Shown: positions 1 to 34,412 of the stretch, piece after piece
How the letters are laid out: every line of letters starts with the position of its first letter
Numbering within the stretch: the first letter of the stretch is position 1
From: Candidatus Fermentibacterota bacterium
GTDB taxonomy: Bacteria > Fermentibacterota > Fermentibacteria > Fermentibacterales > JCC-6
NCBI GenBank assembly: GCA_014728175.1
Contig: WJMA01000063.1
Location: forward strand, 1-34,412
DNA length: 34,412 bases
Direction of reading: 5' to 3'
Program-made: the position numbers and the translations under genes
Notes under the pieces: model-generated
Database searches by the model: none
Told to the model about the DNA's origin: nothing
What the model saw: only the letters and a program-made list of their open reading frames with translations

Positions 1-2705
1 GCGGGGTAGAGGTCGTCTTCCTGGGTGGGGGGGGAGGTTGGAGTGGCCTGTGCGGGGTGGTGAGTGGGATTGGTATGGGTTCGGGCTCGGTTGAATGCCG
101 GCGGAAACGGGGCTGGGGCCGGAGCACCTTTGCGGTTGCGCGGAGCATATCGGATGCGTTCGTCCTGAGAAAGGCAGGGTATCGGGGCAGACTCATGGTT
201 GCCGTTCTCCCGGGTCATCTCGCTGGAAGGGATCCGGTAGAGGGCGAGAGAACGGCGTTGAGAAACGGCCTGGAACCTGTGGCGGCATGGCCGGTGACGT
301 TTCTGGACGAGGAGGGCCTATCCGTAAACAGGATGCTCCGGTCGGCAAGCCTGGGAACGGTGCGGACGGCCCTGAGGAAAGACCGGCCGCCGGTGGGTAT
401 TCCAGGGATCGATGAATTCTTTAAGACGTTCGAGGGATGCCCCCGCTCGTTGGAAAACAACGCCGATCTTCTTTCCACGGCGGGTTTGGGCGGGTTGCCC
501 TCGGGGCCCATGCCCCCATCCTTCGGTCGGAATGACCGAGCCATGCTGGGGCAGAAGGTCGAGGCTCTGCTCGGCAGCAGGTACGGCTCCAGCTACGTGG
601 CCAGGGCGAGGGCAGAGAAAGAGTTGCGCCAGCTTCGGAAGGCGGGTCTCTGCGGTTACCTGCTTCTTTTCGGCAGTATCGTGGAGCATTGCCGCCGCCG
701 GGGCATAGCCTACGTGGCCCGGGGGTCGGCCGCCGGCAGCATCGTGGCCCATCTCCTGGGCCTGTCCGCCGTTTGCCCCCTAAGGTACGGACTGTCCTTC
801 GAGCGCTTCTACAACTACCTGCGCTCCGAGCCTCCAGACATAGACCTCGACGTAGACAGCAGACACCGCGACGAGGTGGTGGAATGGTTCCTGAAAAAGA
901 CGGAGAGGCGGTCCGCGCTGGTGTCGGAGATGGTTCGCCTGAGGCGGCGGTCGGCCCTGAGAATGGCGGCTAAGGCCTATGGAGCGGGAAGCGAGGAGAT
1001 CGAAGAGATGTCCCGGATGCTCGGGCACGGGCAGGATGGCTTCTGGAAAAGGGCCGATGCGGCGCAGGCCCTGAGAGCGTCCAGGCATCTGGTGGGTCTG
1101 CCCTCGCACCTAGCGCCCCATCCCTGCGGGTTGGTTTGCTGTCCCGGTAGCGCGGCCGACGTAGTGCCTCTGGAACCGGACGAGGGCGGCAGACCCCTGA
1201 GCCAGCTGGACAAGGATGGGGTGAAAAGGTTGGGCCTGATGAAGATGGACATTTTGGGGCAGAGGGGGCTATCGGTCCTCACCATAGCCTCCGGCCGGAG
1301 GAACCGTTCCCCGATGGCCTTGATAAGAGAGCACCATCGGATATCAACTTCTGTCCTTCGCCTTCTGGACTCGGGATGTACGCTGGGCGTGGCAAACGTG
1401 GAATCTCCGGCCATGAGAGGGTTGCTGAGACGGACCCGGGTGAGGTCGATGGAGGACGTAGCCCGGGCCCTGGCCCTGGTTCGCCCCGGGGCGTCGGCGG
1501 GAGGGGGGAGGGAAACGTACCTTCGGCGTATAGCCGGGCGGGAGGCCGTGACGTACCTACTGCCGGCCCTGAGAGAGGTGCTGAGGGAGAATCTGGGGGT
1601 GATGATATACCAGGAGGACGTATCAGCGGTGGCCGGAGCCCTTCTGGGGACCGGACCGGCGGAGTCCGATCTGTTGCGGAGAAAATTGAAGAAGGGTCGG
1701 CTTGCGAAGGAGGAGATAGTCTCCCGGGCCCGCGTTCGCGGGTTCGATCCCCGTGAGTCCGAAAAGGTGTGGCGGCTTTTATCGGGGTACGCCGGGTACG
1801 GCTTCTGCCGGGCCCACGCTTTCAGCTACGCGGCCGTCAGCTGTGCCTCGGCAACGTTGAAGGCGGCCGACCCGGCGCTGTTCATGGCTTCCGTGCTGGC
1901 CGGAGGGGGAGGTTTCTATCCCACCCAGGTTTACCTGGAGGAAGCCAGAAGGATGGGAGTAAGCATAGCTCCCCCCGGGATCAACACCGGTGGCTGGCTC
2001 TCGCGGGAGCTCGATGGCGCGGTCGTGCTGGGATTCAGACACCTGAGGGGCCTGGGAAGAAAGGCGTTCGAGAAACTCGCCAACGGAAGGCCTTACTCCC
2101 ACCCCGCTTGGTTGGTCGCCGCCGGTTGCTCCCGGGTGATAGTGGAAAGAATGGCCGTGGCGGGATGCTTCGAAGAGACGGGAATGACGCCCGGACAGGC
2201 TCTCTGGTCGGCAAGGGGTGGTTGGGGGTCGCTTGCCCGAACCGGGACGGAGGGCCTTCCGCCTTTCGGTGGGTATACGCCGCTGGAAAAGGTCCAGGCG
2301 GAGCTGGAGACGTTCGGGTTGGCCCTAACCTCTTCCCTGATGGAGATTGCTCCCAGGCCTAACCGTACCGTGCCCCTGGCGGAGCTACCCCCGGGGGGCA
2401 GGGCTAGGGTATGGGGAAGGCCGGTGGTAACGCGGAGACTTGAAAACGGAGCCAGTTTCCTTATGCTTGAGGACGACACTGGTATAGTTGATGCATTCCT
2501 ACCGTCTCGTCAGACGAAAAGGTTGAGAGCCATATCGGGTAGGCCGCAGGTTACGCTCGTAATGGAAGGCGAGCTGGACGGACACGGCAGGCTCGTCGTC
2601 CTGTTTCTCGGCGCGGGGCCGCCCATACCGTTCGAGAGCGATCACGGCTCCAGAATGCGCAAGACCCGGGCCTGCGGGCCGGGCCAACATGGAGGCTGCA
2701 GATGA
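1..2705 (+). CDS. DnaE-type DNA polymerase III alpha subunit, 5'-truncated by the window edge (error-prone DnaE2-like)
   Basis: C-family replicative or translesion DNA polymerase. The reading frame is open to the left edge (first full codon at 3). A GTG at 57 is possible, but the sequence after it reads like the end of a PHP domain (GLEPVAAWPVTFLDEEG resembles the family's 'GLPLVATNDVHYL'), so the true start is probably outside. Counting from the GTG, ARGSAAGSIVAHLLG and PPDIDLDVD near residues 222-266 carry two of the catalytic aspartates. LMKMDILGQRGL near 395 supplies the third, GVMIYQEDV near 515 is in the palm/thumb region, and YGFCRAHAFSYA near 580 is a DnaE/DnaE2 landmark. An OB-like domain (VWGRPVVTR...FLMLEDDTG) lies near 785-850. 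The protein ends soon after it, which makes it compact like DnaE2. The stop overlaps the next start (ATGA). A run of eight Gs at 27-34 could hide a sequencing frameshift. I am confident of the polymerase family, less so of the error-prone subtype. Confidence 0.85.
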   Translation, partial: GVEVVFLGGGGGWSGLCGVVSGIGMGSGSVECRRKRGWGRSTFAVARSISDAFVLRKAGYRGRLMVAVLPGHLAGRDPVEGERTALRNGLEPVAAWPVTFLDEEGLSVNRMLRSASLGTVRTALRKDRPPVGIPGIDEFFKTFEGCPRSLENNADLLSTAGLGGLPSGPMPPSFGRNDRAMLGQKVEALLGSRYGSSYVARARAEKELRQLRKAGLCGYLLLFGSIVEHCRRRGIAYVARGSAAGSIVAHLLGLSAVCPLRYGLSFERFYNYLRSEPPDIDLDVDSRHRDEVVEWFLKKTERRSALVSEMVRLRRRSALRMAAKAYGAGSEEIEEMSRMLGHGQDGFWKRADAAQALRASRHLVGLPSHLAPHPCGLVCCPGSAADVVPLEPDEGGRPLSQLDKDGVKRLGLMKMDILGQRGLSVLTIASGRRNRSPMALIREHHRISTSVLRLLDSGCTLGVANVESPAMRGLLRRTRVRSMEDVARALALVRPGASAGGGRETYLRRIAGREAVTYLLPALREVLRENLGVMIYQEDVSAVAGALLGTGPAESDLLRRKLKKGRLAKEEIVSRARVRGFDPRESEKVWRLLSGYAGYGFCRAHAFSYAAVSCASATLKAADPALFMASVLAGGGGFYPTQVYLEEARRMGVSIAPPGINTGGWLSRELDGAVVLGFRHLRGLGRKAFEKLANGRPYSHPAWLVAAGCSRVIVERMAVAGCFEETGMTPGQALWSARGGWGSLARTGTEGLPPFGGYTPLEKVQAELETFGLALTSSLMEIAPRPNRTVPLAELPPGGRARVWGRPVVTRRLENGASFLMLEDDTGIVDAFLPSRQTKRLRAISGRPQVTLVMEGELDGHGRLVVLFLGAGPPIPFESDHGSRMRKTRACGPGQHGGCR

Positions 2706-5080
2706 ATTCCGAACCCTTAATACCTGAAGAACTTAGGTGGACCTGCCCAGAGACGAGGTTCGACTTCGAGAAGACGAGCGACATCGAACCCACGGACAAG
2801 ATAGTGGGCCAGGAAAGAGCCCAGAGGGCGGTAAGACTGGGTCTGGAGATTCCCTCCATCGGCTACAACATGTTCGTGACCGGAGTATCGGGGACCGGCC
2901 GAGAGACAACGGTAAAGAGGATACTCGACGCAATCGATACCACCGCGGAGGATCTCAAGGACATCTGCTACGTCCACAACATGGAAGACTCCAGGCATCC
3001 GCTGGCTCTGGAGTTCAAGGCCGGGGCCGGCAAGCGATTCGTTAGCGACGTCAACGAGTGCATCGAGCTGCTGAAGACTAATATTCCGGCGGTCCTCAAC
3101 AGCGAGAGGATGGCCCTGGAGAAACGGTCTCTGGTATCGGAGTTCGAGCAAATCAAGAAGGAGGTAATGCAGCATCTGGAGGAAGAGGCTAAGAAACATG
3201 GCTTCGGAATAGTTAACGTACCGATCGCGCCCGGTAAATTTAGGCCTGACGTGTTACCAGTGATGGAAGACAAGCCCGTTAGCTTCGACAAGCTCGAGAA
3301 GATGGTCCAGGCCGGAGAGATAACCGAGGAAAAGCTCGAAGAGTACAGGAAAATCCACGAGAGGCTCTTCGGCAAGCTGGCAGAGGCCTACCGCGAGACC
3401 AAGAAGATAGACGTCGACCTCCAGAACAGGCTCAGAGAGCTGCACAGAAGAATAGTCGAACCCACTATCGATGGGATACTGAGCAGGCTGAAGGAAGGCT
3501 ACGACCGGAAGGTGCAGGAGTACGTCGACGCCATGCGGAAGGCCATACTGGAAAACCTGGAGGCCTTCTTAGAGGTGAGCGAAGAGTCCAATCCGTACAC
3601 CATCTTTTCCCCCAACCTCATAGTGAATAACGCCGACCGCGAGACGAAGCCCATAATAATGGAACAGTTTCCCGATCATGTCAGTCTGTTCGGAACCATA
3701 GACCGGGTTATAGTGGACAATCGCGCCTACAGCGATCACACCATGATTCGGGCCGGTTCCATCCTCAAGGCCAACGGCGGATACCTGATACTGGAGGCCC
3801 TGGACGTGGTTCGACAGCCTCTGTTGTGGCAGACACTGATCCAAACCCTGCGCAACCAGACCGTGGTCATGAGACCCCACGATCCCTTGAGCCTCTTGCC
3901 GGTCAAGATACAACCGGAGGCCGTATCCATAAACGTGAAGGTGGTGATGATAGGCTCCTCGTACCTTTACTCGCTCCTGGCCCAACACGATCCGGAGTTC
4001 GGGCTCCTGTTCAGGATAAGGGCCGACTTCGACGACCGTATGCCCATGGACGAAAAAACCCTGAGCGATTTCGCAGATGTGATAGCCAACATCTGTCACA
4101 ACGAGAAGCTGCCCCCGCTGGACCGGGCGGCTATGGCCGCCCTGGCCGAGCAGGCGGTTCGGATAACCGGACGTCGGGACAAGCTCTCCCTGGAGTTCAG
4201 TAGGCTGGCCGATTTCGTCAGGCAGGCCGCTCACTGGGCCAGATCCGAGGACGGGGGGCTCGTCACCGCCGAGAACATCCGGAAGGCCATCGAGGAGAAG
4301 CGATACCGCCTTCAGTTACCGGAGGAGAGGGCCATGGACCTGATCCTGTCCGGCGGGATCATGATAGACACCGAGGGAACCGAGCTGGGTCAGGTGAACG
4401 GTCTGGCGGTCTACAGCACCGTGGATTACAGCTTCGGGATGCCGGTCCGGATCACTGCGCAGGTATCTGCCGGGCGAGAAGGAATCATAGACGTGGAGAG
4501 AGAGGCCGAGCTCTCCGGGGCTATACATACCAAGGGTATACAGATAATCGCCGGCTACCTCCGCGGCCATTACGCGCAAGACTACCCCCTGTCACTGACC
4601 GCGAGTATCTGCTTCGAGCAGAGCTACGGCGGCATCGATGGTGACAGCGCCTCCTCGACCGAGCTGTACGCCCTGCTCAGCGCGCTGTCCGGTCTTCCGG
4701 TAAGACAGGGCCTGGCGGTTACGGGTTCGGTGAACCAGATCGGGGAGTTACAGGCCATAGGGGGAGTCAACGAGAAGATAGAGGGTTTCTTCAAGGTTTG
4801 TTCCAAGCGGGGTCTCACCGGAGAGCAGGGAGTAATGATCCCCGTTGCCAACAAGCATAACCTACAGCTCAGCTTCGAGGTGCTGGACGCAGTCAAGGAA
4901 GGCAAGTTCCACGTTTACTCTATCGCCACCATAGACGAGGGCATAGGTCTTCTAACCGAAAAACCCGCAGGAGATCTTCTGCCCGACGGATCCTACCCCA
5001 CCGATACGGTAAACGGTTTGGTGGATAGAAGGCTCAGGCACATGGCAGAGACCTTGAAGTCCTTCAAGTACAGCGGCTGA
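2702..5080 (+). CDS. Lon-family ATP-dependent serine protease (LonH/YcbZ-like, AAA_32 type)
   Basis: Cytosolic ATP-dependent protease of the Lon superfamily, 792 aa. The N-terminal AAA module has a Walker A-like GVSGTGRETT at residues 61-70, with Arg in place of the usual Lys; I recall this substitution as common in the YcbZ/LonH branch. A helical insertion spans about 140-300. The second half of the ATPase has ANGGYLILEALDVV near 357-370 as the Walker B region. The C-terminal Lon proteolytic domain spans about 545-770, with the catalytic serine in DGDSAS (Ser649) and the lysine in NEKIEGFF (Lys692). The length fits the family. It starts by ATGA overlap with the polymerase stop, so the two are probably co-translated. 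Pairing with a possible error-prone polymerase could link it to stress, but that is inference. Confidence 0.92.
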   Translation: MNSEPLIPEELRWTCPETRFDFEKTSDIEPTDKIVGQERAQRAVRLGLEIPSIGYNMFVTGVSGTGRETTVKRILDAIDTTAEDLKDICYVHNMEDSRHPLALEFKAGAGKRFVSDVNECIELLKTNIPAVLNSERMALEKRSLVSEFEQIKKEVMQHLEEEAKKHGFGIVNVPIAPGKFRPDVLPVMEDKPVSFDKLEKMVQAGEITEEKLEEYRKIHERLFGKLAEAYRETKKIDVDLQNRLRELHRRIVEPTIDGILSRLKEGYDRKVQEYVDAMRKAILENLEAFLEVSEESNPYTIFSPNLIVNNADRETKPIIMEQFPDHVSLFGTIDRVIVDNRAYSDHTMIRAGSILKANGGYLILEALDVVRQPLLWQTLIQTLRNQTVVMRPHDPLSLLPVKIQPEAVSINVKVVMIGSSYLYSLLAQHDPEFGLLFRIRADFDDRMPMDEKTLSDFADVIANICHNEKLPPLDRAAMAALAEQAVRITGRRDKLSLEFSRLADFVRQAAHWARSEDGGLVTAENIRKAIEEKRYRLQLPEERAMDLILSGGIMIDTEGTELGQVNGLAVYSTVDYSFGMPVRITAQVSAGREGIIDVEREAELSGAIHTKGIQIIAGYLRGHYAQDYPLSLTASICFEQSYGGIDGDSASSTELYALLSALSGLPVRQGLAVTGSVNQIGELQAIGGVNEKIEGFFKVCSKRGLTGEQGVMIPVANKHNLQLSFEVLDAVKEGKFHVYSIATIDEGIGLLTEKPAGDLLPDGSYPTDTVNGLVDRRLRHMAETLKSFKYSG

Positions 5081-5096
5081 CTTACCCCGAACTGCG

Positions 5097-6284
5097 ATGG
5101 AAACGTCCGGTCCGAGGGTGTTCACGGCCAGTTGGGGCCAACTGGAGAGCGAAGGCTCCAACGTAGGTGACGAGGCGATCTTCGCAGCTCAGATCCGGCA
5201 GCTGGGAGGGCTGGGAATAAGGCTGGGTGTGTTGTCGGCCGACCCCCGGAGAACCACAGAAAGATACCCGGTAAAACCTTTTCGTACCCGCGGGAGCAGG
5301 CTTCTGGGGATGCTCCGGGGAATCGCCTGGGCCGAGTACGTGATTGTCGGGGGCGGAGAGCTGGTTCAAGACGTCTCCTCGCTCCTGTACACCCCTTTCA
5401 ACCTGCTTCCCCTGAGGATGGCCTGGTGGTTGGGAAAGCCTGCCTTCGCCTGGTCGGTGGGCATAGGAAAACGGGAGGAGCTGGCTTCCTGGTCCCTTCC
5501 CCAGCTCCGAACGTGTCTGGGAAGGTGCAGGGGGGTGACCGTTAGAGACCAGCCGAGCAGGAGTCTTCTGATCTCCCTTGGTCTCAGGGAGGACAGGGTG
5601 GTCAGGGCCTCCGATTCCGCATTCGCCATGGCCGGCGATTACCGTCCAGGGCCGGTCGACTCGGACGTTCTGGGGTTCGCTCCCCGGAACGTGCTGAACC
5701 GACGCGGGAAGCTGCTCCCCCTGGAGCTAAGAAAGAAGCTGGGCATTGAAGACCGGATCGATCCCACCCCGACCAGGAGGTCGTGGGCCCGCCTTCTGGA
5801 CGGACTGGTCGAGTCCCTGGATTGCAGGATCAGGCTGTTCCCCTTCCATACTGGAAGCCTGTCCAACGCCGACGACAGGGAATGCATGGATATAGTTGCG
5901 ATGATGACCCATTCCGACCGAACCGAACTGGTGGAAACCTCCGACCTCGGAAAATTCATCGATCTTATGTCCGGGTGCAGGGTGATGCTGGCCGTACCCC
6001 TGCACGGCTCGATACTGTCAGTGATCTGCGGTGCGTTTCCGGTGGCGGTGCCGTACGCCACCAAGGGCGAGCGGTTCATGAGACAGGTCGGCCTGGGTGA
6101 TTTCGTCCTACCCGCTCCCGGCGGGGAGGGCTGGGTGAAGAGTGCCGGGTCGACCGTGGAATACGCGTGGACGAAGTGCGACCGACTTTGGGAAAGCCTT
6201 CGGACCAAAAGGAGTGAGGAGGCGGATCTTTGCGAGCTGAACCTGCGGCATTTCGCATCCACTTGCCTGCCGGGCAGACGGTAG
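5097..6284 (+). CDS. Polysaccharide pyruvyl transferase family protein (CsaB-like)
   Basis: Predicted enzyme that attaches pyruvate ketals to cell-surface sugars, or a relative with another substrate; 395 aa. Family landmarks are in order: SNVGDEAI near residues 21-28, VGGGELVQD near 84-92, a GIG segment near 122-124, a VRDQPSRSLL..LG block near 149-163, the DSAF motif near 173-176, and PLHGSIL in the C-terminal half with the usual conserved histidine. The ATG at 5097 has no clear Shine-Dalgarno sequence. A GTG at 5118 is the main alternative and would remove only seven residues. It lies 16 nt after the Lon gene on the same strand and may be in its operon. The substrate cannot be read from the sequence. 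Confidence 0.82.
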   Translation: METSGPRVFTASWGQLESEGSNVGDEAIFAAQIRQLGGLGIRLGVLSADPRRTTERYPVKPFRTRGSRLLGMLRGIAWAEYVIVGGGELVQDVSSLLYTPFNLLPLRMAWWLGKPAFAWSVGIGKREELASWSLPQLRTCLGRCRGVTVRDQPSRSLLISLGLREDRVVRASDSAFAMAGDYRPGPVDSDVLGFAPRNVLNRRGKLLPLELRKKLGIEDRIDPTPTRRSWARLLDGLVESLDCRIRLFPFHTGSLSNADDRECMDIVAMMTHSDRTELVETSDLGKFIDLMSGCRVMLAVPLHGSILSVICGAFPVAVPYATKGERFMRQVGLGDFVLPAPGGEGWVKSAGSTVEYAWTKCDRLWESLRTKRSEEADLCELNLRHFASTCLPGRR

Positions 6285-6290
6285 CATAAT
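6263..6290 (+). promoter_or_regulatory. Possible sigma70-type promoter for the exported protein gene at 6344
   Basis: A -35-like TTGCCT (6263-6268) and a -10-like CATAAT (6285-6290) are separated by 16 bp. The -35 box lies inside the 3' end of the upstream pyruvyltransferase gene. A start near 6297 would leave a leader of about 47 nt before the ATG at 6344. It was found by eye only. Confidence 0.35.
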
Positions 6291-6343
6291 TTAAAGACCT
6301 CCGCGCTTCGGGAGACTCGTAGCAAGGGAAAGGAAACGGCAAG

Positions 6344-6859
6344 ATGCGGAGTCTGCTGCTCCTCATGGCTTTGCTCGCTTGGGACTACACCCCCGCACAG
6401 CAGTATCTCGAGCTGCCCACCTTTCAATACTCCACCGAGCACACCTGCACGGCCTGTGAGGGCCGTAACTGGAACGCCCTGGTGGACGTCAGGGGAACAC
6501 TCGATCAGACCACCCATGTCGGTGAGGTAGAGGTAAAGCTCGTGCTGGATGACGAGGTCCTGGATTACTGGCGTCACAGCTTCGAGATGCCTCACAACGG
6601 TCTGCTGAGGCGATACTCGGAGACCGAGCTGGAACGGGCCGTTATGCTGGGTGAGCTCCCGGAATCCGACGATCCCGCCCTGTCGGAGTTCGTGGCGATT
6701 TACCGCAATCCCGCCCGGGTAGTGGGCATGGAGGAGATCGTGGGTGAGGAAGAAAGCGTATCCGAGGACGCCCTCTTCCTGGAGATGTTCGATGTGGTCC
6801 TGGCGGTTGACGTTTACGAGGGCCGGGTTCACGAGGTATCTCTGGAAGCGGTCCGATGA
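6344..6859 (+). CDS. Small exported protein of unknown function
   Basis: I do not recognise a family. The protein has 171 residues. The first 18 or so form a short signal peptide (MRSLLLLMALLAW, then a likely cleavage after PAQ). A CTAC pair (C35, C38) follows, which could bind metal or form a disulfide. The rest is acidic and probably beta-rich: it contains VDVRGTLDQ and VEVKLVLDDEVLDYW, and the tail is rich in Glu and Val. The start follows AAGGAAACGG at a good distance. The next gene starts 28 nt downstream on the same strand, so the two may be co-transcribed. Confidence 0.7.
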   Translation: MRSLLLLMALLAWDYTPAQQYLELPTFQYSTEHTCTACEGRNWNALVDVRGTLDQTTHVGEVEVKLVLDDEVLDYWRHSFEMPHNGLLRRYSETELERAVMLGELPESDDPALSEFVAIYRNPARVVGMEEIVGEEESVSEDALFLEMFDVVLAVDVYEGRVHEVSLEAVR

Positions 6860-6887
6860 GAACCAGATATCGAAGGGAGCCTTGAAG

Positions 6888-7511
6888 ATGTCCAACGGCC
6901 TGGATCACGTGTTCCAGCTGGAGAGCTATCTCTTCCGAAGGAAGATGTTCAAGATTTTCGGAGGGGCTTTTCACGTAAAGGACAGCAGCGGAGAGACGGT
7001 CATGTACTCCACGCAGAAAGCGTTCAAACTGCGTGAGGACATGAGTATATGGGCCAGCGAAAGAAAAGAGAGAGAGCTTCTCAAGATCAGGACGCCCCAG
7101 ATACTGGACTGGGGAGCCACATACTTCGTTACCGACTCCACCACGGGGGAAGAGGTGGGAGCCATCGCCCGCAAGGGTTTGAAATCAGTGGTACGAGACG
7201 AATGGAAGTTCCTATCCGCGGAGCAAGAGGAAATAGGAACCCTGACCGAGAGTGGTTGGGCCCGAGCGATAATAAGCAGGCTTATTAAGCTCGTACCTCA
7301 GAAGTACGTTATCCGATCCTCCGACGGCCGGGAGATAAGCACGGTAAAGCAGCATTTCAACATCTTCATACTCAAGTACACGATGGATATCCACGAACCT
7401 TACCCTCCCATAGATCGAAGGCTGATGATAGCCATGGGTATTCTCCTGTGCGCCATCGAGGGTCGCCAGGGCGAGGGCGGAAGCTATGGCTCCTACGGAG
7501 GCGACATCTAA
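6888..7511 (+). CDS. LURP-one-related / phospholipid scramblase-like (Tubby C-terminal fold) protein
   Basis: The protein has 207 residues. The sequence FGGAFHVKDSSGETVMYS near 21-38 matches the start of the LURP-one/Tubby-like beta barrel (typically 'F.V.D..G..V...'), as does the repeat-like ILDWGATYFVTDSTTGEEVG and the later KYVIRSSDGREI. Bacterial members such as YxjI have no settled function; binding of phosphoinositide-like lipids or membranes has been suggested for the fold. The ATG at 6888 was chosen because AAGGGAG lies 8 nt upstream and the family homology begins just after it. The frame is open upstream to 6744, but that part overlaps the previous gene. The C-terminus ends in a Gly/Ser/Tyr-rich tail. 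The stop is one base before the 146-bp inverted-repeat element. Confidence 0.72.
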   Translation: MSNGLDHVFQLESYLFRRKMFKIFGGAFHVKDSSGETVMYSTQKAFKLREDMSIWASERKERELLKIRTPQILDWGATYFVTDSTTGEEVGAIARKGLKSVVRDEWKFLSAEQEEIGTLTESGWARAIISRLIKLVPQKYVIRSSDGREISTVKQHFNIFILKYTMDIHEPYPPIDRRLMIAMGILLCAIEGRQGEGGSYGSYGGDI

Positions 7512-7512
7512 C

Positions 7513-7658
7513 GGGATGTTTTTCAAAAAACTCAAAAACATACCTTAGGATAGCCCGGGAGGTTTATAAATAAATAGGAACCCTTTGTGTTAAGCCAAGT
7601 TATAAGTTTCTTGTTTTTTTATAAACGTCCAGATCAGGCCTTTTTTGAAAAACGTCCC
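7513..7658. repeat. 146-bp AT-rich element with 18-bp terminal inverted repeats (REP/MITE-like)
   Basis: The left end (7513-7530, GGGATGTTTTTCAAAAAA) and the right end (7641-7658, TTTTTTGAAAAACGTCCC) are reverse complements at 17 of 18 positions. The single mismatch would be a G-U pair in RNA. The inside is much more AT-rich than the surrounding genome and contains no gene. The outer end GGGAYGTT is shared with the inverted repeat at 12339-12449. The element starts directly after the stop of the LURP-like gene and ends just before the promoter of the transposase-like gene. It could be a palindromic element mobilised by a RAYT-type transposase, or a terminator for the upstream gene. A shorter stem, ATGTTTTT/AAAAACAT, lies within its left end (7516-7541). 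Confidence 0.6.
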
Positions 7659-7664
7659 GGAAGG

Positions 7665-7693
7665 TAGACAAATCGCCCGGGCGAGGGTACAAT
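7665..7693 (+). promoter_or_regulatory. Strong sigma70-type promoter placed for leaderless transcription of the RAYT-like gene
   Basis: TAGACA (7665-7670) and TACAAT (7688-7693) are each one base from consensus and 17 bp apart. The predicted transcription start, about 7 nt downstream, coincides with the ATG at 7700. No Shine-Dalgarno sequence lies between them, so the mRNA is probably leaderless. Confidence 0.6.
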
Positions 7694-7699
7694 CCTTAC

Positions 7700-8689
7700 A
7701 TGCGCTCAAGACGCCGCCTCTTTCTGCCCGGAGCCCTGTACTACGTATTTTCCCGCGCGGCAGAGGGCAGAAGAATGGTTCGAACAGAGAAAAACGCCCA
7801 GGACCTCTTGAGGAGAATCGAAGCGGCAACCCGGGCAAGCAGCGTCAAAGTGTATGCCTGGGCCCTTACCGCAAAAGCCCTTCGAATCCTTCTACGAGCG
7901 GGGCGGGAGCCTCTTTCCATATTCGTGCGCAAAATTCTTTCGGGCCACGCCCTGCAAAGGCTGTATAGGCATGGAGAGGAGGGTCCCCTGGTTTCGGGAA
8001 GATACCGTTGCGTGCTGGTAGAGGAGCGGAGCTACTTCCTTCACCTGGTCCGAGACATACATGCGGCAGCGTTCTACGAGGGGGAGGTAAGCAGTCTGGA
8101 TCAGCTGGGGGGTTACGACTGGCATGGGCATCGCAACCTGACGGGAAAGAACCGGTGCGAATGGCAGGATACCTCGTACGTCCTGGGGAAGTTCTCATCC
8201 GACGTGTCCGAGGCCCGGAAGATGTACAGAGAATTCGTTCGAAACGCACCTCCTCCCGAGCGCCGGCCCGGGCTACACCAACCTTCGGCACCACCCTCCG
8301 GAGGAACCCACGATCCGAGGGTGCTGGGGAGCCGGGAGTTCACCATGTCCGTTCTGCGTAACCAAGAGGTAGAACCCAAGGGAACAGTAGGCTTTGCGGC
8401 CCGGAAGGCGGAGATGCTGGAGGAGCTGATGGTAAAGGTGTGCGATGTCACAGGGGTGAGCATGCACGAGATGTTGGGCCGAAGCAAGCGTCGAGCGGTC
8501 TCCAGTGCACGGGCCCTGGTCAGCTATGTTGGTGTTTTCCATCTGGGAATGACTTACAAAGCGGTTTCCGACGTGCTGGGAATCACTCCTTCCGCCGTTT
8601 ACATGGCTTCCGGAAGGGGCAGGGCTATGGTCGCCGCCAACGACGAGTTGAAAAGGCTGGTCTGCATATCTGAGCTCTGTGAGGTCTGA
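7700..8689 (+). CDS. RAYT/IS200-like transposase homologue with lost catalytic residues and a DnaA-IV-like C-terminal domain
   Basis: This 329-aa protein matches REP-associated tyrosine transposases along its N-terminal half: FLPGALYYVFSRA (8-20) for 'YPGALYHVTSRG', REPLS (69-73), SGRYRCVLVEERSYFLHLVR (99-118) and IH (120-121). In active members the HUH motif reads 'MPNHFHLLLR'. Here the aligned stretch is TAKALRILLR (57-66), so both histidines are replaced (A60, R62). The nucleophilic tyrosine of 'RYIHLNP' is D119 here. The C-terminal part (about 235-325) resembles the DnaA domain IV-like helix-turn-helix of longer RAYTs (SARALVSYVGVFHLGMTYKAVSDVLGITPSAVY split over 268-301). It probably binds DNA but cannot cut it. 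The start fits the family N-terminus. Base composition matches its neighbours, which suggests long residence. Confidence 0.82.
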   Translation: MRSRRRLFLPGALYYVFSRAAEGRRMVRTEKNAQDLLRRIEAATRASSVKVYAWALTAKALRILLRAGREPLSIFVRKILSGHALQRLYRHGEEGPLVSGRYRCVLVEERSYFLHLVRDIHAAAFYEGEVSSLDQLGGYDWHGHRNLTGKNRCEWQDTSYVLGKFSSDVSEARKMYREFVRNAPPPERRPGLHQPSAPPSGGTHDPRVLGSREFTMSVLRNQEVEPKGTVGFAARKAEMLEELMVKVCDVTGVSMHEMLGRSKRRAVSSARALVSYVGVFHLGMTYKAVSDVLGITPSAVYMASGRGRAMVAANDELKRLVCISELCEV

Positions 8690-8690
8690 G

Positions 8691-9233
8691 CTACTTCTTC
8701 GCAGACAGGGCCTGGACCAGGCGATCTCTCTCTTCGAGCAGCGTATCCTCGGGAAGGACGATCCACAGATAGCGCAGGTATCTGGGCTGCAGGTTGCGCA
8801 GGGCCTCTCTGAGCATCACTCCGAACCTGTAAGGGGTCAACGATCCATGCATGGCCCCCAATACCGGCAGCCCGATGGCTGATAGCTCGCGTAACTCACA
8901 TTCCTCCAATATTTTCCGGATTACTGTACTTATCCACTCCTCGCGCCAGGAGGGGGAGTCGTTGAGGTCGTGCACCACCGCCAGGATCTGCAGAGGATGG
9001 CCCTCGCGGAAGCAAATGGTTCCCGGGGGATATGGCTCGAAATCCATGAGATCTCTCATGGCCTGGTGAGGATCGGGATTGGGCAGGGGAGGGACCTCGC
9101 GGGGAGAGCTCAGAACCAGATACGTGTCTTCCTCGCTAACCTGCGCTTCGACCGGAAAGGGCTGGGCGCTGGGAGCAGAGATCGCCAGCTGAACGGTGCC
9201 CAGCATGGCCCTGGTGGCCTCTGTATGGTTCAT
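8691..9233 (-). CDS. Macro-domain-like protein
   Basis: The protein has 180 residues. The C-terminal two thirds look like a macro domain: PPGTICFREGHPLQILAVVHDLN near 72-94, then paired helices (WISTVIRKILEECEL), then AIGLPVLGAMHGSL near 118-131, which resembles the ADP-ribose-binding segment 'SIAFPALGTG.GG'. The second glycine-rich part of that loop is altered (GAMHGS instead of GTGxGG), so ligand binding is uncertain. The first 70 residues are not recognised. It converges with the transposase-like gene, with one base between the two stops. A weak GAAGG lies upstream of its ATG. Confidence 0.6.
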   Translation of the reverse strand: MNHTEATRAMLGTVQLAISAPSAQPFPVEAQVSEEDTYLVLSSPREVPPLPNPDPHQAMRDLMDFEPYPPGTICFREGHPLQILAVVHDLNDSPSWREEWISTVIRKILEECELRELSAIGLPVLGAMHGSLTPYRFGVMLREALRNLQPRYLRYLWIVLPEDTLLEERDRLVQALSAKK

Positions 9234-9355
9234 GTGCAGACCTTCGGAACGCGTTTCATTTATCTACCGAACACAAGTATATTAGTCTGACGTTCGACCG
9301 GCGCAACACTTGTACGTACATCACCGATCCATGCTACCGTCTACCGGAGGAAGAA

Positions 9356-12352
9356 ATGCTCGACAATCCTCTCGACAGGATAGTGGAGAAGAAGGGGTCC
9401 GAGCCCGTGCCCTTCTTCTCCCTCATGTCCAAGAGAGTGAGAAACGTCCTCCTGGTAAGCAGCCACTACGACTCCTACACCCTGGAGGAGGACGGCAGTT
9501 TCACCGAGCTCCTATTCAGTGAGTACCTGGAACTGAATCTCAGATATGCTCCCCGGATCGTAAGGGTCTCGACCGCAGGGGAAGCTCTCGATCTTCTCGG
9601 CAGGGAGGATTTCGATTTGGTGATCACCATGCTCCAGGTCGGGGAGATGAGGTTGAGGGAGTTCGGGAGCAAGGTGAAAAGGACCGCTCCGGGCATTCCG
9701 CTGATTCTCCTGGCTTATAGCGCCAGGGGGTTGGAGCACCTTCGCAGCGCAGGCGAGCTGGAGTTCGTGGACAGAGCCTTCACCTGGAGGGGGGAGGCAA
9801 AGCTGTTCCTGGCCATAGTGAAGTGTACTGAGGATCGCCTTAACGTGGCGCACGACACCTGGGTGGCTGGAGTGAAGAGCATAATTCTGGTGGAAGACTC
9901 GATCCACTTCGCCTCCTCCTACCTTCCCATGCTCTACACCGAGTTGATGCGACAGAACCAGGCGCTGATGAGTGACGGTGTTAACCAGATGCAGAAATTG
10001 ATGCGGATGCGAGCCAGGCCGAAGATACTGCTGGCCGACACCTACGAGGAAGGTATTCAGCTGTTCGAGGAGTACAGTGACCACCTCCTGGGCCTGATAG
10101 TGGACTCTCGATTTCCCAGGGAAGGAAGGGAGGATCCCCACGCGGGAAGGAAACTGGCCGAAATCGTCAGGAAGAAGAGACCGGACTGCGCCATACTCGT
10201 CCAATCTTACGAGGGCGAGAACCGCGCCTGGGCGGAAGAGCTGAACGCCGCCTTTATAAACAAGGGCTCCCCCACCCTTCTCAACGAGGTCAGGGAGTTC
10301 ATGCGACAGCAAATGGGATTTGGCGATTTCGTCTTTCGTACCCCAAAGGGGACCGAGGAGGCGCGAGCCGCGGATCTCAAGGATCTGTGCAACGCCTTGG
10401 CCTCGGTATCCGACCGGTCGCTCGTCTACCACGCCAAACGCAACGACTTCTCTACATGGCTGATGGCCCGCACCGAGTTCGAGCTGGCCAAGGCCCTCAG
10501 ACCACAGAGGGTGGAGGACTTCGAGTCGGTGGACCACCTGAGATCCTACCTGTTGTCGGAGGTAAGGAGGTGGCTGAGGCGGTTCAAGGCGGGCGAGGTG
10601 GAGGAGTACTCCAAGGACTCCTTCGGCCCGGGAACCGAGTTCGTCAGGATAGGCCAGGGCTCACTGGGTGGGAAGGGAAGGGGTCTGGCTTACATGCATT
10701 CACTCATGCACCGGTACCGGATCTCCGACCGGTTCCCGGAGGTGAGGATATTCGTTCCCCCCACCGCGGTGCTGTCGACGGACGTCTTCGAAGATTTCAT
10801 GAGCGACAATCAGCTGTACGAGTTCGTATTCGAGAAGGAACGGGAAGTGGGCGACGACCCTTCGGCCAGAGACCAAAGAGTGACCGAGCGATTTTTGAGA
10901 GCCGACCTGCCCGGCTGTGCCAAGGATGCACTGCACACCTTCCTGGAGAAGGTGGATTATCCGATCGCGGTGAGATCCTCCAGTCTCCTGGAGGATTCCC
11001 CTACCGTTCCCTATGCGGGTGTTTACCACACCTATATGCTTCCAAACGATGCCTCGACGTGGCAGCGAAGAATGGTGGAGCTATGCAGGGCGATTAAGTT
11101 GGTCTACGCCTCCACCTATCTCAGCGATTCCGTGGGTTACATGGAGTCCACCCCCAACAGGCTGGAGGACGAGAGAATGGCCGTGGTGATCCAACGGCTG
11201 GTGGGCAGGCAGTACGGCGACCATTTCTACCCTCACGTATCCGGAGTAGTCCGAAGCTTCAACTTCTACCCTCTCCGGGGAACCGACGCCGAGGAAGGCG
11301 TAGCCTCGGTCGCCCTGGGGCTCGGTAGAAAGGTGGTGGAGGGGGGCAGGTGCGTCCGTTTCTCGCCCCGCCATCCCGGTAGGCTCTACCAGGCATCAAC
11401 TCCAGAGAAGCTGGTTAGGAGTTCCCAGAGAAAATTCTTCGCGTTGAAAATGGGGAGTGATGACAGGGTAGATCGATCCGGCGAGAAAGCCTACCTGGAC
11501 GAGTTGGATCTGGATGTGGCGGAGAGAGACGGCACCCTACTGCCCAGCGCCTCTGTCTACTCGCCCGAAGAGGACAGATTGTTCGAGGGTTTGCACCGCA
11601 ACGGCCCGAGAGTGGTCAGCATGGCGGGAGTTCTCCAGGGTGAATACTTTCCGCTTCCGGAGGTTCTGGATTTTCTGGTCAGGGCTGGAAAGGCTAGTTT
11701 TTCCAGCGAGGTGGAGATAGAGTTCGCGGCCAACATCGAACCCGGGACCAATGGCACTCGGGGGGAGCTGGGCTACCTTCAGATAAGGCCCATCAGTCTA
11801 CGGGACGATGCCGGCAGGGACTTGGAAGATGTAGACCGGGAGGACGCGCTGTGCATCTCGGATAACGCTCTGGGCAGCGGCTCGATAGAGAACATTCACG
11901 ATATTGTTTTCGTTGACACAGACACTTTCGACAGGGACGCCAGCCGCCGGGTGGCGCAACAGGTGGGATCCCTGAATGCAAGGCTTAGGAAAGACGAGAG
12001 GAACTGCATACTGGTGGGTCCGGGCAGGTGGGGCTCAGCCGACAGCTGGTTGGGCATTCCGGTCAAGTGGGAGCAAATATCCACCGCCAGATGCATCGTG
12101 GAAACCTCACTGGCCGGAGTGAGTATCGCTCCCTCCCAGGGTACGCATTTCTTCCAGAACGTGACTTCACTGGGTATTGGCTACTTCTCTCTGGACGGAG
12201 AGGAGAGCTATCTGGATACCGAATGGCTGCGCAACCAAAAGCCGTTGGAGTCGACCGAGTACGTGAAGCTCCTGCGAGTGGAGCAGTCGCTCTCGGTGTA
12301 CGTTGACCGCCGTCACAACCTGGGAGCAATAATAATCAAGGGACGTTCCTAA
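9356..12352 (+). CDS. PEP-synthase-like protein: receiver-like N-terminal domains fused to a PPDK_N nucleotide-binding domain
   Basis: The protein has 998 residues. Two receiver-like folds come first: one at about 29-160 (VLLVSSHYDS, then FDLVITM near 86-92), and one at about 174-320 (IILVEDS near 176-182, LIVDSRFP near 247-254). The middle contains the nucleotide-binding part of PEP synthase/PPDK: GSLGGKGRGLAYM (435-447) and AVRSSSLLEDSPTVPYAGVY (538-557), with the key Arg at 540. The phosphohistidine domain ('GGxTSHAAI') and the PEP/pyruvate TIM barrel are absent. The C-terminus has its own conserved-looking block, VGPGRWGS...GIPVKWEQI, and SQGTHFFQN. Similar 'PEP/pyruvate-binding' proteins occur in several phyla without a known role; phosphorylation of a partner is only a guess. 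The start has GGAGG 5 nt upstream. The last residues and the stop lie in a 31-bp inverted repeat. Confidence 0.82.
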   Translation: MLDNPLDRIVEKKGSEPVPFFSLMSKRVRNVLLVSSHYDSYTLEEDGSFTELLFSEYLELNLRYAPRIVRVSTAGEALDLLGREDFDLVITMLQVGEMRLREFGSKVKRTAPGIPLILLAYSARGLEHLRSAGELEFVDRAFTWRGEAKLFLAIVKCTEDRLNVAHDTWVAGVKSIILVEDSIHFASSYLPMLYTELMRQNQALMSDGVNQMQKLMRMRARPKILLADTYEEGIQLFEEYSDHLLGLIVDSRFPREGREDPHAGRKLAEIVRKKRPDCAILVQSYEGENRAWAEELNAAFINKGSPTLLNEVREFMRQQMGFGDFVFRTPKGTEEARAADLKDLCNALASVSDRSLVYHAKRNDFSTWLMARTEFELAKALRPQRVEDFESVDHLRSYLLSEVRRWLRRFKAGEVEEYSKDSFGPGTEFVRIGQGSLGGKGRGLAYMHSLMHRYRISDRFPEVRIFVPPTAVLSTDVFEDFMSDNQLYEFVFEKEREVGDDPSARDQRVTERFLRADLPGCAKDALHTFLEKVDYPIAVRSSSLLEDSPTVPYAGVYHTYMLPNDASTWQRRMVELCRAIKLVYASTYLSDSVGYMESTPNRLEDERMAVVIQRLVGRQYGDHFYPHVSGVVRSFNFYPLRGTDAEEGVASVALGLGRKVVEGGRCVRFSPRHPGRLYQASTPEKLVRSSQRKFFALKMGSDDRVDRSGEKAYLDELDLDVAERDGTLLPSASVYSPEEDRLFEGLHRNGPRVVSMAGVLQGEYFPLPEVLDFLVRAGKASFSSEVEIEFAANIEPGTNGTRGELGYLQIRPISLRDDAGRDLEDVDREDALCISDNALGSGSIENIHDIVFVDTDTFDRDASRRVAQQVGSLNARLRKDERNCILVGPGRWGSADSWLGIPVKWEQISTARCIVETSLAGVSIAPSQGTHFFQNVTSLGIGYFSLDGEESYLDTEWLRNQKPLESTEYVKLLRVEQSLSVYVDRRHNLGAIIIKGRS

Positions 12353-12449
12353 ACCTTTTTTACTTTTCGGCATTACTTGTGGTCAATTAGGCTGTCAACG
12401 CCAGGTCTTAATTCGCTGCGAAAAGTAAAAAAGGTTTAGGAACGTCCCT
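12339..12449. repeat. 111-bp element with perfect 31-bp inverted repeats between convergent genes (REP/MITE-like, possibly a bidirectional terminator)
   Basis: The arms at 12339-12369 and 12419-12449 are exact reverse complements over 31 bases, separated by 49 bases. The left arm begins AGGGACGTTCC and contains a run of six Ts (12356-12361). The stop codon and last three sense codons of the PEP-synthase-like gene fall within or across the left arm; the glutamate dehydrogenase stop is 4 bases beyond the right arm. The outer GGGACGTT matches the ends of the element at 7513-7658. As RNA from either strand it folds into a long hairpin, so it could terminate both genes. Its length and perfection exceed a usual terminator, and the shared end sequence argues for a mobile palindrome. 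Confidence 0.75.
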
Positions 12450-12453
12450 CCTT

Positions 12454-13815
12454 TTAGACGACGCCCTGGGCGATTATCGCCTCTGCTACCTTCCGGAAGC
12501 CCGCAGCATTAGCGCCCAGCACGTAGTTGCCTGGCTGGCCGTACTGCTCGGCCGCGTCGGCCGCCATGGCGTGGATGTTTACCATGATCTCGTGGAGGCG
12601 GGAGTCCACCTCTTTGCGGGTCCAGCTGCTGAACGCGGCGTTCTGGGCCATCTCCAGCCCGGAAGTCGCCACGCCACCGGCGTTAGCGGCCTTCCCCGGA
12701 CCGTAGAGGATCTTTTCCTGCAGGAAGACTTCCACTCCGGCCGGCACGGTGGGCATGTTCGCACCCTCGCTGACCACGTAGACGCCGTTGTTTACGAGGT
12801 TCTGGGCGTCCTTCTCGTTTATCTCGTTCTGGGTGGCGCTGGGGAACGCGCAGTCGGCCTTGACGTCCCACTTGGGATCGTAGTCGGTGGGCTTGTCAAA
12901 GGCGTTCCACTCGGTGTACTGGGCACTGGAGTACTTCTCCACGTACTCCTTTATTCTGCCCCTCTGTATGTTCTTGAGGTCCATTACGAAGGCCAGCTTG
13001 TCGCGGTCTATGCCTTCCTCGTCGTATATGAATCCGCTGGAGTCGGAAAGGGTTACCACCTTCCCTCCCAGATCCAGCAGCTTCTCCGTGGTAAACTGGG
13101 CTACGTTGCCGGAGCCCGAGACCAGACAGGTCTTGCCCTCCAGGGTTTCATTGCGGGTCTTCAGCATCTCCTGGGCGAAGTAAACGGAGCCATAACCTGT
13201 TGCCTCCGGTCTGACGAGGCTTCCGCCGTAGGAGAGGCCCTTTCCGGTGAGAACGCCGGCCCACTCGTTGACCAGCTTTTTGTACATACCGAACAGGTAG
13301 CCGATCTCGCGTCCACCCACACCTATATCTCCGGCGGGAATGTCGGTGTTGGGGCCGATATGCCTGAACAGCTCGGACATGAAGCTCTGACAGAACCTCA
13401 TTACCTCGTGGTCAGACTTACCCTTGGGATCGAAATCGGAGCCGCCCTTGCCGCCTCCAATTGGTAGGCCGGTCAGGGCGTTCTTGAACACCTGCTCGAA
13501 ACCCAGGAACTTGAGGATGCCCAGGTTGACGGAGGGATGGAATCTGAGGCCGCCCTTGTAAGGGCCGATGGCATTGTTGAACTCCACGCGGAAGCCGCGG
13601 TTGACCTGGATCTCCCCGTCGTCCGTGGTCCAGGGGACCCTGAACATCAAGACTCTGTCCGGTTCCACGACTCTCTCCACGATCTTGTACCTGCGATACT
13701 CGGGATGCTTATCCAGAACCGGTTCCAGGGACTCCAGGACCTCCCTGACCGCCTGATGGAACTCCGGCTGGTCGGGATCCTTGTTGACAACTTCCTGATA
13801 GATTTCCTCCAGCAT
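12454..13815 (-). CDS. gdhA: NADP-type glutamate dehydrogenase, hexameric (class I)
   Basis: Interconverts 2-oxoglutarate plus ammonium plus NADPH with glutamate; 453 aa with the start used here. Landmarks are YKGGLRFHPS (86-95) and GGGKGGSDFDPKGKS (120-134) with the catalytic lysine at 123, PAGDIGVGGREIG (160-172) with the catalytic aspartate at 163, and the Rossmann loop SGSGNVA (233-239). LSDSSG near 256-261 follows the second strand, as in NADP-dependent members. The frame is open to 13923, but family homology begins at MLEEIYQEV (13815), which is preceded by a strong GAGAGGAGG. The extra 36 codons are therefore probably leader. It diverges from nfnAB, which also handles NADPH. Confidence 0.95.
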   Translation of the reverse strand: MLEEIYQEVVNKDPDQPEFHQAVREVLESLEPVLDKHPEYRRYKIVERVVEPDRVLMFRVPWTTDDGEIQVNRGFRVEFNNAIGPYKGGLRFHPSVNLGILKFLGFEQVFKNALTGLPIGGGKGGSDFDPKGKSDHEVMRFCQSFMSELFRHIGPNTDIPAGDIGVGGREIGYLFGMYKKLVNEWAGVLTGKGLSYGGSLVRPEATGYGSVYFAQEMLKTRNETLEGKTCLVSGSGNVAQFTTEKLLDLGGKVVTLSDSSGFIYDEEGIDRDKLAFVMDLKNIQRGRIKEYVEKYSSAQYTEWNAFDKPTDYDPKWDVKADCAFPSATQNEINEKDAQNLVNNGVYVVSEGANMPTVPAGVEVFLQEKILYGPGKAANAGGVATSGLEMAQNAAFSSWTRKEVDSRLHEIMVNIHAMAADAAEQYGQPGNYVLGANAAGFRKVAEAIIAQGVV

Positions 13816-13877
13816 GGGTCCAAGGCCTCCTCTCAGTGGATTGCCTTCCTTGCGGGTATATCCTACACCGAGACAGT

Positions 13878-13907
13878 AGCCTATTCCTTCCCAAGGTCTT
13901 TCGTCAA
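13878..13907 (-). promoter_or_regulatory. Possible gdhA promoter
   Basis: On the minus strand TTGACG (13907-13902) and TAGGCT (13883-13878) are 18 bp apart. The -35 box matches consensus at five of six positions; the -10 box is poor. A start near 13871 would give a leader of about 56 nt before the ATG at 13815, which also fits the choice of the shorter gdhA start. Confidence 0.4.
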
Positions 13908-13940
13908 GCTCGGGCAATGTCATTCATTTGCGGGGCAATC

Positions 13941-13969
13941 TTGACCGAGTAACCGCGGCTCCCTATGGT
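13941..13969 (+). promoter_or_regulatory. Sigma70-type promoter for nfnAB
   Basis: TTGACC (13941-13946) and TATGGT (13964-13969) are separated by 17 bp. The predicted start near 13976 leaves a leader of about 55 nt before the nfnA ATG at 14031. The -35 box lies 34 bp from the -35 of the divergent gdhA promoter, so one bound regulator could affect both. Confidence 0.55.
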
Positions 13970-14030
13970 GCGAATCCAAAGCTCGATGAGAGCAGTGGAT
14001 CCGAATTCAATTCTCGATGGAGGTCAGCCT

Positions 14031-14885
14031 ATGCACCGGATCCTGTCGAAGGAGCGCCTGGGTCCCGAAATCAACCGATACGTCATAGAGGCACCCCAGA
14101 TATCCCGCCGACGAAAACCGGGCCAGTTCGTTATAATCCGGTTGTGCCCCGAAGGAGAGAGAATACCCCTGACCATAGCGGACGCAGACCCCGAAGAGGG
14201 AACCCTGACCCTGGTCGTCCAGGCGGTGGGCAAGACCACCTGGCAGCTGGCGGACATGGAGGAGGGCGACGAGATAATCGACGTGACCGGCCCCCTGGGC
14301 AGGCCCACTCACATCGAGCGTTACGGGACGGTACTCTGCGTGGGAGGAGGAATAGGGGTGGCACCACTCTACCCCATAACCTCCGCGCTGAAAGATGCGG
14401 GTAACGAGATCGTGTGCATCATTGGCGCCAGATCGGCGGATCTGCTAATCATGGAAAAAGAGATGGAGTCTGTGAGCGACCACATGCTGGTGACCACGGA
14501 CGACGGAAGTTACGGGATGCACGGGATGGTCACCGACGGGATAAAGAGAATCGTTGTCGAGGAGGGCAGGAAGGCGGACTTCGCCGTGGCCATCGGTCCC
14601 CCCGTGATGATGAAGTTCACCTGCCTTCTTACCGGGGAGCTGGAGATACCGACCATGGTCAGCCTGAATCCTATAATGATCGACGGAACCGGCATGTGTG
14701 GAGGTTGTAGGGTCAGCGTGGGAGGAAAAACGAAATTCGCCTGCGTGGACGGCCCGGAGTTCGACGGTCATCAGGTGGATTTCGACGAGCTGATGAAGCG
14801 ACTGTCGGCCTACCGTACACACGAGAAGGAGGCCATGGATAGGTACAGCGAGTGTAGAGCCGAGACCGGGGGGGGAGGTCGGTAG
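14031..14885 (+). CDS. nfnA: NfnA: NADH-dependent reduced ferredoxin:NADP+ oxidoreductase, small subunit
   Basis: Small subunit of the flavin-based electron-bifurcating NfnAB complex (also annotated as sulfide dehydrogenase beta or GltD-associated FNR-like subunit); 284 aa. An FNR-type FAD domain (KPGQFVIIRL near 29-38, RIPLTIADAD near 44-53) is followed by an NAD-binding domain (VGGGIGVAPLYPI near 104-116 and AIGPPVMMK near 187-195). The C-terminal [2Fe-2S] segment has C223, C226 and C238; D218 is in the place where Nfn structures use an aspartate ligand. The ATG at 14031 follows GATGGAGG by 7 nt, and homology begins there. The upstream in-frame ATG at 13965 falls in the promoter -10 box. 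nfnB starts 1 nt after its stop. Confidence 0.9.
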   Translation: MHRILSKERLGPEINRYVIEAPQISRRRKPGQFVIIRLCPEGERIPLTIADADPEEGTLTLVVQAVGKTTWQLADMEEGDEIIDVTGPLGRPTHIERYGTVLCVGGGIGVAPLYPITSALKDAGNEIVCIIGARSADLLIMEKEMESVSDHMLVTTDDGSYGMHGMVTDGIKRIVVEEGRKADFAVAIGPPVMMKFTCLLTGELEIPTMVSLNPIMIDGTGMCGGCRVSVGGKTKFACVDGPEFDGHQVDFDELMKRLSAYRTHEKEAMDRYSECRAETGGGGR

Positions 14886-14886
14886 G

Positions 14887-16359
14887 ATGGATTCGAAGGA
14901 ACGGCTGGCAATACCCCCCCATCCCATGCCCGAGCAGGATCCGGCGGAGAGGGTAGACAACGTGCGTGAGGTTCCCCTGGGATACACTGCGGAGACGGCT
15001 ATAGCCGAGGCAACGAGATGCCTGCAGTGCAAGACCCCGTTCTGCGTGGACGGCTGCCCGGTTAACATAGACATCCCCGGGTTCGTACAGGCGGTGGAGG
15101 ACGGCGATTTCAAAAAGGGAATCAGAATACTCAAGAAGGACAACCTGCTTCCCGCCATATGCGGAAGGGTGTGCCCACAGGAAACCCAGTGTCAGCTGGA
15201 ATGTACCGTGGGCAAGGCCCGGAAGGATCAAACCAAATCGGTGATGATAGGCAAGCTGGAGCGATTCCTGGCCGATTGGGAAAGGGAGCAGGGAGAGTTC
15301 GAGGTTCCCCGAATGCCTCCTTCGAGCGGCAAGAAGGTAGCGGTTATCGGAGCCGGGCCGGCCGGGCTCACCCTGGCCGGAGACTTGGTGAGAATGGGTC
15401 ACGACGTAACCGTTTTCGAGGCCTTCCACAAGGCGGGCGGAGTCCTGGTCTACGGGATACCGGAGTTCAGGCTCCCCAAGAGCATAGTGCAGACCGAAGT
15501 GGACTACCTGGAGAAGCTCGGGGTGGAGTTCCGGTACAACCATGTGGTGGGTAAGACTTTGACGATGGAGAAGCTGGTCGAGGATTACGACGCGGTCTTC
15601 GTTGGTACCGGCGCCGGCCTTCCCAAGTTCATGCGGATCCCCGGTCAGAATCTACTGGGAGTCTTCTCGGCAAACGAGTACCTGACCAGGGCCAATCTAA
15701 TGAAGGCCTATGAGTTCCCCAGATCGGACACTCCCATCTTCAGAGCGCGGAAGGTAATGACTGTTGGCGGCGGCAACGTGGCTATGGATTGCGCCAGGAC
15801 GGCCCTGAGATTGGGAGCGCAGGACTCGCTCGTAGTATACCGCCGCTCGGAGAAGGAGATGCCCGCCAGGGTGGAGGAGATAGAGCACGCTCGCGAGGAG
15901 GGCGTCCAGATGCATCTCCTCAACAACCCCGTGCGCATTCTGGGCGACGAGAATGATTGGGTGATGGGGGCAGAGATAGTCCGGATGAAACTGGGTGAGC
16001 CCGACGCCTCGGGAAGAAGACGGCCCATCCCCATAGAGGGCTCGGAGTACGTTCTGGACGTGGACGCTGTAATCGTAGCCATAGGCAACAGCCCCAACCC
16101 ACTTATTCCGGATACCTTCCCCGACCTCGAGGTTACGCGGTGGGGAGGTATCGTAACCAATGAGGTAACCGGTCAGACCTCCGTCCGGGGAATCTTCGCG
16201 GGCGGAGATATAGTGCTGGGAGCGGCAACGGTCATCCTGGCCATGAGCCATGGACGGCGAGCAGCGAAAGCGATCCATATCTACCTGAAGACCGGGAGGT
16301 GGAGTGACCTTGAGGAAGCTGTCGCGGTGGAGATAAACCAATCGCAAACCTCTAGCTAG
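14887..16359 (+). CDS. nfnB: NfnB: glutamate synthase small-subunit-like FAD/FeS oxidoreductase, large subunit of NfnAB
   Basis: Large subunit of NfnAB, with the bifurcating FAD, two [4Fe-4S] clusters and the NADP(H) site; 490 aa. The N-terminal cluster domain has CLQCKTPFCVDGCPVNIDI near 44-62 and CGRVCPQETQCQLEC near 94-108. The FAD-binding motif GAGPAGL is near 155-161, and the NADP-binding GGGNVAMD near 295-302. KLGEPDASGRRRPIP near 368-382 and the C-terminal FAGGDIVLG near 437-445 are typical of the GltD superfamily. On family knowledge the complex couples NADH and reduced ferredoxin oxidation to NADP+ reduction. The adjoining nfnA, without any gltB, argues against a glutamate synthase role. 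Confidence 0.9.
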   Translation: MDSKERLAIPPHPMPEQDPAERVDNVREVPLGYTAETAIAEATRCLQCKTPFCVDGCPVNIDIPGFVQAVEDGDFKKGIRILKKDNLLPAICGRVCPQETQCQLECTVGKARKDQTKSVMIGKLERFLADWEREQGEFEVPRMPPSSGKKVAVIGAGPAGLTLAGDLVRMGHDVTVFEAFHKAGGVLVYGIPEFRLPKSIVQTEVDYLEKLGVEFRYNHVVGKTLTMEKLVEDYDAVFVGTGAGLPKFMRIPGQNLLGVFSANEYLTRANLMKAYEFPRSDTPIFRARKVMTVGGGNVAMDCARTALRLGAQDSLVVYRRSEKEMPARVEEIEHAREEGVQMHLLNNPVRILGDENDWVMGAEIVRMKLGEPDASGRRRPIPIEGSEYVLDVDAVIVAIGNSPNPLIPDTFPDLEVTRWGGIVTNEVTGQTSVRGIFAGGDIVLGAATVILAMSHGRRAAKAIHIYLKTGRWSDLEEAVAVEINQSQTSS

Positions 16360-16360
16360 A

Positions 16361-16389
16361 TTGACTTGGAGGCCGGCCGGGCGTAACGT
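16361..16389 (+). promoter_or_regulatory. Possible promoter for the receiver/RAM regulator gene
   Basis: TTGACT (16361-16366) is 17 bp from TAACGT (16384-16389). The -35 box is good and the -10 box weak. It starts 2 nt after the nfnB stop and would give a leader of about 50 nt. Confidence 0.35.
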
Positions 16390-16445
16390 TGCTGCCGTCG
16401 GTCGGACGGTTGATACCGGTGGAAAAGGTCAGAAGGAGGAGCTCA

Positions 16446-17438
16446 GTGAAAGGTCGAGTTCTTATAATAGACGACGAGCCGGAAATTAGACGCAATCTGA
16501 CAGTGGGCCTTACCCAGGAAGGGTACACGGCCGTCGCCTGCCCGGACGGGATCTCCGCAATCCATGAGCTGAACAAGGCCTCGAAGGAGGGTACCGGGTA
16601 CGACTACCTGGTTACGGATATCTTCATGCCGGACATAGACGGCCTGAAGATTCTCAAGGTGATCAAGAACCAGTACCCCGACCTTCCGGTACTGGTCATA
16701 ACGGGTTTCGGTGACGAGAGACTGATGTACACGGCCCTTTCCGAGCACAATACGGCGTACCTGGATAAGCCCTTCGAGATATCCGATCTCGTGAAGGCTC
16801 TGGGGGAGCTGTCCCCGGGGACCACGGCGGTGGAGAAGGAGACGGCGAGAAAGCCCGAGACCGGCTTGCGGGAGTCGGTAAGCGCCTACCTGACGGTCAA
16901 GATAACCGATGACGACAGGAGCATGGACATCTTCAACGAGTTGTACGACATGAGGAACATTCAATCCTGCGAGGCGGTTAGGGGAGAGGATATCGACATC
17001 ATCCTTCTCGCCCAGGGCCAGTCCAGGGACGAGATAGAGGACGTGTTCGACCGGGTTCGTTCCATGGAGGGGGTGGAGGTGTCATCGGTCTCCCCCGTGC
17101 AGAGGCCCAAATTGGACCGGGACGTGGACGAGTTCATAGAAACCTACAAGAAGGCTGTGAAGACGTCCGTGCAGCAGAAGGCCAGAAAGCAACCTGGGAC
17201 GATCAGCTACTTCATAGTAGACGTGGATAAGGAAAAGCTTCAGAAGATATTTACCACCGTCTTTTTCATAGACGAGGTTCTGTTCTGCGACGTCATCGAG
17301 GACGGTACGAAGCTGGTGGGCATGGTTACCGGCCAGGAAGCGACCGGCCGGATGCCCAGGATAATGGAGAAGCTGAACGGAATCGACGGCGTCCTCAGAG
17401 TGCGGGAGGCCAAGGTTATAAGGCTGATGGAAGACTGA
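16446..17438 (+). CDS. Response regulator with receiver and tandem RAM (Lrp/AsnC effector-like) domains
   Basis: The protein has 330 residues. The receiver domain (1-120) is intact: acidic pair D9/D10, phosphoacceptor D58 in LVTDIFMPDIDG, Thr near 86 and K108 in YLDKPFE. Two ligand-binding-type ferredoxin-like folds follow, at about 145-225 (SVSAYLTVKI...FNELYDMRNIQSC...VRSMEGVEVSSV) and 250-330 (ISYFIVDVDKEKL...MEKLNGIDGVLRVREAKV). These resemble the RAM domain of Lrp/AsnC regulators. No helix-turn-helix or enzymatic output is visible. The GTG at 16446 is chosen because AAGGAGG lies 6 nt upstream and the receiver begins directly there; an open frame to 16389 is less likely. Its place between two transhydrogenase-like operons suggests a redox or nitrogen signal, which is inference. 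Confidence 0.75.
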   Translation: MKGRVLIIDDEPEIRRNLTVGLTQEGYTAVACPDGISAIHELNKASKEGTGYDYLVTDIFMPDIDGLKILKVIKNQYPDLPVLVITGFGDERLMYTALSEHNTAYLDKPFEISDLVKALGELSPGTTAVEKETARKPETGLRESVSAYLTVKITDDDRSMDIFNELYDMRNIQSCEAVRGEDIDIILLAQGQSRDEIEDVFDRVRSMEGVEVSSVSPVQRPKLDRDVDEFIETYKKAVKTSVQQKARKQPGTISYFIVDVDKEKLQKIFTTVFFIDEVLFCDVIEDGTKLVGMVTGQEATGRMPRIMEKLNGIDGVLRVREAKVIRLMED

Positions 17439-17502
17439 CCGGCCCAGGCCTTCGATCCCTTAGCGAGATACGGTTTTCGTCGCCGACGGCGGAAGGGAAG
17501 TG

Positions 17503-17991
17503 ATGGCTACCGAAACCACTAACAGGCAGGAAGATTTCACGTATCGTCTCTGGAGGTACGACGGTCAACCCGGAGAGCTTATACCGCTGCTGCAGTCCGC
17601 CCAGGACCATTTCGGTTACATCCCCCGCAGAGCCATTAGCTACATCGCCAGCGTCACCGGCATTCCCGAGTCGGAGGTTTACGGGGTTATCACCTTCTAC
17701 AGCCAGTTCAGGCTGCGGCCCATGGGAAAGTACGTCATAAGAGCCTGCGCCGGGACCGCCTGCCATGTCTCGGGCGCCAGCTCGATACTGGACGCGATAC
17801 AAGACGAGCTGGGCGTGGAGTCAGGCGAGACCACGGAGGACGGGCTGTTCACCCTGACCTCGGTGGCCTGCCTGGGATGCTGCTCGCTGGCCCCGGTGGT
17901 AATGGTCAACGACGAGACCTTCGGCAGGCTTACCCCCGCCAGCGTCAGGAAGGTCGTAAAAGAGATCGCGCGCAGGGGCGACAAGCAGTAG
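17503..17991 (+). CDS. NuoE/HydC/HndA-like [2Fe-2S] subunit of a bifurcating NAD(H) complex
   Basis: Thioredoxin-like [2Fe-2S] subunit, 162 aa, close to NuoE and to HydC of bifurcating hydrogenases. The N-terminal helical part (LIPLLQSAQDHFGYIP, 27-41) and VYGVITFYSQF (59-69) are typical. The cluster cysteines are C82, C87, C123 and C127 in the family spacing C-x4-C and C-x3-C. The ATG at 17503 is preferred over the GTG directly before it; GGAAGGGA lies just upstream. It is the first gene of a three-gene set with the NuoF-like and NuoG/GltD-fusion genes, 41 nt from the next start. It would pass electrons between the FMN subunit and the fusion subunit. Confidence 0.88.
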   Translation: MATETTNRQEDFTYRLWRYDGQPGELIPLLQSAQDHFGYIPRRAISYIASVTGIPESEVYGVITFYSQFRLRPMGKYVIRACAGTACHVSGASSILDAIQDELGVESGETTEDGLFTLTSVACLGCCSLAPVVMVNDETFGRLTPASVRKVVKEIARRGDKQ

Positions 17992-18031
17992 CAGTGCAAG
18001 CGAAACTACATAGACTGGAACGGTTTTGGTC

Positions 18032-19813
18032 ATGAAGAGAATTCTAGTTGGAATGGGCACCTGCGGCCTGTCGGCCGGAGCACAGAAGGTTTACGACAGA
18101 TTGGAAGAGCTTGCCGACGAAGGGACCGCAGAGGTCGAGCTGTCCCGGACGGGTTGCATCGGCATGTGCTACCGCGAGCCTCTGGTTGAGGTCCGGGAGG
18201 GCGAGAGCAGAATAATCTACGGTGACGTGGATGCCGAGCTTGCCGAGCAGATATACCGCACTCACGTACTGGGCGACGAAGAGGTCTCCGACAGCGTCGT
18301 CTACAGGCAGGAGGGCCCCGACGGGGAGATAGGCGGATCCGAGTCCAGCTACCACATTCTCCAGAAGCGGATAGTACTAAGGAACTGCGGAACCATAGAC
18401 CCGGAGTCCATAAAGGAGTACGAGAGCGCCGGTGGCTACCAGGCCCTACGCAAGGCGCTCGAAGACATGACCTCCGAAGAGATAATCGACGAGGTGAAGG
18501 CCTCCGGTCTTCGGGGAAGGGGTGGGGCCGGCTTCCCCACCGGTCTGAAATGGTCCTTTGCCGCCGCTAACGAAGCGGATACCAAATACGTGGTATGCAA
18601 CGCAGACGAGGGTGACCCCGGCGCGTTCATGGATCGGTCGGTACTAGAAGGTGACCCCCACTCCGTGTTGGAAGGCATGATCATCTGCGCCAGAGCAATA
18701 GGCGCCGATCAGGGCTATATATACTGCCGTGCCGAGTACCCGCTGGCCATTCGCAGGCTGAACGTGGCAATCGCCGCCGCCCGGGAAAAAGGATACCTGG
18801 GAGAGGACATCCTGGGATCGGGCATCGACTTCGATATCAGGATAAAGCAGGGGGCGGGAGCCTTCGTGTGTGGAGAGGAAACGGCTCTGTTCGCTTCCAT
18901 AGAGGGGCGCCGGGGCATGCCCCGCCTAAGACCTCCCTTCCCCGCCGAGAAAGGTCTGTGGGGAAAGCCCACCAACAACAACAACGTGGAGACCTACGCC
19001 AACGTACCCTGGATACTAACCCGGGGCGCGGACGAGTACGCCAAAATAGGAACCGAGAAGAGCAAAGGTACCAAGGTATTCGCACTCGCCGGCAAGGTCA
19101 GGAGGGGTGGCTTGGCCGAGGTTCCCATGGGAACGACGATCCGCGAGCTGGTCTTTGACGTGGGCGGGGGCATTAAGCAGGGCCGGGATTTCAAGGCGGT
19201 ACAGATCGGGGGGCCTTCGGGAGGCTGCATCCCCGAGGAGCTGGCGGACATTCCGGTAGACTTCGAGAGCATACCCGAAACCGGAGCCATCATGGGATCT
19301 GGCGGCCTGGTGGTGATGGACGACACCACCTGCATGGTGGAGATCGCCAGGTTCTTTCTCGATTTCACCCAGAAGGAGTCCTGCGGCAAATGCACCTTCT
19401 GTCGGATCGGTACGCTGCGGATGCTGGAGATACTGGAGAGATTGACGAAGGGAGAGGGAGAACCGGAGGACATGGAGAAGCTGAGCCGGCTGGGGGAGCA
19501 GATAAAGCAGAGCAGTCTGTGCGGTCTGGGCCAGACGGCACCCAATCCGGTGTTAACCACAATGAGATACTTCGAGGACGAATACAGGGCTCATATAGAG
19601 GAGGACAGATGCCCGGCCGGATCGTGCCTGGCCCTGGTGGACTTCCACATCGATCCGGAGAAGTGCGTCGGCTGCACGCTGTGTGCCAAGAGCTGCCCGG
19701 TGGAAGCGATAAGCGGTGAGCCCAAGGAACCTCACGAGATAGACAACTCCGTGTGCGTCAGGTGCGGCAAATGTATAAGCAGCTGTAACTTCGACGCCAT
19801 TTACAAGAGCTGA
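18032..19813 (+). CDS. NuoF/HydB/HndC-like NAD(H)- and FMN-binding FeS subunit
   Basis: Soluble NADH-oxidising flavoprotein subunit, 593 aa. A thioredoxin-like [2Fe-2S] region comes first, with visible cysteines C11, C42 and C46 (GTCGLSAGA and TGCIGMC). The NuoF core has GLRGRGGAGFPTGLKW for FMN, NADEGDPGAFMDR, and GAGAFVCGEETAL for NADH. A [4Fe-4S] motif, SCGKCTFCRIG, is followed by a ferredoxin-like tail with CVGCTLCAKSCP and CVRCGKCISSCN. The extra N- and C-terminal clusters place it with HydB/HndC/StnB rather than respiratory NuoF. The ATG at 18032 is chosen over the TTG two codons upstream. No H-cluster hydrogenase subunit is nearby; the third partner is the fusion protein at 19826. Confidence 0.92.
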   Translation: MKRILVGMGTCGLSAGAQKVYDRLEELADEGTAEVELSRTGCIGMCYREPLVEVREGESRIIYGDVDAELAEQIYRTHVLGDEEVSDSVVYRQEGPDGEIGGSESSYHILQKRIVLRNCGTIDPESIKEYESAGGYQALRKALEDMTSEEIIDEVKASGLRGRGGAGFPTGLKWSFAAANEADTKYVVCNADEGDPGAFMDRSVLEGDPHSVLEGMIICARAIGADQGYIYCRAEYPLAIRRLNVAIAAAREKGYLGEDILGSGIDFDIRIKQGAGAFVCGEETALFASIEGRRGMPRLRPPFPAEKGLWGKPTNNNNVETYANVPWILTRGADEYAKIGTEKSKGTKVFALAGKVRRGGLAEVPMGTTIRELVFDVGGGIKQGRDFKAVQIGGPSGGCIPEELADIPVDFESIPETGAIMGSGGLVVMDDTTCMVEIARFFLDFTQKESCGKCTFCRIGTLRMLEILERLTKGEGEPEDMEKLSRLGEQIKQSSLCGLGQTAPNPVLTTMRYFEDEYRAHIEEDRCPAGSCLALVDFHIDPEKCVGCTLCAKSCPVEAISGEPKEPHEIDNSVCVRCGKCISSCNFDAIYKS

Positions 19814-19825
19814 GGAGAACGCCAG

Positions 19826-22800
19826 ATGGTCACACTCACTATCAATGGAAAGACTGTGGAGGCAAGCCCGGAGAAGACCATACTGGAGGTGGTGCAGGAG
19901 AACCGGCTGGACGAGATACCCACGCTCTGTCACTCGTTCGAGCTAACCCCTTACGGCTCGTGCTTCGTATGCGTGGTCGAGCTGGCGGGCCGGCCCAACC
20001 TGGTTCCGGCTTGTGCCACCAGGGTCGCCGAGGGCATGGAGGTAAGAACCAGGAGCGAGAGGGTGATGACCGCCCGGAAGACCGCTTTGGAGCTGCTCTG
20101 CTCAAACCACTACGCGGACTGTGTTTCTCCGTGCATGGAAGGTTGCCCGGCGGGGGTGGATGTACAGGGCTACCTGGCCCTGTCCGCCATGGGCCAGTAC
20201 AGGGAAGCCGTCAACTTGATACGGAAGACCAACCCGCTGCCGGCCATCTGCGGCCGGGTGTGCGTAAGGAAGTGCGAGGTCGAGTGCAGAAGGCAAGACG
20301 TGGACCAGCCGGTGGCCATAAACGCGGTGAAACGCTTTCTTACCGACGTCCCGGGAATATACGATAGCGACCCGCAAAGAGAGCCGGGAAGAGGAATGTC
20401 CGTGGGAATCGTGGGCGGAGGGCCCGCGGGGCTGACCGTGGCCTGGTTCCTGGGCTTGAATGGCTACGATCCTGTGATCTACGAGGCCAACGAGAAGGCC
20501 GGAGGTATGCTGAGGTACGGGATACCGGGGTACAGGCTCCCCGACGAGGTTCTGGACGCGGAGATCGAATACATCCAAAGAGCGGGCGCGGAGATCAGGA
20601 CCGGAATCAGGGTGGGTGAGGACGTTACCCTGGAAGAGCTGAGGGAACGGCACGACGCGGTCTTTCTCGGTCCCGGAGCCTGGGCCGGTAAGTCCATGCG
20701 GGTGGAGGGAGAGTACGAGACCGAAGGTGTGGTAATGGGGGCCGATTTCCTTAACCGTATGGCCGTCTCCCCGGAGAAGCTGCGGGGAACCGTGGTGGTG
20801 GTGGGCGGTGGCAACACCGCGATGGACGTCGCCAGGACCGCCTGGAGGCTGGACGCGGAGAAGGTGATAATCGCCTACCGCAGAACAAAGGCCCAGATGC
20901 CCGCCGACGAGATGGAGATTGAGGACTGCCTGGAAGAGGGCATCGAGGTAATGGAGCTTACCCAGCCGGTAGGGATAGTCAAGGACGACCAGGGAAAGAT
21001 CAAGGCCCTTAAATGCATCAGGATGAAACTGGGTGAGCCCGATGCCTCGGGAAGGAAGCGCCCCGTTCCCATAGAGGGCTCCGACTTCCAGCTCCCCTGC
21101 GACCTGGCGGTTTCCGCCATAGGGCAGAAACCCATCCTGGACGGGCTGGATCTCGACGGCCGGATAGAGGTCAGCCGGTGGAGCACCTACCAGGTGGATA
21201 CGAAGACCATGCAGACCACCATGGAAGGGGTCTTCGCCGGAGGAGATGCCGCCGACGATGGCCCGACCGTGGTCATAGATGCCATAAGAGACGGCCAGAG
21301 AGCAGCATCGGCCATACATGCGCATCTGTCGGACCGGGACCTGCAGCCGGAGCCTTTCGTCGTAAGGAAGGAGTTCTGGACCAAGCCCGGTAAACAGGAG
21401 CTGGGGGAGATAGAGGAGAGGCCCCGCCACGAGGTCCACACCATAGACGTGGAGGACCGCAGAAGCAACTTCCGGGAGGTGGCCACCGGCTTCGAGTACG
21501 AGGACAACGTCCATGAGACCGACCGCTGCCTTGCCTGCGGCTGTCTGAGGTACGACGACTGCAAGCTCAGGCTCTACGCCGAGGAGTACGGCGTGGACAT
21601 GGAGCACTACAAGGGATACGTCAGGAAGCACCGGGTGGATGACCGGCACCCCTACATAGCCTACGATCCCAACAAATGCATACTGTGCTCCAGGTGCATA
21701 AGAACATGTGAGCGAGTGCTTCCCATCTCGGCTCTGGGTCTGGTCAACAGAGGTTTCCGGACCGAGATGCGCCCGGCGATGAACGATCCCTTGGTCGACA
21801 CCAACTGCATAAGCTGCGGCAACTGCGTCGATTCCTGCCCCACCGGAGCCCTTACCTTCAAGTATCCGTTCAGGGGAAGGGCGGCCCTGGAGACCGAGGA
21901 GGTGGAGACCCACTGCGCGTTCTGCTCTCTAGGGTGCAGAATGGTGGTCAGGAAGTTCGCGGATGCCAGGTACTACATCAGGTCCGCCGAAGAGCCCGGC
22001 GAGTACCTCTGCAGGTACGGCCGGTTCGGCAACGAGCTGTTCATAAGACGGAGCAGACTCACCTCCCCCCTCATCAGGGCCGGGTTGACAACCAAACGGA
22101 CCAGCATGGAAGAGGCCTGCGAAAGGGTCTTCGGGCGCATGCGGGAGGTGGCGGAGGCCGAGGGGCCTTCGGCGGTCGGCGTCTTCGTCTCCCCGGAGCT
22201 GAGCAACGAACAGCTGTACCTGGCCTGCAGGATAGCCCGTGAAGGCCTGGGAACCAACAACGTAGGATCGATGGCGATACTCGGAAACGGAAACGAGTCC
22301 GGAGAGCTGGACTCCTCCCTGGGGTTCACCGCGTCCACGACCGACCGCTCAGTCCTATCGAAGGCCGATCTTATTATCTGTAACAACACCAGCCTCGAGG
22401 ACGATCACCTCATACTGGCAGTGGACTTGATAGAGGCCGTGAGAAGCGGCACTCGGTTCGTGGTCTCCAACTCTATACTCGACCCGGCCGACAGGAAGCT
22501 GGCCACCCTTACCATGGACCCGATGCGCGGTCGGGGAGCCCTTCTGTGGAACGGGGTGATCCAACTGCTCCTGGACGAGGGCTTCTTCCCCGATGTGCGG
22601 AGCATGCCGGGGGGCGAGGAGTTCCTGCGGAGCAGGGAGGGATACGCTCCCGTGGACGTCGCCCGGGCCGCGGGAGTTCCGGAGGAATCCCTGCGGGAGG
22701 CCGCGGAGCTGGTAAGGAATGCGTCCAACGTGGTATTCGTCCACAGCCCGGACAGGCCCCAGGACCAGGCTCCGGGAGACCTTCAGACCCTGGCCAACTT

Positions 22801-23509
22801 CCTCGTTCTTCTGAGAAGCGTCGAACGCAACGCCCACCTTCTTCTTCCACGCCTGATAGGAAACAGCGCCGGCCTGGAGGTCTGCGGGACCGATCCGGTG
22901 TTCTGCGCGGGCAGGATGAAAAGCCAGATCGACGGAGGGGCCTCTTCCAGGGAGGAGCTGCGCAAGCTTCTGACCAACGCCGATATCCGGGCTGCGCTGG
23001 TGGTGGGTGAGAACCCGATGGCCCACAACCTCACCGCATCCTACCTGCAGAACGTGGAGTTCATGGCGGCCATGGATTGGACCGACACCGAGACCGTCAA
23101 CTTCGCGGACGTGGCTCTTCCGGGTTGCACCTTCCTGGAGGAGAGGGGAACCAGGTGCAACTTCGAGGGAAAGCTGCTTGAGTACCGTGAAGCGGTACGG
23201 CCTCCCTCCGGCGTACCGGGCTGGAAGGTTCTTCTGCAGCTTGCCCGGACGTTCGGTATAGATGTAGACGCCAACGACTTCGACCAGCTCTCCTCCCTGG
23301 TGGACGATCAGGTAAGGCAACGCATGGACCAGCGATTGCTGCCCTTCTACTGGAACACGGGGCAGGAACGCCGATTGCCCGAAGAGCTGAAGCTGGTTCC
23401 GGTAAGCGCGGAGGCCGAAGCTACCCCCATCCATCCCCCTCTGACGCATGGCGAGGAGTACAAGAGCAAGATACGAGAGGTCGGCACCGAGAGGTTCAGA
23501 GTGAAGTAG
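19826..23509 (+). CDS. NuoG-like FeS protein with an inserted GltD/NfnB-like FAD-NADP module (StnC-like fusion)
   Basis: Multidomain electron-transfer subunit, 1227 aa. Residues 1-80 form a [2Fe-2S] ferredoxin domain (C35, C46, C49, C63). A His-Cys3-like set follows (H95, C99, C103, C107) and merges with the GltD-type cluster region (C142, C146, C150, C154). A GltD/NfnB-like module at about 190-500 has FAD motif GGGPAGL (197-203), NADP motif GGGNTAMD (327-334) and FAGGD (470-474). Further cysteines are at 568-579. Two [4Fe-4S] motifs lie at 618-628 and 661-671, then a MopB-type cluster C697/C700/C704/C729. A molybdopterin-oxidoreductase-like domain fills the rest without the catalytic Cys/Sec of formate dehydrogenase. 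With the two genes before it this resembles the Stn (Sporomusa-type Nfn) transhydrogenase. The stop is followed closely by the kinase gene. Confidence 0.82.
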   Translation: MVTLTINGKTVEASPEKTILEVVQENRLDEIPTLCHSFELTPYGSCFVCVVELAGRPNLVPACATRVAEGMEVRTRSERVMTARKTALELLCSNHYADCVSPCMEGCPAGVDVQGYLALSAMGQYREAVNLIRKTNPLPAICGRVCVRKCEVECRRQDVDQPVAINAVKRFLTDVPGIYDSDPQREPGRGMSVGIVGGGPAGLTVAWFLGLNGYDPVIYEANEKAGGMLRYGIPGYRLPDEVLDAEIEYIQRAGAEIRTGIRVGEDVTLEELRERHDAVFLGPGAWAGKSMRVEGEYETEGVVMGADFLNRMAVSPEKLRGTVVVVGGGNTAMDVARTAWRLDAEKVIIAYRRTKAQMPADEMEIEDCLEEGIEVMELTQPVGIVKDDQGKIKALKCIRMKLGEPDASGRKRPVPIEGSDFQLPCDLAVSAIGQKPILDGLDLDGRIEVSRWSTYQVDTKTMQTTMEGVFAGGDAADDGPTVVIDAIRDGQRAASAIHAHLSDRDLQPEPFVVRKEFWTKPGKQELGEIEERPRHEVHTIDVEDRRSNFREVATGFEYEDNVHETDRCLACGCLRYDDCKLRLYAEEYGVDMEHYKGYVRKHRVDDRHPYIAYDPNKCILCSRCIRTCERVLPISALGLVNRGFRTEMRPAMNDPLVDTNCISCGNCVDSCPTGALTFKYPFRGRAALETEEVETHCAFCSLGCRMVVRKFADARYYIRSAEEPGEYLCRYGRFGNELFIRRSRLTSPLIRAGLTTKRTSMEEACERVFGRMREVAEAEGPSAVGVFVSPELSNEQLYLACRIAREGLGTNNVGSMAILGNGNESGELDSSLGFTASTTDRSVLSKADLIICNNTSLEDDHLILAVDLIEAVRSGTRFVVSNSILDPADRKLATLTMDPMRGRGALLWNGVIQLLLDEGFFPDVRSMPGGEEFLRSREGYAPVDVARAAGVPEESLREAAELVRNASNVVFVHSPDRPQDQAPGDLQTLANFLVLLRSVERNAHLLLPRLIGNSAGLEVCGTDPVFCAGRMKSQIDGGASSREELRKLLTNADIRAALVVGENPMAHNLTASYLQNVEFMAAMDWTDTETVNFADVALPGCTFLEERGTRCNFEGKLLEYREAVRPPSGVPGWKVLLQLARTFGIDVDANDFDQLSSLVDDQVRQRMDQRLLPFYWNTGQERRLPEELKLVPVSAEAEATPIHPPLTHGEEYKSKIREVGTERFRVK

Positions 23510-23529
23510 GAAGGCTGGCTGACGGCACG

Positions 23530-25530
23530 TTGATAGAGCTGGAGAAAGTATACGCCTTCATAGAGATCAACTTCGACTACCTCCTGGCGGTTGACGACGA
23601 AGAGACCGTAGTCCACGCCAGCCGGCCCCTGAAGAGCTCCGTGGGCATGAAGGAGCTGGAGGGGGTGAGCCTGGAGGATGGCCTGACCCCTTCTTCGCTG
23701 CGGTCCTTTCGAACGGCCATGGAGAAGGCTCGAAAGGGAAGCGGGGAGATAGTCGTGCTTTCCCACCGGGACTGGGACGCCAATCCCATTCCGCTGAAGA
23801 CCGGCTACGCCAAGACCACCGAGGGCGGAATCTACCTGTTCTTCGGAACCCGCATAGAGAGCATTAGCAAGTTCAGCGACTCGGAGAAGGACGAGCGGGT
23901 AAAAGAGCTCTCCTGCATCTACTCCGTCGCCGAGTGGATCGAGGTCAGCAGGTCGATCAACGAGTTCTTCACCAAGTTCTCCGAGTACCTGGCACCGGGC
24001 ATGCAGTATCCGGATTCCACATCGGTCTATTCGGAGTACCGAGGGGTGGGATACGGTACCCCTCCGGAAACCGACAGGAAGCTACAAACCACCGTCGTGG
24101 TGAACGGCAAGCCCGCCGGCAGCATAGCCGTCTTCTACGACGACCCGGAGCTGGAGCTGCTTCCCGAGGAGCAGAAGATGCTCAACGAGATCGCCAGGAT
24201 GCTCAGCCTGGCCCTGGAGCGGAAAGAGCTCTCCCAAAGGCTGCTCCTGAAGCAGGAGGAGGAGGCGGAGTACAGAAGGAGGTTCGAGAAGCTCCAGAGG
24301 GAGATCGAGCAGAGAACGAAGGAGCTGGCGGATCAGCAGAAGAAGCTGAAGACCATAAACTCCTACATAGAGCGTTCCTACCGTGACTGGGAGATGTCGA
24401 AGCTTCGGTTCGAGACCATGTTCCAGGCCATACCGGACGACGTGGTTCTCATAGACAGGGACCGCAACGTCATCATGACCAACAAGGAGGACGTGGATCC
24501 CGGAAGGAAGTGCTACAGCACGTTCTTCGACCGGGAGGAGCCCTGTCCCGACTGCAGGCTTGATCTCATTCTCAAGAACAAGACCCCCGTCACCCTCACC
24601 CTGAAGAACGGTGACCGATACCTGCAGGTGCACGCCCTTCCGGTGTTCAACGAGGAACACGAGGTCGACGGCATAATGGAGTTCTACAGGGACATAACCC
24701 TGGAGAAGACCTACGAGCAGCAGATCCAGCAAGCGGACAAGCTGGCCTCGCTGGGAGAGCTGGTCAGCGGCATCGGACACGAGATAAACAATCCCAACCA
24801 GTTCATCAGGGGAAACATCAAGATACTTCACCAGGCACTGGACGACATTCTCCCGATTCTGGACGAGTACTACCAGGATCACCCCGATCTTACCATAGCC
24901 AGGCTGAAGTACGATTTCTTCCGGGAGCACGTGAGTACCCTCCTGGACGACATGCGTCACGGCTCGGAGCGGATCAAGAGTATCGTGGAGGGCTTGAGGA
25001 GGTTCGCCAGGAGGGACGAGGGTCTGCTCATCGACAAGATCGACATAAACACCCTGATCGAATCCAGCGCCAGGCTGGTGGAGAAGGAGGTCCACAAGCA
25101 CGCCGAGATCGAGCTGGACCTGGCCGAGGACGTTCCGGAGTTCACCGGAAACTCCCAGAAGATAGAGCAGGTGCTGGTGAACCTGATCGTCAACGCCAGC
25201 CAGGCCATGCCCGAGGGCCGCAGGGGCCTTATTACCGTCAGGACCAGGGTGGAGGGCGAACAGATCCACATCCAGGTGGAGGACGATGCGAAAGGCATGA
25301 ATGAGAAGGTCCAGAAGCAGATATTCGATCCCTTCTTCACCACCCGGAGGGCCAAGGGGGGCACCGGGCTGGGATTGGCCATCGCCTACAGGATAGTGGA
25401 GGAGCACGGAGGGGCCATATCCGTTTCCAGTACCGTGGGAGAGGGGACGACCTTCACCATCCGCATCCCGATCAACAGGGAGCAGGACGCGGTGCAGTCC
25501 GAGCCCGAAGAGGCCGGTGAGGAGGAATGA
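23530..25530 (+). CDS. Cytosolic sensor histidine kinase with PAS-like, GAF, coiled-coil and PAS domains
   Basis: The protein has 666 residues and no membrane segment. A PAS-like N-terminus (1-110) is followed by a GAF-type domain (about 120-232, YSVAEWIEV...QYPDSTSVYSEYRGVGY...GSIAVFYDDPE). A coiled coil covers 230-290. A second PAS (290-395) holds a cysteine trio, C328, C339 and C342 (GRKCYS...EEPCPDC). The kinase core has H417 in LVSGIGHEINNPNQF, the N box LVNLIVNASQAMPEG, the G1 box DDAKGM and the G2 box GGTGLGLAI. The start is a TTG at 23530 with only a weak GGAAGG upstream; it keeps the first PAS-like fold intact. The gene begins 20 nt after the fusion gene and overlaps the next regulator by ATGA, so the operon probably senses the redox state made by its neighbours (inference). 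Confidence 0.88.
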   Translation: MIELEKVYAFIEINFDYLLAVDDEETVVHASRPLKSSVGMKELEGVSLEDGLTPSSLRSFRTAMEKARKGSGEIVVLSHRDWDANPIPLKTGYAKTTEGGIYLFFGTRIESISKFSDSEKDERVKELSCIYSVAEWIEVSRSINEFFTKFSEYLAPGMQYPDSTSVYSEYRGVGYGTPPETDRKLQTTVVVNGKPAGSIAVFYDDPELELLPEEQKMLNEIARMLSLALERKELSQRLLLKQEEEAEYRRRFEKLQREIEQRTKELADQQKKLKTINSYIERSYRDWEMSKLRFETMFQAIPDDVVLIDRDRNVIMTNKEDVDPGRKCYSTFFDREEPCPDCRLDLILKNKTPVTLTLKNGDRYLQVHALPVFNEEHEVDGIMEFYRDITLEKTYEQQIQQADKLASLGELVSGIGHEINNPNQFIRGNIKILHQALDDILPILDEYYQDHPDLTIARLKYDFFREHVSTLLDDMRHGSERIKSIVEGLRRFARRDEGLLIDKIDINTLIESSARLVEKEVHKHAEIELDLAEDVPEFTGNSQKIEQVLVNLIVNASQAMPEGRRGLITVRTRVEGEQIHIQVEDDAKGMNEKVQKQIFDPFFTTRRAKGGTGLGLAIAYRIVEEHGGAISVSSTVGEGTTFTIRIPINREQDAVQSEPEEAGEEE

Positions 25531-26900
25531 ACAAGGTCCTGATAGTCGACGACGACGTTGCCGTAACCAACTACTTCATGGTCTTTCTCATGCAGACCGG
25601 TACCTTCGAGCCGGAGGTGGTCAACGACTCCCGGAAGGTGCCCGGTCTACTAGGGGAGCGGGAGTACGACGCCATTCTCCTGGACATGGACATGCCCACG
25701 GTAAGCGGGATGGACATTCTAAAGCTGGTCCGGGAGAGAGGTATCGACACCCCGGTGATAGTATTGACCGGAGTCAGCGACGTGGAGCTCGCCGTAAGGG
25801 CCATGAAGCTGGGAGCGTTCGATTACCTGACCAAGCCCGTCGACGACGAAAAGCTCCTGGAAGTTTTAAATAACTCATTGGAACACAGGCAGTTATACGA
25901 TACCATCGAGGAGCTGCCCTCGGAGCTGTCCCGACAGGACCTGGCTCACGAGTCGGTCTTCGAGGAGTTCCCGACCAATGACCCCTCGATGATCAGGATG
26001 CTGCACCAGGCGGAGAAGATAGCGGGAAGCGAGCTGAGCGTGTTCATATGGGGAGAGCGGGGAGTGGGCAAGGAGGATCTGGCCAGGGCCATCCACCGCA
26101 GCAGCCCCCGCAGCAACGCCGCCTTCATTACCGCCGACCCCGCCAGCCAGAACCCGGACAGGTTCGCGGCGCTGCTGTTCGGGGAGGCCAGAGCCTGGGG
26201 AGGTAAGAAGGAGGAGAGCCCGGGATTTCTGGAGGAAGCCGCGGGAGGAACCCTGTTCCTGGACGAGGTAGACTCGCTGACTCTACCCCTGCAGGTTCGT
26301 CTCAGAAGGGTGATTCAGACCTGCGAGTACTACAGGGAGAGGTCTGCCAGAATCCGCCAGACCAACGTGCGGTTCATCACCGCCTCCACCCTGGATCTCA
26401 CCCAGGAGAAATACCGGGACCGTTTCTCCCGAGATCTCCTCTACCATCTGATGGTGAACTCCATTCGGATCCCTCCCCTCAGGGAGAGGCCGGACGACAT
26501 TCCCCTGCTGGCCGAGCACTTCCTTCGAAAGGAGCGGGAGAAGACCGGGAAAGACGTAAAGGGATTTTCCGAGGAGTTCATGGAGCTGCTGAAAGGCTAC
26601 GGCTTTCCGGACAACGTTCAGGAGCTGAAGACGATAGTGGCCGGTTCCGTGGTCAACGAGGAGACCGATACGATAACCGTGGACTCGCTCTCCTCCTACA
26701 TCAGGGCCAGGATGCAGCCGGAGTCTGCCGTTAGCGCCGAGCACTACACGCCCCGTACAATGGATGAGATCCAGCATGAGCATGCGCGGAAGACCCTGGC
26801 CATATGCGATGGTGACGTGGAGAAGGCGGCCCAGATCCTCCAGATCACCCCGGAGGAGGTCCGACGCATGGTTCCCGCGGACGAGGCCGAACCTGGCTAG
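25527..26900 (+). CDS. NtrC-family response regulator lacking the GAFTGA loop
   Basis: Receiver-AAA+-HTH protein of 457 aa, cognate partner of the overlapping kinase gene. The receiver has D9/D10, phosphoacceptor D53 and K103 in LTKP. The AAA+ domain (about 145-375) has a Walker A-like GERGVGKE (176-183), Walker B GGTLFLDEVDS (240-250) and an arginine-finger region (FSRDLLYHLMV near 300-310). Where sigma54 activators carry GAFTGA, this protein has ARAWGGKKEES (221-231). The C-terminus (about 410-450) is a Fis-type helix-turn-helix (ARKTLAICDGDVEKAAQILQ split around 418-437). It probably binds DNA but should not open sigma54 promoters by the usual mechanism. Its TAG overlaps the stop of the convergent gene in CTAG. 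Confidence 0.85.
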   Translation: MNKVLIVDDDVAVTNYFMVFLMQTGTFEPEVVNDSRKVPGLLGEREYDAILLDMDMPTVSGMDILKLVRERGIDTPVIVLTGVSDVELAVRAMKLGAFDYLTKPVDDEKLLEVLNNSLEHRQLYDTIEELPSELSRQDLAHESVFEEFPTNDPSMIRMLHQAEKIAGSELSVFIWGERGVGKEDLARAIHRSSPRSNAAFITADPASQNPDRFAALLFGEARAWGGKKEESPGFLEEAAGGTLFLDEVDSLTLPLQVRLRRVIQTCEYYRERSARIRQTNVRFITASTLDLTQEKYRDRFSRDLLYHLMVNSIRIPPLRERPDDIPLLAEHFLRKEREKTGKDVKGFSEEFMELLKGYGFPDNVQELKTIVAGSVVNEETDTITVDSLSSYIRARMQPESAVSAEHYTPRTMDEIQHEHARKTLAICDGDVEKAAQILQITPEEVRRMVPADEAEPG

Positions 26901-27871
26901 CGAAGATCGTCGAACTCGTCCGGGGTGGTCCGCCTGGCCGCCGAAAGCTCGTCCAGAAGCAGCACGGACAGGATGAAACGGTGGTACTCCACCGTGTAAT
27001 CCCGCTCCGGGGTCAGCTCCAGTGAGCACAACTCGTCCAGTTTTTCCGGGTCCATCCGCGCGATGACCGCAAAACGCGGTGGCGGCATATCCCGGGAGCC
27101 TACGGTCCCGGTCAGGAAATCCTCCCAAGTCTTCCACAGGGCGACGATCTCCTCCAGGTCGAGATCCTCATGGTTCCAGTCCAGCAGCACCCGCACCACG
27201 TCCTCGGTGTCGTAGGGCAGGAGGTCGTCGGGGACTATCCGTCGTTCCAGCCTGCTCTGGGGGCACCTCAGGTACCGGCAGCCTTCGCCGTCCCGCATTA
27301 GGACCAGAACCTCTCCGTCCTCGGAAACGCCGGGGACCAGCGGTTTCAGCAGCAGCTCGCCATCCACGTACTGCACAGGAACGATCCACCTGTCGGGAGA
27401 CAGCAGGCTGTCTTCCAGAACGCACTCGTAGTACAGGAACTTGTCCAGGAAGTCGTTTCCTCGACTGAGGAGAAGGGACCCGCTTTGACGCCAGCTGGCC
27501 AGGTACTCCTCGAACTCTCCGGGCACGTCCCTTATCGCCCTGCGGGTATGCTCGTCGCGCAAGTCGTAGCTTCCCCGCAAGCCGGTCCAGACCGCTAGAC
27601 CGCTTCCTCCGCTGTCGGGAACGGGATAGGTGTCGGTCAGATAACCTCCGGGTACCCTAACGGAGAAGGTCCCGGTGAACTCCGGGCCGTGGAAGTAGAC
27701 CACGGGGGCCCTTACCGCGGATGGCGAGAAGGTGGGCGGGGTGGCGGCCAACTCGAGCCGGCACTCGCCGTACGTCATCACCCCCCACTCGTGTACGTAT
27801 ATTCGGGGCATCTCTCTGTCCGTACGTCCTTGGGCGATGAGCAGCATCGCCAGTATCAACAATGGGTTCAT
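26897..27871 (-). CDS. Exported protein of unknown function with a VHEWG motif
   Basis: The protein has 324 residues with a short hydrophobic leader (MNPLLILAMLLIAQG) that looks like a signal peptide. The mature start, RIYVHEWGVMTYG (23-35), and APVVYFHGPEF near 54-64, resemble exported proteins of planctomycetes and myxobacteria that begin 'VHEWGTFT' and have a 'TPVIYFY' segment. I know no function for these. The rest contains WTGLRGSYDLRD and LPYDTEDVVRVLLDW. The ATG has an excellent GGGAAGGAG six nt upstream. It lies 61 nt beyond the exonuclease III gene on the same strand and may follow it in an operon. Confidence 0.7.
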   Translation of the reverse strand: MNPLLILAMLLIAQGRTDREMPRIYVHEWGVMTYGECRLELAATPPTFSPSAVRAPVVYFHGPEFTGTFSVRVPGGYLTDTYPVPDSGGSGLAVWTGLRGSYDLRDEHTRRAIRDVPGEFEEYLASWRQSGSLLLSRGNDFLDKFLYYECVLEDSLLSPDRWIVPVQYVDGELLLKPLVPGVSEDGEVLVLMRDGEGCRYLRCPQSRLERRIVPDDLLPYDTEDVVRVLLDWNHEDLDLEEIVALWKTWEDFLTGTVGSRDMPPPRFAVIARMDPEKLDELCSLELTPERDYTVEYHRFILSVLLLDELSAARRTTPDEFDDLR

Positions 27872-27932
27872 TCGTGTCTCCTTCCCGAATCGCCGCCCGG
27901 TCGCTTTCTTCGGCTTGCGGGTACGGACGGGC

Positions 27933-28712
27933 TCAGGGGATGCTTATCTCCGCCAGGATGGGTGCGTGGTCGGAGGGCCTATCCCAACTCCTTACCTCGG
28001 TATGTATCCGGCAGGATATGGATGAGCTTTCCAGGTCGGCGCTCACCAGAACGTGATCCAGCCTCATTCCCTTGTTCCTCCTGAACGCTCCCCCTCTGTA
28101 GTCCCACCAACTGTAGGCCTTACCCGAGGGTTGGTGCTTCCGGTAAAGATCCACCAGGCCCTCCGACAGCAGCCCGGCGAACCTCTTCCTCTCCCCGGGG
28201 TGGTAGCATACCATACCGTCCATTTCTTCGGGGTCGTGCACGTCGTCGGGAGAGGGGGCCACGTTGAAGTCGCCGGCTATTACGAAGGGGCCGGCCTCTG
28301 TGGAGGAACGGGCCAGCTCGCGCAGCTCCTCCAGGAAGCGGAGTTTCTCGGCGAACCTGTCCAGGGTGGGATTGCCGCCGTTGGGGACGTAGACGTTGGC
28401 TATCCTGACCCCCCGGATCGTAGCGCACAGGATCCTTTTCTGCCGGGATAGGAATCCCGAGGGCAAAGACCTGGCGACCTCGGACATCGGAAAGCGAGAG
28501 GCAATTGCCACGCCGTTGTACGTCTTCTGGCCGTTGAGCTCGAGCTCGAATCCCTGCTTCCGCAAGGGAGAATCCGGAAAACCGTCGTCCACCACCTTGG
28601 TCTCCTGCAGGAGCAGCACGTTCGGCCGGTACAGCTCGACCGTCTTCAGCAGCTGCTCCATCCTTACCCTTACGGAGTTTACGTTCCAGCTAAGTATCCG
28701 CAGAGCTGTCAT
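27933..28712 (-). CDS. xth: Exodeoxyribonuclease III (AP endonuclease, ExoA/XthA type)
   Basis: Mg-dependent exonuclease/AP endonuclease of base-excision repair, 259 aa. Family landmarks are in order: ILSWNVNSVR (6-15), LLLQETK (33-39) with the metal-binding glutamate, IANVYVPNGG near 103-112, the GDFNVAP motif near 146-152, YSWWDYRGGAFRRNKGMRLDHVL near 197-219 and the C-terminal RPSDHAPI with the catalytic His. All catalytic residues appear present. The ATG at 28712 fits the family N-terminus although no strong Shine-Dalgarno sequence precedes it. A hairpin separates it from the lipoprotein gene upstream. Confidence 0.95.
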   Translation of the reverse strand: MTALRILSWNVNSVRVRMEQLLKTVELYRPNVLLLQETKVVDDGFPDSPLRKQGFELELNGQKTYNGVAIASRFPMSEVARSLPSGFLSRQKRILCATIRGVRIANVYVPNGGNPTLDRFAEKLRFLEELRELARSSTEAGPFVIAGDFNVAPSPDDVHDPEEMDGMVCYHPGERKRFAGLLSEGLVDLYRKHQPSGKAYSWWDYRGGAFRRNKGMRLDHVLVSADLESSSISCRIHTEVRSWDRPSDHAPILAEISIP

Positions 28713-28743
28713 CTACAGCCCCGGGTTTGGGTCATGCTCTCGG

Positions 28744-28781
28744 AAGTCGAAGGCGGCCCAAATGGGGCCGCCCCGACTTTT
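28744..28781 (-). terminator. GC-rich hairpin after the repeat lipoprotein gene
   Basis: GGCGGCCC (28752-28759) pairs with GGGCCGCC (28765-28772) around a 5-nt loop. AAGTCG (28744-28749) and CGACTT (28774-28779) extend the stem. It lies between the lipoprotein gene stop and the exonuclease start. In the minus-strand RNA no U-run follows the stem; in plus-strand RNA a short UUUU does. It is therefore a likely transcript barrier or 3' stabiliser rather than a textbook terminator. Confidence 0.4.
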
Positions 28782-28805
28782 CTCCGCTTTCGTTGGCGAA
28801 CCCGC

Positions 28806-29765
28806 TCAGTCCATGTCCTCGAGGGTGACGGCCCACTCGTAACCGTCTTCGTCGATCTCTACCTCCCACTGGGTGTAGGTATCGCCGTCCTCGTCCTCGA
28901 CCCGGAGGTCATAGGTTCCCTCGTCTACCCATACGGTGAGCTCTTCCTCCGGCTCGAGAAGGTGGGCCCCCAGGCGATCGTCGCCCCAGGGCGAACCGCT
29001 GGGATCGACGTAGGCGTACCAGATGGTCCAGTCACCGAGACCGTTGACTATCGAAACCGGAGCCGAGCCGTCGCCGGTCTCGTAGTGGCCCTCTCCGACT
29101 TCCTCCGTCCCGGTGCCGCCGCCCCAGGTCTCAGTGTCCAGATCGTCGAGGGTGACGTTCCACTCGTAGCCGCCCTCGTCGATCTCTACCTCCCACTGGG
29201 TGTAGGTGTCGCCGTCCTCGTCCTCCAGCTGGATGTCGTAGGTACCGGGGTCGATCAGAACAATGAGGGTCTCGTCCTGGGAGAGGATCTCCGACTCCAG
29301 GCGATCGTCACCCCAGGGCGAGTCGCTGGGATCTATGTAGGCGTAGTAGATGTCCCATCCGCCCAGGTCGTTGGTAATCCACACCGGGGCATCGCCCTCA
29401 CCGATAGCGTATAGACCTTCTCCTACCTGCGTGGTCTGGTCGTAGCCGTCGCGGTCGGCAGGGCCTATCTCTATCTCCGCCGTGCCCTCCTCGGGGACGA
29501 CGAAATCCAGGGAATAGCTTCCACCTTCGGAGTCCTTGGTCACCACGTCGTAGGAACCGGGCGCGACCTCGACCTCGGTAGAGCCCTCGGCCGGAATGGG
29601 CTCCGAGAGAAGGTTCTCTCCCTCGGCCTCGGCCGTGTTGAACGTTATCTCGGTAATCTCCCAGTTCTCTAGGTTGTTGCTAACCGTAACCGGGATCTTC
29701 TTGACGCAGCCTGCCGCCAACAGAAGCGCTGCTACGGCCAGGCAAACGATCAGCTGCTTTCGCAT
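28806..29765 (-). CDS. Lipoprotein with three tandem about 109-residue repeats, two of them near-identical
   Basis: The protein has 319 residues. The signal sequence ends in LLAAGC, with C20 as the lipidation site. The mature protein is acidic and made of three copies of one module: about 24-105 (divergent), 127-212 and 236-319. Each module begins V.I.N.LG.W.I and continues AYIDPS.SPWGDDRL, then GTYD, then DGDTYTQWEVEIDE. Copies 2 and 3 are offset by exactly 109 residues and are also very similar in DNA. The module looks like an all-beta extracellular domain. The WGDDRL and GTYDIQLEDEDG pattern resembles beta-sandwich domains seen in other exported proteins, but I cannot name a characterised family. 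The protein probably sits on the outer membrane or surface. Confidence 0.78.
   Translation of the reverse strand: MRKQLIVCLAVAALLLAAGCVKKIPVTVSNNLENWEITEITFNTAEAEGENLLSEPIPAEGSTEVEVAPGSYDVVTKDSEGGSYSLDFVVPEEGTAEIEIGPADRDGYDQTTQVGEGLYAIGEGDAPVWITNDLGGWDIYYAYIDPSDSPWGDDRLESEILSQDETLIVLIDPGTYDIQLEDEDGDTYTQWEVEIDEGGYEWNVTLDDLDTETWGGGTGTEEVGEGHYETGDGSAPVSIVNGLGDWTIWYAYVDPSGSPWGDDRLGAHLLEPEEELTVWVDEGTYDLRVEDEDGDTYTQWEVEIDEDGYEWAVTLEDMD
28849..29226 (-). repeat. Intragenic DNA repeats inside the lipoprotein gene
   Basis: A stretch of about 50 bp starting at 28849 recurs at 29176 with one difference, an offset of 327 bp (109 codons). A second conserved patch covers the SPWGDDRL codons. This marks a recent internal duplication or ongoing homogenisation. 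Confidence 0.65.
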
Positions 29766-29801
29766 CGATCAACCCCTCCCTTTGCGTAAATTACCCGCTA
29801 A

Positions 29802-29833
29802 TTGACATGTAATCACGTCGATCGACCTATAAT
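29802..29833 (+). promoter_or_regulatory. Promoter with consensus boxes and a 20-bp spacer containing a palindrome
   Basis: Perfect TTGACA (29802-29807) and perfect TATAAT (29828-29833) are 20 bp apart. The palindrome GTCGATCGAC (29817-29826) lies inside the spacer. The downstream gene is the glycosyltransferase at 29902. Overlong spacers with an internal dyad are typical of MerR-family activated promoters, although this dyad is off-centre by about 4 bp. Confidence 0.5.
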
Positions 29834-29901
29834 GCATCGAGCTTTCCTTTGAGTCTACCCTTTGCCGTCGGGGTGCGAAGCCCTTCCGTCCGGGGGCCAA
29901 G

Positions 29902-31566
29902 ATGGGTATCGTCCGGAACATGATCGGAATATCCAGGCTAACTAGGCGCTACGAGCTGGCCATAGTGGCAGTAATCCTGCTGATGTCGCTGTTCTTGCGG
30001 GTGCTTGTGGCGGTCCGGAACCCCATCCCCGCCGGGGACGGAGTGGCCTCCAACCTGGAGGTTGCGCGTAATCTAAACTCCGGCTTGGGTTTCTCAACCA
30101 TGCGCAAGTGGATGCTGAGTGATCCCTCCATGGAACCCTTAAGGCCGGAGGGTAACAGGCAGCCCGGCATGCCCACCATGATCGCGATGCTTTTCAGAGT
30201 CATGCAACCCACTTACGGGGCCGCCCAGGCCCTGGCGCTGGTCCTGGGAATACTCTGCCTGTTGATGAGCTGGCTCTGGGCCCGCACCCTGTTCGGTAGG
30301 CAGACGGGCCTGATAACGCTGGTGGTTCTGGCGGTGAATCCGTGTTTCGTGTGGTTCTCCACGCAACCGGACGGCCTGATGCTCTACGTCAGCTTGTTCC
30401 TGGGGGTAATACTGGTGGCGCGGAGGAAGATGAGCCTGCCCAGGGTGGCTCTGATGGGATTGTTGTGCGGGGGTTCCTACTTGGTGCGCAGCCAGGGCTC
30501 GCTTCTGTGCGTAGGCATTCTCATCTGGATACTGGTGGCCACCGAGAGGAGAAAGATACTATCCGCCCTGGTCTTCTGCCTGGCCGTACTGGTGGTAACC
30601 CTCCCCTGGTTCGCAAGAAACCTCCGGGACTTCGGATCGCCGTTCTACTCCCAGAGCACCCAGCTGTTCATTAACGAGAACCATTGGGCGGCCTGGGAGG
30701 TCAGGGACGAGCCCATGTCGCCGTCCGACATGCTGGAGCACCAGGGCCCAGTGGCGGTGACCAGATATCTGGTGGCCGGGGCTTTGAGGGTTTTCGAGCC
30801 GCTTACCATCGGAACGATGCACCGGGAGAGGATGTTCGCTCAGCCGGTACTCCTGTGCTTCGCTCTATGCGCTCTCCTGGCGCTGCGAGACGGCCGAACG
30901 CGTCGGAAGATGCTTCTCCCCCTCATCGCCTCAATTCCCTCTGTTCTGATGCTGGTCCTTCATGAGCACAGCGGACGCTACATGGCCTTCGCGGTGGTCG
31001 TGGTTCTGGCTCTCGGGGCTAAAGGCTTGCTGGATCTGATAAGGAAGCTGTCGCCCCCCCGGGGAGTGGTCTGGGGCGTGGCCCTCCTGGCCGCCTACCC
31101 GACCGTACTGCCCTTGATGAAGCTGGTCGTACGGGACGATCTGGAGCGAGCCCGGGAGGCCCGAGAGACGGCGGAGTGGATCTCGGAGCACACGGAGCCT
31201 GACGAATGGGTGGTTGCGTTTCCCAACGTGGAACTTTTCGTATGGAAGTACAGACGGCCTACGCTCACCATGCCCAACGACTACGAGATGCTTCTGTGGC
31301 CCTGCATCGAGAAGCACGACGTAAGGTTCGTGGTGGTCGACTGGACGCTACCCTTGGTCCGGCCCCGGCTTCGTAACCGGTGGCTGTACAAAGCCGATCG
31401 CACCGGCTGGGAGATAGTGAACCCGCCTCCGTTCCTGGAAGAGGTATGGAGGAGCAGTATGGGCGCGACCATAATCTACGAGTTCACCGGTCAGGTTCCT
31501 GAAGGATTCATGGAGGTCGACAGCCTGCCCCGGGACAACTGCCGGGCCCTTCCCCCCAGTATCTAG
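29902..31566 (+). CDS. GT-C fold membrane glycosyltransferase (GT39/ArnT-like)
   Basis: Predicted polytopic inner-membrane glycosyltransferase using a lipid-linked sugar donor; 554 aa. The N-terminal helix (about 18-37) is followed by the first periplasmic loop with GDGVASNLEVARNLNSG near 45-61; the acidic residue is where GT-C enzymes have their catalytic Asp. NRQPGMPTMIAML near 84-96 resembles the 'R.PLYP.L' region of GT39/83 proteins. About ten more hydrophobic segments follow up to about residue 415. A soluble C-terminal domain (about 420-554) contains VVAFPNVELFVWKYRRP. The acceptor cannot be predicted. It ends 1 nt before the stop of the convergent Tim44 gene. An ATG 18 nt further in is an alternative start. 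Confidence 0.78.
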   Translation: MGIVRNMIGISRLTRRYELAIVAVILLMSLFLRVLVAVRNPIPAGDGVASNLEVARNLNSGLGFSTMRKWMLSDPSMEPLRPEGNRQPGMPTMIAMLFRVMQPTYGAAQALALVLGILCLLMSWLWARTLFGRQTGLITLVVLAVNPCFVWFSTQPDGLMLYVSLFLGVILVARRKMSLPRVALMGLLCGGSYLVRSQGSLLCVGILIWILVATERRKILSALVFCLAVLVVTLPWFARNLRDFGSPFYSQSTQLFINENHWAAWEVRDEPMSPSDMLEHQGPVAVTRYLVAGALRVFEPLTIGTMHRERMFAQPVLLCFALCALLALRDGRTRRKMLLPLIASIPSVLMLVLHEHSGRYMAFAVVVVLALGAKGLLDLIRKLSPPRGVVWGVALLAAYPTVLPLMKLVVRDDLERAREARETAEWISEHTEPDEWVVAFPNVELFVWKYRRPTLTMPNDYEMLLWPCIEKHDVRFVVVDWTLPLVRPRLRNRWLYKADRTGWEIVNPPPFLEEVWRSSMGATIIYEFTGQVPEGFMEVDSLPRDNCRALPPSI

Positions 31567-31567
31567 C

Positions 31568-33472
31568 CTATCCGCTCCTCAAAGCCTGCTTGGCCTCCGC
31601 GTAGAGCTGCTTGCGCATGGAGCCCAGGAGCAGGTTCACGTCGGCACGGGTCAGGTTCTGGGTTTGGCCGAACTCGTAGAGAATCGCTTTCTCCTCTTGG
31701 GACAACTTGCCGTCGGCCAAGGCCATGCGGGCCATCGCCTCCAAGATTTGCCTGCCTTCCGCCTGGTTGGCAGGTGCGGGCAGATTGGAGGAGCCGGACT
31801 CGACCGTGCTCAGTATCTCTCCCAGCTGCTCCTCGCTCACTCCTCGGGATTCGGCGAAGCTTCGCAGCGCCTTCATCTCCTTTTCGTCCACCACTCCGTC
31901 GGCGTACATGGCGGTGGCCATGGCCGAAAGGACCAGGTCGGGGGGCACCAGGGCCGCCCTCTGGATGGCCGCTACGGCACTTGCGGTAATACGAGAGGCC
32001 TGGAACCGCTCGATCGAGGACAGCACCCAGTCCTGGCTGCCGTCGTTAAGCGCCCTTCCGCAGTACTCGCACTCGCCTCCGGAGCCCTCCTGGAAAGGCG
32101 CCCCGCATCCCGGGCAGTGGGAGGACATGAAAGTCATCTGGGCGGGGGTGGTGACCCCGTGCTTGCGAACCAGAACGAAGACCTGGGGCCGGATGGTCTT
32201 GTTGCCCGCTCCGTGGGTCCGGCCCGAGGAATCCCTTCGGGCGTTGCGGGCCGACCACTTTACCAGAACCTCCACGGTGTCCAGGCCTCCCCTCTCTCCG
32301 GGCTCTATCCTCTGGATCTCCACCGCTCCCACCGCGGCCTCCCGGAAGTAGGTCCAGTCGTCTCCCGAACGGTTGTTTTTTATGCTCTTCGAAAGCTGTT
32401 CGTAGAAGTTCGGCAGCATGACCTTCCGGGTCACGTTGGGATCGTTCTCGAACCAGGCCTTGATCATTCGCCAGAAGATAACCGAGGCCCTGTCCTCAAT
32501 GTGTTGTACGTTGAAGGCCGGATCCAGTTGCAACATGCGGGCGTAACCGGGAATAAGCTCGGGCTTCTGCATGGCGCTCCATTCGCAGGCCTGGGTTATC
32601 TCCGCTATCACCCAGTCGTACTCCCCGCTGCTGACCAGCGAGTCGCAGTTCTCGCACCTTCCGGCATCGCTCAACTCGAGCGGGGCGCCGCAGTTGGGGC
32701 AGAATCCCTCGACCAGGCCACCCTTCTCCAGGGTCTGGGCGCCCGGTTTGCGGAGGAAGCTCCAGTACTCGGTGAACGGGTCGGTGGTGTTGGTCCGGAT
32801 CTTCTTTCCAGTCTCCAGGTCAACGTCGGTATCCTTGGCCTGGGCCGTTATCTCCACGTGGATCGAGTCGAAATGCTGGTCGCTGTCGACCGCGACGATC
32901 TCAGTCGAGAGTATCTTCACGTCCTCCATGTTGTTGCGGTAATCCTCTGCCTTCTGCATCTCTATCTGCAGGCTAAAACGCTCCAGTATTCCGTCGGATA
33001 CGTAGTGCCGCACCTGCTTCATGTCCTGATCGGACCACGCTTTCTGCAGCGCCACGAATGCCTTGCCGACCTTGCGCAGAAACGCCTGTTGATCGAATTT
33101 CGGGTCGCGCTGCTTCAGAGCGTCCAGCTTGCGTTGCTTCTCGGCCGCCCCCTGCTCGCGGTTGAGATTGCTGGCTCGGCGAATGGTCCGCCGCTGGTGG
33201 CCGTGCTTGGCCGACCGTCCGAACTTGTAAACCAGAAAGGCCGCTACGATAAGGAGCGGGATCCCTATCAGCGGCTTGCGGATGGCAAGCATGATCAGCC
33301 AGTAGAACAGTATTCCCAGGCCGTCTCCTCCGCCTCCTCCGCCCCCGCCGGAGCCTCCGTACCTTCCTCCTCCTCCAGCACGGGCCCACGCCGTGCCGGC
33401 GAGGACGATGAGAAGTAGAACGGTTAGAGCTAAAGCCGCTCCCCCGAAGAGTTTTCTGTGCTTGCGCAACAT
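31568..33472 (-). CDS. Membrane protein with two Tim44-like domain plus zinc-ribbon units and a C-terminal TerB domain
   Basis: The protein has 634 residues. A signal/anchor segment (8-30, ending AWA) is followed by a glycine-rich linker (32-52) and a second hydrophobic segment (about 54-83). A Tim44-like domain (about 125-250, FLRKVGKAFVALQKAWSDQD near 131-150) is followed by a zinc ribbon (C258, C261, C273, C276). A second unit repeats this: Tim44-like at about 310-445 and zinc ribbon C453, C456, C468, C471. A TerB-like helical domain (about 510-634, MYADGVVDEKEMKAL and MALADGKLSQEEKAIL) closes the protein. Similar Tim44/TerB proteins are widespread and uncharacterised; a role in envelope protein binding is only suggested by the fold. 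The ATG at 33472 is preferred over 33514 because GAAAGGAAGG precedes it and the signal sequence starts there. Confidence 0.8.
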   Translation of the reverse strand: MLRKHRKLFGGAALALTVLLLIVLAGTAWARAGGGGRYGGSGGGGGGGGDGLGILFYWLIMLAIRKPLIGIPLLIVAAFLVYKFGRSAKHGHQRRTIRRASNLNREQGAAEKQRKLDALKQRDPKFDQQAFLRKVGKAFVALQKAWSDQDMKQVRHYVSDGILERFSLQIEMQKAEDYRNNMEDVKILSTEIVAVDSDQHFDSIHVEITAQAKDTDVDLETGKKIRTNTTDPFTEYWSFLRKPGAQTLEKGGLVEGFCPNCGAPLELSDAGRCENCDSLVSSGEYDWVIAEITQACEWSAMQKPELIPGYARMLQLDPAFNVQHIEDRASVIFWRMIKAWFENDPNVTRKVMLPNFYEQLSKSIKNNRSGDDWTYFREAAVGAVEIQRIEPGERGGLDTVEVLVKWSARNARRDSSGRTHGAGNKTIRPQVFVLVRKHGVTTPAQMTFMSSHCPGCGAPFQEGSGGECEYCGRALNDGSQDWVLSSIERFQASRITASAVAAIQRAALVPPDLVLSAMATAMYADGVVDEKEMKALRSFAESRGVSEEQLGEILSTVESGSSNLPAPANQAEGRQILEAMARMALADGKLSQEEKAILYEFGQTQNLTRADVNLLLGSMRKQLYAEAKQALRSG

Positions 33473-33497
33473 CGGCCTTCCTTTCACCTTTGTGGCT

Positions 33498-33526
33498 ACA
33501 GTACGCCGGTCCATCGGTTCTGTCCA
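33498..33526 (-). promoter_or_regulatory. Probable promoter of the Tim44/TerB gene
   Basis: On the minus strand TGGACA (33526-33521) and TACTGT (33503-33498) are 17 bp apart. The predicted start near 33491 leaves a leader of about 19 nt containing GAAAGGAAGG before the ATG at 33472. This supports the shorter start, since the upstream ATG at 33514 would lie inside the promoter. Confidence 0.45.
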
Positions 33527-33637
33527 GCCTTGGGCCCGAAGAGCAGGGTTTTCACCGCACTGTGATGCGACTTATGGTCAGGCGGACCGTCCGGGACCCG
33601 GTCAGGCGTTGCAGCGGCCGAATCGAAGGGGGTTAGT

Positions 33638-34072
33638 ATGAGACTTTATTCCTCACTGCTCGTGGTATCATCGATCCTGCTCCTGGCCTGCGGCGGGGAG
33701 GAGAGGGCGGACTCCGACACCGCCGCTAACGTGGAGCCGGCGGTAGCAGCAGGAGACACCGTCCCGGCGACCGAAGCAGGTATGGATACCACGACCGCCG
33801 AGCCGGACGGGCCGGCCGGTACCTGGAGCACCACTATGGGCGAGTTGAGCCTGGAGATGGAAGGCGATCTGGTAACGGGCGACTACCCTCTGGGGACCCT
33901 GGAGGGAGAGCTGGATGATACTACCCTGAGGTTCGAATACACCGAGTCCTCTCTGGAGGGGGAAGGGGTCTTCGAGTTCGACCGGGGTTTCGAGTCGTTC
34001 ACCGGACACCAGCTTATAGGGGACCAGGAGGTACCGTGGGAGGGAGCCAGGCTGGAGGGGACCGACGGGTAG
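33638..34072 (+). CDS. Small lipoprotein of unknown function
   Basis: The protein has 144 residues. The signal peptide ends in ILLLAC with C18 as the lipidation site. A low-complexity linker rich in Ala, Thr, Asp and Pro (about 22-60) is followed by a compact acidic beta-rich domain (TWSTTMGELSLEMEGDLVTG...ELDDTTLRFEY). This pattern recalls small exported domains that repeat 'G.W....G.L.L...G..V.G.Y..G.L.G.L.G..L.G.W'. AAGGGGG lies 5 nt before the ATG. The next gene starts immediately after its stop. Confidence 0.75.
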   Translation: MRLYSSLLVVSSILLLACGGEERADSDTAANVEPAVAAGDTVPATEAGMDTTTAEPDGPAGTWSTTMGELSLEMEGDLVTGDYPLGTLEGELDDTTLRFEYTESSLEGEGVFEFDRGFESFTGHQLIGDQEVPWEGARLEGTDG

Positions 34073-34412
34073 ATGTATAAGCATCTGCGCTCTCGGGTTG
34101 CGATCATGATCCTGATCGTGGTGGTGGCCTGGCTCTTTCTCATGTACTCACACCATCTGGTGGGCAGATTGAGGGAGACTGTCCTCAACGCAAACCGGAC
34201 AACGGCATGGTTCTGGGCCGGTACCCAGGCACCCCTGAGCATGCTTCTTCGGGGCTCCAAGCAGGCGGTTTGCTCCGGGTGCGGCCAATCCAGGTTCTAC
34301 GAAGGCTTCGAGTCGGATTCCATAAGGGCATACTGCAACCAGTGCAGCCGGATCACCACATGGTACCTGGTCGAGACCTGGTCCGAGGAGGAGCGGGAGG
34401 AGATCAAGGGGC
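34073..34412 (+). CDS. Membrane-anchored zinc-ribbon protein, cut by the right window edge
   Basis: The ATG directly follows the TAG of the lipoprotein gene and the frame stays open for 113 codons to the window end. A transmembrane segment (about 9-24, VAIMILIVVVAWLFLM) is followed by a juxtamembrane helix (LVGRLRETVLNANRTTAWFWAG). A four-cysteine ribbon then follows, with CSGCG near 68-72 and CNQC near 91-94. The layout (short N-terminus, one helix, soluble domain) resembles the start of some membrane-bound signalling proteins, but the deciding part is outside the window. Confidence 0.65.
   Translation, partial: MYKHLRSRVAIMILIVVVAWLFLMYSHHLVGRLRETVLNANRTTAWFWAGTQAPLSMLLRGSKQAVCSGCGQSRFYEGFESDSIRAYCNQCSRITTWYLVETWSEEEREEIKG

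Follow-up and report, generated by a model that had tools for sequence, protein, structure and literature searches.

A perfect palindrome between two convergent genes of a Candidatus Fermentibacterota bacterium is probably a non-autonomous dimer of RAYT-type transposon ends

The window, i.e., the whole stretch of DNA that was analyzed (34,412 nucleotides; contig WJMA01000063.1 of the Candidatus Fermentibacterota assembly GCA_014728175.1), contains two convergent genes encoding a PEP-synthase-like protein and a dehydrogenase, and a palindromic element is located where the two genes meet (Table 1). The original prediction described a perfect 31-bp inverted repeat with a 49-nt centre, which holds the TAA of the upstream gene within its left arm and nearly touches the stop of the convergent gene. 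All of these features were confirmed: the arms, 31 nt each and 49 nt apart, were 100% complementary, the TAA was found inside the left arm, and the stop of the dehydrogenase gene was located 4 bp beyond the outer end of the right arm. By chance, approximately 2e-12 such arm pairs were expected per window. The contribution of the element to the upstream open reading frame consisted of the last two bases of a Lys codon, Gly-Arg-Ser and the stop codon. When folded as RNA, the element gave -56.6 kcal/mol, compared with -28.8 +/- 3.7 for shuffled sequences (z = -7.5), and an Rfam scan of the window returned no match.

Table 1. Coordinates of the palindromic element, its neighbours in the window and the RAYT-bearing element of the same genome
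Feature	Coordinates	Strand	Remarks
Second family element, R-R dimer with a degenerate dimer nested inside	7512-7659	.	
Nested degenerate dimer	7558-7630		arms 7558-7580 and 7608-7630
RAYT paralogue	7700-8689	+	329 aa, intact frame
Upstream gene, PEP-synthase-like protein	9356-12352	+	PPDK_N domain, 998 aa
Complete element of the TIR family, a compact L-L dimer	12339-12449	.	111 bp
Left arm, L-type end	12339-12369	+	A + GGGACGTT core + CCTAAACCTTTTTTACTTTTCG; model R1, 31.1 bits, E 5e-7
Stop codon TAA of the PEP-synthase-like gene, lying in the left arm	12350-12352	+	frame GGA CGT TCC TAA = GRS*
Centre of the element	12370-12418	.	49 nt
Right arm, second L-type end	12419-12449	-	inverted copy without mismatch; model R1, 31.1 bits, E 5e-7
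Convergent gene, Glu/Leu/Phe/Val-type (glutamate) dehydrogenase	12454-13923	-	489 aa
L-L element with RAYT gene	C65:108362-109507		1146 bp
Intact RAYT gene inside the C65 element	C65:108410-109408		333 aa, Y1_Tnp domain

When the genome from which the window comes (2.6 Mb, 67 contigs) was searched with a 191-bp query, 27 matching stretches were obtained, and no further copy of the 49-nt centre was found by this search. The closest relatives of this genome that bear a name are Candidatus Aegiribacteria, and its phylum was assigned on this basis. The motif GGGACGTTCCTAAA, allowing at most two mismatches, occurred 60 times in this genome compared with 18 times for the reversed control, and the exact pattern GGGACGTTYNTAAA occurred 31 times there and not once in 29 other genomes, which comprised relatives and more distant ones. 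The family was then inventoried with two sequence models of its ends, R1 and R2, and the sorted hits (E < ~0.2, the weakest being doubtful) fell into 60 places. Single ends account for 38 of these, and the remainder comprises 15 L-R dimers, five R-R dimers, one compact L-L dimer and one L-L element that carries a RAYT gene. The window palindrome is thus the sole compact L-L dimer. The earlier proposal of an inserted element, for which a genome search had been suggested as a check, was borne out in that the element belongs to a multi-copy family and is not a single-copy plain terminator.

Two types of ends were distinguished, and they were about equally common. The L ends consist of a purine followed by GGGACGTTCC, with A or G preceding the core in all 33 cases, and the R ends consist of C followed by GGGACGTT[T/C] (GGGACGTTY), with C preceding the core in 31 of 31. 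The L-R dimers span 58-140 bp. The single ends lacked a typical REP hairpin; by eye, no self-complementary stem was found in them, and GTAG was absent. REPINs, the REP dimers that Bertels and Rainey wrote of in 2011, are said to be moved by RAYTs. The window element resembles them as a RAYT-linked, extragenic unit of about 100 bp in which two inverted copies form one hairpin, but its single arm is no 20-40 bp palindrome with a GTAG tag, and the family has tens of copies rather than hundreds. The second family element in the window begins directly after the stop of an open reading frame at 6744-7511.

Upon comparison of the arms, the L-R dimers (seven examined) matched at 11-20 of the first 31 positions, whereas the window arms matched at all 31. 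Among the R-R dimers, the arms of the C11 copy were perfect over 30 positions in a row, those of C42 were nearly perfect apart from a 4-nt bulge, and 24 positions matched in the third, C43. Since the C11 and C42 copies share this property with the window element and the L-R dimers do not, arm perfection goes along with like ends, and recent arrival or strong selection, to which the perfect arms had originally been attributed, is not needed. The arms of the window element are of the sub-type CCTTTTTTACTTTT, of which one other end is known (C56:13086), and they differ in letters from the ends of the RAYT element on C65 (CCTTTTGAACTAT). Their agreement also extends past the family end to a flanking A and two inner bases (CG). 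This extension, as well as the near perfection of C11 and C42, would suit a palindrome made by the host, in which an imperfect pair of ends was perfected by template switching or gene conversion and no transposition took place. However, such a process accounts for the perfection only and leaves the dispersed family and the empty sites of relatives unexplained, and we regard it as improbable.

The other L-L element contains the candidate mover. Its RAYT gene is flanked by perfect 29-bp L-type inverted repeats, and the encoded protein keeps the HUH motif N59-H60-L-H62 and the catalytic Y119. The protein scored 37.7 bits against Pfam Y1_Tnp (cut-off 23) and 55 bits against NCBIfam REP_Tyr_transpos, which is below the cut-off of 80. 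In the AlphaFold model (mean pLDDT 87), the solved structure closest to the predicted fold was the complex of TnpA-REP with a REP hairpin (4er8, E 2e-6), and the C-terminal part matched the DNA-binding domain of DnaA on DnaA-box DNA (3pvp). An alignment profile of 71 relatives matched DnaA structures with E-values of 6e-12 to 5e-7, and Bac_DnaA_C was matched by 52 of 77 aligned members; the C65 protein itself gave no Bac_DnaA_C match at E <= 0.1. RAYT relatives were present in 27 of 42 genomes in the phylum, and most of those examined sit between their own inverted ends, which often start with GGGG[AT]CG. No match was found in two small phyla at E 1e-20, and no relative was found on viral contigs. 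The C65 RAYT, whose flanking ends are of the type seen in the repeats, is most likely the enzyme that spread them through the window's genome.

No intact RAYT was found between R-type ends. Inward-facing R-type ends were observed at C17:47879-50327 (2.4 kb), C51:23203-24043 (0.84 kb) and C61:25297-25833 (0.54 kb), and these pairs could be decayed autonomous R-R elements. We also found a RAYT paralogue with a DnaA_C-like tail in the window itself, where it begins 41 bp after the R-R element. The HUH residues (H60, H62) and Y119 are replaced in this protein, which is alone in this among the 77 aligned relatives and may have been domesticated as a DNA-binding protein. Another RAYT, the third and a shorter one with 208 residues, is located at C61:85978-86418 of G000 (L052) between its own inverted ends, GGGGACGGGGGAAT..., which differ internally from the GGGACGTT family, and the DnaA-like tail was not found in it.

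Alternatively, the palindrome could be a MITE that derives from an ordinary insertion sequence of the DD(E/D) type, or one that arose by internal deletion, and could have been moved by double-strand cut-and-paste. The size, the inverted ends and the absence of coding capacity are in keeping with such an origin, as is the RAYT held by the one other L-L element. Nevertheless, no target-site duplication was seen by eye at the window copy or the other dimers inspected, the interior was by eye unlike that of the RAYT element, and the enzyme found between such ends was of the HUH/Tyr kind only, in a search confined to this transposase family. We therefore consider a MITE very unlikely.

The positions of the copies relative to genes, which were scored with a simple codon-usage gene caller, revealed a bias toward gene ends. 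Convergent genes flank 19 copies, genes of the same direction 26 and divergent genes eight, and seven were not scorable. Element edges that face a stop were within 10 bp of it or overlapped it in 39 of 50 cases, compared with 3 of 26 for edges that face a start (Fisher p = 2e-8). In 13 cases, that of the window and 12 others, the edge extends exactly 14 bp into the gene, since the sequence of the end is GGA CGT TCC TAA, and proteins with an element-made stop end in -GRS (usual), -GRF, -GRC or -GRT. The GRS-type frame was used by 13 of 20 overlapping edges (p = 0.004 against one third), a preference that could stem from selection favouring short tails. In the outer flanks of the copies, G was scarce (12-14%) and A and C were abundant. 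This composition may belong to gene ends in general or to the target that the element prefers. According to Di Nocera et al. 2013 (PMC3733652), REPs too occur at gene 3' ends and supply stop codons.

The same convergent gene pair is kept in several relatives. In five of them, 58, 58, 72, 75 and 81 bp lie between the stops, the repeat is absent from the junction, and a GC-rich terminator-like hairpin is present. The absence of the repeat supports, from sequence comparison, the reading of these junctions as distant empty sites and of the window element as an insertion. The PEP-synthase-like proteins of four of these relatives are 54-56% identical to that of the window and that of the fifth (L146) is 39% identical, so the exact target is not reconstructible. 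It had been suggested that the insertion set the present C-terminus of the PEP-synthase-like protein. This was upheld in part: the element does supply the present end, but the closest homologues, which have no repeat, terminate at nearly the same place, only a few residues away (for example, GIINKSRT* and GTIQLT* versus AIIIKGRS*). The insertion would therefore have exchanged only the variable last 2-5 residues. In L140 (G002, another genus of the family), a related type of TIR end, GGGGACGTTCTCAAGTTCATCAAGTGCG, lies reversed at the same junction beside a GC-rich terminator-like hairpin, and in L054 a different long palindrome is found there. These two cases suggest that the junction is a tolerated landing spot.

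The hairpins of the relatives also bear on the possibility that the palindrome is a bidirectional terminator or an mRNA 3'-end stabiliser for both genes, kept by selection whatever the origin of its sequence. The location between convergent stops and the very stable hairpin speak for such a role, and so does the terminator-like hairpin that the relatives have at the junction and the window does not. However, an intrinsic terminator is marked by a GC-rich stem, a short loop and a U-tract, and the window element has none of these: its stem is AT-rich, its centre measures 49 nt, and the + strand after the stem (TCCTTTTAG) has no U run. Consensus scans gave no terminator at the element, and ends of the family lie at about 60 places, some of which face starts or lie between divergent genes. 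GC-rich short-loop hairpins numbered one in a 116-kb sample of the window's genome, compared with two after shuffling and approximately five per 100 kb in the relatives. Because such hairpins are almost absent from the sampled genome, their absence at this junction says nothing about the insertion, and the idea that the element destroyed a native terminator was rejected. Taken together, we think that selection for termination or stabilization is a rather unlikely explanation of the palindrome. At other junctions of convergent genes in the window (8689/8691, 26897/26900 and 31566/31568), the two genes were observed to abut or overlap. Together with the near absence of such hairpins, this suggests that the genome may make little use of intrinsic termination.

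The C65 element closely recalls the TIRtrons, in which TIRYT transposases accompany dispersed families of TIR repeats according to Di Nocera et al. 2013 (PMC3733652). The likeness comprises a RAYT-like gene between long TIRs, which was found on C65, TIRs that are also dispersed as singles and dimers, a GGGG-type motif at the start of the TIR, and a HUH/Tyr enzyme. In contrast to what is described there, the core is [A/G/C]GGGACGTT and not GGGGWSAS, the ends fall into two distinct types in which a strict base precedes the core, and they contain a 9-bp period. The sequences GGGGACGT and AGGGACGT have G, not A, as the seventh base; in the same text, GGGGWSAS is stated for some TIRs only and is hence not defining for all. 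Quentin et al. 2018 (PMC6006769) described TnpA-REP subclass 2.1 as a Y1 domain with a Bac_DnaA_C-type C-terminal domain, and this subclass likewise combines a DnaA_C-like tail with TIRs rather than REP hairpins. Judged from its sequence and predicted structure, the C65 element appears to match a TIRtron, and its enzyme the subclass 2.1 kind.

We consider it highly probable that the window palindrome is a non-autonomous mobile repeat, namely a compact dimer of two L-type TIRs of a RAYT-type transposon (TIRtron). In the mechanism that we propose, the two arms would form a long hairpin when the region is single-stranded at the replication fork, and this folded single strand would be the substrate of the transposase. 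The HUH/Tyr domain of the C65 RAYT would nick and rejoin at the GGGACG ends, its DnaA-domain-IV-like tail would aid recognition by reading the paired TIR arm, and L-L, L-R and R-R units alike would be copied or moved without target duplication, which would make the family mobile. Landing at this junction, immediately beyond the point where conservation of the PEP-synthase-like protein ends, would have created the new stop codon between the two convergent genes, and insertions would persist mainly where harm is small, at gene 3' ends. At the RNA level, each of the two transcripts would end in the 31-bp stem, which may stabilise them; alternatively, it may be cleaved by RNase III.

The target of the DnaA-like tail is left open for subclass 2.1 (PMC6006769). 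In the present analysis, a 9-bp internal repeat emerged when TIRs of the phylum were pooled. In 16 non-redundant Fermentibacterota RAYT TIRs, positions matched at lag 9 in 52% of cases compared with 27% expected (z = 8.4), with a weak excess at neighbouring lags; the period was first noticed by eye and then tested on the same ends. The TIRs of enzymes thought to be tail-less gave no lag-9 signal, which carries little weight with three TIRs, two of them classed by protein length. The TIRs of other phyla had no peak at lag 9 but one at lag 7 or 8, so a universal 9-bp iteron rule was rejected; this leaves two readings, namely that each enzyme group has its own spacing or that the interpretation as DnaA-like 9-mers is wrong. 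We tentatively suggest, as a possibility with clearly less than even chances, that a TIR consists of a GGGACG cutting core and two 9-bp iterons, and that the tail reads the 9-mers like DnaA boxes. If true, the window palindrome would be a minimal mobile unit with two cores and four iterons, and the DNA-binding domain of a replication initiator would have been captured to mark transposon ends.

The palindrome belongs to a known kind of element that is new for the Fermentibacterota lineage as far as our literature search reached, and the excerpted text of Di Nocera et al. 2013 (PMC3733652) does not mention the phylum. As evident from these results, a little-studied and mostly uncultured phylum contains a complete RAYT/TIR system with an intact transposase, dispersed ends, homodimers and heterodimers, and a non-catalytic paralogue, and 13 gene ends have their stop codon inside a mobile repeat. 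What the DnaA-like tail recognizes becomes accessible to a simple binding test through the 9-bp iterons and through the fixed base that precedes the core in each end type.

Follow-up and report, generated by a model that had tools for sequence, protein, structure and literature searches.

Two predicted enzyme systems that couple NADH, NADPH and ferredoxin lie close together at positions 12454–26900 of a draft genome resembling Candidatus Fermentibacterota, with signalling genes among them. The window analyzed here is the whole stretch of 34,412 nucleotides. We consider it probable (roughly 60%) that known electron-bifurcating enzymes stand here under a dedicated redox two-component system, in which the enzyme activity, the redox sensing, the phosphorylation partners and the control target are predictions.

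Gene order, strands and coordinates were checked and match the preliminary description. The locus runs from the divergent gdhA through nfnAB, a receiver regulator, stnABC and a histidine kinase to an NtrC-like regulator (Table 1). The distance from the end of nfnB (16359) to the start of stnA (17500) is about 1.1 kb, and the coordinates and family searches bear out the two coupling systems described at this spacing. The NADPH-using glutamate dehydrogenase said to face nfnAB is indeed encoded on the opposite strand and scored above its family cut-off, and the receiver/RAM regulator does lie between the two systems. The regulator probably starts at GTG 16446, behind an AGGAGG, rather than at TTG 16389 of the longest ORF, and nfnA probably starts at ATG 14031 rather than at the ORF opening 13965. 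The stnB ORF opens at TTG 18026.

Table 1. Genes of the locus, with window coordinates and the matches on which each assignment is based.
Feature	Position	Strand	Basis
gdhA, NADP-specific glutamate dehydrogenase, divergent from nfnA	12454..13923	-	NF006929 744 bits (cut-off 536); PF00208 and PF02812
nfnA	14031..14885	+	NF004862 417 bits (cut-off 220); best PDB matches 5jca_S, 4ylf_A
nfnB, predicted bifurcating subunit	14887..16359	+	TIGR01316 648 bits (cut-off 472); best PDB matches 4ylf_B, 5jca_L
REC-RAM-RAM response regulator without recognizable DNA-binding domain	16446..17438	+	PF00072, PF01037, structure model
stnA / BfuC, NuoE-like [2Fe-2S] subunit	17500..17991	+	best PDB matches 9n5u_C, 8oh5_A
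stnB / BfuB, NuoF-like FMN/NAD(H) subunit with C-terminal ferredoxin domain	18032..19813	+	best PDB match 8oh5_B, E 6.1e-257
stnC / Nfn-type BfuA, fusion of GltD-like NADPH domain and NuoG/FdhF-like domain, 1227 aa	19826..23509	+	best PDB matches 9bov_A, 8oh5_C
PAS histidine kinase, conserved three-Cys PAS motif	23530..25530	+	HATPase_c, HisKA, PAS_4
NtrC-like response regulator without GAFTGA	25527..26900	+	Response_reg, Sigma54_activat, AAA_lid_14

The domain search showed Response_reg (PF00072) and AsnC_trans_reg (PF01037) in all 39 members of the REC-RAM-RAM family at E ≤ 0.01; the RAM score of the window's regulator was 22.5, below the Pfam cut-off of 25. Eight Pfam families were matched by any of the 39 members, and no HTH family was among them. 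The structure model (mean pLDDT 84.8) showed a receiver and two beta-alpha-beta-beta-alpha-beta domains. The alignment of 38 of the 50 listed ranges (near-duplicates left out) with the window showed that K108 was invariant and that D58 and T86 were nearly invariant. The listed matches of a fold search with this model align the receivers and are therefore silent on relatives of the RAM part. A stand-alone RAM-RAM protein was located upstream of stnABC in locus L092. Archaeal REC-NitrOD1 response regulators likewise combine a receiver and a RAM-like domain without an HTH, and NitrOD1 is a possible Lrp/AsnC variant (excerpts of PMC5847659). Those proteins are archaeal, with no link to a redox enzyme mentioned in these excerpts, whereas the present family has two RAM domains and is tightly linked to stn.

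The Cys triad in the PAS motif of the kinase was present in 35/35 aligned sequences, and 42 of the 43 kinase ORFs of this type matched the Cys pattern. The N-terminal part of the kinase was found in 32/60 genomes, with one match each, and all 32 were among the 42 genomes of the same order or nearer. The Cys-containing PAS domain is probably redox-sensing. The kinase was encoded within 10 kb downstream in 35/44 loci; in several genomes the kinase and NtrC-like genes lie 3–8 kb from stnC or on other contigs.

The preliminary description had a kinase/NtrC-type pair joined to the Stn system. The two genes do follow stnC, but the "NtrC-type" protein is without the sigma54-contact motif, and LFGEARAWGGKK stands where GAFTGA is expected. 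A GAFTGA-type motif was absent from all 22 close-clade sequences (the window and 21 close relatives), while five further enhancer-binding proteins encoded in this genome, taken as controls, carry it as GAFTGA, GSFTGA or GAYTGS. The alignment combined the window's protein with 23 of the 26 ranges listed; inner stops led to the removal of L060 and L064, and L063 was left out as a near-duplicate. The window's protein keeps Walker A (GERGVGKE) and Walker B (LFLDEV, with the "DE" intact), and the Walker B Glu was lost in 17 of the 22 close-clade members. No HTH family was recognized in the window's protein at E ≤ 5. HTH_8 was recognized in at least 10 of 24 members, many aligned ranges ending before the C-terminus, and the model of the window's protein keeps three short C-terminal helices, so the NtrC-like protein may still bind DNA. 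The receiver, AAA+ and lid domains are shared with NtrC-family enhancer-binding proteins, whereas the GAFTGA is missing in the close clade, the Walker B Glu is mostly lost and the C-terminal HTH appears weak or short.

Ordinary transcriptional control of the operon by the kinase/NtrC-like pair and the receiver protein is a substantial alternative, which we nevertheless doubt. The NtrC-like protein would then be a sigma54-independent DNA binder, as Rhodobacter NtrC is, and REC-RAM-RAM would act via a partner. A paper on Caulobacter NtrC reportedly contains the phrase "lacks the GAFTGA", so NtrC-type proteins without this motif would already be known. The HTH_8 matches favor such control, as do a sigma54 DNA-binding domain gene in the genome and three distant Stn-linked homologues (L088, L089 and L090) that keep a GAFTGA-type motif. 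L088 and L089 also have a Fis-like C-terminus by eye, and the ancestral role of the NtrC-like protein was probably transcriptional. It is the close clade that argues otherwise, with its missing motif and frequent loss of the Walker B Glu, together with the lack of any HTH family across the REC-RAM-RAM members. The promoter search gives transcriptional control no clear support: the window has 15 sigma54 -24/-12-like sites when two mismatches are allowed, 10.2 being expected, and as many turned up in 7 of 100 shuffles, so the count is not clearly above chance and is uninformative as to a sigma54 promoter of the operon. None of these sites fell within the 107 bp separating gdhA from nfnA, and the interval from nfnB to the regulator had none either. 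The promoter and terminator scans did not rise above shuffles, and this includes the sigma70-like sites, one of two of which lies just upstream of nfnA (13941–13969).

Because the NtrC-like protein is without GAFTGA and REC-RAM-RAM is without a recognizable DNA-binding domain, control need not be transcriptional. The dedicated control proposed earlier survives in part: the signalling genes look dedicated to the locus, but their action need not be on transcription. The two-component system may possibly act on protein rather than on a promoter. That the regulators seem unlike a usual set of transcriptional regulators was not part of the preliminary description.

StnC was found in 62 loci, of which 45, from close relatives, extend 3.7 kb or more upstream of stnC; the REC-RAM-RAM gene was directly upstream of stnABC in all 45. 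This recurrence rules out chance adjacency. The nfnB gene was beside the regulator in 31 of 34 informative Fermentibacterota-level genomes, so the neighborhood on which the preliminary description depended is conserved in relatives. The nfnB gene was within 7 kb upstream in only 19/39 loci with room, which rules out Nfn as an obligatory partner of the signalling genes. Divergent gdhA immediately preceded nfnA in 8/62 loci from genome contigs, was elsewhere upstream in three further loci (L031, L037 and L056) and was downstream in L069. One upstream ORF from each of four loci without nfn was compared, and no common family was found among them.

NfnB alone was searched in 26 genomes drawn from the 62, mostly chosen because no nfn was seen locally. 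It was found at 52–70% identity in 21 of them, at full length in 19 and as fragments in G401 and G392, and was not found in G387, G397, G402, G409 and G410. This rules out mutual exclusion of Stn and Nfn for this clade. The excerpts of PMC7483475 call their presence "almost mutually exclusive" and also report them together in Clostridium carboxidivorans and C. magnum (section 11, Table 2). The side-by-side pair singled out earlier is real, and it is not the first report of co-occurrence. Regulator and kinase are well conserved in G387, G397 and G402 (loci L032, L051 and L069), so the signalling genes are not generally tied to Nfn. In two near-complete genomes without an NfnB orthologue, the kinase and NtrC-like gene are also missing and the regulator has diverged (37% and 50% identity); this co-loss concerns two genomes of one genus and is perhaps one event.

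The regulator profile, built from Stn-linked rows, matched 41 of 385 genomes at E ≤ 1e-35, and 38 of the 41 also had StnC at E ≤ 1e-100. Four of the five matches outside the order (G081, G144, G226 and G343) had supplied profile rows, so only G358 and the absence elsewhere count as independent. A genome survey of this kind had been proposed earlier; it supports the association of the regulator with StnC, but nfnAB is not a constant neighbor. The census left out L006–L024 and L108–L120, which overlap other loci or genomes. At its thresholds, the stn loci L093–L103, L106 and L107 had no RAM protein and no nearby kinase/NtrC pair (weak matches in L093, L094 and L106), so Stn exists without the signalling genes. 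By these comparisons, the most widely conserved unit is regulator-stnABC, which the kinase and NtrC-like gene usually accompany, and the place of nfnAB varies. The signalling genes have Stn as their constant partner, with Nfn adjacent only in some lineages.

It is improbable that the block of nfnAB, stnABC and the signalling genes is only a stably inherited operon, with the targets of the regulator elsewhere. The nfnAB-regulator-stnABC block can move as a whole, because in the StnC tree L042 and the loci named Krumholzibacteriota/-iia (L041 and L044) fall among Sabulitectum and Aegiribacteria, and all three have this order; the tree covers 53 of 72 full-length rows picked for spread and was made by a quick method with long-branch warnings. 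Simple co-inheritance fits poorly with a regulator that still adjoins stnABC at StnC identities as low as about 40% and in bins from several phyla, while the positions of nfnAB, the kinase and NtrC vary. It also fits poorly with the presence of StnC in 38 of the 41 genomes matched by the regulator profile, itself built from Stn-linked rows.

Both enzyme systems are supported as genuine by sequence and residues. NfnA of the window has the [2Fe-2S] motif DGTGMCGxCRx10CV, a criterion taken from excerpts of PMC6405883. NfnB has the motifs RCx2Cx4Cx3CPV and GRVCPQExQCx3C, and its Arg195 aligns with NfnI R201, the Arg at the bifurcating FAD. The two-subunit form, the cluster motifs and this Arg are shared with NfnAB of Thermotoga maritima (4ylf) and NfnI of Pyrococcus furiosus (5jca) (PMC6405883); the window's nfnAB differs in sitting beside stn and gdhA and in the second NfnB motif, where the spacing ahead of Gx2ER is x15 and not x13. 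By its predicted activity, NfnAB is a FAD-based bifurcating ferredoxin-linked NADH/NADPH transhydrogenase of known kind.

StnABC was compared with PDB 8oh5. We take this entry to be the Sporomusa ovata complex because its StnC has 1172 residues and the residue numbers match. StnA of the window has cysteines 83, 88, 124 and 128, and StnB, numbered on its 595-aa ORF, has His523/Cys529/Cys534 and in its C-terminal part two CxxCxxCxxxC motifs. The B2-cluster His and Cys pattern was present in all 66 loci whose StnB region the pattern caught (of 82). The B2 His, the C-terminal 2[4Fe-4S] ferredoxin domain of BfuB and the [2Fe-2S] of BfuC are criteria from excerpts of PMC9304861. Family and PDB searches showed 2Fe-2S, GltD-like and NuoG/FdhF-like domains fused in StnC, which keeps Lys169 (S. 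ovata K170), Arg237 (S. ovata R239) and YRR 351–353. The C7-ligand Lys was present in 69/69 and the Arg239 equivalent in 71/71 ungapped StnC rows (of 72); in the window's NfnB, Glu occupies the place aligned with this Lys. Cluster ligands, both of these residues and the B2 His are thus common to the S. ovata and window complexes, whereas Cys114, near C7, is Val113 in the window (72 rows: V 26, A 33, I 6, C 4, gap 3). The Stn structure paper itself gives Val or Ile in two homologues and describes Cys114 as not strictly conserved, so its lack was not treated as excluding Stn identity.

The NuoE-like, NuoF-like and GltD-NuoG fusion subunits occur in the same order in Sporomusa-type Nfn StnABC (excerpts of PMC7483475 and PMC10482914) and Nfn-Bfu (excerpts of PMC9304861). 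In the window, a REC-RAM-RAM gene precedes stn and kinase and NtrC-like genes follow it, neighbors without mention in these excerpts. By its predicted activity and direction, StnABC is an Nfn-Bfu enzyme, a bifurcating ferredoxin-linked NADH/NADPH transhydrogenase of known kind based on FMN plus Fe-S. That the trio is instead an NADPH-dependent sulfur/iron reductase or a diaphorase akin to formate dehydrogenase, of the Nso, SfrAB or Fdh type, is very unlikely: StnC is related to NsoC and SfrAB (excerpts of PMC7483475) and to formate dehydrogenase alpha subunits, but the Bfu core residues and the StnC Lys and Arg are kept, the Pfam Molybdopterin match spans only positions 238–347 of 353, and the S. 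ovata enzyme did not oxidize formate according to the same excerpts.

Under dedicated redox two-component control, NfnAB and StnABC would pass electrons between the NAD(H), NADP(H) and ferredoxin pools, next to an NADP-linked glutamate dehydrogenase, and StnABC would be accompanied by the PAS kinase, the REC-RAM-RAM regulator and an NtrC-derived receiver protein without the sigma54-contact loop. The kinase would read redox or Fe-S state and phosphorylate both receivers, and the RAM domains perhaps also sense a metabolite. Phosphorylated REC-RAM-RAM would adjust the output of Stn and, where nfnAB is linked, also the Stn/Nfn balance, by protein contact or via another transcription factor. A more specific version is rather unlikely: phosphorylated REC-RAM-RAM would bind StnABC, with RAM contributing a metabolite signal, for instance an amino acid, the former sigma54 activator would be a second non-transcriptional receiver, and the redox-sensing kinase would arbitrate between the two transhydrogenases post-translationally. 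In Hydrogenedentota, BfuABC and the group C3 [FeFe]-hydrogenase BfuT, with PAS or kinase domains, also place a bifurcating Bfu enzyme and signalling domains in one cluster (excerpts of PMC11406978). The sensor there is a hydrogenase, whereas here a PAS kinase and two receiver proteins stand by a transhydrogenase.

Electron-bifurcating enzymes set the NADH/NADPH/ferredoxin balance in anaerobes, and little is known of how this balance is controlled. If a conserved kinase and two receivers follow one bifurcating enzyme across bins of several uncultured phyla, they would offer a way into this control. The locus would also show that Nfn and Stn are often together rather than alternatives, and it would offer a case of a transcription activator rebuilt into something else. 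That a conserved signalling set travels with Stn in several groups of uncultured bacteria suggests active control of electron balancing.

The source of the window is a 2.6 Mb draft genome with 95.9% completeness. The genes from nfnA to the NtrC-like gene are separated by short gaps or overlaps, consistent with a single operon divergent from gdhA.

Gene order at 12454-26900 and two flanking proteins (window positions)
Feature	Position	Strand	Remark
998-aa protein	9356-12352		PPDK N-terminal domain; homologue adjoins gdhA in loci L028, L031, L037, L068, L113 and L115
gdhA		-	
nfnA	from 14031		better start ATG 14031, preceded by a purine-rich site
nfnB			
receiver-type regulator	16446-17438	+	better start GTG 16446, preceded by a purine-rich site
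stnA			
stnB			
stnC			
histidine kinase	23530-25530	+	
NtrC-like gene	25527-26900	+	
648-aa protein	31568-33514		Tim44-like and TerB domains; double-zinc-ribbon match below cut-off

The assignment of the stnABC trio to a Stn-like complex was confirmed. The closest PDB entries were 8oh5, 9bov and 9n5u, of which 8oh5 is taken as the Stn complex of S. ovata, given the length of its StnC (1172 residues) and the agreement of residue numbers. Counted on the printed alignment, Lys169 and Arg237 of StnC correspond to S. ovata K170 and R239, and both Arg of the YRR motif (351-353) are conserved. Among rows ungapped at each site, Lys169 was present in 69/69, Arg237 in 71/71 and the YRR Arg in 72/72. 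Cys114 of S. ovata Stn is replaced by Val in the window, a variation reported for two homologues in the Stn structure paper (PMC10482914). StnB has the B2-cluster His, which PMC9304861 found in nearly every BfuB but missing from non-bifurcating homologues; the His-Cys-Cys pattern occurred in all 66 loci whose StnB region was caught (82 scanned). The NfnAB assignment also held. The closest PDB entries were 4ylf and 5jca, which PMC6405883 identifies as Nfn of T. maritima and NfnI of P. furiosus, and the window's proteins keep the cluster motifs of that source as well as the Arg adjoining the bifurcating FAD. The predicted activity, NADP specificity and direction of both enzymes are taken over from their families.

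The neighborhood was compared in 62 StnC loci of genome_contigs, which represent the close subfamily of the query because they were retrieved by its short peptides. In all 45 loci that extend 3.7 kb or more upstream, the regulator lay within 4 kb upstream of stn on the same strand. The kinase was within 10 kb downstream in 35/44 loci with room (27 of these within 3 kb), and kinase and NtrC-like gene were both downstream in 25/34. The neighborhood in the preliminary description was conserved for the signaling genes, but nfnB was within 7 kb upstream in only 19/39 loci with room. Among 42 genomes of the same order or nearer, 36 carried the regulator, and nfnB adjoined it in 31 of these (places compared by eye). 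It was not beside the regulator in G001, G005 and G018, although sequence was present on that side; the contig ended there in G035 and G041. Named records holding a close relative of the window's StnC include Candidatus Fermentibacteria, Aegiribacteria and Sabulitectum. In Aegiribacteria or Fermentibacteria loci L028, L029, L030, L063 and L068, the kinase gene lies 3-8 kb from stnC, with the NtrC-like neighbor alongside where the locus reaches.

Record names of regulator-bearing loci, all metagenome bins with labels as deposited, include Fermentibacteria, Krumholzibacteriota, Eisenbacteria, Elusimicrobia, Aminicenantes, Acidobacteria, Spirochaetales and Spartobacteria. The StnC of L041 and L044 (bins named Krumholzibacteriota/-iia) and of L042 nests with Sabulitectum and Aegiribacteria, and the nfnAB-regulator-stnABC order is common to them; the block was probably transferred as a whole, unless these contigs are misbinned. 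The close subfamily and L104 grouped in a single 37-row branch of the StnC tree (SH-aLRT 100), outside which the regulator-linked L088-L092 fell. In 20 StnC loci of other families, a RAM protein was upstream in 5/17 with room, one without a receiver, and a kinase was downstream in 3/17, sharing mainly the kinase core with that of the window. In L092, a RAM-RAM protein without receiver (11927-12499) replaces the regulator directly upstream of stnABC. The L092 contig also holds a glutamine synthetase gene.

The regulator profile matched 41/385 genomes (E ≤ 1e-35), in single copy each, some copies being cut by contig ends and that of G029 lying in two pieces. StnC was found in 38 of the 41 (E ≤ 1e-100), and the three without a match (G012, G026, G030) are 67-89% complete. 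Outside the order, the profile matched G081, G144, G226, G343 and G358, and all five carried StnC; only G358 is independent because the other four supplied rows to the profile. The N-terminal 400 residues of the kinase matched 32/60 genomes, once each, and 0/18 genomes outside the order; the NtrC-like protein matched 27/60 (E ≤ 1e-90), all inside it. In G001 (98% complete) and G005 (97%), no NfnB orthologue, kinase or NtrC-like match was found; regulator identity was 37% and 50%, and StnC was conserved as elsewhere. These two genomes, both of one genus, hint at a link among kinase, NtrC-like protein, Nfn and a constrained regulator, but in G387, G397 and G402 regulator and kinase are retained although NfnB is missing.

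In the regulator, RAM (Lrp/AsnC ligand-binding) domains come after a receiver. Response_reg and AsnC_trans_reg matched 39/39 members, the RAM score of the window's protein being slightly below the Pfam cut-off, and Pfam matching recognized an HTH family in 0/39. The AlphaFold model showed a receiver and two beta-alpha-beta-beta-alpha-beta domains linked by a helix. A TM1266-like match (putative iron-only hydrogenase system regulator) in one member (E 0.0016) is a weak lead. The kinase PAS segment carries three Cys (C, then PCxxC) in 35/35 aligned sequences, one with AC for PC; the motif was not found in the distant kinases of L088-L090. PAS domains with comparable Cys residues are widespread among anaerobes, and the segment may sense redox state or Fe-S.

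A GAFTGA-like motif was absent from the window's NtrC-like protein and 21 close relatives. The motif is present in the distant Stn-linked L088, L089 and L090. In the window's genome, which has a sigma54 gene, GAFTGA, GSFTGA or GAYTGS occurs in five further enhancer-binding proteins. The Walker B Glu was lost in 17/22 close-clade proteins, the window's protein retaining it. HTH_8 was recognized in 10/24 members, a lower bound, so these proteins may still bind DNA.

Stn and Nfn are already known, and a 2020 paper (PMC7483475) lists two acetogens that possess both. We regard the conserved signaling context around these known enzymes as new. Our literature searches, read as listings, and passages or sections of PMC7483475, PMC10482914, PMC9304861, PMC6405883, PMC11406978, PMC4846661, PMC10116835 and PMC5847659 gave no account of a set of regulators linked to Stn. 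The terms "response regulator" and "histidine kinase" are absent from the main text of PMC9304861, a figure legend of which mentions regulatory genes drawn near Bfu clusters. The nearest precedent is a hydrogenase bearing PAS or kinase domains beside BfuABC in Hydrogenedentota (PMC11406978).

Translations around two other Complex1_51K matches, read by eye, revealed RnfC/RnfD-like genes elsewhere in the window's genome (contig C63 near 74321, L132), and Rnf would likely perform ferredoxin:NAD oxidation in the same cell. They also revealed a second Bfu-type NuoF (contig C56 near 10669, L133) with NuoE-like, HoxU-like and aldehyde-ferredoxin-oxidoreductase-like frames, a set resembling Wor-Bfu. 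A fermenter with Rnf, a second Bfu set and an NADP-linked GdhA would need to shuttle electrons among all three carriers, and Nfn and Stn can move electrons among them.
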